In this document: positions 1 through 64,000 of the stretch, piece by piece | How positions within the stretch are numbered: position 1 is the stretch's first letter | How the letters are laid out: each line of letters begins with the position of its first letter | Assembly: GCF_042477335.2 (NCBI RefSeq) | Contig: NC_091256.1 | Location: 41,185,001-41,249,000 of the forward strand | Source of the DNA: Ovis canadensis | Lineage: Eukaryota; Chordata; Mammalia; Artiodactyla; Bovidae | Reading direction: 5' to 3' | Length of the DNA: 64,000 nucleotides | Made by a program: the position numbers and the translations under genes | The notes under the pieces: model-generated | Told to the model about the DNA's origin: nothing | What the model saw: only the letters and a program-made list of their open reading frames with translations | Databases searched by the model: none

Positions 1-612
1 GTGAGAGACTTTATTTTTTTGGACTCCAAAATCATTGTAGATGGTGAATGTAGCCATGAAATTAAAAGACACTTGCTCCTTGGAAGAAAAGTTATGACCA
101 ACCTAGACAGCATGTTAAAAAGCAGAGACATTACTTTGCCAACAAAGGTCTGTCTAGTCAAAGCTATAGTTTTTCCAGTAGTCATGTATGGATGTGAGAG
201 TTGGACTGTGAAGAAGGCTGAGCACCGAAGAATTGATGCTTTTGAATTGTGGTGTTGGAGAAGACTCTTGAGAGTCCCCTGGACTGCAAGGAGATCCAAC
301 CAGTCCATCCTAAAGGAAATCAGTCCTGACTATTCATTGGAAGGACTGATGTTGAAGCTGAAACTCCAATCCTTTGGCCACCTGATGTGAAGAACTGACT
401 CATTTGAAAAGACCCTCCTGCTGGGAAAGATTGAAGGCAGAAGGAGAAGGGGACGACAGAGGATGAGATGGCTGGATGGCATCACTGACTCGATGGACGT
501 GAGTCTGAGTGAACTCTGGGAGTTGGTGATGGACAGGGAGGCCTGGCGTGCTGCGGTCCATGGAGTCACAAAGAGTCAGACATGACTAAGCGACTGAGGT
601 GAACTGAACTGA
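1..612 (+). mobile_element. BovB (RTE) LINE, 3' part
   Basis: The first 390 bases read open and encode the C-terminal part of a BovB reverse transcriptase-like protein, with the recurrent string VVMYGCESWTVKKAEHRRID followed by [20 protein letters not shown]. The same protein segment recurs in at least eight other places in the window. The frame stops at the TGA after GHLM. The untranslated BovB 3' end follows and finishes in an ACTGAACTGA tail near 610. The 5' part lies outside the window. Confidence 0.95.
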
Positions 613-747
613 GAGACACTGATGAGGAAGGGGCATCCACCCCTCTCCTGTGTTTTTCCTTGTTGCAGAGTAGTTTATTGGTCTGATCTGAACATTCATT
701 TATATTTCCTGCTTTCATCCACATGTGCCAGGAATTATGTGAGGCCT

Positions 748-957
748 TTGTGTTGTTGTTGTTTAGTCACTAAGTCATGCTGACTCTTTTGCGACCCCAT
801 GGACTGTCCATGGGATTTTCCAGGCAAGAATACTGGAGTGGGTTTCCATTTCCTTCTGCAGGCGATCTTCCTGACCCAAGGATCAAACTCACAGCTCCTG
901 CCATGTCTCCTGCATTGCAGGTGGGTTCTTTACTGCTGAGCCCTGGGGAAGCCCCAT
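748..957 (-). mobile_element. Bov-tA/ART2A-type SINE
   Basis: On the minus strand this reads as a tRNA-derived head followed by a BovB-like 3' end (GACCCCATGGACTGT core on the plus strand, GGGATTTTCCAGGCAAGAAT, GGTGGGTTCTTTACTGCTGAG). The same pattern recurs more than a dozen times in the window. Confidence 0.9.
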
Positions 958-1169
958 TTGAGGCCTTGGGGGCACACTCAAACAGTAATGTCAACACCTA
1001 GGTTGTAGATGAATTCCTAGCAGGGAGCATATAAGCTGAGGTGCTAGGGTTTGCCCGGTGCACCTGTGCTGGACATAATCCAAGAGGAGGGGCAGGGGGA
1101 GGGTGGACACTTCCCTTGAATCACGAACCCATCCTTCTCACCCCAGCTCTGGAAGGGTCAGGAGGTCAA

Positions 1170-2755
1170 GGACAAAGGTTCTAAGATGGTAAACAACTTG
1201 TATACAGAAAACTTCAAAACATTGATGGAAGAATTAAATAAGAAACACTAACTGGAATGATAGTATCAATTCAATGGCCATGAATTTGAGCAAACTCCAG
1301 GAGATGGTGAAGGACAGGGAAGCCTGGTGCACTGCAGCCCTTGGGGTTGCAAAGAGTCAGACCCAACTTAGCAACTGAACAGAAAACAAAGTTGGAATGA
1401 AATGCCAAGTTCATACACTGGAAGCCAATATTGTTGAGATTTCCATACCACCCAAAGTGATGTACAGATTCACTGCAACACCTAGCAGAAATCCAATGGC
1501 ATTTTATAGAAAGGGGAATGTTTTTCTTAAAATATGTAGGGAACCACAGAGAACCCCAAAGAACCAAGGCAATCTTGATAGCAAGAACAGAGATGGAGGC
1601 TTCGCACTTCCTGAATTCAAAACATATATGCAAAGTCACAGCAATCAAAAGAGTGGGCGTAATGGCATCAAAACAGGCAGACAGACCCATAGACCAGAAG
1701 AACAGCTTTCAAAAACATTCTTACATACTGAAACAAGGACCTTCACTGATGTTCTAAGACTGTACAATGGAGAAAGAATAGTCTCTTCAGCAATCAACAG
1801 AATGAAAAGACATCCTACAGCATGGGAGAAAATATTTGCAAATCTAATATTTGAGAAAGGAACTAATATCCAAAATATATAATAAACTACTAGAACTCAA
1901 TTGCATCAGAAGGGACACACAATTCTGTTTTAAAATGGGCTACAAACTTGAATAAACATTCCTCCAAAGAAGATATATGAATAGCCAACACACGTATGAA
2001 AAGGTGCTCAACATCACTCATCATCCTGGAAATGCAAATCTAAACCACAGTGAGGTATCACCTCACACTCATTCAGATGTGCGTGTGAGTTAAAAAAAAA
2101 TTTTTTTTAAGAAAATCAAATTGGTGAAGATGTGGTTAATTGGAAATTTCATACACTGTTGGAGGGAATATAAAATGATACAGCCATTATGGGAGACAGT
2201 ATGAAGTTTCCTCAAAAAACTACAAACAGACCCTATCATATGATCCAGGAATCCCAATTCTGGTATATATCCAGAGGAAGAGAAGTCAGCATCCAGAAGA
2301 CAGATCTGCAATCTCATGATCACTGCAGCACTATACGCTATATACTATACACGATATCTGAGATAGAAATCTAGCCCCAGGTCCGCAGGCAGATGTATTA
2401 AGGAAGAAAATGTGGAGAATATATACAATGAGGTGCCATTCAGCCTTCATGGAAGATGGAGATCCTGTCATTTGCAGCATCATGAACAGAGGGGACACTG
2501 TTTGAAGCGAAATAAGCCACTCACAGAAGGACGGATACTGTATGAGGCATTGAAATGGGGTATCTGAAAGAACACTCCTAAGCAGGTTGTAGAAGGGTGG
2601 TTGCCAGCAGCAGGAGGAACTGGAAATGGGAGTGTTAAGTCCTGCAGGGTGAAAATGTTCTAAATATCTGCTGTACGAAAATGTGCATATAGTTAAAAAT
2701 AATGTACGGTACACGAACAGCTTGATGTTAGAGTTCACGTTATGTGTTTTAAATC
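1170..2755 (+). mobile_element. Degenerate L1 ORF2 3' fragment
   Basis: The segment carries decayed but recognisable LINE-1 ORF2 C-terminal coding and 3' sequence. Examples are the stretches around 1410-1560 (equivalent of VNIVEMSVLPKAIYRF at 25.2 kb), GAAAAGGTGCTCAACATCAC near 1998, and the ATGGGAGACAGTATG and ATATCCAGAGGAAG blocks. A 161-residue open stretch at 1397-1882 is an L1 remnant and not a gene. A BovB 3' fragment interrupts it at about 1256-1392. Confidence 0.8.
1256..1392 (+). mobile_element. Short BovB 3'-end insertion
   Basis: It contains only the last ~130 bp of BovB: the ATTCAATGGCCATGAATTTG block, GGTGAAGGACAGGGAAGCCT and a terminal GCAACTGAACAG. It lies inside the L1 fragment, so it inserted later. 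Confidence 0.75.
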
Positions 2756-3237
2756 ACAACTAAAAATAAGGGAAAATAAAATGCAAAGAAAAGAAAGAGG
2801 GGGGAAGGAAGGAAAGAGGAAAATGGAAGGTGTCTGGCGTGTCACAAAGGCAGCTGGAGACAAGGACAGAACAGAAAGTTCCTCTCGCAGGTCTTAAAGA
2901 AAATGCCTGTCCAGTGTTCACTCCAAGACGGCCCTGTGCTTTCTCATCCCCAATCAAGAAGGATCCCAAAGAGCATCCTACGTGAGGGCCTGACTGGGCT
3001 CAGGTGCTGTCCCCCGATTCCTGATCTTGAAACCAAACACCTGATCACCACGGGGCCTGGGTGCCTTCCTCTGTCTTCCTTCTGCTCCTCTAAAGTGTTT
3101 CCTCTTCAAGTCATGCCCAAGGATCTTGGTGCTGTTTCCACACCTGAGACCACTAGCCTCATCTTTGAGTTCTTATTTACAAAGATAAGCTATGGAAGCA
3201 ATGCAAGTGCCCATCAACAGAGTCACAGCACATGAAT
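2756..3237. other. No gene recognised
   Basis: The stretch begins purine-rich (GGGGGAAGGAAGGAAAGAGG near 2800) and continues as unique-looking sequence. Short open frames exist on both strands but show no family resemblance. A block near 3190-3220 resembles the L1 string about counting GCCCATCAAC. It separates the L1 remnant from the first exon-pair unit. Confidence 0.5.
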
Positions 3238-3445
3238 TCATATACAGACACTCCCACACCTATGTACACAGACTGACACCACCTAGCCATTTATACAGCT
3301 GCCTCCTGGGATGCTAATTCTTGGCCTCAGTTCTTTACCTGGAAAATCACATTCCATCCCCAGGTCCCATATTCCCAGTCCCAGCAGGAAACTGGAATCA
3401 GGTGGCTCTCCATAGGAAAACCAGCAAGAAAGCCCCATCTTTCAC

Positions 3446-3512
3446 ACCTTCTAAACTTTTCTCCCCAAGTGAGTTGAGGATACATACCGTTTTCACTTTC
3501 TACTGAGACCAC
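3446..3512 (-). CDS. Putative exon A, copy 1
   Basis: On the minus strand a pyrimidine-rich tract and TAATTGCAG precede the segment, and GTGAAAG follows as a weak donor. In phase 0 it translates without stop as VVSVESENGMYPQLTWGEKF plus RR and one spare base, so it ends in phase 1 like copies 2 and 3. The ESENG...Y stretch corresponds to AGENRTY in copy 2 and TNDENAT in copy 3. An internal ACG/GTATGT is a better donor consensus than the aligned one and could shorten the exon to about 26 bases. I do not recognise the gene; a secreted glycoprotein N-domain is possible. Coding status rests on conserved frame and splice sites only. Confidence 0.35.
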
Positions 3513-3983
3513 CTGCAATTACAGAAGAGAAAACACTGTGAGGATCAGATCACGTTGCGGCCCATTTGCCCAGGGTTTTGTTCATTTGGTGACAGTGGGA
3601 AACCAGGTGGGAAAGACTAGCAAAGTCAAGGGAACCCAGCAACAGAGCGAACCTCCTCAGGCCAAAAGGCATGAACTTTTCCTGGAGGATGTGTCTCCCA
3701 AGTTCATTTGTCTTGGCTGTGACAAGATTGTTTTCCCAGAAGGAAAAATTGCTGCAAGAATGAGAACTCACTACTGTACAGTGTGCAGCTGATGTTGTCA
3801 ATTTGTTAATTCCCCTTGGAATCCAGTATCATGAGTTGGTAATAGACTCCCACTCCATATTCTCCCACCCAAGGAAATTGTATGCATCATCCGGGATGTG
3901 CATGCTCAGTTTTCCGTATCTTAATTCCATGGAAAGAGATATAGATTAACCTTTCTATCTCAGGGTAAGAAAGGTGAGCTTAC

Positions 3984-4042
3984 CTTAGAGATGGGTGAAG
4001 CTTCCTCCTCTGCTCTGTCCTTCAACAAATCCTCCGGGGGAG
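3984..4042 (-). CDS. Putative exon B, copy 1
   Basis: The minus strand shows TCCTCTTAG, then 59 coding bases, then AAG/GTAAGC, a good donor. After two leading bases it encodes PPEDLLKDRAEEEASPISK. Copies 2 and 3 encode related but longer acidic peptides (23 and 25 codons) that keep P-x-x-LLxD and a final lysine. Lengths of 59, 71 and 77 bases are all 2 mod 3, so indels since duplication removed whole codons. That is the signature expected of coding sequence. The exon would be spliced to exon A 471 bases downstream. The product is unknown. Confidence 0.45.
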
Positions 4043-4126
4043 CTAAGAGGACACAGAGTAACTGTCAGCACCTTAGTTGTGTTCATCAGAAGCTACTCAA
4101 GTAGTTTGGCTTGATGTGGACAAGGG

Positions 4127-4364
4127 CTGGACATGCGTGCGTGCGTGCATGCTCAGTCACTTCAGTCACATCCAACTCTTTGTGACCCTATGAACTGTAG
4201 CCTGCCAGGCTCCTCTGTACATGGGATTCTCCAGGCAAGAAAACTGGAGTGGGTTACCACGTCCTCCTCCAGAGGATCTTTCCAACCCAGGGATCGAACC
4301 TGCGTCTTCTGTGGCTCCTGCATTGCAGGGGGATTTTTTCCTTTGAGCTACCAGGGAAGCCCTG
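4127..4364 (-). mobile_element. Bov-tA/ART2A-type SINE
   Basis: Antisense SINE with TGTGACCCTATGAACTGTAG, the CAGGCAAGAAAACTGGAGTG core and the terminal GAGCTACCAGGGAAGCCC. It starts with a short (GTGC)n-like run. It sits inside exon-pair unit copy 1, upstream (minus strand) of exon B. Confidence 0.9.
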
Positions 4365-4784
4365 ATTGTGCGCGTGCAGGTGGTTAATATGTTTAGATTA
4401 AGCTGCCTTTGGGGAATTTGGATGATGAAGACAAAAGAGTGAAAAAATGAAAACAGAGCCACTGACTTTCCATCTCTGGAGAACCTAATCACGTGAAATA
4501 GTCTGTAAAAGAGTAAGCACTAAAACGCATGCTCTGTTTCCCTGACAGAATCCCGTGACTCCTGCTGTCTGCTTCACAGCTGAACTAAATGCCACTGTCT
4601 CCTTATCTTCTTCCAAGATCACTTTTTCCTCCTGGATTCACAGTTGCTGCTACTGTATTTATAACCACATCTAGAAGATTTTGTACTTGATTAAAAGCAA
4701 ACGTCACTGGGGAGCCGAATTCCATGTGAGGCAAATCACGCTATTATATTTATTCACTTTTAGCTTGTCATAAGGAAAATAAAA

Positions 4785-7662
4785 AACGACACCCAGTTGT
4801 GGATATGACTGGTGATAGAAGCAAGGTCCAATGCTGTAAAGAGCAATATTGCATAGGAACCTGGAATGTTAGGTCCATGAATCAAGGCAAATTGGAAGTG
4901 GTCAAATAGAAGATGGCAAGAGTGAACGTCGACCTTCTAGGAATCAGCAAACCAAAATGGACTGGAATGGGTGAATTTAATTCAGATGACCATTATATCT
5001 ACTACTGTGGGCAGGAATCCCTTAGAAGAAATGGAGTAGCCATCATAGTCAACAAAAGAGTCCGAAATGCAGTACTTGGATGCAATCTCAAAAAACGACA
5101 GAATCATCTCTATTTGTTTCCAAGGCAAACCATTCAATATCATGGTAATCCAAGTCTATGCCCTGACCAGTAATGCTGAAGAAGCTGAATCTGAATGGTT
5201 CTATGAAGACCTACAAGACCGTTTAGAACTAACACCCCCAAAAGATGTCCTTTTCATTATAGGGGACTGGAATGCAAAAGTCGGAAGTCAAGAGTAACAG
5301 GCAAATTTGGCCTTGGAGTACAGAATGAAGCAGAGCAAAGGCTAATAGAGTTTTGCCGAGAAAACACACTGGTCATGGTAAACACCCTCTTCCAACAACA
5401 CAAGAGAAGACTCTACACGTGGACGTCACCAGATGGTCAATACCGAAATCAGATTGATTATATTCTTTGCAGCCAAAGATGGAGAAGCTCTATACAGTCA
5501 GCAAAAACAAGACTGGGAGCTGACTGTGGCTCAGATCATGAGCTCCTTATTGCTAAATTCAGACTTAAATTGAAGAAAGTGGGGAAAACCACTAGACCAT
5601 TCAAGTATGACCTAAATCAAATCCCTTATGATTATACAGTGGAAGTGAGAAATAGATTTAAGGGCCTAGATCTGATAGATAGAGTGCCTGATGAACTATG
5701 GACGGAGGATCGTGGCATTGTACAGGAAACAGGGATCAAGACCATCCTCAAGAAAAAGAAATGCAAAAAAGCAAAGTGGCTGTCTGAGAAATTTCTTACA
5801 AATAGCTGTGAAAAGAAGAGAAGTGAAGAGCAAAGGAGAAAAGGAAAGATATACCCATTTGAATGGGTAAGATATACCCATTTGAGTTCCAAAGAATAGC
5901 AAGGAGAGATAAGAAAGACTTCCTCCGCAATCAATGCAAAGAAATAGAGGAAAACAATAGAATGGGAAAGACTAGAGATCTCTTCAAGGAAATTAGAGAT
6001 ACCAAGGGAACATTTCATGCAAAGATGGGCTCCATAAAGGACAGAAATGGTATGGACCTAACAGAAGCAGAAGATATTAAGAAGAGGTGGCAAGAATACA
6101 TAAAACTGTACAAACAAGATATTCACGACCCAGATAATCATGATGGTATGATCACTCACCTAGAGCTCGACATACTGGAATGCGAAGTCAAGTGGGCCTT
6201 AGGAACCATCACTACAAACAAAGCTAGTGGAGGTGATGGAATTCCAGTGGAGCTATTTCAAATCTTGAAAGATGGTGCTGTGAAAGTGCTTCACTCAATA
6301 TGCCAGCACATTTGGAAAACTCAGAAGTGGCCACAGGACTGGAAAAGGTCAGTTTTCATTCCAATTCCAAAGAAAGGCAATGCCAAAGAATGCTCAAACT
6401 ACCGCACAGTTGCATGCATCTCACACGCTAGCAAAGTAATGCTCAAAATTCTCCAAGCCAGGCTTCAGCAATACGTGAACCGGGAACTTCCAGATGTTCA
6501 AGCTGGTTTTAGAAAAGGCAGAGGAACCAGAGATCAAATTGCCAACATCTGCTGGATCATGGAAAAAGCAAGAGAGTTCCAGAAAAACATCTATTTCTGC
6601 TTTATTGACTATGCCAAAGCCTTTGACTGTGTGGATCACAATAAACTGTGGAAAATTCTGAAAGAGATGGGAATAGCAGACCACCTGACCTGCCTCTTGA
6701 GAAATCTGTATGCAGGTCAGGAAGCAACAGTTAGAACTGGACATGGAACAACAGACTGGTTCCAAATAGGAAAAGGAGTGCGTCAAGACTGTATATTGTC
6801 ACTCTGCTTATTTAACTTCTATGCAGAGTACATCATGAGAAATGCTGGACTGGAAGAAGCACAAGCTGGAATCAAGATTGCTGGGAGAAATATCAATAAC
6901 CTCAGATATGCAGATGACACCACCCTTATGGCAGAAAGCAAAGAACTAAAGAGCCTCCTGATGAAGGTGAAATAGGAGAGCAAGAAAGTTGGCTTAAAGC
7001 TCAACATTCAGAAAACGAAGATCATGGCATCTGGTCCCATCACTTCATGGCAAATAGATAGGGAAACAGTGGAAACAGTGGCTGACTTTATTTTGGGGGG
7101 CACCAAAATCACTGCAGATGGTAATTGCAGCCATGAAATTAAGATGCTTGCTCTTTGGAAGGAAAGTTAGACAGCATATTAAAAAGCAGAGACATTACTT
7201 TGCCAACATAGCTCCGTCTAGTCAAGGCTATGGTTTTTCCAGTAGTTATGTATGGATGTGAGAGTTGGACTATAAAGAAAGCTGAGCACTAAAGAATTGA
7301 TGCTTTTGAACTGTGGTGTTGGAGAAGACTCTTGAGAGTCCCTTGGACTGCAAGGAGATCCAACCAGTCCATCCTAAAGGAGATCAGTCATTTGGAAGGA
7401 CTGATGTTGAAGCTGGAACTCCAATACTTTGGCCACCTGATGTGAAGAGCTGACTCATTGGAAAAGACCCTGATTTTGGGAGGGACTTGGGCCAGGAGGA
7501 GAAGGGGACGACAGAGGATGAGATGGTTGGATGGATTCATCGACTCAATGGACATCAGTTTGAGTAAACTCCAGGAGTTTGTGTTGGACAGGAAGGCCTG
7601 GCATGCTGTAGTTCATGGGGTCGCAAAGAGTCGGACACAACTTGAGCGACTGAACTGAAGTG
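4785..7662 (+). mobile_element. Near-full-length BovB LINE, inactivated
   Basis: The body runs from CACCCAGTTGTGGATATGAC to a GCGACTGAACTGAAGTG tail. It encodes an apurinic-type endonuclease part (ARVNVDLLGISKPKWTGMGE near 4915; FIIGDWNAKVG near 5260; DYILCSQRWRSSI near 5455) and then a reverse transcriptase (FIDYAKAFDCVDHNKLWKIL at about 6600; NNLRYADDTTLMAES at about 6895). The frame is broken several times: between 5173 and 5375, by a 23-bp duplication at 5846-5885, at 6975, and by a deletion near 7150. It lies between exon-pair copies 1 and 2. Confidence 0.95.
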
Positions 7663-8305
7663 AAGGAAAATCAAATATAAATGTTCAAAAATACTAAGAT
7701 CCTACTGCTTAAAAATTGACACTATCAACCATGTGCCATTTTCTTCCCCGTCTTCTTTTTGTAAACAATGTGTGCATGTCCACTGAGTTGGTGGCAGTTC
7801 ACACTCCCATGTGCCATCCAACCAGAGGAACAGTTCATTACAGAGAGGAAGGCTGGAGTGAGTGCTGATGTCCTAACCCAGCTGTGCAGGAGGTTTGTAA
7901 AACGGCTGATGGGCACCAGGACTAACAAATTCATTTAGACTCCTTGCCACTGAGCCATCGGTGAGTGTTTACAGGATTCTAGCATTTCTAGGGCTTGTGG
8001 CAGTATTATCCAATACAATAAATACCTCCCTCATTCTTGCTGTGTTTGGTCAAATGCTAAACAATGACCCCAACACTGAAAGATGTTGACCTGCATTGTC
8101 CTATGTGGAACCTCACATCTCTCAGAAACTGTGAGCTGAGTACAGTGTGCTGGCTTTCTGGGTATGTTTCACACGCTTGACTCTGCCCAAGTTGGCTGTT
8201 GAGTGTACTGACAGCTGCCCTGGGTTCTGTGAGCCACCTTAGAGTGATGGGCAGTGTCTGGGACCTCTGGAGAGTCTAGTGCTGCCAGGCATGTACACAG
8301 AGCAG
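7663..8305. other. No gene recognised
   Basis: Unique-looking sequence between the BovB tail and exon-pair unit copy 2. Short open frames only. No repeat family or conserved protein was recognised. Confidence 0.5.
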
Positions 8306-8833
8306 AGACCCCCTTGCCTCAGGACTGATGATCCTGTGGCTGTGTGATAAGGACAGGTCAGTGGTCCAGAGCATCACACTGGGACCCTTGTCTGGGTTCC
8401 CATTTTGACTTTTTGCTTTAGGAAGTCATGAGTTTGGGCCGTTTATCTCTGTCCCATCTCTCTCTGAGGAGAGAGAATATTATCCAAACCTCTGGGAACA
8501 GCTGCGGTGAAGGAAGAATGAGGTGTTGCTTTTTTTTTTAAACAGAAAGTTGACAGGAGTGTTCTGTGCAAGTGGGAAATAGCTCTTGGGGAATCAACAC
8601 ATTTATACACACAGATTGACAATCATACCCATAACCTCACACGTGGAAAGCCTGTTAGTCCTCATACACGCAAGCAAACATCATCTAAGTGACCTCACAG
8701 CTTCCGGGGACTACACAAGTTCAACGCTTTTTTGAGGGAAATTCATTTATTTCACTAAATCCTTCACTCTCTTTCCTAGTGGGAACCCAGAATCAGGGTG
8801 TTTCTCCAAGCAAAGCGGGCAAGACAGCCCCAC

Positions 8834-8912
8834 ACTCTTCATCACTTAGCTTTCTCCTCTGAAGAGGAGTGGTTTCAGAATACGTACGGTTTTCACCAGC
8901 TCTTGCATCCTC
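8834..8912 (-). CDS. Putative exon A, copy 2
   Basis: The minus strand has TCTCTCTTCCCAG before the segment and GTGGGGC after it. In phase 0 it reads EDARAGENRTYSETTPLQRR then KLSDEE and one spare base, 79 bases and stop-free. NRT is a potential N-glycosylation sequon, matched in position by NAT in copy 3. The TTPL string is shared with copy 3. The final acidic DEE matches DADEE of copy 3. Frame and phase agree with the other two copies. The gene was not identified. Confidence 0.45.
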
Positions 8913-9110
8913 CTGGGAAGAGAGAGGAGAGGACACTGTGAGGATTCACAGAGAACAGAGAACAAACGAGGTTACCGACGCGGAGAAGGAAAGGTTCCCC
9001 TTTCCTCAGGGCCACGAGTGTTGTACAAATTTAAAGGGTACAAACTACTTTGTATAAAATAGAGGAGCAACCAGGACGTATTGTAGAGCTCAGATAATTA
9101 GAGCCATTAT

Positions 9111-9464
9111 CTTTTTCTTTTTTTAAAAGATTTGTTTAATTTTTGGCTAGGCTGGGTCTGCATTGCTATGTGCAGGCTTTCTCTATTTGTGGTGAGTGAG
9201 GGCTTCTCTTCATTGTGGTGCGTGGGCTTCTCCCTGTGGTGGTATTCTTGTTGTGGACCACAGGCTCTAGGAGGGTTTGCGTCACTAGTTGTGGCTCACG
9301 GGCTCGGTATTAGCAGCTCCTGTGCGCTATAGTGCAGGCTCAGTAGTTGAGGCACATGGGCTTAGTTGCTCTGCAGCATGTGGTATCTTCCCAGACCAGG
9401 GATTGAACCCATGTCCCCTGCATTGGCAGGTGGATTCTTAACCATTAGACCATCAGGGAAGCCC
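9111..9464 (-). mobile_element. CHR-type tRNA-derived SINE
   Basis: Antisense SINE whose minus strand begins GGGCTTCCCTGATGGTCTAA and ends in an A-rich tail (plus-strand T-rich start at 9111). Perfect 10-bp target duplications GAGCCATTAT flank it at 9101-9110 and 9465-9474. Confidence 0.9.
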
Positions 9465-9474
9465 GAGCCATTAT

Positions 9475-9725
9475 TTTCTAACAACTTTGTATGCAGTATA
9501 ATTGGAAAAACACTTAACTACTATGCTATACATTTAAACTAATATAATATTGTAAATCAACTAAAGAAAGTGAAAGTGAAGTTGCTCAGTCATGTCCGAC
9601 TCTTTGCTACCCCATGGACTGTAGCCCACCAGGCTCCTCTGTCCATGGGATTTTCCAGGCAAGAATAATGGAATGGGTTGCCATTTCCTTCTCCAAAATC
9701 AACTATAATTCAATTTAAAAAATTT
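9475..9725 (+). mobile_element. L1 3'-terminal fragment
   Basis: The A/T-rich text (ACTATGCTATACATTTAAAC, TATTGTAAATCAACTATAAT once the nested SINE is removed, then CAATTTAAAAAATTT) matches the 3' ends of ruminant L1 copies also seen at 22.1-22.2 and 46.2-46.3 kb. A Bov-A SINE interrupts it. Confidence 0.6.
9564..9695 (-). mobile_element. Bov-A SINE monomer
   Basis: A single Bov-A unit (GAAGTTGCTCAGTCATGTCC, CCATGGACTGTAGCCCACCA, GCCATTTCCTTCTCC). Perfect target duplications AAATCAACTA lie at 9554-9563 and 9696-9705. Confidence 0.9.
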
Positions 9726-10168
9726 AGACCTCTGGGGATGGCAGCATCCTGTGAACTTGGGTACAGTTAGTTCTTTGGGTGACTTTGGGAAACCAGATTG
9801 GAAACAGGTTGTTGAGTTTATGGCCCCAGTGAAAACAGTGAAGACACCTGCAGAAAACTCTTTGACTTTTCATGGAAGAACTTCCCAAGTCCATGTTGAC
9901 AGGCAAATACAAATTTTTTTTTTCCAGTGGGAAAATATTCTGTTCGGGGAAAAAGCTCACTATCTTCCAGTTTGTAAGTGATGCTGTCATTTTTGAAATG
10001 TCCTTTCAACCAAGTATCTGTTGGTAATAGACTTTCATTCAACATTCCCCCGATCAAGGAAATTGTAAGTATCATCTATATTGAACATTGTCAGATGTCT
10101 GAATTTGCTTGGGAAGGAAAAACAGATTAACCAACATTTTCATCTCAGGTAAAGAAAGGGGAGCTTAC

Positions 10169-10239
10169 CTTGGCAGTAAGTGGGATCTCTTCCTCTGTCC
10201 TGTCGTCAGTCAGGTCCTCCAACAGGTCCACAGGGGGAG
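10169..10239 (-). CDS. Putative exon B, copy 2
   Basis: The acceptor is TTCTCTTAG and the donor AAG/GTAAGC. After two leading bases it encodes 23 codons beginning PPVDLLEDLTDD and ending EEEIPLTAK. The PPxDLLxD start and the terminal lysine agree with copy 1. The exon is 71 bases long, phase 1-0. Splicing to exon A copy 2 (8912) would remove about 1.26 kb, much of it the CHR, L1 and Bov-A insertions. The product was not identified; the composition is acidic and hydrophilic, as in a linker or secreted N-domain. Confidence 0.45.
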
Positions 10240-10940
10240 CTAAGAGAACACAGAGTAAATATCAGCATGCTGGTGGTGGCGCTCAGGAGCTAGAGAGAGT
10301 TCACTGCTGTGCAAGTGGGATGGGTGTGTGTGGGTGAGGGTGGTTAATAAATATAGACTGAACTGTGGTTTGGCATTATGTTGGTGGACTGAAAGAAGGC
10401 AAAGGTGAGAAGAAAGGAAAAAAGTGAAAAAAAGAAGCCTTTGGTTTTCTAGCTATGGGGATCATGCTCAATATGAAATAGTCTGAAAAACAAGGACCGC
10501 TCTTGACCCAGGACTGATGATCCTGTGGCTGAGTGATAAGTACAGGTCAGTGTTCCAGGGTGTCCACACTGGAACCCTCGCTTGGGTTCCCATTTTGACT
10601 TTTCCTTTTAAGAGGTCAAGAGCTTGGGCCATTTATCTTCTGCCCCATCTCCATCCGAGGAGAGAGAATATTATCCACATTTCCAGGAACATCTGTGTGA
10701 GGGAAGAATGAGTGACTGTACAGACAGTGAGCAGTGGTGATGAGATTTTTTTTTTTTTAACAGAACCTTGACAGGTGTATCGTGCTGTGTGAGTGGGAAA
10801 TAGCTCCTGAGGAAACAGGCACTCTTCCACACACACAGATTCACAGTCACACCAACAGGCTCACACAGGGACACTCAATTTTCATAGACACAAACCCACA
10901 GCTGATAACCATTCTCGTAGTTTCCAGGGACTGTGCAACA

Positions 10941-11058
10941 TGGGGTTGCTCTTTGCTGCATGCAGGCTCAGTTGCAACCCCATGCACTGCAGCCCACCAG
11001 GCTCTTCTGTCCATGGTGTTCCCCAGGCAAGAATATGGGAGTGCGTTGCCATTCCCAG
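10941..11058 (-). mobile_element. Bov-A-type SINE fragment
   Basis: Contains GCAACCCCATGCACTGCAGC, CCACCAGGCTCTTCTGTCCA and CAGGCAAGAATATGGGAGTG. Truncated on both sides and clearly diverged. It interrupts the homology between copies 2 and 3 around 8650. Confidence 0.75.
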
Positions 11059-11160
11059 TGGGAAATCAATTTCATTTGCTTCATCCCCACCCCTCATTCC
11101 CTGTAGCAACCCAGAATGGGGTGAGTGTCTCTCCAATTCCAGCAGGCAGGCAAGTCCCAC

Positions 11161-11245
11161 CTTCTTCGTCAGCATCAGCTAGATTTCCCGTTAGCAGAGG
11201 AGTGGTTCCAACACATGTAGCATTTTCATCATTTGTCCCATTAAC
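11161..11245 (-). CDS. Putative exon A, copy 3
   Basis: The minus strand has CTCTTTTCTCTGATTGCAG, a strong acceptor, then 85 bases, then GTGGGAC. In phase 0 it encodes VNGTNDENATCVGTTPLLTG followed by NLADADEE and one spare base. NGT and NAT are two N-glycosylation sequons. It contains a single cysteine that copies 1 and 2 lack. It is the longest of the three A exons (85, 79, 67 bases, all 1 mod 3). Phase 0-1 fits the following B-type exon, which starts with two bases. The gene was not identified. Confidence 0.45.
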
Positions 11246-11487
11246 CTGCAATCAGAGAAAAGAGAAGGCTGTGAAGGTCACAGCATCCTCTGCACTGCGG
11301 GCTCAGGTCTGCCCTCTGTTGGTGACCTTAGGAAACCATCTGTAAAACCACAGTTGAGTCAGTTTCCTCAAAAGAAAACTGTGAAGACTCTTTTGGAAAA
11401 GGCTTGAGCTTTTCATGGAAGATTTTCCAGGTAAGTCCATGCTGACCAGAAAAAAAAAAAAAAAATCATTATCAAGAAGGAATATTT

Positions 11488-11824
11488 CAGGCTTCCCTGG
11501 TGTCTCAGTGGTAAAGAATCTGCCTGCCAATGCAGGAAACACGAGGTCAGTCCCTGGTCGGGGAAGATCCCGCATGCCGCAGAGCAGCTGGGGCCGGGCG
11601 CCAAAACTATTGAGCCTGCGCTCTGGAGCCTGGGAGCTGCAAGCACTGAAGCCAGCGAGCCCTAGAGCCCGTGCTCCGCAGCGAGAGAAGCCACCGCAAT
11701 GAGAGGCCCCCACACCGCAACTGGAGAGCGGCCCCTGCTCTCTGCAGCTAGAGAAAAGCCTGCGCAGCAGTGAAGACCCAGCATAGCTAAAAACAAATAA
11801 ATAAACAGAAATTATATTTTAAAA
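11488..11824 (+). mobile_element. CHR-type tRNA-derived SINE
   Basis: Begins CAGGCTTCCCTGGTGTCTCA, has a GC-rich middle (GGGGCCGGGCGCC) and ends A-rich. Target duplications AAGAAGGAATATTT lie at 11474-11487 and 11825-11838, 14 bp and perfect. Confidence 0.92.
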
Positions 11825-12048
11825 AAGAAGGAATATTTTCTGCAGAAGAAAATGCTCATTCTGCTCAGTTTGCCAATCTTTCAAATGTTCTTTGAATCAG
11901 TTGTTGATAACAAACTTTTACCCAGCATTTCCCCAAACAAGGCGTTTGTATATGTCATCTCTAACGTACAGTGTCACAATTTCATGTCTGAATTAGTTAA
12001 AAAGAAACAAAGCAAATTTTTATCTCAGATAAAGAAAGGCGAATTTAC

Positions 12049-12125
12049 CTTGGGGGTAGGCGGGGCCTTCTCGTCTGCCCTGTCACTGGGCAGGTCCAGG
12101 TCTTCCAACAGGGACTCAGTGGGAG
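12049..12125 (-). CDS. Putative exon B, copy 3
   Basis: The acceptor is GTCCTCTTAG and the donor CCAAG/GTAAAT. After two bases it encodes 25 codons starting PTESLLEDLDLPSD and ending APPTPK. Relative to copy 1 it has six extra codons and no frame change. It is the most upstream exon of the cluster on its strand. Exon A copy 3 would be joined across about 0.8 kb, in which the CHR SINE lies. No signal-peptide exon was recognised further upstream. Could be a module of a ruminant placental secreted protein, but no decisive motif is present. Confidence 0.45.
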
Positions 12126-12275
12126 CTAAGAGGACATAGAGTAAGAGTCAGGATGTCGGTGGTGCTGCTCAGGAATTACTCAGCAAGCCTTATCTGACTG
12201 GACGTGGGGTGGGTGTGTGTGGATGCGAGAATTATGGGCTGAGCTGCTATTAGGCCTCGTCCTAGGTGGACTGAA

Positions 12276-12486
12276 GGAAGGCTAAGTGGTGGCTCAGATA
12301 GTAAAGAATCTGCCTGCAAGGCAACAGACCTGGGTTCAATTCCTGGGTCGGGAAGATCCCTGGAAGAAGGAAATGGCAACCCACGCTAGTATTCTTTGGG
12401 AAATCACATGAACAGGGGAACCTGGTGGCTACAGTCCATGAGGTCACAAACAGTTGGACACAACTGAGCAACCAACACTTTCACAC
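12276..12486 (+). mobile_element. Bov-tA/ART2A-type SINE
   Basis: Contains GTGGCTCAGATAGTAAAGAA, GAAATGGCAACCCACGCTAG and GTTGGACACAACTGAGCAAC. It sits inside exon-pair unit copy 3; homology to copies 1 and 2 resumes after it. Confidence 0.9.
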
Positions 12487-12749
12487 TTCCACAGAAGAGA
12501 GGAACTTGGAAAAAAAAATGAGCAACTGAGCCTTCAGCTTTCAAGTTCATGGGAACATATTCAATTGAATAGAGTCAGTCTCAAAAAGGGCACACTAAAA
12601 TGCAGGCTGTTTCAGTGTGAGTGTCTCGTGGCTCCTCCTGCCCATTTTAAAGTTCAGCCAAATTTCCATTTTTCCTGAAATATTGCAGGACAGTTTCACA
12701 CACGCTGCTACTATGTTCCTCATCTATTGACTGGATTTTTTTTTAACTT

Positions 12750-13036
12750 CTTATATATATTTGAAATATACATAATATTTATCCTTGTAATAATTTGTAG
12801 GTAGTCAGTTCAGCGATCTTACCTTCACAATGCAATGCATCCTTCACTACTGTCTGTACATAATTTTTTCATAATATCTTATATAACCTCTGTACCCATT
12901 CAGAAATAACTCCACCTTCACCCATGGTTCCACGTTTTAGTGCTCACTGCTTTCTGTCTTTGATTGTCTGGCTATTCTGTTTACCTCATATATATGGAAT
13001 AATACTTTGTTTTTCTGTGCCTGCTTGATGTCACGA

Positions 13037-13076
<40 letters not shown>

Positions 13077-13270
13077 ATCTATGTTTGAATATGTAACATA
13101 TTTCAAAATTTACTTCCTCTTTCTGGCTGAATATTATTTAACTGCAAGTATATATTTCATTTTATTTATCCATTGATCACAGTGAAATTTGGGGTAGGTT
13201 CCATCTTTTGATGCTTCTGTGAACAGTGGTGTACAGATATCTGTATGGTGACACCCGACATTATATATTT
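12750..13270 (-). mobile_element. Old L1 3' fragment
   Basis: The plus strand resembles the reverse complement of L1 3' sequence: CTCATATATATGGAATAATA, a GGCTGAATATTATTTAACTG block, TTTATCCATTGATCAC, and GATGCTTCTGTGAACAGTGG. A (TA)n run has expanded inside it. Confidence 0.55.
13040..13072. repeat. (TA)n microsatellite
   Basis: Sixteen or so uninterrupted TA dinucleotides. Likely length-polymorphic. Confidence 0.95.
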
Positions 13271-13330
13271 GTCAGAACTCACCCAATGTCACAGCACAAT
13301 GAGTGAATTTTAATGTAAACTTGGACTTTT

Positions 13331-13442
13331 AATTAATAATGTACCAGCATTGTTTTGCTAATTTTAACAAATGTACTACAGTATAATTAATTAATAATGT
13401 ACCAGCATTGTTTTGCTGATTTTAACAAATGTACTACAGTAA
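13331..13442. repeat. 58-bp direct tandem repeat, two copies
   Basis: TTAATAATGTACCAGCATTG starts at 13333 and again at 13391, followed in both by TTTTGCT-A/G-ATTTTAACAAATG. The two copies differ at about one position, so the duplication looks recent. Confidence 0.92.
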
Positions 13443-13449
13443 TGTTCAA

Positions 13450-14534
13450 TATAGTTAATAGGGGAATCTGGAGGGACTGAATATGGGAACTTTCTGTTTT
13501 ATCTGTTCAACTTTTATTTTAGTATGATTTGGTGCTAAATAATATCTAATAACATTTAAAAATCTGGAAATGTGGCTTCAGGGATAAATCTATTTCAGCT
13601 AATATTCAAAAACTAGCTAAGGTCTAAACATGACTGAGGCCATCTTAACTATTAAACATAAACTGAATTTTGAGTTTTAAATTCATTATCACTTTATAGT
13701 TATAAAATTACCAACTGAGTCAGTCAATTTGAAGTTTCAAATAATCTAAGAGAAGAATATGGCTTAGAATTTGTATGGTTCTTTCTTAAACATGGAACAC
13801 TGAATGAGCTAGAATAATCGCTCTTGAATGAACTTAGAGTCACTTTTCACAGTACCTTCTTCTGAGTCATTGATAGGGTGCACCCTCTTATGTGGCCAGA
13901 AGTGGATTATTCTGGCCCAGCTAGTGGGTGATTTTCTTGACATTAGATGAATGTTTCTTCTTTCATTCCTGAAGCAAGATCCTGGAAAATGAATTATAGC
14001 AGACAGAACTACTACCTTGATTTCAGAAGATGACAATGAAATTGCTAGTAATTGGCTCACAGGCCAGTCTTTGATCCCTTATTAACAGACAGCCCAGCAG
14101 AGCCTCCAGAGTCAAAGTTGAACTTAGGAAGATCTTGCCTTTTAGGTTTTGTGGGCAAACACCCTTGTGTAGCAGAGACATTCTAGATATACGGCAAAGC
14201 AGTGACCATGCCTGACGACCTGATTTCTAATCCCCTGTATTAGAAGCACACACCTGAGAAAGTGATGCAGATTTCTCTGTACCCCAATTCCCTGCTCTGA
14301 GATGTAGAAATGTTAATATGACCCACATATTCATATTGTGTAAAGCGGCCAAAAAGGATTCATTACAGGTAAAGCCTTAAGAAAAATAAAGGACGGCTGC
14401 TTCATGATTGTTTTATGGGTATTCACTTATTGAATGCCTGCAAGAATAAGCTAGGCATGTGCTAGTGGTTGATCCAGAGAGGTGATTTGGATGGTGCCAG
14501 AGCAAGGGAGGAGGGAAGCTTTCTCTCCAGCCTA
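13450..14534. other. No gene recognised
   Basis: A/T-rich, then mixed sequence. An 83-codon open frame on the minus strand (13809-14060) has no recognisable domain. No repeat family was recognised. Confidence 0.45.
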
Positions 14535-14825
14535 GGCATAGGAAGGATGCTTTACAGCTCTCAAAGAACATCTGTTACTGTCTTCTCTGGTCCCCACATC
14601 AGTCCAGTTTCAAGTGAAAGCCATAAAAAGCAGGTGCTGTAATCCATGTTTTCAGTGGTAGACACTGAAATTTAGAGAAACTTTTCAAGAGTCACAACTA
14701 TGATGAGTGATGGATCTGGGACAGGAATGTACTTGCTTGCGGATGACAGAGTTCCCTGAATCCCTGAGAAGCACCCAAGACTGAGATAATGTGCTGCACC
14801 TTTGAATCAAGAGCTCCCCTCCCCT

Positions 14826-14963
14826 TGAGTGGAGTGAGTGAAGTCGCTCAGTCGTGTCCGACTCTTTGCGACCCCATGGACTGTAGCCCAGCAGGCTCCT
14901 CCATCCATGGAATTTTCTAGGCAAGAGTAGTAGAGCGGGTTGCCATTTCCTCCTCCAGGGGAC
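14826..14963 (-). mobile_element. Bov-A SINE monomer
   Basis: GTGAAGTCGCTCAGTCGTGT, CCCCATGGACTGTAGCCCAG and GCCATTTCCTCCTCC mark a Bov-A unit present only in duplication copy I, so it inserted after the duplication. Confidence 0.9.
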
Positions 14964-15137
14964 CTCATTCTCAAATCCTCCCACCCCAGGTTTACGGCAG
15001 GTGAGACTTGAAGCCCCGAGGAGATGTCTGAACCAAGATGACAGTCTTCATCCTCTTCCAGTATGTTGCCTCCATGTTTCAATCCCTGATCCATATACAG
15101 GAGTTTCCTGCAAATAAATCCCCTCTAATGGACCAAC

Positions 15138-15248
15138 ATCACTGATTCAATGGACACTCTGGGAAATGGTGAAGGACGGGGAGGCCTGGTGTGCTGCAGT
15201 CCATGGGGTCACAAAGAGTCAGACTTGACTTAGTGACTGAACAGCAAC
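15138..15248 (+). mobile_element. Short BovB 3'-end insertion
   Basis: Only the last ~110 bp of BovB: ACTGATTCAATGGACACTCT, GGTGAAGGACGGGGAGGCCT, TTAGTGACTGAACAGCAAC. It is absent from duplication copy II. GGGACCAGAGG follows it and GGACCAACATC precedes it, suggesting a short target duplication. Confidence 0.85.
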
Positions 15249-16733
15249 AAGGGACCAGAGGAAGTCCAGCTGTGGCCATCCTCCCCAGCTTCTCCACATT
15301 GTCACTGTCTCCTATGGTACCTTCACAATGACCAGGTGACTGACTCAAGTAACCAGTGAGTGGTCTGTTTGGTCTGAAGTGCTCTCAAGATGGCTTCTGA
15401 GCATCAGAGGGCTTCAGATCAGCCATCAGATGGCTTCACAATGGCCTAAGCCAAGTGCCCCACTCTGCCAAGAATTATCCTCCCTTCAGCTGAGCAAACC
15501 TGTGTGAGCAGTTAATGTGAATTCCCTAGGGAGATGGCCATCCGGGCTGGTGCTTCCGTGGTTTAGGAAATCTAGTCTGTGATGCTGAGTGTCTCACTGA
15601 CTTTCTATCTAGGTACATGTTGAGCAGCCAAGTCCTGTTTGAGAATGGGCAGGAGATCAAGTCTTTCTTCACCAAAATCCAGTCTCTACTCTATAAACAT
15701 TTCCTCCATCTATAGATCCTGTAGAGGCAGGAACAGAGTAGCATACTCCCCTCCATGTCCTCAGCCTGAACACCCTGCCCCACGTCAAACCTTCCCTCCT
15801 TCAGTTGCCAAATATTCATTCCTTAATTTGATGGCACTGTCCCTTACCACACTCTCAGGCAACACCCAAGGAGTCTATGATCCTGCCCTCATCAAACCAT
15901 GGAAATCCTGCCTGGAAATCCCAGTTGCTTTCCATTCTAAAAATTTCTGTATTTAAACTGCCATTCTTTGGTTTCAGATTTCGACATCTACATTCAGAAG
16001 AGCTAGCTGTTCCCCTTCCCTGTGATGTTTATTGCAGGGGTGGCATCAAGATTCTCCTGCTTCAATGAGAGTTGTGTGATATAGTTCCTGTGTCTCTGCT
16101 CCAGAAGAGTGTGCACAAAATTGATGAATTAAGACACAGAATTTTTTCTTGAGAGCAGAATTAAAAAGTACCTTAAGTAATACAACAACGTTAAATAATA
16201 GATTTATATCAATAAGTTTATATGTAGAGTGGTGGAAATGAAAAAAATGGTGAGGAGAATATTTTCGCTCAAAGTTAATCTCCCATTTGAAGGAACAGCC
16301 TTTAGAGGATCAATATAATGTGCCTAAAAATAACAATTCGGATTTCCCATTTTCAAACACTCGAGGTGTGAAGGTGAGAGCTTCTCACCTGTTACCAAAT
16401 TTGAACCTCTCAGCTCATAGACTGACAGCTGGAATGGAAGACAGGATGGGTATCGTCACATTACTATGGAAACCAGTCATCATAGAACTTTCAGAGTGAA
16501 GGCATCTCTGCCCACTCTGAGTCCACCTGCTCTGTCTAGACTAGTGTGTGTTCCCATGGACAAGTGTGAGATTTCAAAGTGAACATTTCATTTCAAAAAT
16601 TGAATCCCAGCCTCACACATTATTGCTCTCTGATTAAGAAAACAAGTTATGTGAGAGGAAAAGATCTCCCCAAATACCATTGATAAGTCAAAATTTTAGG
16701 ATGAGGAGGAACAAAACATGGGGAAGACTTTAC

Positions 16734-18680
16734 ATAGGAAGGATGCTTTACTGCTCATGGAGAATATCTATTATCTTCTCATCTGATCCCTGCGACAGCC
16801 CAGTTGCAGGGGAAGACAAATGCAAAGCAGGGGCTATAATCCATATTTTTTCAGTGGAAGAATTCACAGTTTAGAATAACTTTCCAAGGGTCACAACAAT
16901 GAGTGAATCTAGGACAGGAATGTTCTTGGTTCCTTGAGGACAGAGATCTCTGAACCCCTGATATCCACCCAGAGCTGAGATCATGACCTGGAGCCTTGAA
17001 TCAAGAGTCCCCCTCACTCTCTCCCTCAAATCCTCCTTCTGGTGAGTGTTGATACCCTACGGAGATGTCTGAGCCAAGATAACCATCCAAAATCTCATCC
17101 AGCATTTTCATCCATCTTTCAATCCCTGATCAATGATAGAGGAGTTTCCTTCAGACAAAGCCCCTCTGAAGAACCAGGGGAAAGACAGCTGCCACGCTGC
17201 TATCCTCCCCAGCATTTACACATCGTCAGCTGCCACAGCTGCTATCCTCCCCAGCATTTACACATCGTCAGCTCTCTCCCAGGACACTTTCACAATGACC
17301 AGGTGACTACCTCAAGTCACCAGTGGTCCATTTGGCTCTCAAGATGGCTCAGAGTTCAGAACAGTCTAAATTAAATGCCATATGATGGCTCTGCCAAGAA
17401 TTAGCTTCCTTTAGCTGACCAACCCTGGATGAGCTGTTAATGTGAACTCACTGGGGAGGTGGCCGTCTGGGCAGGTGCTTTGGTCGTTTAGGAAATCTAG
17501 TCTGTGATGCTGAATGTCTCACTGACTTTAGATCTAGGTATATGTTTGAGTAGCCTGGACCAAGGCCTGTCTGAGAATGGGCAGAGGCTCAAGTCCTTCT
17601 TCACCAAAATCCAGTTTCTATAAACTCCTCATCCTTCGATAGACCCTGTAGTAACAGGGACACAGTCCTATATTCCCTTTGAGCATCCCCTCCATATCCT
17701 CAGCCTGAACACCTCATCCCAGGACTCATCTTTGAGTACTGCAGACAGACACTCCTTCCCTGAACCAGTTGCCAAATGTTCATTCCTAAATTCAATGGCA
17801 CTGTCCCTTCTTACCACACTCCCAGGTAACACCCAAGCAGCCTGTGATCTTGTCCTTATTAACCCACGGAAATCCTGCCTGGAAAGTCCAGTTGCTTTCC
17901 TTTTTACATTTCTCCTGCTAATATTTGGTTTCAGATTTTGACATCTACATTCAGGAGAGTTGAGCTGAAATTCCCCTTTTCTGTCTATCGCAGGGGTAGC
18001 ATCAAGATTCCCCTGCTTCGATGAGAGCTGTGTGATGTTTTTTGTGTCTGTGCTCTACAAGAGTGTGTACAAAATTGGCACTAGGAACAGCATATTTTTC
18101 TAAATCTAGGAAAATATTTGAGGCAGCCAGCTTGACAGCAGAATTGTAAAAATACCTTAAGTAATACAACAAAGCTGTATAATAGACTTATAAGTCTATA
18201 GAAAAATTACAGTGGCAGAAATGGGAAAAAAAGGTGAGAAAAAAATATATTTTCACTCAAAGTTAATTATCCATTTGAAGAAATAACCTGCCTTTAGAGT
18301 GTTGATATAAACGTACCTCCAAAATAACAATTCAGATTTCCCATTCTCAAACACTCGAGGTGTGAGGGTGACAGCTTCTCATCTGTCACCAAATTTGAAT
18401 CTCTCAGCTCACAGAGTGACAGTTGGAATGGAAGGTAGGATGTGCATCATCACATTACCATGGAAACCAGTCATCATAGAACTTTCAGAGTGAAGGCAGC
18501 CCTGCTCTGTGCAGACTGTTGCGTGTTTTCATGGACAAGTTTGGCATTTCAGAGTCAACATTTTACTTCAAAAATTGAATCCCAGGACCGCACATTATTA
18601 CTCTCTGATTAAGAAAACAAGTTATATGAGAAAAAAAGACCTCCCCAAATAGAGTTGCTATTGAAATTTTCCGAGTGAAG
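16734..18680 (+). repeat. ~2-kb tandem duplication, copy II
   Basis: Second copy of 14535-16733, without the two retroelement insertions and with an internal 41-bp duplication at 17186-17268. Divergence by eye is moderate, with scattered substitutions and small indels, so the event is not recent. Confidence 0.88.
17186..17268. repeat. 41/42-bp direct repeat, two copies
   Basis: CAGCTGCCACGCTGCTATCC at 17186 recurs as CAGCTGCCACAGCTGCTATC at 17227; both continue TCCCCAGCATTTACACATCG. Only one equivalent is present in duplication copy I (near 15268). Confidence 0.95.
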
Positions 18681-18765
18681 GAAAAAACGAATATGTTGAG
18701 AAAAAAAAGAAGTTTCATTCTTGGTGGAAATACCATTTTTACTATTTCTGAGTCAGTAGACCTTT

Positions 18766-19014
18766 GTTTTGGAGAAGGCAATGGCACCCCACTCCAGTAC
18801 TCTTGACTGGAAAATCCCATGGATGGAGGAGCCTGGTTGGCTGCAGTCCATCTGAGCGACTTCACTTTCACTTTTCACTTTCATGCATTGGAGAAGGAAA
18901 TGGCAACCCACTCCAGTATTCTTGCCTGGAGAATCCCAGGGACAGAGGAGCCTGGTGGGCCACCATCTATGGGGTCGCACAGAGTTGGACACGACTGAAG
19001 TGACTTAGCAGCAG
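18766..19014 (+). mobile_element. Bov-A2 SINE (dimer)
   Basis: Two Bov-A units in series (GGAGAAGGCAATGGCACCCC at 18772; GGAGAAGGAAATGGCAACCC at 18891) joined by a CACTTTCACTTTTCACTTTC linker and ending in GCAGCAGCAG. AGACCTTTGTTTT before and AGACATTTGTTTA after are likely target duplications. Confidence 0.92.
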
Positions 19015-19015
19015 C

Positions 19016-19785
19016 AGACATTTGTTTATCAAACAACTAAAATTTTTTTCCAGATGAAAAGCAGCAATTATAGGAATTCAACTGTAAAATGTGACATTCT
19101 CTCTCTAAGCATATACCTATTAAATTACATTAATCCTTGTCTTATTCATTATCACTTTCTTTTTCTCTGAATGCAACTAATTTTGTAGACTTGATTATGT
19201 CTCAGTCTCTGTGTATTCATTAAAAGAAGTCCCTGTCATTGTGTATACCCAAGAGTGTGTAGTCAATGAGCTAAAATAATAGTGTATTTTCACCAGTGGG
19301 TTGAGTAAAAGTATATAATTAAGTCTTTCCTATACAAAGAATTTTAGATACCCCCAAACTGTAGGATTAAATATATGTTCTGGCTCAAAATTTAACACCT
19401 AATCACACCATTCTTGTGTTAGGTCATGAAATCTAGCTATGAAAAGGTAAGTAGCAGCCCCCCCACCACCACCACCTCCAGCCTTGGTACAAGTGAAAAT
19501 TCTAGCAGATGAGAGAATTGCCATGTTTAAAACAAGCAGGTAATGTTTGAGTTTTAGAATGCTGTAGTACAAATCTCTATCACTGCTGATGCACCACAAA
19601 AATCTGCAAGAAAGCAAATGGATCATTGATGAGGTATAACAAGACTATAGATGGTGTCATATTTTCTTCAAGATTGCCCTATCCCAATTGCTGTTTCTCA
19701 GAGTGACTGAAAAAGGACGCAAAAGAAGAGGTAAAATAATACCTTTCTAAATTGAGAATTTTATTGCTTCCCAGCTTGGTAGAAA
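19016..19785. other. No gene recognised
   Basis: A/T-rich unique-looking sequence. A C-rich CCCCCCCACCACCACCACCT run lies near 19460. Short open frames only. Confidence 0.5.
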
Positions 19786-19796
19786 ATAATATATGT

Positions 19797-20088
19797 GCTG
19801 CTGCTGCTGCTGCTAAGTTGCTTCAGTCATGTCTGACTCTGTGCGACCCCCACAGACAGCAGGCAGCCCACCAGGTTCCCCCGTCCTTGGGATTCTCCAG
19901 GCAAGAACCCTGGAGTGGATTGCCATTTCCTTCTCCAATGCATGAAAGTGGAAAGTGAAAATGAAAGTGAAGTCGCTCAGTCATGCCCGACTCTTAGTGA
20001 CCTCATGGACTGCAGCCAACCAGGCTCCTCCGTTGATGGGATTTTCCAGGCAAGAGTACTGGAGTGGGTTGCCATTGCCTTCTCCAAA
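19797..20088 (-). mobile_element. Bov-A2 SINE (dimer), antisense
   Basis: Starts with a (TGC)n run, then two Bov-A units joined by GAAAGTGGAAAGTGAAAATG. ATATATGTG occurs just before (near 19787) and just after (20088), a likely target duplication. It lies immediately upstream of the BovB at 20100. Confidence 0.92.
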
Positions 20089-20099
20089 TATATGTGTTG

Positions 20100-20965
20100 C
20101 TACCTCATGAGAAACGCTGGACTGGAAGAAACACAAGCTGGAGTCAAGATTACCAGGAGAAATATCAATAACCTCAGATATGCAGATGACACCACCCTTA
20201 TGGCAGAAAGTGAAGAGGAACTAAAAAGCCTCTTGATGAAAGTGAAAGAGGAGAGTGAAAAAGTTGGCTTAAAGCTCAATATTCAGAAAACGAAGATCAT
20301 GGCATCCGGTCCCATCACTTCATGGGAAATAGATGGGGAAACAATGGAAACAGTGTCAGACTTTATTTTTCTGGGCTCCAAAATCACTGCAGATAGTGAC
20401 TGCAGCCATGAAATTAAAAGACGCTTACTCCTTGGAAGAAAAGTTATGAGCAACCTAGATAGCATATTCAAAAGCAGAGACATTACTTTGCCGACTAAGG
20501 TCCGTCTAGTCAAGGCTATGGTTTTTCCTGTGGTCATGTATGGATGTGAGAGTTGGACTGTGAAGAAGGCTGAGCGCTGAAGAACTGATGCTTTTGAACT
20601 GTGGTGTTGGAGAAGACTCTTGAGAGTCCCTTGGACTGCAAGGAGATCCAACCAGTCCATTCTGAAGGAGATCAGCCCTGGGATTTCTTTGGAGGGAATA
20701 ATGCTGAAGCTGAAACTCCAGTACTTTGGCCACCTCATGCGAAGAGTTGACTCATTGGAAAAGACTCTGATGCTGGGAGGGATTGGGGGCAGGAGGAGAA
20801 GAGGACGACCAAGGATGAGATGGCTGGATGGCATCACTGATTCAATGGCCGTGAGTCTGAGTGAACTCCGGGAGTTTGTGATGGACAGGGAGGCCTGGCG
20901 TGCTGCGATTCATGGGGTCACAGAGTCGGACACAACTGAGCGACTGAACTGAACTGAACTGAACC
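20100..20965 (+). mobile_element. 5'-truncated BovB LINE
   Basis: Starts within the RT domain (MRNAGLEETQAGVKITRRNI), carries the YADDTTLMAESEEELKSLLM block and ends with the ACTGAACTGAACTGAA tail. The frame is open to a TGA at 20578 where other copies have a CGA-type codon. Confidence 0.95.
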
Positions 20966-20994
20966 ATGTATAAAATAGGTAACTAATGAGAACC

Positions 20995-22066
20995 TCAGTT
21001 CAGTTCAGTTCAGTTCAGTTGCCATGCCCGACTCTTTGCAACCCTACAGACTGCAGCACACCAGGCCTCCCTGTCTATCGCCAACTCCCGAAGTTTACTC
21101 AAACTCATGTCCATTGAGTCAGTGATGCCATCCAACCATCTCATTCTCTATCATCCCCTTCTCCTCCCACCTTCAATCTTTCCCAGCATCAGGGTCTTTT
21201 CAAATGAGTCAGTTCTTCACATCAGGTGGCCAAAGGATTGGAGTGTCAGCTTCAGCATCAGTCCTTCCAATGAATATTCAGGACTGATTTCCTGGATGGA
21301 CTGATTGGACTGGTTGGATCTCCTTGCAGTCCAAGGGACTCTCAAGAGGCTTCTCCAACACCACATTTCAAAAGCATCAATTCTTCAGCGCTCAGTTTTC
21401 TTTATGATCCAACTCTCATATCCATACATGACTACTGGGAAAACCATAGCCTTGACTAGATGGATCTTTGTTGGCAAAGTAATGTCTGCTTTTTAACATG
21501 CTGTCTAGGTTGGTCATAACTTTTCTTCCAAGGAGTAAGCATCTTTTAATTTCATGGCTGCAGTCACCATCTGCTGTGATTTTGGAGCCCAAGAAAATAG
21601 TCTGACACTGTTTGCACTGTTTCCCCATCTATTTGCCATGAAGTGATGGGACCAGATGCCATGATCTTAGTTTTCTGAATGTTGAGTTTTTAAGCCAACT
21701 TTTTCACTCTCTTTTTTCACTTTCATTAAGAGGCTCTTTAGTTCATCTTTACTTTCTACCACAGGAGTGGTGTCATCTGCATATCTGAGATAACTGATAT
21801 TTCTCCCAGCAATCTTGATTCCAGCTTGTGCTTCTTCCAGCCCAGCGTTTCTCATGATGTACTCTGCATATAAGTTAAATAAGCAGGGTGACAACATACA
21901 GATTTGACGTCCTCCTTTCCCTATTTGGAACCAGTCTGTTGTTCTATGTCCAGTTCTTGCTATTGCTTCCTGACCTGCGTACAGATTTCTCAGGAGGCAG
22001 GTCAGGTGGTCTGGTATTCCCATTGCTTTAAGAATTTTCCAGAGTTTGTTGTGGTCACTATATAGC
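20995..22066 (-). mobile_element. 5'-truncated BovB LINE, antisense
   Basis: The plus strand begins with (CAGTT)n, the reverse complement of the BovB tail, and runs back through the 3' UTR and RT to about the NKLWKIL region. On the minus strand the RT part reads HNKLWKILKAMGIPDHLTCL and LRYADDTTPVVESKDELKSL. It stands tail to tail with the preceding BovB, only about 30 bp apart. Confidence 0.95.
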
Positions 22067-22079
22067 ATAGAGAACTCTA

Positions 22080-22225
22080 CTCATGTTCTCTGGTGACCTA
22101 AATAAGGAAATCTAAAAAGTAAGGGATATATGTCTAGGCATAGCTGAATCACTTTGCTGTACAGCAGAAACTAACACAACATTGTAAAACTACTATACTC
22201 CAATAAAAATAATTTAAAAAAGAAA
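22080..22225 (+). mobile_element. L1 3'-terminal fragment
   Basis: GCTGAATCACTTTGCTGTAC, CAGAAACTAACACAACATTG and CTCCAATAAAAATAATTTAA are characteristic of ruminant L1 3' ends. Confidence 0.7.
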
Positions 22226-23604
22226 AGTGTGTGTGTAGATAGGAAACTTGAGGAATGAAATAAAATAGAATTAGGGAATATATTATGAAAAATATACTTA
22301 TCTGAGGAGAGGAACAGCATTCAAAAGACAACACTGAAAAACAGCTAAGATTTCCGTTCTTGGAAAATGATGGGAACAGAGGATTTCCCTTCATCCTGCC
22401 ACCTGAGTATCTGTGGTAAATGAAGAAGACATGAATAAACACAGGAAAACGCCTTGAGAAAAATGTTTGTCAGAGTGTCAGTGCTATATAACTGCTCAGT
22501 TATTAAATCTGGAAGAAATACAGACACGTAACAGTTGTTGCTTCCAGATACAAACCCAGGAGAGGAAGGAAACAGATTGTAGTGTACGTTATTTGGCACC
22601 TCCTGAACTTGCACATTTGTGTTATTTTTCTTGCTGTTAAAGTAATTTTTAATGAACTGACCTCCAAAATTGTGGCATTGAATACCCACTTTATTCGTTC
22701 ATAGTCACAGGTCAAGGAGTTTACACAGGGTACAGTGGGAAAGGCTCTTTTCTGCTCTGTGATGCTGGGCCGTCAGTAGAGAAGGCTCTGGGCTGAGGGA
22801 TCAGGACAAGTAGAAGCTAGAATCCTCTGGAGGTAACTTCATTCCCATGTCTGCAGTTGAAGCAGGATTTTCTGGAGCACTTCCATGATACCTACCCCAC
22901 GGGGCCTGGACTTCCATGCACCAGGGCAGGCTCAGGGCAATCAGACCTCTTACTTGGTGGCTGAGGGCACCACAGGGAGTAACCTGAGTGACCATAGAGC
23001 CCTCTTGCCTTTTCAAGCAAAACCATGGATGTTGTAATGTGTTATTTCCAGGAGATCAAGAAAAAAACCTGTCTGAAGTCAAGATGAGTGGACAGACAAG
23101 GCCTTTTTGATAAGGTCCTCATCTTGACCTTATAAATACTTGAGGGAAAGGCAAAACTAAGCCAGAGAAAAATCTGATGACTTAATAAGAAATGCACTGC
23201 TGATCATCTTGTAGATTTGCCAGTTACTATGTGACACTGGATGAATTATTTCATGATCAGAAACATTTGAATGAACTAAGTAGCAAAAAAAAAAAAATCT
23301 TTACACATTCCCCATAAAACCTCCTTATTAATACCTGATTTACCATTCTACATTTTTATGAGAATTAAGTACACTAATGACCATAAGGCACAGCTTCTGG
23401 ATGTTTTTATATATGAAGTAGCATCATGACTATTCTTACAATGGTAAGAATATGAGGGGCTGGAAATACATTTAGGCATGCCAGACTTCCTCTGTTGGCT
23501 TAAGATCCCACCCAGACACCCCCATCCCTAAATACATGTGAATGGCTGCTTATTCTTCATTTTCAAACATATTTTCCTGAATAAAGTTAAAGAAACTTTA
23601 TTAA
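22226..23604. other. No gene recognised
   Basis: Unique-looking sequence. Minus-strand open frames of 70-114 codons at 22149-22715 overlap each other and show no domain. An A13 run lies at 23286. Confidence 0.5.
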
Positions 23605-23735
23605 AAGTTGGACTTTCCTGGCAGTCCAGTGCTTAAGACTCCACATTACACTGCAGGGGACACAGGTTAGATCCCTGGTATGGGAACTAAGGTACCACAT
23701 GCTGAGTGGTGCAGCCAAAATAAATACATATGTTT
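23605..23735 (+). mobile_element. CHR-type SINE, short form
   Basis: GGACTTTCCTGGCAGTCCAG at the 5' end, GGGACACAGGTTAGATCCCT, GGGAACTAAGGTACCACATG, then CAGCCAAAATAAATACATA. Confidence 0.85.
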
Positions 23736-25089
23736 TTTTAATGATGATATAAGCTATAGGGTATTAGGGTTGTAACCAAACCCATTAGTGAGTACCTAAC
23801 ATAATTTATTTCTCAGTGAAAAGATTTCCTATAGAATATAATTTGCTAGCTATGAGAGTGTAATCAAAAAGGTCTTGGTCTCAGTTTTAAATCTACAATT
23901 TATCAGTTATTCTGTGACACTGTATAGATTATTTCATGCTTTTTGTCTGAGTATTTTACATGTAAGATTGAATTAACCATGTCACCTACTTTCAGCAATG
24001 TTCTGAGTATTAAATGAGACTTTGTTTAAAAGCGAATTTCAGTTTTGGTGCACGTTAGGGGTTCAATAAATCAGAGCTAGTAAATAGCTGTAAAACAGTG
24101 ACAATGGTAGCAACAGTAGTAGCAACAATACTCAACAATACCTCAGCAGTATTGCAAGTATAGTAGTATAGTATCGCAAGCAGTGCAAGTGTACCTCTTG
24201 CACTATACTTTGATATTGTGACTTTGTCTTTTTTCAAACATGAAATCTTCACATGTAATGTGGTTGGCTGAAGTCTGTAAAGTGTTAATATCTGTAATCA
24301 TCCATAGATAATCTAGAATAATTTAATAAATTATAGTTCCTTTCCTGACTAGTAAACACTATGCTCTTTCTCAGCCTGTGAGTTTATTCTCTACTCTTTT
24401 TATAAGATAGATTATCAGAGAGAATCTTTATGAGAAACAATCACCCAAAAAAAAAAACCATAATTCACTCCTGTTATTTGGTTGCTTAGTCGTGTCTGAC
24501 TCTTTGGGACCCCATGGAGCGCAGCATGATAGGATTCACTCTTGGATAACACTTTGTTCTTTTTTGAAAGCATGGTTAACTAGAGTAATTTTAGAAATAT
24601 TCAATATGGTAGAACTGAATAATAATGCATGAAATAAAACCCAGAGTATTTTAAAAACGCCTTTATTTGTGACTTTTCTAAGTAGAAACAGAACATTTCT
24701 AAGTAGAAATTCACCAAATAACTTAATAGAATTAAGAGAAAAATAAAATTATCTTACCAGCCTGATGTATTAATAGCCAGCCCAGTGTTGGGACTGAAAG
24801 GCCAAAAGGATAGTACTTGATACTTGAAATTACCTAAATAATTTACTAAATATAGACATCTGTTTCTATATATATCAAATTTATGTAATCACATAGGAAT
24901 TTGAGGCTATATCTTAATTAAAATTCTACTTATTAAAGCATTTATATTAAACAAAACAGTATAAAACTAAATATTTAGTATCTGATCAGTCTTCCTTGAT
25001 AATGGTGCTTCAACAGCTAGAGAACCTACTCAATAGAAAGGAGGTAAGATCTGCAGAAAATATAATCTGAGCTTTAGATTTTAAGTTCT
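23736..25089. other. No gene recognised; one SINE scrap
   Basis: A/T-rich sequence without credible open frames. A Bov-type SINE scrap (GGTTGCTTAGTCGTGTCTGA, GGGACCCCATGGAGCGCAGC) lies at 24480-24530. A low-complexity patch of AGTAGTAGCAACAATACTC type lies at 24105-24190. Confidence 0.5.
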
Positions 25090-25469
25090 AATAGGATCAA
25101 AAAGAATTTTTAAAACCTAGGAATAATCTTAACAAGGAAGATGAGAGATCTTTACAAACTATAGGACACTGATGAAAGAAATTAAGGATTACAAAATAAA
25201 TGAAAATGAAAAGGTACTCTATGCTTGTCGATTGGAAAAATTAATATTGTTGAAATGTCCGTGTTACCCAAAGCAATCTACAGATTCAAAGTAAGCCCTA
25301 CCAACTCCAAAAGCATTTTCTACAGAAATAAACCAAACAGTTCTAAAATGTGCATGGACCCACAAAAGACCCAAACAGCTGAAAGAGTTTTGAGAAAAAA
25401 GAAAAACTGGAGGCATTATGTTCTCTGACTTAAGAGTATATTAAAAGCTATAGTAAAATCAAAGCAATT

Positions 25470-26566
25470 GATTTTATTGACTATGCTAAAGCCATTGACT
25501 GTGTGGATTACAACAAACTGTGGAAAATTCTTAAAGAGATGGGAATACCAAACCACCTGACCTGCCTCCTGAGAAATCTGTACGCAGATCAAGGAGCAAC
25601 AGTTAGAACTGAACATGGAACACTGGACTGGTTCCAAATTGGGAAAGCAGTACATCAAGGCTGTATATTGTCATCCTGCTTATTTAACTTATATGCAGAG
25701 TACATCATGTAAAATTCCAAGCTGGATAAAGCACAAGCTGGAATCAAGATTGCCAGGAGAAATATCAATAACCTCAGATACGCAGATGACACCACCCTTA
25801 TGGCAGAAAGTGAAGAAGAACTAAAGAGCCTCTTGATGAAAGTGAAAGAGGAGAGCGAAAAGGCTGGCTTAAAACTCAACATTCATAAAATGAAGATCAT
25901 GGCCTCTGGTCCCATCACTTCATGGCAAATAGATGGGGAAACAATAGAAACAGTGGCAGACTTTGTTTTCTTGGGCTCCGAGATCACTGCAGATGGTGAC
26001 TGCAGCCATGAAATTTAAAAGGTGCTTGCTCCTTGAAAGAACAGTTATGACCAACCTAGACAGCATTTTTAAAAACAGAGACATTACTTAACCAATAAAG
26101 GTCCATCTAGTCAAAGCTATGTTTGTTTTTTTTTCAGTAGTCATGTGTGGATGTGAGAGTTGGACCATAAAGAAGGCTGAGTGCCCAAGAATTGATGCTT
26201 TTGAACTGTGGTGTTGGAGAAGACTCTTGAGAGCCCCTTGGACTGCAAGCAGATCAGACCAGTCAATCCTAAAGGAAACCAGTCCTGACTATTTGTTGGA
26301 ATGACTAATGCTGAAGCTGAAACTCCAATACTTTGGCCACCTGATGTGAAGAACTGACTTATTCGAAAAGACCCTGATGCTGGTAAAAAATGAAGGCAGG
26401 AGGAGAAGGGAATGACAGAGGATGAGATGGTGGAATGGCATCACTGACTCAATGGATGTGAGTTTGAGCAAGCTCCAGGAGTTGGTGATGGACAGGGAAG
26501 CCTGGTGTGCTGTGGTCCATGGAGTCACAAAGAGTCAGACATGACTGAGCAACTGAACTGAACTGA
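25470..26566 (+). mobile_element. 5'-truncated BovB LINE inside L1
   Basis: Starts in the RT domain (FIDYAKAIDCVDYNKLWKIL) and ends with ACTGAACTGAA. ATCAAAGCAA occurs at both ends (25460-25469 and 26567-26576), a target duplication inside the L1 ORF2. The frame is broken near 25709 and 26018 and by stops afterwards. Confidence 0.93.
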
Positions 26567-27520
26567 ATCAAAGCAATATTGTATTGACATAAAAACAGAC
26601 ACATAGATCAATGGAATAGAATAGAGAGCCCGGAAATATGTTTGCACATCAGTGATCAACTAAAGGAGCCAAGATACAGTGAAGAAAGAATAGTTTCTTC
26701 AATAAATGATGTTGGAGAAAATAGACAGCCACATGCAAAAAAGGTAACCAGACCTCTATCTTATGCCATACACAAAAATCAATGCAAAACAGATTAAATA
26801 TTTGGACATGAGACCCAAACCATGAAATTCCTAGAAGAAAATGTCAGAAGTAAATTCCATGATATCAGTCTTGGCGAGAGATTTTTGGATTTGAAACCAA
26901 AGGCAAAAACAAAAGCAAAAATAAATGAGAAGACCACATCAAACTTAAAACCTTCTGCACAGCAAACAATTTTAAAAATGAAAAGGCAATCCACAGAATG
27001 AGAGAAAATATTTTCAAATCATAAATCTGATAATAGGTTAATATCCAAAATGCATATAATCATGCAATTCAATGGTGGGGAAGCAATATGATTAAAAAAT
27101 GGACAAAGGACCAAAATAGACATTTTCCCGAAGAAGATGTACAACTGGCCAACAGGTGCATGAAAAGGTGCTCAGCATCACTAAGCAACAGGAAGTACAA
27201 ATCAAAACTGTAGTGAGGTGTAACCTTAAAACTGTCAGAAAGCTTATCATCAAAAAGATAAGACACTACAAGTATTACATAGGATGTGGAGATAAGAGAA
27301 ACCCCGTACACTGTTGGTGGGAATGTACTTTGGTACAGCCATTATGGAAAACATTATGGTGTCTCTTCACCATAATGTTAATGTTTTCTTAAATTAAAAA
27401 CGGAAGTACAGTGTGATCCAGTAATTCCACTTCTGAGTGTTCATCCAAAGGAAATGAAAACAGGGTACCAAAGAGATGTCTCACTACCACGTTCACTGCA
27501 GCATTATTCCCATTAGCCAA

Positions 27521-27541
27521 GGTATGTGTGTGTGTGTGTGG
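27521..27541. repeat. (TG)n microsatellite
   Basis: About nine TG units at the junction of L1 with the antisense BovB. Confidence 0.9.
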
Positions 27542-27549
27542 TAAATCCC

Positions 27550-29037
27550 TTCAGTTCAGTTCAGTTCAGTTCAGTTCAGTCGCTCAGTCGTGTCCGACTC
27601 TTTGCAACCCCATGAATCGCAGCACGCCAGGCCTCCCTGTCCATCACCATCTCCCGGAGTTCACTCAGACTCACGGTCATCAAGTCAGTGATGCCACCCA
27701 GCCATCTCATCCTCTGTCGTCCCTTTCTCCTCCTGCCCCCAATCCCTCCCAGCATCAGAGTCTTTTCCAATGAGTCAACTCTTCGCATCAGGTGGCCAAA
27801 GTACCGGAGTTTCAGCTTCAGCATCATTCCTTCCAAAGAAATCCCAGGGCTGATCTCCTTCAGAATAGATTGATTGGATCTCCTTGCAGTCCAAGGGACT
27901 CTCAAGAGTCTTCTCCAACACCACAGTTCAAAAGCATCAATTCTTCAGCACTCAGCCTTCTTCACAGTCCAACTCTCACATCCATACATGACCACAGGAA
28001 AATCCACAGCCTTGACTAGACGGACCTTAGTCGGCCAAGTAATGTCTCTGCTTTTGAATATACTGTCTAGGTTGATCATAACTTTTCTTCCAAGGAGTAA
28101 GCAGTCACCATCTGCAGTGATTTTGGAGCCCAGAAAAATAAAGTCTGACACTGTTTCCACTGTTTCCCCATCTATTTCCCATGAAGTGATGGGACCGGAT
28201 GCCATGATCTTCGTTTTCTGATTGTTGAGCTTTAAGCCAACTTTTTCGCTCTCCTCTTTCACTTTCATCAAGAGGCTTTTTAGCTCCTCTTCAATTTCTG
28301 CCATAAGGGTGGTGTCATCTGCATATCTGAGGTTATTGAGATTTCTCCCGGCAATCTTGATTCCGGCTTGTGTTTCTTCCAGTCCAGCGTTTCTCATGAT
28401 GTACCCTGCATAGAAGTTAAATAAGCAGGGTGACAATATACAGCCTTGACACACTCCTTTTCCTATTTGGAACCAGTCTGTTGTTCCATGTCCAGTTCTA
28501 ACTGTTGCTTCCTGACCTGCATACAGATTTCTCAAGAGGCAGGTCAGGTGGTCTGCTATTCCCATCCCTCTCAGAATTTTCCACAGTTTATTGTGATCCA
28601 CACAGTCAAATACTTTGGCATAGTCACTAAAGCAGAAATAGACGTTTTTCTGGAACTCTCTTGCTTTTTCCATGATCCAGCAGATGTTGGCAATTTGATC
28701 TCTGGTTCCTCTGCCTTTTCTAAAACCAGCTTGAACATCAGGAAGTTCCCGGTTCACGTATTGCTGAAGCCTGGGTTGGAGAATTTTGAGCATTACTTTA
28801 CCAGCATGTGAGATGAGTGCAATTGTGCAGTAGTTTGAGCATTCTTTTGCATTGCCTTTCTTTGGGATTGGAATGAAAACTGACCTTTTGCAGTCCTGTG
28901 GCCACTGCTGAGTTTTCCAAATGTGCTGGCATATTGAGTGCAGCACTTTCACAGCATCATCTTTCAGGATTGGAAACAGCTTCACTGCAATTCCATCACC
29001 TCCACTAGCTTTGTTCGTACTGATGCTTTGTAAGGCC
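27550..29037 (-). mobile_element. 5'-truncated BovB LINE, antisense
   Basis: The plus strand starts with six TTCAG-type tail repeats. On the minus strand an open frame of 367 codons (29048-27945) spans the RT domain: SGGDGIAVKLFPILKDDAVK, FSDYAKVFDCVDHNKLWKIL, LRYADDTTLMAEIEEELKSL. It is one of the longer RT frames in the window. A short deletion removes the CSHEIKRR equivalent near 28100. Confidence 0.95.
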
Positions 29038-29204
29038 CTCGTGCCCAACTCTGTGCGACCCTGTGGACTTCAGCTTGCCAGACGCCTCTGTCCATTGGAT
29101 TCTCCAGCAAGAATACTGGGTTGCTGTGCCCTCCTCCAGGGGATCTTCCTGACCCAGGGATCGAACACTTGTCTCTTATGTCTCCTGCATTGGCAGGAGG
29201 GTTC
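29038..29204 (-). mobile_element. Bov-tA-type SINE, antisense
   Basis: CAACTCTGTGCGACCCTGTG, CCAGCAAGAATACTGGGTTG and GATCTTCCTGACCCAGGGAT, abutting the 5' end of the antisense BovB. L1 resumes with GAAGCAACCTAAATGTCCAT. Confidence 0.85.
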
Positions 29205-29650
29205 TTTATAGAAGCAACCTAAATGTCCATCAAAGGATGAATGAATAAAAAGCCACACACACATACTCAATGGAATATTAACCAGCCATGAAAAAGAAGG
29301 AAATCCTTCCATTTTCAAAAACACTGATGGAATTTGGGGACATTGTATAAAATAAACAAGCCAGACTACATGATATCACATATATGTGGAATCTGGGAGG
29401 GGGGTGGAGTGTCAAATTCATAGAAATAGAGCGTAGAAAAAATGATTTTCATGGGCTAGAGGCTGGGCAATAACAAGAGAGTGGTAAATGTTACAGTGAC
29501 TAGATTATAGTGACGAGATTAATAAGGTTTCAGGATCTGATGTAAAACATGGTGACTATAGTTGATAACACTGTATTTGTAACTGAAATTTGCTAAGAGT
29601 AGAATTTGTATTTTCAAATAAAAAAATACAAAAAAAAGATAAATATTTGA

Positions 29651-30327
29651 AGTGATAGATGAGAATTCTTTTACCATGTACACATATGTCAAACCACCAT
29701 GACATACACTTTAAATATTCTACAATTTTATGTCAATTATGCTTTAGCAAAGCTGAAATTATAGATTTATTAATAAATAAAATTCAAAGAATAAGATTTA
29801 AGATCTTTTCATTGGCTTTTTTTCAGTCATTAACTTAGTCATAATTTATTCTCTAAAAACATAACCAAACCAAGAAATACACTTCATATTTACTGAGACC
29901 AATTTGATCCAGACTTTCTGATAAGAACAGAAGTTGAAAACAAAATGGAAAATAAGATTTGATGGTGAATTGATACAAACTTACATACTAGCTCTGTAGA
30001 AATGGTTGTGAAAACTCTGGCAAGACATTTGCTTAATCTGAATCTCAATTTTCACATGTATATATTTAAAATAACAAGAAAGAGTTGTTGTAACCACTGA
30101 ACTTGGGAAAATATTTTGAAAACTGAGAAAAACTTCTGTGGAAAGCAAGTGTATTATTTGTTTTGCATGAAACAAATAATAATCTGTATTTTATTATTTT
30201 GTTATTTACTGGAGTGACAGATAAAATGTATTGATGAAATGTATTTTACACTTAAAAGGTATGCCCAAATGGCATTCAGTGATACCTGTCTTAGAAAATT
30301 TTATTGTCAATAAAATAACTGTATTTT
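29651..30327. other. No gene recognised
   Basis: Strongly A/T-rich sequence without credible open frames. Confidence 0.5.
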
Positions 30328-30340
30328 AAGACAATGATAT

Positions 30341-30415
30341 ATTTTTTTTTAATTTTAAAATCTTTAATTCTTACATGCATTCCCAAACATGAACCCCCCT
30401 CCCACCTCCCTCCCC
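30341..30415 (-). mobile_element. Extremely 5'-truncated L1 (3' tail only)
   Basis: On the minus strand the segment is a G-rich block (GGGGAGGGAGGTGGGAGG), GGGTTCATGTTTGGGAATGC, ATGTAAGAATTAAAG and an A-rich tail, as in ruminant L1 3' ends. Perfect 13-bp target duplications AAGACAATGATAT lie at 30328-30340 and 30416-30428. Confidence 0.9.
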
Positions 30416-30559
30416 AAGACAATGATATTTTAAGCCCAATCCACTATTTATGAATACATAGTCTTTCTAAAGTATTTCATACTCTTCCAGATTTTTGTTT
30501 TGTCTGATCTTTAAAAAACTGCCAGTCCATCAGGGTAAGTAAGGCTAGAGTATTTACTT

Positions 30560-32540
30560 AGGAAGAACACCCCGGTGAAGCAGTTTGGTCGTTCGTTGGA
30601 GGGGGTTCCGCTCCTCGCTCGGCTCTCCGTTGGGCAGCAGACGCTGCGCCGCATTCGAAGAAGTGGCCTAAGACTTGGGCAGCGGTCTCAAAGAAAATGG
30701 CCCGGACCAAGAGGACAGTTTATAAGTCCACGGGTGGGAAAGTGCCCCACAAACAGCTGGTCAGTGAAGCGGCAGGGAAAAGCGCCCCCTCTACCAGCGG
30801 GATGACAAGACCTCATCGCTACAGGCCCGGGACCGTTGCCCTCCGAGAAGTCCGTCCTTATCAGAAATCCACCCATCTTCTGATTCGGAAGCTGCCTTTC
30901 CAGAGACTGGTGAGGGAGATCGCCCAGGATTTCAAAACCGACTTGAAGTTCCAGAGTGCCGCCATCCGTACGCTGCAGGAGGCTAGCGAAGCGTACCTGG
31001 TGGGTTTGTCTGAAGATAGTAATCTGTGCGCCATCCATGCGCAGTTTCACCATCACGCCCCAAAGACGCCCAGTTGGCTGGCTGGAGTGGGGAGGGGGCA
31101 GGAGGGGAGCTTTCAGTGAAGACAGTTTTTATGGTGTTTTGTAGTGAATTCTGTAAAATACTTTGGCTTAGTTTGTGACTTTTTTTGGTAGGAAATTGTT
31201 TATAATATGTTGCGTCTGTGCTTAAGTCGTTCCATCTTTCACTCAGGATGAATGGGAAAAGTGGCCATTCACAGACCTCAGTTAATATGAGCACTGTTAC
31301 TCAGAAAAGACAAGTTACTAATATGCAAAAGGGACGAGTGATATTTCTTGCTTCTCATGATGCATGTTTTCTGTAGGTTAATGGCTTGTTGGGTAATTAT
31401 TATGGTACTAGAATCGATAAACCTATACTGGGTCCTTTTGCAGTAAAAGTGGTTGTGACTTGATCCAGGTGTTTTTAACAGTTGGGGCTGTTAAGTCTGA
31501 CCATACATCACAGTGATAGAATGTGGGCTTTTTCAAGGGATGAAGATACAAGTCTTAACCACAGTGTAACTTGCAGTTTCCTTAAAAAAAAAAAAAAAAA
31601 AGTAAACCTCACAGCTATAGAATACATTATGTGCATTAATAACAGCTATTTTGTATATTGTAGAGTCAACATTTTAAAATTAAGTGTTTCACATTGACAT
31701 GTGGTGGGGAGTCTTGTCATTAAGATGTGCGGGATTCAGAGTACAATTGTTTTTCTCCTAACTAGACTGTGCCTGTTTTCATACATAGTTCAAGTGCTTT
31801 GCATATACCTTCTATCAGTCCTCGCTGTACCACGTGTTAACTAACCCTCTAGGTGATAATGCAAACACTGATGGGGGGATTGATTTATAAGGGCCCTAGA
31901 ATATAATACAAGCTATTCACACCAACATCATCTGTTACTTATAGTTAGTGCAGCTTGTCTTTGTGTTGTGGTTGGTCTCATAACGAGGATGAGTTTTCCT
32001 CTATCAAGAGGGAACAATGCTGAAGTTATTTTCCTTGTGGAGTTTGTATTATAATAATCCTTTGAGTAAACTTGCTGTGGGGGAGGGACACGTGGCTTCA
32101 GTTTACGGAACCCCTGTCAGTTAAAATAGGGCTTCCCAAGAGGCACTAGCGGTAAAGAATGTGCCTACCAGTACAGGAGCTGAAGAAGACATGGGTTCGA
32201 TCGCTGGGTTGGGAAGATCCCCTGGAGGAGGAAATAGCAACCCACTCCAGTATTCTTGCCTGGAGAATCCCATGTAGCCTCGCAGGGGGTCATAAAAGGG
32301 TCAGACAGACACCACTGAAGCGACTTAGCATGCTCACTCACCAGTTAAAATGGTGTCATCTGGCATAAGGTCCAGCGAAAATCACTTCATAGAGATGTCT
32401 TTCCGAGTGATTTTAAAATTTATCCTTCTACTGAAGTTTTTACGTCAATTATGTATGTTGACTAATTTTACAAATGAACTTATTTACCAAAAAAAACACA
32501 CCCCAATCCATCTTTTATACTTGATAATTAGTACACACCC
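30560..32540 (+). pseudogene. H3-3B: Histone H3.3 processed retrocopy
   Basis: Intronless copy of an H3.3 mRNA with 5' UTR (from about 30560), coding region and long 3' UTR. The coding part starts at ATG 30697 and stays open for 140 codons to TGA 31117. MARTK, KSTGGK, KSAPS and [13 protein letters not shown] are recognisable; Ser31 and AAI at 87-89 mark the H3.3 variant. The N-tail is heavily altered (Q5R, R8Y, R17H, K23E, R26G, K36T; G90R in the core). A one-base insertion near codon 118 shifts the frame, so the last ~23 residues are not histone-like. The 3' UTR resembles H3-3B more than H3-3A, from memory. The 3' limit is uncertain because an A18 run at 31584 could be internal or a tail. 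A SINE interrupts it at 32128-32341. Probably non-functional, but the frame remains open. Confidence 0.88.
32128..32341 (+). mobile_element. Bov-tA/ART2A-type SINE
   Basis: GGGCTTCCCAAGAGGCACTA at the start, GGAGGAAATAGCAACCCACT, CCAGTATTCTTGCCTGGAGA. Target duplication CAGTTAAAAT at 32118-32127 and 32342-32351. Its target is the 3' UTR of the H3.3 retrocopy. Confidence 0.92.
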
Positions 32541-32544
32541 AATA

Positions 32545-33330
32545 TAATTCATATTTTAGTTCCTTTAATACATTTACATTTAATTTTTGAAATACAGTTG
32601 TACCACTGGTAATTACTTTGTAAGAATTTCTATTTAACAGTTCTCTCTGGGTCATATAATATAGGCACATAGTTTGAAGAGAAGTTGGTACAAACTCCTA
32701 GTGAAATCCCAAACAATTTTAATTTTTTACAAGGGGTTGTAGGTGTTTTGAATTGTTGTTCCTTCGATCATGTAAAACACTGAATGGGAAAATGCAGGTG
32801 CATTTATGCAAATAGCTATCCTTAATGAAAACATGAAATTTCATATGACCTTTACTTTTACTTATTTATACACAAAACATGCTTAAATATTGTGATATGT
32901 ATAAAACCATACAGAAGGTAACGTTAAAAATAAATAAACCATCTATAAGTGGACCAACAACCTCTTATATCTAATTCTTTCACAGTACTTGCTGGGTTTT
33001 TTAATTTAATTTTATGTAAATAAACATATTTTTAAAAATTGTACCATAAATTAATGTTTTGTTTTGCTGTAAAAACTACTATGATTTTATCATAGGAAAA
33101 ATTAAGGAAAAAGACTTTTAGTTCCAATTCTGAAAACATACTAATGTTCCTCAACATAGTTAATATAATTGCTAATACACATTTATAGCTGGAACTAATT
33201 TTTTTTTTTTAGTCATTTGGCTCAATATTTCCTTAACATAGTAGATGTATTAAGAAATTTTTACTATTATTTACATTGTTTTGGTTGTTGTTACAAGTAC
33301 AGCCACACAATCACTAACATTTTATGTATG
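32545..33330. other. No gene recognised
   Basis: Very A/T-rich, without credible open frames. Confidence 0.5.
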
Positions 33331-33605
33331 TATTTAATTAATTTATTTGTTTTGAGGTCTTCATTGCTTTGCATGGGCTTTCTCTAGTTTCAGCAAGCAG
33401 GGGCTACTCTTCGTTGCAGTGTGCAGGCTTCTAATTGTGATGGCTTCCTGTTTTGAAGCACAGGCTCTAGAGGGTGCAGGCTCAGTAGTTGTGGTTCAGG
33501 GGCTTAGTTGCTCTGAAGCACGTGGAATCTCCCTGGATTAGAATTGAACCCATGTCCCATGCATTGGCAAGTGAATTCTTATTCACTGCACCACCAGGGA
33601 AGTCC
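33331..33605 (-). mobile_element. CHR-type tRNA-derived SINE, antisense
   Basis: The plus strand ends CACCACCAGGGAAGTCC, the reverse complement of the CHR head, and contains GGATTAGAATTGAACCCATG and GGGCTTAGTTGCTCTGAAGC, matching the CHR copy at 9111-9464. Confidence 0.88.
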
Positions 33606-34225
33606 TATTTATAGATGTAATTATTTATTAAAATGTAGTCATTAACTGACAATATAAGATTATCTTATCAATAATTAGACATTGACATGATACTGAAATG
33701 GCTATAACACATTTTTGTAAATACTGATTTTTTAATTTATTTCTTTGTAAAATTTGAAGCTATGATAAAAAATAATTTACCCAAATGTAAAATAAAATGA
33801 AATTTAAAATGTAGAACAAAAGTTATTTGTCTTCTAATAGATAATTTTTAAGCAAGTTATGCCATGAATAATTAGGTTACTATTATAAAATGATAATGCT
33901 GTCTTTGTTCACTCTTTTGTATTTGCTGATTGCTATTACAAAATACAAACATTTTTCTGAGGGATGACCTGGTTTTGGCTTTTTGCATGGTCAAATAGTT
34001 CATTTCCTATGTTAAAAATTTGAGGTGGCTTTGTATGATTTTATTTCATTGTGTTTTACTTTAAGGATAGAGAAGCTGTGCAGCTGCCTAGAAGGACTGT
34101 CATTTTAGTGATATAGCTACTGAAATGAGAAAAGGTCAAGACCATGCAAAGTGTAAAGGTGTCTTCAGATCGGACTCTGCTCTTCTTTCGCATTACTTTC
34201 TTCAGGCTCTTTCTTAGGGCTGTGA
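33606..34225. other. No gene recognised
   Basis: A/T-rich unique-looking sequence. Confidence 0.5.
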
Positions 34226-34463
34226 TTCAGTATGTGCTTGTGCTTGTGTGCGTGTGTGCTTAGTCAAGTCCATCTCTTTGCGCCCCCATGAACCGTAGCC
34301 CAGCAGGCTCCTCCATCCAGGGAATTTTTCAGGCAATAATACTGGAGCGGGTTGCCATTTCCTACTCCAGGGCATCTTCCTGCACCCAGGGATTGAACCT
34401 GTGTCTCTTGCATTTTCTGTATTGGCAGGTGGATTCTTTAGCACTGTGCCATCTAGGAAGCGC
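34226..34463 (-). mobile_element. Bov-tA-type SINE, antisense
   Basis: CATCTCTTTGCGCCCCCATG, CCGTAGCCCAGCAGGCTCCT and GGCAGGTGGATTCTTTAGCA. A duplicated TTG/TCT-rich patch near 34402 is a small internal expansion. Confidence 0.9.
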
Positions 34464-34469
34464 TTGGGG

Positions 34470-35055
34470 CTAGTGGGCACTACGAAAGCAGCCTCATCCT
34501 GTAACATTCTGTAAGATTTCTTAAGTGAGTCCTGGCTTAGATGAAGTTTCTTTCTTGATTATTTTTTTAATCTATTTTCTTTCCACTCAACAGGTTGTAT
34601 TCCTTGAGTCCAAGCAGCACAGTAATCTGGCAAGAATGTACTCCCAGAATAAGAGCTTCCCATGGCTTATAGGAAAAAGGAGACAGCCACAACCCATGTA
34701 AGATGAGAACGGGGGCCTGAGAAGAGCTCTGGGACACTGCTGGAGTAGCCCTGAGCCTATGATGGAAGTACTCACCCACATCCCTGAGTTTACTGTGAAA
34801 CAAGTACTGTCTCAAAGCACAAACAGAAAAGTGAAAAATAAACAGGAATCCCTGTCTCTGTGGTATTTATGTTCTAATGGGAGTGGAGAGGAAGCAGATG
34901 GTTAATAAATAATGAAAGCAGATGACATTACTGAGGAATAAGTGTGACAGGGAAGAATAAAGCAGGAAATTGAATTTGCTATTATTAGAAAATTGAAACA
35001 TTAAAAAGTAAAGTCTGGGTTGAATCAGTAAAAACTTTACATATAAAAATAGACG
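34470..35055. other. No gene recognised
   Basis: Mixed sequence. Minus-strand open frames of 64-82 codons at 34567-34815 have no recognised domain. No repeat family was recognised. Confidence 0.45.
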
Positions 35056-35340
35056 TAGACTTTCCCGGTGGCTCAGTGGTAAGGAATCCACCTACCAATG
35101 CAGGAGGCATGGGTTTGATCCCTGATCCAGGAAGGCCTCACATGCCACAGAGCAGCTAAGCTCGTGTGCCACAACTGCTGAGCCTCTGCTCCAGAGTCTG
35201 TGCTCCACAAGAGAAGCCACCCCAGTGAGCAGCCCGTGCACCACAGCTAGAGAGTAGCCCCCACCTACCACAGCTGGAAAAGAGCCCTCACAGCAACAAA
35301 GACTCAGCACAGCCAAAACTAACTGAATACAGAACTTAAA
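35056..35340 (+). mobile_element. CHR-type tRNA-derived SINE
   Basis: GACTTTCCCGGTGGCTCAGT head, CCACAGAGCAGCTAAGCTCG middle, A-rich end. AAAATAGACGT precedes and AAAAATAGACAT ends it, a likely target duplication. Confidence 0.9.
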
Positions 35341-35367
35341 AAATAGACATAAAGTAGGTGAGGTTAC

Positions 35368-35700
35368 TGGGGCTTCCCTGGTAGCTCAGCTGGTAAAGAA
35401 TCCGCCTGCAATGGAGGAAATTCTGGTTCGATTCCTGGGTGGGGAAGATGCCCTGGAGAAGAGAGAGGCTACCCATTCCAGTATTCTTCAGCTTCCCTGG
35501 TGGCTCAGATGGTAAAGAATCTGCCTGCAATGTGGGAGACCTCGGTTTGATCCCTGGGTTGGGAAGATCCCCTGGGGGAGGGCATGGCAACCCACTCTAG
35601 TATTCTTACCTGGAGAATCCCCAAGGACAGAGGAGCCTGGCAGGCTATATAGTCCATGGGGTCACAAAGAGTCAGACGTGACTGAACAACTAAGCATAGC
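35368..35700 (+). mobile_element. Two ART2A-type SINE units in series
   Basis: A partial unit (GGGCTTCCCTGGTAGCTCAG to CCAGTATTCTT) is followed directly at 35491 by a complete one (GCTTCCCTGGTGGCTCAGAT to GACGTGACTGAACAACTAA). The same head-to-tail arrangement recurs at 36957 and 54595. Confidence 0.9.
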
Positions 35701-36129
35701 ACAGCATAGGTGAGGTTACTAGCCATACGAATAGTTCTGAGAAAGTTGTCTAAACAGAGGAAGCACACGTGCAGTCTTGGACATCTCCTTAACCTCAGGA
35801 GTGACAGATGTGGTCACCTCATCTCTTTGCTCCAGCAGAGCTCAGCTCCTGCCATTAACTTTGTCCTTGAAGTATCAGAGGAAAGAAAACTCCAGTTCAC
35901 TCTACTTGACGAACTCCAGTTATTCAATCCAGGGGCCCAACTACCTCCTACCTCAGCATGAGACCAAGTTTGTTTTATCCTAAGCAGCTAAAAAGATAGG
36001 TAAGAGAAGGTCGTAGCTGATTTTTGGTTGAAGTGGAGAGAAAAAGATCAGAAGTAAGATTTTAGGCATGTTAAGTTTGAGAAGTTTCTCAGAGAGCCAC
36101 GTGGAGATGCTCAGAAAGTATTTAGGATA
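35701..36129. other. No gene recognised
   Basis: Unique-looking sequence with overlapping open frames of 68-83 codons at 35710-35983. No domain was recognised. Confidence 0.45.
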
Positions 36130-37676
36130 TCAGTTCAGTTCAGTCGCTCAGTCGTGTCCAGCTCTTTGTGACTCTATGGACTCACAGCACGCCAGGCTTC
36201 CCTGTCCATCACCAACTCCCGGAGCTTGCTCATACTCATGTCCATCAAGTCAGTGATACCATCCAACCATTTCATCCTCTGTCATCCCCTTCTCCTCCTG
36301 CCTTCATTTTTTTTTTTTTTTTACCAGCATCAGGGTCTTTTCCAGTGAGTCAGTTCTTCCCGTCCAGTGACCAAAGGATTGGAACTTCACTTCAGCATCA
36401 GTCCTTCCAGTGAACAGTTAAGACTGATTTCCTTTAGAATGGACTGGTTGGATCTCCTTGAAGTCCAAGGGACTCTCAAGAGTCTTCTCCAACACCACAG
36501 TTCAAAAGCATCAATTCTTCGGCGCTCAGCTTTCTTTATGGTCCAACTCTGACATCCATACATGACCACTGGAAAAACAAAAGCTTTGACTAGACAGACC
36601 TTTGCTGGCAAAGTAGTATCTCTGCTTTTTAATACTGTGTCTAGGTTTGTCATAACTATTCTTTCAAGGACCAAGCGTCTTTTAAACTCATGGCTGCAGT
36701 CATCATCTGCAGTGATCCTGGAGCCCAAGAAAATAAAGTCTGTCGGTATTTACACTGTTCCCCCATCTATTTGCCATGAAGTGATGGGACCAGATGCCAT
36801 GATCTTCATTTTCTGAATGTTGAGTTTTAAGCCAGCTTTTTCACTCTCCTCTTTCACTTTCATCAAGAGGCTCTTTAGTTCCTCTTCACTTTCTGCCATA
36901 AGGGTGGTGTCATCTGCATATCTGAGGTTATTGATATTTCTCCCAGCAGTCCTGATAGTTCAGTTGGTGAAGAATCCGCCTGCAATGCAGTTTGATTCCT
37001 GGGTCAGGAACATTCACTGGAGAAGGGATAAGCTACCCACTCCAGTATTCTTGGGCTTCCCTTGTGGCTCAGCTAATAAAGAATCTGCCTGCAATTCGGG
37101 AGACCTGGCTCCAATCCCTGGGTTGGGAAGATCCCCTGGAGAAGGGAATAGCTACCCACTCCAGTATCCTGGTCTGGAGAATGCCATGGACTGTATAGTC
37201 CATGGGATTGCAAAGAGTCGAATACAACTGAGCAACTTTCATTTTCACTTTCCCGGCAATCTTGATTCCAGCTTGTGCTTCATCCAACCCAGCATTTTGC
37301 ATGATGTACTCTGCATAGAAGTTAAATAAGGAAAGTGACAATATACAGTCTTGACATACTCCTTTCCCAATTTGGAACCAGTCCATTGTTCCATGTTCGG
37401 TTCTAACTGTTGCTTCTTGACCTCCATAATGATTTCTCAGGAGGCAGGTCAGGTGCTCTGGTATTCCCATCTCTTTAAGAATTGTCCATAGTTTGTTGTG
37501 ATCCACACAATTAAAGGCTTTAGCATAGTCAATGAAGAAGTAGTAGATGTTTTTCTGGAATTCTCTTGCTTTTTCTATGATCTAACAGATGTTGGCAATT
37601 TGACCTCTTGTTCCCCTGCCTTTTCTAAATCCAGCTTGAACATCTGGAAGTTCTCAGTTCATGTACTGTTGAAGCT
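36130..37676 (-). mobile_element. 5'-truncated BovB LINE, split by SINE
   Basis: BovB antisense segments lie at 36130-36956 and 37252-37676. The minus strand carries RT blocks (MDHNKLWTILKEMGIPEHLT) and the downstream VVMYGCQSWTIKKAERRRID segment. A T18 run at 36307-36324 replaces a few bases of the 3' UTR. Several frameshifts. Confidence 0.94.
36957..37251 (+). mobile_element. ART2A-type SINE pair inside BovB
   Basis: Head-to-tail partial plus complete unit, ending TTTCATTTTCACTTT. Target duplications are CCCAGCAGTCCTGAT (36942) and CCCGGCAATCTTGAT (37252), 15 bp with two mismatches, both derived from the BovB CCCAGCAATCTTGAT site. Confidence 0.92.
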
Positions 37677-38515
37677 TATACAAAGATCCATGTATCTATG
37701 CATTTACTTATTAACTATAAACCTGTTTTAATTTTTAATTCAATGGTTTTGCATGGTTATTTTTTTATATTACTGTCTAATGAAACTTCTACTTTATTTT
37801 ATTTGTCTAATATGAGTGAATCAGTAATTAGCCAATTAAAAAGCTCAAATTGGCAGATGCATAGCTGACTGTTCCCTTGAGATCGAAGCTCACAGATAGA
37901 TGTAAACTACAGAAAAAAAAATCCTCATTTGATATTTTAAGGATTATGGTAATATATATTTTCTAGAGATGTTTAAGGCAAGAGGAAATGAGAGCAGCAG
38001 AGGATGAGATGGTTGGATAGCATCAAAGGACATGAATTTAAGCAAACTCTAGTGGGTAGTGAAAGACAGGGAAGCCTGGTGTGCTGCAGCCCGTGGGGTC
38101 ACAAAGAGTTGGATACAACTTAGCAATAGAGCAACAACAATAAATATTTTCTAGAACCTAAATTTTCCCCATGAAACAAATATAATTGGTAACATTAAAT
38201 ATTTAGATAAATATATGTTGTATTTTCATATGTAATTCAGTCATATATGCATGTAAGTGGTATAGATTTTAGAAATACAATCCCATATTCCAAATTTCAA
38301 AAATGTTGATCTTTACTGAAAGAGAGACTGTCTGAGTTACTGGCCAATTGGCCACCTGAATCAATCAGTACTTACTGTAGAAAAAGACATATTTACAGGT
38401 TTTCAAGTCAAAGGTATCAAATATAGGGAATCAGACACTTAGAAAATTGTTTAGGTACTAAAGAATTCAAAGCCAAGGGGAGAATTTATAGGTTTCAAAT
38501 TTTACTCATGAGTTT
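37677..38515. other. No gene; one short BovB end
   Basis: Mostly A/T-rich unique-looking sequence. A BovB 3' end in plus orientation occupies about 37985-38130 (GCAGAGGATGAGATGGTTGG; GGGAAGCCTGGTGTGCTGCA). Confidence 0.7.
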
Positions 38516-38745
38516 TGGGGCTTCCCTGTTGCCTCAGATAGTAAGGAATCTGTCTGAATTGCAGGAGACCTGGGTTTGAACTCTGAGTCAGGAAGATTCC
38601 CCCTGGAGAAGGAAATGACTGCCCACTCCAGTATTCTCGCCTGAAGAATTCCACAGATAGAAGAGCCTGGTGGGCTCCAGTCTGTGAGGTCACAGAGAGT
38701 TGGACACGAGGGAGCGACTAATGCTTCACTTCACTTCACCTCACC
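38516..38745 (+). mobile_element. ART2A-type SINE
   Basis: GGGGCTTCCCTGTTGCCTCA head, GCCCACTCCAGTATTCTCGC, GGACACGAGGGAGCGACTAA and a CACTTCACTTCACCTCACC end. Confidence 0.9.
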
Positions 38746-38879
38746 ACTTTGTCAAGATATTGTCACCATTGCTACTCCTGCCTTATAAAGCCAGGCAAGT
38801 GCATGAGAAATAACCCAATTTTGATTGTGGGTGGGGAAAGACCCCAAACTCTCACTTACAGGAAAGCACACAGTTCTGG

Positions 38880-39471
38880 CCTTTCAGCTGGAACCACCAT
38901 CTTCCAGTGATTCACCAAAATGACCGAAACAAAGGGAAGGAGGGGAAGCACCTGCTGCGTGTTCTCTGTGTGCTCAGCTGCTCAGCCGTGTCTCTTTGTG
39001 ACCTCATGGACTGTAGCCCACCAGGCTCCTCTGTCCATGGGATTTCCCAGCAAGAATACTGCAGTGGATTGTCATCTTCTCCAGGAGAATCTTCCCAATC
39101 CAGAGATGGAACCCACATCTCCTGCACTGGCAGGCAAATTCTTTACCACTGAGGCACCTGGGAAACCCTAGGCCTTCAGAAAACATGGAATTGCTCCTTT
39201 GGCCACATACCTGTGGGTCTACAAGAAAGCTGATATTGTAGACATCAAGGGAATGGGCATTTTCAAAAAGGAATGCCCCACAAATGTCACCACAGCAAAT
39301 CTGGAAGTCTACAGCGTTACCCGGAATGCTATTGCCATTGTAATAGACAAACAAGGGCAAGATTCTGGCCAAGAGAATTAATGTGTGATTGAGCATATTA
39401 AGCACTCTAAAATCCTAGGATGCTTCTTGAAACATGTGGAGGAAGATGATAATAAAGAGGAAGCCATGGGA
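38880..39471 (+). pseudogene. RPL21: RPL21 processed pseudogene, split by SINE
   Basis: Processed copy of the mRNA for ribosomal protein L21 (large 60S subunit). A short 5' UTR (GGAACCACCATCTTCCAGTG) precedes ATG 38920. The first coding piece reads MTETKGRRGSTCCVFS. After the SINE the frame resumes as RKHGIAPLATYLWVYKKADI, VDIKGMGIFKKECP, and later EHIKHSKILGCFLKHVEEDD. Substitutions are numerous and there are small deletions near 39345-39365. Similarity ends near EEAMG at 39470, so the last third of the protein is missing. No introns. Not functional. Confidence 0.93.
38968..39169 (-). mobile_element. Bov-tA-type SINE inside RPL21 pseudogene
   Basis: Antisense SINE (TGTGACCTCATGGACTGTAG; CAGGCAAATTCTTTACCACT; CACCTGGGAAACCC). 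It separates the codons for VFS from RKHGI in the L21 reading frame. Confidence 0.92.
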
Positions 39472-41282
39472 CTTCCCTGGTGATCCAGGGAACTGTCATT
39501 ACCTGTTCATTGCAGCGTTTTAAACAATAGCCAAGAAGGGTCAATCTCAGGTGCAGTGGGAAGCCTGGAACTCACATGTTCCAGGACCAGTGGAGCTTAT
39601 TGTTGCACTGAGAGAATGCAGCAGGCAGAGCTCCCAACCCTGGCCCAGCCTCAGAGCATACCCATCCTTGCCCTGGATGGGCAGGTATGTTTACGTAAAC
39701 TATTAATATTTCCAAGCCATTGTCTGGAGACTGACACACCTTTGTTGGCATACACTGTTCCCCACAAGCACTCCAGGGCTTATGTCTGCACAGCCTGAAA
39801 AGCCTTATAATGATCCTATCTGCAACACTCCTATTGCCACGGACAACAAGAGGAAAGATGAGATGGTAAACACAAAGAGCTGTGTATTCCTCTGTGAGAA
39901 ACTATTCACACGTTTGTATTTACAGACAACATCCTCCCTGTGATTTCAGGCCCTTGGGTAACTGTAAGCTATTTGGAAGGCCCCCAGGGGTCACTCCTGT
40001 GCAAATGAGCAGCCCTCAGATTTCTACCTCCCTCAAAACAATCATTTTCTTTCTTCTAGGCCTTTCGATTCATTAGTAAGGTGACCACATGTCCCAGTTT
40101 GCCTGGGACAACGCCTGTTTGCATCTACTGTCCTGGAGTAAGTAGAACAGCTCCAAAGTATCCTAGTTTGTTCCATAAACTGAAGACCATCCTATTCCTT
40201 AGCCATACCTGTGCTTCAAGTTAATTCTGTCCTCTAGTGGATAGAGAGTCTCATTACACATATCCCAGACGCAGATGGCCCTGGAGGAGGACCCTCTGGG
40301 GTAACATCTCGGCCCTCTGGGACCCCAACTTCAGTGAAAAGCTGAGCTACTCTAACTGGTGTAGATAGAAATGACAATGAGCCTTTGTCCAATTTAAAAT
40401 GCTGATTAATGAACTCCCAGGGCTACCCACAGGCACTCACTGGGGAGGTGATCTTTCTGGGGGAAGGGGTGACTCAGGTCATTTGCATAACTGGGTCTAC
40501 TTGCTTTCCTGAGGGTTCGGGGGATTCTTGGTCAATTGCTGAGCCATATCTGGAAGACTCCCATATTTCACCTACTTCCTTCCCCTCCTGGTCCTTCCTT
40601 CAGCCACTGACTTGATGGAGAAGAACTAACTAGGTCACTCAGAATGACCTCCGGCACCTTCTAACCTTTCTTCTCTGTCCCCTCACCCTCACCGCTCTTC
40701 TCTGCAGAAGTCGGTGCCTGCCCCAGAGCCCTTGGTCTCTCTCTCCCTCCTCTTCTGGGGAGCACAAGCCATGAATCATTCCTCTCCCTCATCCTCATCC
40801 CTCCTCCCCATACACCTTCTCTTATCTGCACACTTCTCTTGACCTTGCTGTTCCTTCCAGTTACCTCCTCTTTCTTTTTAATTTCAAACTTACTTTTTTT
40901 TCTGTTTGAAAAGCATTATCTGTATATTAGAGAAATTTGGAAAATACAAAAAGGTATCGGAAGGAAAAAGATTACGTATTATTCCACAACCACGAGACAA
41001 CCACTTTTAAATGAACAGTCCTGTTGATGCCTAAATTCCTGTGTGTGTACAAACTAAACTTGGTGGCCTCTTGCATTCACTACGTTATAAAATAATTTCC
41101 CATTTAATGTATCTTGGACATTTTGTCATATGATATTATTAAAATATATATTTTATGATTGCTATCTCAAAATGTCTGTATTTAACCAATTTTTATTAGA
41201 TATTTAATGTTTCTATCTTTTTTCTTTTAAAGATATAGTTATTATTTTAAGAATTTTTATACTGAAGAGTTCAAAAGAGGTG
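39472..41282. other. No gene recognised
   Basis: Unique-looking sequence, partly GC-balanced and C/T-rich (40640-40870). Open frames at 39556-39798, 39882-40076 and 40409-40615 have no recognisable domain. A block at 40076-40200 (GTGACCACATGTCCCAGTTT) looks like an old interspersed repeat that I cannot name. Confidence 0.45.
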
Positions 41283-41492
41283 AAAGTGTTACTCATTTAG
41301 TCATGTTAAACTCTTTGCGACCTCCTGGACTATAGCCTGCCAGGTTCCTCCATACATGGGGTTCTCCAGGCAAGAATACTAGAGTGGTTTGCCATTTCCT
41401 ACTCCAGGGAATCTTCCTGACCCAGGGATCAAGCCCAAGTCTCTTGCACTGCAGGCAGATTCTTCACTGTCTGAGCCACCAGGGAAGCCCAT
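41283..41492 (-). mobile_element. Bov-tA-type SINE
   Basis: Contains AACTCTTTGCGACCTCCTGG, CAGGCAAGAATACTAGAGTG and GAGCCACCAGGGAAGCCC. It lies just beyond the poly(A) end of the HPRT1 retropseudogene. Confidence 0.92.
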
Positions 41493-41506
41493 CAAAAAGT
41501 GGTAGG

Positions 41507-44500
41507 TTTTTTTTACATTTATTGATCTGTATTTAAAAGGAACATTTGACAAAGATTCACTGGAAATAATCTGAACAAACAGGAGAATAGTTATTACTAC
41601 TGAAACCTGACAAAATGTGGTCCATTGGAGAAGGGAATGGCAAGCCACCTCAGTATTCTTGCCTTGAGAACCCCATGAACAGTAGGAAAAAGCAAAATGA
41701 TAGCATACCGAAAGGGGAACTCCCCAGGTCATTAGGTGCCCAATATGCTACTGGAGATCAGTAGAGAAATAACTCCAGAAAGAATGAAGGGATGGAACCA
41801 AAGCAAAAACAATACCCAGTTGTGGATGTGACTGGTGATAGAAACAAGATCTGATACTGTAAAGAGCAATATTGCATAGGAACCTGGAATGTCAGATCCA
41901 TGAATCAAGGCAAATTGGAAGTGGTCAAACAGGAGATGGCAAGGGTGAACGTCGACATTCTAGGAATCAGCGAACTAAAATGGACTGGAATGGGTGAATT
42001 TAACTCAGATGACCATTATATCTACTACTGCGGGCAGGCATCCCTCAGAAGAAATGGAGTAGCCATCATGGCCAACACAAGTCCAAAATGCAGTACTTGG
42101 ATGCAGTCTCAAAAACAACAGAATGATCTCTGTTCGTCTCCAAGGCAAACCATTCAATATCACAGTTATCCAAGTCTATGCCCCAACCAGTAACGCTGAA
42201 GAAGCTGAAGTTGAACGGTTTTATGAAGAACTACAAGACCTTTTAGAACTAACACCCAAAAAAGATGTCCTTTTCATTATAGGGGACTGGAATGCAAAAG
42301 TAGGAAGGCAAGGAACACCTGGAGTAACCGGCAAATTTGGCCTTGGAATGCGGAATGAAGCAGGGCAAAGACTAGTAGAGTTTTGCCAATAAAACGCACT
42401 GGTCATAACAAACACCCTCTTCCAACAACACAAGAGATGACTCTACACATGGACATCACCAGATGGTCAACACCGAAATCAGATTGATTATATCCTTTGC
42501 AGCCAAAGATGGAGAAGCTCTATACAGTCAACAAAAACAAGACCAGGAGCTGATTGTGGATCAGATCATGAACTCCTTATTACCAAATTCAGACTCAAAT
42601 TGAAGAAAGCAGGGAAAACCGCTAGACCATTCAGGTATGACCTAAATCAAATCCCTTATGATTATACAGTGGAAGTGAGAAATAGATTTAAGGGCCTAGA
42701 TCTGATAGATAGAGTGCCTGATGAACTATGGACTGAGGTTCGTGACATTGTACAGGAGAGAGGGATCAAGACCATCCCCATGGAAAAGAAATGCAAAAAA
42801 GCAAAATGGCTGTCTGGGGAGGCCTTACAAATAGCTGTGAAAAGAAGAGAGGCAAAAAGCAAAGGAGAAAAGGAAAGATATAAGCATCTGAGTGCAGAGT
42901 TCCAAAGAATAGCAAGAAGAGATAAGAAAGCCTTCTTCAGCGATCAATGCAAAGAAATAGAGGAAAAGAACAGAATGGGAAAGACTAGAGATCTCTTCAA
43001 GAAAATTAGAGATACCAAGGGAACATTTCATGCAAAGATGGGCTCGATAAAGGACAGAAATGGTATGGACCTAACAGAAGCAGAAGAGATTAAGAAGAGG
43101 TGGCAAGAATACATGGAAGAACTGCACAAAAAAGATCTTCACAACTCAGATAATCATGATGATGTGATCACTAATCTAGAGCCAGACATCTTGGAATGTG
43201 AAGTCAAGTGGGCCTTAGAAAGCATCACTACGAACAAAGCTAGCGGAGGTGATGGAATTCCGATTGAGCTGTTTCAAATCCTGAAAGATGATGCTGTGAA
43301 AGTGCTGCAGTCAGTATGCCAGCAAATTTGGAAAACTCAGCAGTGGCCACAGGACTGGAAAAGGTCAGTTTTCATTCCAACCCCAAAGAAAGGTAATGCC
43401 AAAGAATGCTCAAACTACCGCACAGTTGCACTCATCTCACATGCTGGTAAAGTAATGCTCAAAATTCTCCAAGCCAGGCTTCAGCAATACGTGAACCATG
43501 AACTTCCTGATGTTCAAGCTGGTTTGAGAAAAGGCAGAGGAACCAGAGATCAAATTGCCAACATCTGTTGGATCATGGAAAAAGCAAGAGAGTTCCAGAA
43601 AAACATCTACTTCTGCTTTAGTGACTATGCCAAAGCCTTTGACTGTGTGGATCACAATAAACTGTGGAAAATTCTGAAAGAGACGGGAATAGCAAACCAC
43701 CTGACTTGCCTCTTGAGAAATCTGTATGCAGGTCACGAAGCAACAGTTAGAACTGGACATGGAACAACAGACTGGTTCCAAATAGGAAAAGGAGTGCGTC
43801 AAGGCTGTATATTGTCACCCTGCTTATTTAACTTCTATGCAGAGTACATCATGAGAAACGCTGGACTGGAAGAAACACAAGCTGGAATCAAGATTGCCAG
43901 GAGAAATATCAATAACCTCAGATATGCAGATGACACCACCCTTATGGCAGAAAGTGAAGAGGAACTAAAAAGCCTCTTGATGAAAGTGAAAGAGGAGAGT
44001 GAAAAAGTTGGCTTAAAGCTCAACATTCAGAAAACGAAGATCATGGCATCCGGTCCCATCAGTTCATGGGAAATAGATGGGGAAACAGTGGAAACAGTGT
44101 CAGACTTTATTTTTTTGGGCTCCAAAATCACTGCAGATGGTGATTACAGCCATGAAATTAAAAGACGCTTACTCCTTGGAAGAAAAGTTATGACCAATGA
44201 CCAACCTAGATAGTATATTCAAAAGCAGAGACATTACTTTGCCGACTAAGGTCCATCTAGTCAAGGCTATGGTTTTTCCTGTGGTCATGTATGGATGTGA
44301 GAGTTGGACTGTGAAGAAGGCTGAGTGCTGAAGAATTGATGCTTTTGAACTGTGGTGTTGGAGAAGACTCTTGAGAGTCCCTTGGACTGCAAGGAGATCC
44401 AACCAGTCCATTCTGAAGGAGATCAATCCTGGGATTTCTTTAGAAGGAATAATGCTAAAGCTGAAGCTCCAGTACTTTGGCCACCTCATGCAAAGAGTTG

Positions 44501-45985
44501 ACTCATTGGAAAAGACTCTGATGCTGGGAGGGATTGGGGGCAGGAGGAGAAGGGGACGACAGAGGGTGAGATGGCTGGATGGCATCACTGACTCGATGGA
44601 CGTGAGTCTGAGTGAAATCCGGGAGATGGTTATGGACAGGGAGGCCTGGAGTGCTGCGATTCATGGGGTCGCAAAGAGTTAGACATGACTGAGCAACTGA
44701 ACTGAACTGAACTGAAACCTACAAAGATAATTCCAGGACATACAGTTTATCTGATATAATAACACCTTTAAATACTGTCACTGATATAAAACACTGGTTC
44801 TCACTTTTCTAAACACACAATGGTATAATAATATTCAATCACTTCTATTCTTTATCAGTATATAAAAATTAAAATATCAATTAAAAATGAACATATCCTC
44901 CTCTTTAAATGCTTCTCACAGATACAACTTCAATATTTTTATTCAATAGTGGTGTGGTTTAAGAGATTTTTCATTCATGAGTCCAACAACAAACCACCTC
45001 AAAGGGAACTGACAGTCTATAAGCTCACAGTGCAAATAAAAGAATTCAGGAATGCAGCAACAGACACTTCTAAAATACAAAACAGATAAAATTCTTAGAA
45101 AATACATGCAATAAGCTCTGCTAAGCAGCTGGCCACAGAACTAGAAGATTTAGTAATTTTACTGATGATTTCCATGGCACTCCAGATGTTACCAAACTCA
45201 GCCTGAACTCTCAGCTTTGGATTTGTATTTTGCTTTTCTAGTTTCACTAATGATACAAACATGACTCAAATCCCTGAAGTATTCATTATAGTCAAGGGCA
45301 TACCCTATTACAAACTTTTCTGGAATTTCAAATCCAACAAAATCTGGTCTATAGCCAGTGCTTCGAGGGGTCTTTTTCACCAGCAAGCTGGCAACCTCAA
45401 CCATCTTTGGATTATGCTGCTGGACCAAGGATAGCAAGATTTGCATTGTTTTGCCCATGTCAATTATATCTTCAACAATCAAGACATTCTTTCCAGCTAA
45501 AGTTGAGAGATTATCTCCACCAATGACTGTGATGGCACCTGTTGACTGGTCATTACAGTAGCTCTTAAAAAATCTAGTCTGATAAAATCTACAGTCATAG
45601 GAATGAACCTATCACTATTTCTGTTCAGCACTTTAATGTAGTCCAGCAGGTCCGTAAAGAATGTATAGCCTGCCTTGAGCACACAGAGAGCCACGATGTG
45701 GTCGCCTCCCATATCCTCCATCATATCTCAGGCCAGCTTTTCCGTCCTGTCCAAAATGAGTCCATGAAGAATAAACACCTTTTCCAAATCCTCAGTATAA
45801 TGGTTAGGTACACAAAATAGATCTAGGTCATAACCTGGCTCCTCATCACTAATCATGACGCAGGGGCTGCAGCGCGCCATAACGGAGTTGGCTGGTGCGC
45901 GGGCCACGGGCAACCTGGCGAGGGGGTGGCGGGGCAGCGCGGGGGAGGCCAGAGGGCCCACCCGGCTCTCTTCCTAGTGTCTACT
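41507..45985 (-). pseudogene. HPRT1: HPRT1 processed pseudogene, split by BovB
   Basis: Intronless copy of hypoxanthine-guanine phosphoribosyltransferase (purine salvage) mRNA, read from about 45985 (GC-rich 5' UTR) down to a T-run (reverse poly(A)) at 41507. The coding region runs from ATG 45880 to former stop 45216. Visible blocks are [69 protein letters not shown] (PRPP-binding region, normally VEDIIDTGKT) and [20 protein letters not shown]. Damage: an in-frame TGA at 45730-45728 after EKLA (ARD region), an 8-bp insertion near 45568 after FIRL that shifts frame, and loss of the natural stop (AAA at 45218-45216). The 3' UTR is split: 45215-44713, then a BovB, then 41616-41507. Not functional. 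Confidence 0.95.
41617..44712 (+). mobile_element. Near-full-length BovB LINE, RT frame open
   Basis: The most complete BovB here, including 5' sequence from GGTCCATTGGAGAAGGGAAT. The endonuclease part (VNVDILGISELKWTGMGEFN; VLFIIGDWNAKVG; DYILCSQRWRSSIQS) has a frameshift near 42080 and in-frame stops at 42390 (TAA) and 42437 (TGA). From 42438 to 44213 the frame is open and holds the whole RT: SGGDGIPIELFQILKDDAVK, FSDYAKAFDCVDHNKLWKIL, NNLRYADDTTLMAESEEELK, IFLGSKITADGDYSHEIKRR. A 7-bp tandem duplication (TGACCAA twice, 44191-44204) then shifts the frame. Flanking TGAAACCTGACAAA (41602) and TGAAACCTACAAA (44708) are the target duplication from the HPRT1 3' UTR. Confidence 0.97.
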
Positions 45986-46214
45986 GTTTTCTGCTGGCTT
46001 AACTGTGGCCATCTTTATTATTTATGGGAATAAATTCATAGAAATATAACTAAGGGCATATGTCAACATTTTTCAGGCATTTGTCATTTTATCAAATTAT
46101 GAGCCAAAATATTTGCATAAATGTGTATTCTCCCAACTCTGTATTTGCTTTTTCTGAGCACCGCTGGGGATATTCCCTCCCTCAGTGGGGTTTTGCGGTT
46201 TTAGAAACTAATTG

Positions 46215-46342
46215 CTTTCCCTGTGCTATACAGTAAAAGAATATGGAAAATAACATATAAATGTGTGTGAATAACTGAGTCACTCTGGTAGACAGCAGTA
46301 ATTAACACAACATTATAAACCAACTATAATTTTTTAAATAGT
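46215..46342 (+). mobile_element. L1 3'-terminal fragment
   Basis: CTGTGCTATACAGTAAAAGA, TAATTAACACAACATTATAA and CCAACTATAATTTTTTAAAT match L1 3' ends. The next BovB begins at its end. Confidence 0.6.
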
Positions 46343-47795
46343 TGCTATTTCAAATCCTGAAAGATGATGCTGTGAAAGTGCTGCACTCAATATGCCAGCA
46401 CATTTGGAAAACTCAGCAGCGGCCATAGGACTGGAAAAGGTCAGTTTTCATTCCAATCCCAGAGAAAGGCAATGCCAAAGAATGCTCAAACTACCTCACA
46501 ATTGCACTCATCTCACACGCTAGTAAAGTAATGCTCAAAATTCTCCAAGCCAGGCTTCAGCAATACATGAACCATGAACTTCCTGATGTTCAAGCTGGTT
46601 TGAGAAAAGGCAGAGGAACCAGAGATCAAATTGTCAACATCTGTTGGATCATCGAAAAAGCAAGAGAGTTCCAGAAAAACATCTATTTCTGCTTTAGTGA
46701 CTATGCCAAAGTCTTTGACTATGTGGATCACAATAAACTGTGGAAAATTCTGAGAGGGATGGGAATAGCAGACCACCTGACTTGCCTCTTGAGAAATCTG
46801 TATGCAGGTCACGAAGCAACAGTTAGAACTGGACATGGAACAACAGACTGGTTCCAAATAGGAAAAGGAGTGCGTCAAGGCTGTATATTGTCACCCTGCT
46901 TATTTAACTTCTATGCAGAGTACATCATGAGAAACGCTGGACTGGAAGAAACACAAGCTGGAATCAAGATTGCCAGGAGAAATATCAATAACCTCAGATA
47001 TGCAGATGACACCACCCTAATGGCAGAAAGTGAAGAGAAGCTAAAAAGCCTCTTGATGAAAGTGAAAGAGGAGAGCGAAAAAGTTGGCTTAAAGCTCAAC
47101 ATTCAGAAAACGAAGATCATGGCATCCGGTCCCATCAGTTCATGGGAAATAGATGGGGAAACAGTGGAAACAGTGTCAGACTTTATTTTTTTGGGCTCCA
47201 AAATCACTGCAGATGGTGATTACAGCCATGAAATTAAAAGACACTTACTCCTTGGAAGGAAAGTTATGATCAACCTAGACAGCTTATTCAAAAGCAGAGA
47301 CATTACTTTGCTGACTAAGGTCCATCTAGTCAAGACTATGGTTTTCCCTGTGGTCATGTATGGATGTGAGAGTTGGACTGTGAAAAAGGCTGAGCGCCAA
47401 AGAATTGATGGTTTTGAACTGTGGTGTTGGAGAAGACTCTTGAGAGTCCCTTGGACTGCAAGGAGATCCAACCAGTCCATTCTGAAGGAGATCAATCCTG
47501 GGATTTCTTTGGAGGAATGATGCTAAAGCTGAAACTCCAGTACTTTGGCCACCTCATGCAAAGAGTTGACTCACTGGAAAAGATTCTGATGCTGGGAGGG
47601 ATTAGGGGCAGGAGGAGAAGGGGACGACAGAGGATGAGATGGCTGGATGGCATCACTGACTCGATGGACATGAGTCTGGGTGAACTCCGGGAGTTGGTGA
47701 TAGACAGGGAGGCCTGGCGTGCTACAATTCCTGGGGTCGCAAAGAGTCAGACATGACTGAGCGACTGAACTGAACTGAACTGAACTGAATCTAGG
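46343..47795 (+). mobile_element. 5'-truncated BovB LINE
   Basis: Starts at the FQILKDDAVK region. After early stops it is open from 46531 to 47520 (329 codons) through the RT core (FSDYAKVFDYVDHNKLWKIL; LRYADDTTLMAESEEKLKSL) and the C-terminal VVMYGCESWTVKKAERQRID segment. The tail is four ACTGA units. It shares many diagnostic residues with the copy at 42.4-44.2 kb (QAGLRKGRGTRDQI, GHEATVRTGHG, DGDYSHEIK). Confidence 0.96.
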
Positions 47796-49194
47796 AACTT
47801 TCTCTGTCTCCAGTTTTTCCACATTTTCACCACCTATTTATTTTTTTAATCTCTTGCAATGTGACTTCTGGTCTCAGAGCTTTTCTAATACAAAAAAGTC
47901 TTTTTCAGACCTGATTCTTCTTGTTCCTTTGATTTATTTTCTTAATCTCTTGAGGCTCTGGAGCCTGGAGCTCTTGCAGCCTGGAGCCCTAAAGTTAAAC
48001 CTTTTGCTCTGGGATTCCTCACTGGCAGCCTTTCTCAGTGAGCTTGAGATTCTGGACTTTGGGGGCAAACTTTAATACACCCCACATCCAGATGGATGGA
48101 TGGATGGATCATAAACCTGTGTCCTCTCCTTAGGCTCTGGCTCTTCCTACACCTTCAGCCTTCCTGCTCAGACTACAAACACCTGTCTCCCTCTACCACC
48201 AATAGTTTCCTTCTCTGCTCCAATTGGGGGTGACATCTCTAGGGATGGATCCCAGCTCACCTCTCTACCCAGAGACTCAATCCTGAGACCTGGACAATTT
48301 CTAAGTCTGCTGAATATCTTCTGGATGTCTGTCCACTTCATCAACTCCTGTCGACAACCTTGATATCAAAGTCTCCCTCTTTCTCTAAGATCCTCTTCCT
48401 TATTTCTTCTACTTTTGTGTGTGGCTCAAGGGACCATGACACACTTGACTCCTCTTCCCCTCTTGCTCTCTGTCTACCACCTCTCGTCCACCAAGCCCCA
48501 TAGAAGAACATCTTCCTGGTGGGTTTCTCCATCTGCAGCCCTCTTGCCAGTCTCACGGCCACTGCTTTAGCTCAGGCCTTCGTCTTCTCTTCTCTGGACA
48601 AACTCATTAATTTCTTTGCTACTGGTACCCTTCGCCTAACCTCTCCTTGCTCGAATTCAGCCCATACGCTCAGTGGTTACCAAAGGCTCTTACCTGAGTT
48701 GTCTCCTTGAAGCATTTCTAATCATCTAAATTATCTGCTTAAGACTTGTCACTAGGGAGCAGCTCCTCACTAACCACAGAATGCCCACCTCAACCTCTTC
48801 AGCCTATCTTATAAAAACACTTTCAGTTTTAGCTCTGGTCTTTACTCTTAGCCTAAACTCCCACCCCACCCAGCAAAGCTCAATCTGACACGGTCACTCA
48901 CATATTACAGGAGCGTGCCTTACTCTCCCCCATCTATACATCTTTGTTGATGTCATTCTTTCCAATTGATTTCCCATGCTTCAGGGACCAGATTAAATCT
49001 TACATCTTCCACAGAAACGGTCCTCATTCTTAAAAACATTAAGTGACCCTTTACCCTCTGAATTCTTATATCATTTACAAGTAACATACTTGAACATCCT
49101 TGTGTAGGTTTGTCTGGCACGGAGGAGGGTTCCTGAGATGAAGGTTGGAGGCTGGAGGGACTGGGATGAGCTAATCACTACACACTCCTAGTAC
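47796..49194. other. No gene; possible old L2-like sequence
   Basis: Mixed, C/T-rich sequence. A (GATG)n run of five units lies at 48091-48109. The 48840-49080 part (AGGGACCAGATTAAATCTTA; CTTCCACAGAAACGGTCCTC) has the feel of an old LINE-2 3' region, but I could not establish it. A 73-codon minus-strand frame at 48341-48562 has no known domain. Confidence 0.35.
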
Positions 49195-49655
49195 TTACCA
49201 CAAAATGCCTTAATAATGCTAATGTTTACTGGGCTTTTACATGAGAAAGCATATTGCATGCATTGCCTCGTTTAATTTTCACAGTATATGAGGCAAACTG
49301 GTAGCTATATATGAGGGACTTAAGGGCTGTGGTCTAACTGGAAGCAGAAAATGCCAAGTAAACATGTTGTTTTTACTTACATTTTATACTGATTCAAGGT
49401 GGTTTTGGAGGATGCTGAGAGCAGTTATGGAAAAGAGGGATAAAATCTTCCCAGCCTACCACCGGGAGATTGAAACTGCTGATGTAGGAGTGATTCTTAT
49501 GCTCATTACACAAATGAGAAATTGATGCTTAGAGAGGTGGAGTGACTTGCCCAGGGTCACACAGCTGACCCAGGTGGAGCTGGACCTTGAGCCCAGTCCT
49601 TGTGATGACAAAACCCAGGCTTTATGGCATCAGCATCATCGCAGTACAGCTTGTC
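49195..49655 (+). mobile_element. MIR SINE, two pieces
   Basis: GCATGCATTGCCTCGTTTAA and CACAGTATATGAGGCAAACT at 49255-49300 match the MIR middle. GAGGTGGAGTGACTTGCCCA then GGGTCACACAGCTGACCCAG at 49533-49570 is the classic MIR core end. About 150 bp between the pieces is foreign, or these are two separate copies. Confidence 0.75.
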
Positions 49656-50336
49656 TTACCAAAAGTTTCCCTCTTTGGAGGTAGGATTTTGCTTTTTTTA
49701 CAAAGTTATTTTTCCCAAATCAATTATCACAATGCCTACCATGCAGTTAGAGCCCAATGATTATTGTTTGAATGGGCGAATAAATGAATAGGAAGTGAAT
49801 GCAAGAGACAAAGCCATCATAGTAGCCTTTTTCTTTTTATACTCAGATTACTATCCGCAGAAAATCCAGTGATCCTCTTATGTCCAGAAACTCCCCTTGT
49901 CCCTCCTTGGGTGTAGAGTCTATGTTTGTCTGCATACATTGGTGTAAATACATTGGCTGGCCTGGCCAATGCTAAGATTTCCTGGATGAAGTAGTGTGGA
50001 CATAACCATACTCATAGCTACTAGATAAGAAAACAACAGCATTTTCAAAAGCTAAGATTGTGGCATGACTCACAGCTATCAAGCATCCTTTATTTCTCTA
50101 AGGGAAGGAACCATTTCCTGTAATTTTCAAGAAAAACTTATAATAAAGAGAAGCCATGTATTTTTAAAAAGGCTACAACTGGCTCTTGTTTAGCAACTTT
50201 AATTATGTAGCTGTACAATTACTCCTTCAAGCATAACCTGGCTAGCTCTGTTGCTGAATTTGATCTTTTACAACACTGGGCTGGATGTGTGCTGAAGTGT
50301 ACTATCGATCCGGAATACAGTAAAATCTTGGGATTT
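49656..50336. other. No gene recognised
   Basis: Unique-looking sequence, no credible open frames. Confidence 0.5.
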
Positions 50337-50523
50337 TGTTATGGACTGAACTGTGGCCTTCTGAAATCCTTATATTGAAGTCCTAACCCCTGTACCTCAG
50401 AATGTGACTATTTGGAAATAGGGCCTTTAAAGAGATAATAAAGGTAAAATGAGGTTATATGGGTGGGCCCTAATCTATCATAACTGAAGTCTTTATAAGA
50501 AGAAGAGATGAAAACACAGACAC

Positions 50524-50645
50524 AAGGACTTACCCAGTGATCAAGATTCCACCTTCCAACACGGGGGGTGTGGGTTCAATTCCTGGTCAGGGAACTAAGA
50601 TCCCACGCACCAAAAGGTGTGGCCAAAAATTAAAAGTACATAAAT
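50524..50645 (+). mobile_element. CHR-type SINE, short form
   Basis: AGGACTTACCCAGTGATCAA, GGGTGTGGGTTCAATTCCTG, CAGGGAACTAAGATCCCACG, then an A-rich end. Confidence 0.85.
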
Positions 50646-50847
50646 AAAAAGTGTGCATATATGCACTTCCACTTACCACCTCTCTCTGCTTGACTCCCTC
50701 AAATTGTATGTAATCATTTTATATTGTTAAGTTAGTCATGTTCCCATTATGGCTTGCAATTGTAATTATCTTTTATTTTTTTTGCCTGGCTATTGATTAT
50801 GAAAACTGATAAACATGTTTTACTATTGTGGAAAAAAGAAAAAAAAC

Positions 50848-51151
50848 CAGGGACTTCCCTGGAAGTCCTGTGATTAACACTCACTTCCACTGCAGAATCT
50901 GCCTGCAATGTGGGAGACCTGGGTTCGATCCCTGGGTTGGGAAGATCCCCGGGAGAAGGGAAAGGCTACCCACTCCAGTATTCTGGCCTGGAGAATTCCA
51001 TGGACTGTATAGTCCATGGGGTTGCAAAGAGTTGGACATGAATGAGCGACTTTCACTTTCACTTTCCACTATAGGCGGCACAAGTTTGATTCCTGGTGAT
51101 GGAACTAAGATCCCACATGCCACGTGGCCTAAATAAATTAAAATTTTAAAA
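50848..51151 (+). mobile_element. CHR-type SINE split by ART2A-type SINE
   Basis: The CHR head GGGACTTCCCTGGAAGTCCT at 50850 and the CHR body GTTTGATTCCTGGTGATGGA at 51083 belong together. Between them at about 50893-51068 sits an ART2A-type unit (AATCTGCCTGCAATGTGGGA to GCGACTTTCACTTTCACTTT). CACTTCCACT (50882) and CACTTTCCACT (51059) look like the target duplication. Confidence 0.88.
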
Positions 51152-51356
51152 AAACAGACACATAAGGAAGACTATCTGAAGACAGGGAGAAAGCAGTCTT
51201 CAGCTAACCTAAGGAGAGAGGCCTCAGGAGAAATAAAACCTGCTGACACCTTGATCTTGGACTTCGAGCCTCCAGAATGGTGAGGAAATAAATTTCTGTT
51301 GTTTAAGCCACACCATCTGTGGTACCTGGTTATGGCAGCCCTAGCAAACTAATACA

Positions 51357-52230
51357 GATCTTAAGGTCTTGATGTGGGAAAAAACCTGGAGGCCATCCAG
51401 TCCATCCACCCTTACGAGTCTTGCTTTCACCACTTCACATCCCCCTCATCTTTCTAACAGTGTTTTCCTTTGAACAGGTCCTCTTTGAAGATCTCCTCAC
51501 CTTCACAAGATGCTTATTTCATTTCAGGCAGCTTTGACTCACAGTGAGCTTTGCGGATGGAACAAAATCTTTGTCCATACTGAAGGCAGCTCTGCAAGTG
51601 TGCTATAACCAGCACAGAGCGGAGAACTGGCACAATTTCTTTGCAGGCTGGGTTCCCTGGGATGCAGACTCTGAAGTGGAGTTTAGGGAGCAGGATGTTT
51701 ATAAAGGAGCATCCTCAAGATCAACACCTGTGGAAGAGAGGGGGCCAAAGCAGGAGCGGACAGAGGGAGACGTGGCCCTGAGTACAGCCCCAACGACAGC
51801 CTTGCAGAACCCACAAGGGTCTCTGGCTTTGACTCATCATTGGATGTGGCCCCCTGGGTGGGGCTGTGACCTTGAGAGGCAGCTCATGGAAGCTGAGGGC
51901 ATTCCTGATGCAGAAGAGACCTGTGTGCGGAAGAGCAGCCTCTCAGTCAAGGCCTAGCCTGTGGAATCTCTTTTCTGAGGATGAACAATGTGAGCCTGCC
52001 ATGGAGTTTATGAAACAAACTCACTGATAGAGCTTCCCTGAGCAGCTATCTCTAGGACTCTTTACAGCCCAACTAGAACTGGAGCTGGGTCACCAAGTAA
52101 TCTCAGCAAAGCACCCCAGCAGCTGAAGCAACAAGTCTGGGCGGGCTCTGGAAGCACACCACTGTGTTTACCACAGAAGCCTGGGTTTACAAAGGACATT
52201 TGTATGGAAGCACATACTACTACTGGCTTT
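51357..52230. other. No gene; 137-codon open frame
   Basis: An open frame at 51544-51957 (start MSFADGTKSLSILKAALQVC) has no recognisable domain. Its text (GACTCTGAAGTGGAGTTTAG; GGATGTTTATAAAGGAGCAT) resembles old LTR or other interspersed repeats more than coding sequence. Confidence 0.4.
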
Positions 52231-52241
52231 TAATGACTGTC

Positions 52242-52463
52242 TGTGCATGCATGCCAAGTCACTTCGGTTGTGTCTGACTCTTTGCAACCCTAAGAACTGA
52301 AGCCCACCAGTCTCCTCTGTCCATGGGGATTTTCCAGGCAAGAATACTGGACTGGGTTGCATGCCCTCCAAGGGATCTTCCCCACCCAGGGAATCGAACC
52401 CTCATTTCCTGCAGCTCCTGCATTGCAGGTGGATTCTTTACTGCTGAGCCACTAGGGAAGTCC
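52242..52463 (-). mobile_element. Bov-tA-type SINE
   Basis: GACTCTTTGCAACCCTAAGA, CAGGCAAGAATACTGGACTG, GAGCCACTAGGGAAGTCC. Perfect 11-bp target duplications TAATGACTGTC at 52231-52241 and 52464-52474. Confidence 0.95.
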
Positions 52464-52474
52464 TAATGACTGTC

Positions 52475-53298
52475 CACTGAAACCTTAATTTTTTTTTAAA
52501 ATCTCTGCCTGCCCAGATCCAAAGGACCCGTGAGACTGGTTTTCTGAGAATAAAATTTAAAAAAATTTAAATTTTGTAACCTGTACCTGGTTCTTCCCTC
52601 ATCCTCACCAAATGCCTCCCAAATAAAACTCCACTTGCACAAGAATTTTATTAGGCAGTGACTGGAGGGACTGTGCTAGACTGATTTCTTTAATCAGAGA
52701 TCTGTATTGCAAAGGGCAATAAGTTCCATTTCATGAATTAGGAAAACATTTTCTTTGTCTGCAGTGTCAGAAGTCCTGGGAACATTTGTGTGAAAGTGAT
52801 ATGCTTTCGATTTATTCCTGTGATGATTCAGACTCTTACTGCCCAGTGTGAAAGACAGTGTTCCTGCAGAAATAGGAGAGGAGCCAAAGCAAACACTCCC
52901 AAACAGAATCAACCCAAATGACTGGAAGGAGGAAATAAGGGGAAAAAGAGAGCTGAGCATGTGGTGCAGAGTGGGACCATGCCCACAGAATCCTGGGCCT
53001 TCTGAGCATGTGCAAAGCAGGGAGGGGTGGTCTCTACCTGTTTCAGTCTACCACCCTGCACTCTGTTTTCAAGACACACATAGGGGTCTTTAAAGAAGAT
53101 AAAACAATCCTATTAAATTCTAAAAACCCTACCTCACCCTGCCCTCCCTTCTCTTTGCTCTTCTCCTTTCCTGTAATCATAGGAACAGAGCAACAAAGAC
53201 CTGGACTTAAAGCATTTATGCAGAGTCACCATCAGTCTACAGGTCGAAGCTAATTCCCATGGGCTCTGATGAAAAAACGCTTTCTTTCTGTCTGCAGT
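52475..53298. other. No gene recognised
   Basis: Unique-looking sequence. Overlapping open frames of 81-88 codons without domains. Confidence 0.5.
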
Positions 53299-53500
53299 CT
53301 TGATTGGTAGATAAGAGTTGGAAGGTTGGCTCTGCTTGGCAGGGGAATTGGTGGGCAAGGGGGAGGGTGGAAGCCCTGATTGGAGGAAAGATGAGGAGAT
53401 GAGGGCCTGGCTCTGATTGGTAGGGGAGCCTGCCACTTGCAAACCCTTGACTGGTGGAGAGGAGAGAGGAGTCATGCTTTGATTGGCAGGGAGTTCTCCG
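53299..53500. repeat. Degenerate ~34-bp minisatellite, about six units
   Basis: Units begin CTTGATTGGTAG (53300), CTCTGCTTGGCAGG (53330), CCCTGATTGGAGG (53374), CTCTGATTGGTAGG (53411), CCTTGACTGGTGG (53445) and CTTTGATTGGCAGG (53477). Spacing is 30-44 bases. Several units contain ATTGG, the reverse of a CCAAT box. It lies in a G-rich region without a recognised gene. Confidence 0.8.
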
Positions 53501-54594
53501 GGTGTAAGCCATGTTTACCTCTGTGCCTCTGAGAACTGGTGTTGCCTGTTTCAAACCTCTTGTCCCCAATGCTCCATGTCTCCAGCATAGGGTCCACTCT
53601 GGAATCTGTCTGGGTGCTAATCCCTCCCCACCCTAGAGGGGTGCTGCTGAATCCTCGCCTGCCATGCTGCCAGCCTCCCCAAGGTGTAAGCAGGGCTGTC
53701 TCCAAGCCACCAACGCTGCACTTGTTTCAAGGGCAAGGGCCCAGCTTGCCCCCAATGATCAGTGTTGCAGAAAAGATGACAGGCATTAAAATGGCATGTC
53801 AGTAATTCTCTTTGAAACTTACTAGAAAATATGAGAAATAATGCACCTCACCTCCTTGTCCCCATCTGTAGATTTAGAAACATTACCGAAGAAAGCAAAA
53901 GGTTTTCTTCCCAGTGCCTGACTCCTCATTGGTTTAACTGACTGAGGACATGCATTAACAGCTACTGAAGACAGGCTTTGTGCCCTTCCCAGCCCCCACT
54001 TCCATCCCCTTCTCCAGCGGTCCATGTGTTTTCATGAGGTCTTCAGGCTCAGATTGGTGTACCCACCAAACATTCCTCCTTGTAATCATGTGAGGCAGGA
54101 GCTGATGTCTCAGAAACGCATCTGGAAATTGAAAACTGGGCTTCTCTCCTTTTGAGGTCTTCTGAGGCTTCTCACTTCTCTGTTTACCCTTAATGGGAAT
54201 AGTAAAACTTTTCTTTTCATTTTTACCAGAGTATTTCACAGAAGAACTAAAAAAACAAAAACAAAAACAAAAAAACCTATAGGTGACAAAGTAGGGGAAA
54301 ACAATACTATTAGAAATAGGAGCTAGAATATTTAAGGAGGAAAGGGTGAGGTTGGGAGGGCCCTAACCCATAAGTAGCCCAAGAAAGAATGCAGTGGCTG
54401 ACTGCACTTTCCACCTTGTAGCTAAGACAACACACAGAATGTGAGGTCATAGAAAGGTTGCTGTGGAAGTTTCCCCAGGGACACTGTCTCTGGGCCTCTG
54501 GGGAAGGGAAACACAGGCACTGGGCAGAGGTCTGTTGGCTGTGTGAGCACCTTCTGAACAAAGGCTTTTGCAGACAGGTACCTCTCATCTCAGG
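53501..54594. other. No gene recognised; source of an inverted copy
   Basis: Unique-looking sequence with an (AAAAAC)n-like patch at 54249-54275. The part at 54050-54140 recurs in inverted orientation at 54868-54959. Open frames at 53539-53805 and 53955-54239 show no domain. Confidence 0.6.
54050..54140 (+). repeat. Inverted repeat, left arm
   Basis: Begins CAGATTGGTGTACCCACCAA and ends GGAAATTGAAAACTGGG. The right arm at 54868-54959 is its reverse complement with about six differences, most of them in one patch (GTGAGGCAG against GTAAAGACAA). Confidence 0.97.
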
Positions 54595-55012
54595 GCTTCC
54601 CTGGTGGCTCAGTTGGTAAAGGATCTGCGTGCAATGCAGGAGACCCCAGTTCGATTCCCAGGTTGGGAAGGTCCCCTGGAGAAGGCATAGGCTACCCACT
54701 CCAGTATTCTTGGGCTTCCCTTATGGCTTAGCTGGTAAAGAATCCAGCTGCAATGTGGGAGACCTGGGTTTGATCCCTGAGTTGGAAAGATCCCCTGGAG
54801 AAGGGAAAGGTTACCCACTCCAGTATTCTGGCCTGGAGAATTCAGGGGGTCATCTGAATTTAATGACCCCAGTTTTCAATTTCCAGATGCCTTTCTGAGA
54901 CATCAGCTCTTGTCTTTACATGATTACAAGGAGGAATGTTTGGTGGGTACACCAATCTGACCCAGTCCATGGGGTCACAAAGAGTGGGACATGACTCAGT
55001 GACTTTCACTTT
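54595..55012 (+). mobile_element. ART2A-type SINE pair with foreign insert
   Basis: Head-to-tail SINE units start at 54595 (GGGCTTCCCTGGTGGCTCAG) and 54714. At GGCCTGGAGAATTC (54843) the normal continuation CATGGACTGTATAGTCCATG is replaced by about 117 bp. The SINE resumes with CAGTCCATGGGGTCACAAAG at 54963 and ends TTTCACTTTCACC. Confidence 0.93.
54868..54959 (-). repeat. Inverted repeat, right arm inside SINE
   Basis: Reverse complement of 54050-54140. It starts CCCAGTTTTCAATTTCCAG and ends GTACACCAATCTG. It is directly preceded by a perfect 8-bp stem palindrome (GGGGTCAT / ATGACCCC, 54846-54870). Confidence 0.97.
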
Positions 55013-55092
55013 CACCTTTTCGCCTCTCATCTCTTCCCACTCTGTCCTCATTCAGGCCTGCATTTGGGATTTTTGTTTTTTACCGTTTCAAT

Positions 55093-55655
55093 GTTCAGTT
55101 CAGTTCAGTCGCTCAGTTGTGTCCGACTCTTTGTGACCCCAGGAATTGCAGCACGCCAGGCCTCCCTGTCCATCACCAACTCCCAGAGTTCACTCAGACT
55201 CACGTGCATCGAGTCAGTGATGCCATCCAGCCATCTCATCCTCTGTCGTCCCCTTCTCCTCCTGCCCCCAATCCCTCCCAGCATCAGAGTCTTTTCCAGT
55301 GAGTCAACTCTTTGCATGAGGTGGCCAAAGTACTGGAGTTTCAGCTTTAGCATCATTCCTTCCAAAGAACACCCAGGACTGATCTCCTTTAGAATGGACT
55401 GGTTGGATCTCCTTGCAGTCTAAGGGACTCTCAAGAGTCTTCTCCAACACCACAGTTCAAAAGCATCGATTCTTCGGTGCTCAGCCTTCTTCACAGTCCA
55501 ACTCTCACATCCATACATGACTACTGGAAAAACCATAGCCTTGACTAGATGGACCTTTGTTGGCAAAGTAATGTCTCTGCTTTTGAATATGCTATCTAGG
55601 TTGGTCATAACTTTCCTTCCAAGGAGTAAGCGTCTTTTAATTTCATGGCTGCAAT
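55093..55655 (-). mobile_element. 5'-truncated BovB LINE, antisense
   Basis: Begins with the TTCAGTTCAGTTCAGTCGCT tail complement. The minus strand encodes the C-terminal segment (VVMYGCESWTVKKAEHRRID) and stops at the SHEIK region near 55650. Confidence 0.95.
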
Positions 55656-55659
55656 GAAG

Positions 55660-56465
55660 ACCTACAAAATTTCAATGTTAGCCATATGAATTTATTGTTA
55701 TTTAAATGATTGATCTCTTAAGTGTTTATGCCTTGCTAGACTGAATAGTAACTAAACAGACAGGGGAAACACACATACACACATGCTCAAAATGCATGAT
55801 TTCTGAAATCCTGTTTATCTTTCATTGTTTTCCCCTCCCTTCTTACTGTTTTTTCCTCTGTCAAATCAAGGCCGCTTTGCAGACGGGTAGGCAGACATGG
55901 CATTTACTCTGTCCTATATCTGCTGTAGCCAGCAAGCTCTGGGGAGGGTGCTTCCCAGGCCGCACCAGGAGCGTAGCATCTGTGCACAGACTGTGGCTCT
56001 GCAGGGCCCGGCCTCGCCTGCTCCCCCACCCTCCCCTTCCTGTCCTTTTGCCAATTCATCACTCTGCACAGAAGGGAAGCGACCAGATGGATTTTGGCCA
56101 CCGCTAATGTACTTCTATTTATGAGTAATCATTTTAAACAGAAAATGGAGTTTGCTGTCCTGAGAGAAGGTCAGACTGAAAAGACCAAAGCTCTCATCCT
56201 GAGAATCTTGTTTCACTGAGTGAAGACAAAAAGGTAGAGGGGCTAAAAGGTAGTTGTTGGTGAAGAGCGGTGGCAGCTGAAAGCTAAGCCTATGGATACA
56301 CCAAATGGAAAAGCCATCTTTTGTCATTAGAGGAGGAAATGAATAATTTAGTTTTGGCTAGGTACAACCACCCCACTCATATATCTGCAACAAGGGCTCA
56401 AGAAAAACTAGATGACCTAGGAGCTAAACAAAAGGAGCAGTAGAGACGATATCTTCTATTTGTGT
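55660..56465. other. No gene recognised
   Basis: Unique-looking sequence. The open frames at 55796-56124 overlap in two plus frames and one minus frame, and none has a domain. Confidence 0.5.
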
Positions 56466-56625
56466 TATTGCTGTTGTTCAGTCACTCAATCGTGTCTGAC
56501 TCTTTGTGACCCCAAGGCAGCACACCAGGCTTCCCTGTCCTTCACTGTCTCCCGGAGCTTGCTCAAACTCATGTCCACTGAGTTGGTGATGCCATCCAAC
56601 CATCTTGTCTTCTGTTGTTATTGGG
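56466..56625 (-). mobile_element. Short BovB 3'-end, antisense
   Basis: GTTCAGTCACTCAATCGTGT, CCCGGAGCTTGCTCAAACTC, GATGCCATCCAACCATCTTG. Only the last ~160 bp of BovB. Confidence 0.88.
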
Positions 56626-56857
56626 CGGTGCCATCTGAAAACCAGGAGTCAAACACAATTCCGTGAATTCAGATTGTTGACAGTCACGAGCACCGTAGGA
56701 CAAACATCACACAGATCCACATTCGGAAGGTTTTTCGCCTCAGGTAAAGTACTACATTACTTTTTTTGCATCACATTCTAAGCTCTGATTAAATTCTCAT
56801 TTCTGTGTTAGACTAAAAGCACTTTAAACTAAGACTAAGTTTTGAGTACTACTTGTG

Positions 56858-56992
56858 TGTGCGTGCTCAGTTGTGTCCGGCTTGTTTGCAGCCCCACAGA
56901 CTGTAGCCCACCAGGCTCCTCGGTCCATGGGGTTTTCCAGGCAAGAATACTGGAGTGGGTTGCCATTTCCTTCTCCAGGGGATCTTTTTGAC
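56858..56992 (-). mobile_element. Bov-tA-type SINE, partial
   Basis: GCGTGCTCAGTTGTGTCCGG, CCCCACAGACTGTAGCCCAC, TGCCATTTCCTTCTCCAGGG. Truncated after GGGGATCTTTTT. Confidence 0.88.
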
Positions 56993-57222
56993 CAACACAT
57001 TCTGGCCACTTTCTACCCTTTTGTAGACAAACGTTGATTTTAATCACTGAGTTGATGTGCTGTCTTCTGTTTATACACCAAGACATGGCAGGTACCGAGG
57101 GAATCCAGAAAGGGGGGCTGAACGCTGCTCCCCAGAGCTCCTCACGCCTAAGCCACTCTGCTTCTCTGGCTCTCGTGAGCCCCTCCCTCTCGTCCTCAGT
57201 GTCTGTGCTATGCTGTGGCACC

Positions 57223-57365
57223 GATAGGGGTTGCCTTCATTTAGCAAACAAAAATATAGGATGCCCAGTTAAATTTGAATTTCAGATAAACAACAAACAA
57301 TTGTGTCATACAAATTTGTCTCATGCGATAACCGGCATCCTGTATTTTATCTGGCATCCCTAGGC
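57223..57365. mobile_element. Palindromic MITE-like DNA element
   Basis: The left end TAGGGGTTGCC and AAAAATATAGGATGCC are mirrored at the right end by GGCATCCTGTATTTTATC and GGCATCCCTA, giving imperfect terminal inverted repeats around a ~140-bp core with ATTTGAATTTCAGATAAACA. I recall similar non-autonomous elements in mammals but cannot name the family. Confidence 0.55.
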
Positions 57366-57518
57366 TATGTTTAGATTGTCTGCCAGGAAAACCTCTGCCT
57401 TCTCACTAGGGTCCCCTAGAGTCCATTACACAAGACCTGCACACCAACTTACCCATGCCTGTGGCCTGCAGTATATAGTAAATGCCTCTGCTGTTTTTTT
57501 CCCACATGTAAGACCCAG

Positions 57519-58048
57519 AAGGAAAGTTATGACCAACCTAGATAGCATATTGAAAAGCAGAGACATTACTTTGCCGACTAAGGTCCGTCTAGTCAAGGCT
57601 ATGGTTTTTCCAGTGGTCATGTATGGATGTGAGAGTTGGACTGTGAAGAAAGCTGAGCACTGAAGAATTGATGCTTTTGACTATGGTGTTGGAGAAGACT
57701 CTTGAGAGTCCCTTGGACTGCAAGGAGATCCAACCAGGCCATTCTAAAGGAGATCAGCCCTGGGTGTTCTTTGGGAGGACTGATGCTAAAGCTGAAACTC
57801 CAGTACTTTGGCCATCTCATGCGAAGAGTTGACTCATTGGAAAAGACTCTGATGCTGGGAGGGATTGGGGGCAGGAGGAGAAGGGGATGACAGAGGATGA
57901 GATGGCTGGATGGCATCACCGACTCGATGGACATGAGTTTGAGTGAACTCTGGGAGTTGGTGATGGTCAGGGAGGCCTGGCGTGCTGTGATTCATGGGGT
58001 CGCAAAGAGCTGGACATGACTGAGCGACTGAACTGAACTGAACTGAAG
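57519..58048 (+). mobile_element. 5'-truncated BovB LINE
   Basis: Starts at GGAAAGTTATGACCAACCTA (KVMTNLDSILKSRDITLPTK) and ends ACTGAACTGAACTGAAG. The frame ends at a TGA at 57661. A deleted base near 57680 breaks the downstream frame. The flanking target duplication is AAGACCCAGA. Confidence 0.95.
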
Positions 58049-58056
58049 ACCCAGAG

Positions 58057-58273
58057 TGGACTTCCCTGGTGGCTCAGTAGTAAAGAATCTGCCTGCCAAT
58101 GCAGGAGTCACAGGTTCAATCCCTGAGTCAGGAAGATCCCCTGGAGAAGGAAACCCACTCTAACCCACTCTAGTATTCTTGCCTGGGAAATCCCATGGAC
58201 AGAGGAGCCTGGCGGGCTACAGTCCATGGGGTCACAAAAGAGTCAGACACGACTGAGCAACTGAACAACAGCA
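58057..58273 (+). mobile_element. ART2A-type SINE
   Basis: GGACTTCCCTGGTGGCTCAG to CACGACTGAGCAACTGAACA. Target duplications AAGACCCAGAG at 58046-58056 and 58274-58284, the same site used by the BovB just upstream. Confidence 0.95.
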
Positions 58274-58284
58274 AAGACCCAGAG

Positions 58285-59270
58285 GAATCGTGATCTAGGG
58301 TACAATAGTGATAGTGATCAAGGGTACAAAGTTGTAGGTAATAAAAAACAGTAGGAGGAGGATGCAGCGGCACCCCCAGGAGAAAGGCTCTGTAGATATT
58401 TCCAACTTCATGTTCATAAGTGGAGAGTCTTTGACTTATTCTCTTGATTTTGACCTTAAGGAAGTCACTGGAACTCCTTGGATCCCAGCTTCATTTCTGA
58501 CACAACAATGCCCGCCTGATAACTCTAAAGGAACATGGTTTTAAAGAGCCAGGCAATACTTACATACAAGAGCTGTTGCATAGCTAGTTTTTCCTCTTCA
58601 TTTGCAGGGAAGAGACACTTTCCAAGGTCACCAAGTGCCAGGGCTTCTGGAAATGGAGCATTGTTTGGGAGATGGATCTTAGTGATTCCAGACGTTTCTG
58701 CTCTCTGCTCTGGAGGCTCCGTTGTTTGGGGGACTGCGGCCTATGTGGTTTCTCTGATGTCTGCTCCACTTCTCCTCCTTCCTATTTGCCAGGGCTGGAT
58801 GCAAAGTCTGGACCCCAAATTCTAAGGACCTGAGAGAGGATCTGCTCAGGCAGATACTATTAACTGAAACTCCCAATTCGATGTTGTTTTGGAGACTAGA
58901 CATGTGTCCGGATCACTATCCTTCCTCATGTTCAGGCTTGAAGGAATGCATCAGGCTGGGGCACCAAGCCCCAGATCTAAAGAACTGTGGCCTGAGTTTC
59001 AGGATGATGGGACACAGCACTTAGCACTTTGTTGGGAAGGGACCACCTGGCAGTCTCTTCCTCCAAAGGGGCTTTGGGCACAGTGGGCACTTCAAGTCTC
59101 TGAGTGGATTTCCACCTCTTATCCTCACGCACAGCTTCAAAGAACCTCTGCCGACCCTGATGCCACCATTGCATTTATCCACCAAATACAGACTTCCAAG
59201 TGGTCCTTCCTCCATGATGGCAAATAGAAAACTTTGGTTATTCAAAAGATCATGAAGTTACGTTAGAAAT
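58285..59270. other. No gene recognised
   Basis: GC-balanced unique-looking sequence with plus-strand open frames at 58535-58825 and 58889-59227 (96 and 112 codons). The first ends in a hydrophobic stretch (AYVVSLMSAPLLLLPICQ). No family was recognised. Fortuitous or a decayed retrocopy are both possible. Confidence 0.4.
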
Positions 59271-59280
59271 ACAGAGAAGA

Positions 59281-59462
59281 AGGGGCACTTTCCTGGTGGT
59301 GCGGTGGCTAAATGCTACACTTCCAGTGCAGGGGCCTTTGGGTTTCCCTGGTCAGGAAAGTAGATCTAACATGCCAGAACTAAAGATCACAGATCCTGTG
59401 TGCTGGGACCAAGACCTGGCACAGCCAAATAAATAAATAAAATACCTTAAAAAAAAAAAAAA
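59281..59462 (+). mobile_element. CHR-type SINE
   Basis: GGGGCACTTTCCTGGTGGTG head, CAGGGGCCTTTGGGTTTCCC, GGACCAAGACCTGGCACAGC, then AAATAAATAAATAAAA and an A-run. AGAAATACAGAGAAG before (59266) and AGAAATATATAGAAG after (59462) are the target duplication. Confidence 0.88.
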
Positions 59463-59477
59463 GAAATATATAGAAGG

Positions 59478-60389
59478 CGAAGCTGACTAAACAGCTAGTT
59501 CCTGTGATCTCATTCATCATCCAGATTCCAACTGTGGGGACTGCCTTCCTTCTTTGCCTTTTATTTACCACTAAACTATCCTATATCCTAATCTCCTCTC
59601 TAGTGAAGGCTGAACTACTATTCCTATCTACATAATTTAGTTTTTTCAATCAAGAAAAAATGAAATTAAAGAAAAAGCAGACTGCCTATATTTATAGTTA
59701 CTTTTAGCCTAAGTTCCTGTCTGGACCAGAAGCTTAGGCAAGGATTTTTTTTTTTCCTTCCTTGTTTAGTTTGTGCAGATCTTGTCAACCCCCCAATCTT
59801 GTACTTGGAAAATAACAACCAGCCATTTATGGGCTGTCATCATTCTGATGAATGATATGAGCCTTCTCTGTTCCCTAAGTGCATATCTTCTTCCTGACCC
59901 TTGATCCGAGGCAATTAAGAAAAGCAATAAAATCACAAAACCTCACTCTTGATCAATGTATTCCAGCCAGAGGGAGATCAGGTTGTCCTTACAGAATACC
60001 TATAATTAGATTGGGTTTGAAATTTGGACTGCTGTATCAAGTAGGAAAAAAAAAAAAAGCATAGTCTTTTTTCTATGCATTTTTTAAGCACAGAAAAAAA
60101 TCACTATCCCAACATTTCTGAAAGAGCCAGAGAGATCCAAAAGCTGTGAACAGACTTAGGACTGAAATCAAGGCATTTCGAACTAAGGACCTTATTGTGA
60201 CACTTTCTAAGTAGCCAGTTGTGTAGTAGTTAGGTCTTGTACAAACAAGGGGTGGTACCTGGAAGTCACTAAAATTTTTGTGTAGCCCAAATAAGCAACA
60301 ACAGTGAAAGGGAATAAAGTATTCTAATAGCAATGATTCCCTTACCACTCATGATACCTTGAGATACTGTGAAGCTACAAACTGAACTT
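59478..60389. other. No gene recognised
   Basis: A/T-rich unique-looking sequence. A 91-codon minus frame at 60073-60348 has no recognised domain. Confidence 0.45.
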
Positions 60390-62001
60390 CTTTTTTAATA
60401 ACAGTTTTATTGAGGTATAATTTATGCACATAACTGCATCTATGTAAAGTGTACAATGCATTTTGAAAGATGTAGAAATCCATGAAACTATGACCACAAT
60501 CAAGGTACATTTCTATCAATTTCAGAAGTTGCCCTGTGACCTTTATAATCCATCTTCCCACCATCCTTTGCCCCTCAAGGATCTGTTTCTGTCACTATGG
60601 GGTTAGTTTGCACTTTCTAAAATTTTATATAACCAGAAACATACAATATATAGTCTTTTCTTCCTGGCTTCTTTAACTCAGAATAGTTAGAGACTCAACC
60701 ATGTTTGTTTATGTATCCATAGTTTGTTCTTTTTTATTGCTGAATAATATTCTATTGTGTTAGTGATGAACTACGGGGTGTTTCCATTTTTTGGCTATTA
60801 CGGCTGCTATGGACTTTTGTCCATTTTATCTCTCTTAGGTAAGAACCTAGGTGTGGAGTTGCTGAGTCATGCAGAGATCTGTACTTAACTTTATAAGAAA
60901 CTGCCAAGCTGTTTTCCAAATGGTTGGTACTGTTTCATATTCTCCCTAGTTGTGTATGTGAATTTGGTTGGTTCACATCCTCACCAACACTTGGCAGCAA
61001 GTGTGCACACATGCATGTGTGGTAAAATTTGTGTCACATAAAATTTGCCATTTTAACTATTTTTAAGTGTACAATTCAGCGGCAATAAGTATATTTGCAA
61101 AGTTGTGACGCCATCGCCACCATTACCTTAAAAAATTTTTTTTTATCCTCCAAACAGAAACATTTAAGTTTTAGCTTTTACATTTAGACCCATAACTTTC
61201 CTTTCCCTCTTCCTTCAGCCCGTTAACCGTTGTTCTACTTCCTGCCTCTTTGAACTTGTCTATTACAGATATTTAAGTCAAATCACACTATCTGTTCTTG
61301 CGTCTGGTTTATTTCACATGACATGTTTCTGAGGTTTGTCCATGCCGTGTATGTACCATTTCATTCATCTTGTGGCTTTGATTTGCATTTCCCCGATGAT
61401 CAGTGATGTTGAGCATCTTTTCATGTATTTATTGATCATTTGTAGATCTTCTTTGGAGAAATGTGTATTCAAGTCTCTTTCCCATTTTAAAATTGGGTTG
61501 CTTGTCTTTTTGTTGAACTGTCAATGACCTTTCTATATTCTGGATATTTAACCTTTACCAGATATCTGAATTGTACATATGTCCTCCCTTTCTGTGGGGT
61601 GTCTTTTCATTATCTTGATAATTTCCTTTGATGCACAAATTGAAAAACGTATTTTTTGAGGAAGTCCTATTTACCTGTTTTCTCTTTTGTAGCTTGTACT
61701 TTTGGTGTCATACCTAAGAATCCATTCCCAAATTCATCGTCATGGAGATGTACCTTATGCTGTATACACCCCTAAGAGTTTTGTGGGTTTAGCTCATATT
61801 TAGATTATCGATCCATTTTGGGATGATTTTTGTATATGTTGTGAGGCAGGGGTTCAATTTCTTTCTTTTGGGTGTGGAAATCCAGGTGTCCTGGAACTAT
61901 TTCTTTCCTCACTGAATGAACCTGATGCCCTCATCATAAATTAACTGGGCAAAGGGGTACAGGCTTGTTTCTGGATTCTTAGTTCTATTCCATTGGTCTA
62001 T

Positions 62002-62033
62002 GAGTGAGTGAGTGAGTGAGTGAGTGAGTGAGT
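62002..62033. repeat. (GAGT)n microsatellite
   Basis: Eight GAGT units at the A-tail side of the nested antisense SINE. Likely polymorphic. Confidence 0.95.
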
Positions 62034-62225
62034 ATGTGAAGGTCACTCATTTGTGTCCGACTCTTTGCAACCCCATGAACTATACAGTCCATTGAATTCT
62101 CTAGGCCAGAATACTGGAGTGGGTAGCCTTTCCCTTCTCCCGGGGATCTTCCCAACCCAGGGATCAAACCCAGGTCTCCCTCATTGCAGGCGGCTTCTTT
62201 ACCAGCTGAGCCACGAGGGAGGCCC
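62034..62225 (-). mobile_element. ART2A-type SINE inside L1
   Basis: GTGTCCGACTCTTTGCAACC, GAATACTGGAGTGGGTAGCC, GAGCCACGAGGGAGGCCC. CCATTGGTCTAT (61990) and CCATTAGTCTAT (62226) are the target duplication. Confidence 0.93.
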
Positions 62226-63593
62226 CCATTAGTCTATAGGTCTATCTTTATGCCAGCATCACACTGTTTTGGTTACTGAAGTTTTGCAGTGAGTTTTGAA
62301 ATCGGGAAATGTGAGTCCTCCAACTTTGTCTCTTTTTTCAAGACTGTTTTGGCTTTTTGGGCCCCCTCGCAGTGCCATATAAATTTTATAATTGGCTTTT
62401 CTACTTTGGCAAAATAGGCTCAAAATAGGGATTACATTCAATCTGTAGATCACTTTAGGTATTATTAACTTAATAATATTATCTCCCCATTCACCAATGA
62501 TACCTTTCCATTTATATAGATATTATTTCATTTCTTTAATAATGTTTTGTAGTTTTCAATGTACAATTTTCTCTTTCTTGGTTAAATTTATTCCTAGGTA
62601 TTTTATTCTTTCAGATTCCATTGCAAATGAAATTGCTGTCTTAATTTCCTTAAAGAATGTTGAATTTTGTCAAATGTTTTTTCTGCATCAGTTGGGATAA
62701 TCATGAAGTTCTTTTTCGTTATCCTATCAATGTGATGAATTACATTGATTTTCTTAGGCTGAACCACCCTTGCATTCTTGGGGTAATGTCAGTCTTTTAA
62801 TCATTCTAGCAGGCGTGTGGTGGTATCAGTTTTCATTTGCATCTTGATGACTAATGATATTCAGCAACTTCTCATGTGCTCATTGTGTATATATACACAA
62901 TGCCTAATGTAAATAAATTTATCCAGTAAAGGCGTTGTATTCAGTACAGAAAGGGGTTTTCAAATGGGTTGTCATAATATTGAGTTGCATGAAATCTTTA
63001 CATATTCTGAATACAAGGCCTTTACTTGATAAATTTATTGTGAATTTCTGACCCCCCATCTTCAGCTTGTTTTTTCATTTTCCTAACCATGTTCAAAGAG
63101 CATGTATTTTTAACAGTCCAGCTGATCAGCTTTTTTTCCCCTTTTATGGTTTGTGTACTTTGTATTCTAAGAAATCTTTACTTACTCAAAGGTTGTGAAG
63201 ATTTTGTTTTAGAAGTTTAATAGTTTTAGCTTTTGCATTTATATCCATTTATTTTAAAGTTAATTTTTGTTTTGTGTAAGGTAAAAGTTTAAGTTTATTC
63301 TCTAGTGAGACATAGAGTTGTTTCAGCATTATTTGTTGAAGACGTCCTTTCTCCTCTAACTGCCTTGGCACGTTAGATCACTTGAACACATACACAGGGC
63401 TTTCCTTTTGCCAAACCACAGTTTTGATTATTGCAGCATTCAGTTTTGAAATCAAGAAGTTCAAGTCTACCAGTTTTGTTCTAACAAGTTCACCGCTATC
63501 TTCTAGGTCATACGCATCTCCAAACATATTTTAAAATCAGCCTGTCCACTTCAAATTTTGATGGAATTCTAACAGGGCCAGTGTCAGGTCTAT

Positions 63594-64000
63594 TAGTTCA
63601 GTTCAGTTCAGTCGCTCAGTCATGTCCAACTCTTTGTGACCCCATGAATCGTAGCACGCCAGGCCTCCTTGTCCATCTCCAACTCCCGGAGTTCACTCAA
63701 ACTCATGTTCATGGAGTCAGTGATGCCATCCAGCCATCTCATCCTCTGTCATCCCCTTCTCCTCCTGCCCCCAATCCCTCCCAACATCAGGGTCTTTTCC
63801 AATGAGTCAACTCTTCACATGAGATGGCCAAAGTACTGGAGTTTCAGCTTTAGCATCATTCCTTCCAATGAACACCCAGGACTGATCTCCTTTAGAATGG
63901 CCTGGTTGGATCTCCTTGCAGTCCAAAGGACTCTCAAGAGTCTTTTCCAACACCACAGTTCAAAAGCATCAATTCTTTGGCGCTCAGCTTTCTTCACAGT
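63594..64000 (-). mobile_element. BovB LINE 3' end, antisense, cut by window edge
   Basis: Begins TTCAGTTCAGTTCAGTCGCT. The minus strand encodes [20 protein letters not shown] and [18 protein letters not shown]. It continues past the end of the window. Confidence 0.95.

Follow-up and report, generated by a model that had tools for sequence, protein, structure and literature searches.

Probable exons of a minus-strand gene

The window analyzed here, a 64,000-nucleotide stretch of the Ovis canadensis contig NC_091256.1, carries eight segments on its minus strand that we name, in coding order, E1, E2, B3, A3, B2, A2, B1, and A1. Their joined translation corresponds to residues 1-165 of P0001 (165/165 identical), a 243-aa protein annotated as hypothetical in Ovis aries, of which 51 residues lie before B3 and 78 after A1. 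This identity is not independent support, since P0001 may derive from this genome or from one very much like it. No convincing match to the last 78 residues of P0001 (166-243) was found in the 64-kb window among the matches listed, suggesting that the gene runs off the window at position 1.

The chain begins with the coding part of exon 1, E1 (18317..18344, minus strand, as are all exons given here), which encodes MGNLNCYFG plus one base (residues 1-9 of P0001) and ends at the donor GAG/GTACGT. The score of this donor (8.63) is equalled or exceeded by 0.9% of 3347 GT sites; this and all other donor scores are rough. E2 (13856..13981; 126 nt) ends in phase 1 and, once joined to E1, yields residues 10-51, followed by a weak donor (AAG/GTACTG, score 3.77). 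Then come three pairs of short exons, in which B exons go from phase 1 to 0 and A exons from phase 0 to 1. In the first pair, the models of sheep, Rangifer, Moschus, and Odocoileus contain B3 (12049..12125; 77 nt) and that of Capra does not. A3 (11161..11245; 85 nt), with donor AAG/GTGGGA, is missing from P0006 (Odocoileus) and P0004 (Capra). B2 (10169..10239; 71 nt) and B1 (3984..4042; 59 nt) both have translations that match P0001. Their partners are A2 (8888..8912; 25 nt), with donor ACC/GTACGT (score 2.96) and EDARAGEN/P in P0001, and A1 (3488..3512; 25 nt), with donor ACG/GTATGT (score 7.19) and VVSVESEN/E in P0001.

The three pairs had been picked out in an original prediction as segments of 77, 85, 71, 79, 59, and 67 bp (B3, A3, B2, A2, B1, and A1). 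With the coordinates proposed then, AG precedes and GT follows all six, none contains a stop in its assigned phase, and together they form a single open frame of 145 codons. This open joined frame exceeds chance: after dinucleotide shuffling it stayed open in 0/5000 sets for the segments as first drawn and in 10/5000 for the corrected ones, and random AG...GT segments of equal length (drawn from the minus strand of window positions 1-18344, exons not excluded) were open in 5/3000 and 29/3000 cases, respectively. The proposed order of in-frame coding exons, B3-A3-B2-A2-B1-A1, is also that of the annotated sheep protein. The prediction was probably right about six internal exons and missed the two upstream, E1 and E2, as well as the last coding part, beyond the window. 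Judging from the gene models, the six segments appear to be genuine exons, belonging to a protein-coding gene that is uncharacterised and has so far been seen only in ruminants.

Splice donors of the A exons

The A exons of the prediction and those of the gene models differ in where they end. A2 and A1 are 25 nt long (eight codons plus one base) in 5/5 aligned models (P0001-P0004 and P0006), and P0005 also has short versions of both. A3 alone uses a distal donor (11161), 60 nt beyond the proximal position, where its GT has been lost and the site reads CT. The prediction had placed the ends of A2 and A1 at 8834 and 3446, whereas the models end them at 8888 and 3488, so that the ends first proposed are probably wrong.

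The two extensions are not equivalent. For A2 (8834..8887, minus strand), the distal GT aligns with the distal donor of A3, as had been proposed for all copies, although the extension appears in no gene model seen. Its score is close to that of the proximal donor (3.57 vs 2.96), and the distal donor at 8834 may therefore be an alternative one. The extension of A1 (3446..3487, minus strand) is unsupported: its GT lies off the aligned position, behind a gap of 5 nt, with a score of 0.1, and the site in A1 that does align with the distal donors reads AAG/AT instead of GT. The gap falls inside the extension and sets A1 apart from A2 and A3, its exact placement being uncertain at identities of 0.46-0.57. 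The claim that lengths change by whole codons only therefore fails for A1 as drawn; it holds for the B exons, where gaps measure 6, 12, and 18 nt.

Could the long forms of A2 and A1 nonetheless be real or alternative exon ends? Both keep the frame, the distal donor of A2 scores slightly above the proximal one, and the Bos protein P0008 (described below) has a single long unit among its short A-like ones. The homology of this long unit to the A3 extension is weakly supported, with 26/500 shuffles as good. Yet the short forms found throughout the models and the displaced, low-scoring GT of A1 argue against this, and the extension shows no purifying signal in the coding frame (pN/pS 1.2); we regard the long forms as unlikely. 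With the short forms retained for A2 and A1, the comparison suggests that reading splice frames from sequence alone can recover real exons, yet misplace their ends where a second GT fits.

Tandem copies and selection between them

That the pairs are direct tandem copies, as first proposed, is borne out by alignments covering both exons and introns. The regions of B2 and B3 align at 68.6% over 433 bp, those of B1 and B2 at 69.7% over 320 bp, and those of A2 and A3 at 65.3% over 225 bp; the A-to-B introns at 8313-8642 and 10502-10866 reach 74.6% over 366 bp. The B-A units are hence homologous including their introns and lie in direct order, each starting and ending in phase 1. Profile searches of the window recovered three B and three A copies and no further convincing one, the next best matches having E values of 0.12 and 0.025. 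Between A2 and B1 lies a LINE-type element (4782..7664, plus strand) that carries a reverse transcriptase domain (RVT_1 in 5863-6972) and is 89% identical to 41805-44711; it explains in large part the larger spacing between pairs 2 and 1.

The neighbourhood contains other repeats and elements. A direct repeat of 55 bp (98% identity, copies 58 bp apart) occupies positions 13329-13441 of the window, within the intron that separates E2 from B3. LINE-type reverse-transcriptase stretches were found at 42441-44210, 46429-47517, 19837-20577, and 5863-6972 on the plus strand and at 27948-29069 on the minus strand, one of them open for 590 codons. An open, histone-like retrocopy resembling H3 lies at 30697-31119 (plus strand; Pfam Histone, 2e-29), with a length that we take to be close to that of full H3. 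The reverse-transcriptase and histone matches come from a scan of 10 of the 77 long ORFs. Exon 1 was itself part of a tandem duplication of about 2 kb (14537..18687, minus strand), with matching pieces within 14537-16715 and 16733-18687 at 73-77% identity. The second copy of the exon, inside intron 1 (16323..16350, minus strand), is decayed: it keeps the ATG, but has an in-frame stop and has lost the donor. At the dead copy the sequences are locally more alike than the ~73% identity of the duplication; it is a single case and does not serve as a control set.

Comparing the three copies for nonsynonymous and synonymous change, a check put forward with the original prediction, gave different outcomes for B and A exons. 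In a DNA-only alignment, pN/pS of the B exons was 0.38 (bootstrap 0.23-0.57) in the coding frame and 0.76 and 1.57 in the others. When the aligned flanks were cut into 1151 overlapping windows of 75 nt, none had a pN/pS as low as the B exons, and 74 were stop-free in all copies. Protein-guided alignment of B and short A exons pooled gave 0.49 (0.31-0.77). Those single pairs for which a ratio could be computed lay between 0.23 and 0.69, and A2/A1 taken by itself reached 1.55. Short A exons considered separately showed no clear constraint (pN/pS 0.85, on few sites). The low pN/pS of the B exons is partly due to a high denominator, since pS is 0.60 in them vs 0.36-0.46 in their flanks, and the exon identity of B3 and B2 (0.72) is little above that of the flanks (0.70 and 0.64). 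Overall, the substitution pattern indicates that the B exons are constrained between copies.

A possible ruminant gene family with a variable number of modules

We searched for relatives with the joined peptide and found P0001 in Ovis aries, P0002 and P0005 in Rangifer, P0003 in Moschus, P0004 in Capra, and P0006 in Odocoileus, all of them annotated and uncharacterised, together with the fragment P0007 at E 0.78 (7/37 candidates at E up to 10). A search with P0001 returned six of these matches and nothing new (6/2412 candidates). A profile built from five models reached two Bos proteins, P0008 (331 aa, E 3.4e-16) and P0009 (206 aa, E 3.7e-14), and the weak fragments P0010, P0011, and P0007 (E 0.29-0.46), making 11 of 7997 scored candidates, with scoring limited to candidates sharing most words. 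No relative outside ruminants was found in this short-exact-word search, in which the fragments P0007, P0010, and P0011 have no assigned organism. Scans of viral and prokaryotic contigs, collections that say nothing on ruminants, gave 178 and 50 pattern matches, none of them confirmed. Among the literature matches listed, in a coverage that leaves out most subscription journals, no paper named this gene.

Exon order is common to the five ruminant models. Those of sheep, reindeer, and musk deer contain three modules; P0004 is without B3-A3 and P0006 (isoform X3) without A3-B2, and both stay in frame in these annotation models. At the C-terminus, 62-75 of 77-78 residues are kept across the sheep, goat, reindeer, white-tailed deer, and musk deer models. 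The second Rangifer model, P0005, reads past the A3 donor, departs from the others in its tail after A1, and may represent an isoform or a prediction error.

The Bos proteins are built alike. P0008 (LOC133227545 isoform X3, Bos javanicus) and P0009 (Bos indicus) share with the sheep protein the MGNLNC start, the WPHNRVHP segment, and alternating B-A-like units; P0008 also has the acidic C-terminus, while the end of P0009 differs from that of the other models. Counted by eye, P0008 contains about six B-A-like units, including a two-unit block that is repeated (30/32 and 30/31 residues) and is taken to have been duplicated recently. Identity to the sheep protein is nevertheless only 34% for P0008 and 38% for P0009, compared to 85% (reindeer) and 87% for the two aligned deer proteins. 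Given this difference, P0008 is most likely a paralog of the sheep gene.

The conserved features bear on whether the locus could be a decaying pseudogene, or a set of chance open segments chosen by automated gene finders. The models are indeed hypothetical or uncharacterised proteins without domains, some donors (E2 and A2) score low, and the second copy of exon 1 is dead. Such decay or chance would however have to coexist with a joined frame present in the models of all five species, with their preserved C-terminus and with the constraint on B exons, and we consider it improbable. The better reading is that of a coding exon chain, in which the six segments would be internal exons of one gene.

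The protein that this gene would encode has no predicted fold. None of P0001-P0011 has a Pfam family above the cut-off, and nothing in PDB matched with an E value of 1 or less. P0001 is acidic (59 D+E vs 21 K+R), and AlphaFold predicts a single helix at 218-228 with a mean pLDDT of 47.1 from 7 sequences, a shallow alignment that may lower pLDDT. The MGNLNC start is presumably of a lipid-anchor motif type, so the N-terminus of the sheep protein is possibly lipid-anchored. The acidic B-A stretch could act as a linker, its length set by the number of modules spliced in.

The growth of an N-terminal exon array in ruminants recalls the trophoblast Kunitz domain protein (TKDP) genes. PMC3426482 describes TKDP genes as ruminant-restricted, with 4 to 12 exons, the first of which is separated from the C-terminal portion by a variable number of N-terminal exon units; according to this paper and PMC1817651, these genes grew in ruminants through repeated N-terminal exons. 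What defines a TKDP is its Kunitz domain together with tripartite units, which lie ahead of the Kunitz exon. The gene described here resembles them in lineage and in the style of its array, with a variable number of N-terminal exon units. It differs in having two-exon units, and no Kunitz domain was seen, a distinction drawn from the published description of TKDP. For the Kunitz domain, 0/11 related proteins (P0001-P0011) gave a Pfam match, a tblastn search of the window with BPTI gave a best E of 0.32, and the terminal exons were judged from protein models. Moreover, the C-terminal tail of the models is acidic, and inspection by eye showed no signal peptide in them. That the locus is part of a TKDP gene is thus very improbable, and we rejected membership on the absence of a Kunitz domain and on units made of two exons rather than three parts. 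The hint at placental expression in the original prediction likewise finds no support, as neither Kunitz nor any other Pfam domain passes the cut-off in any of the 11 proteins.

In our preferred explanation, which we hold with high confidence, the six segments are internal exons of one minus-strand gene. A two-exon block, B then A, would have undergone two tandem duplications, introns included, forming a symmetric module with phase 1 at both outer ends. Because B starts and A ends in phase 1, the downstream frame is preserved when any whole number of B-A pairs is gained, lost, or skipped. After duplication the A exons would have diverged in donor choice, A1 and A2 using the proximal GT (25 nt) and A3 the distal one, and all six exons would be joined in one mRNA, as in the annotation models. 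The product would be a protein with an acidic, unfolded linker of variable length, possibly anchored to lipid at its N-terminus. That genes grow by copying symmetric class 1-1 exon modules in tandem is well known. As in other genes built of such modules, a phase 1-1 unit has been copied with its introns and the frame is kept at any copy number. In contrast to them, the unit here is a pair of short exons encoding an acidic stretch for which no fold is predicted, and its copies differ in their choice of donor.

More tentatively, the locus may belong to a ruminant-born orphan gene family in which protein length evolves, and is perhaps regulated, by counting two-exon modules, one exon of which switches between 25 and 85 nt. 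The locus would offer a clean example of a coding exon pair that multiplies in tandem with its phase kept, and its copies appear to have diverged enough to reveal selection acting on one member of the pair and a change of donor in its partner.
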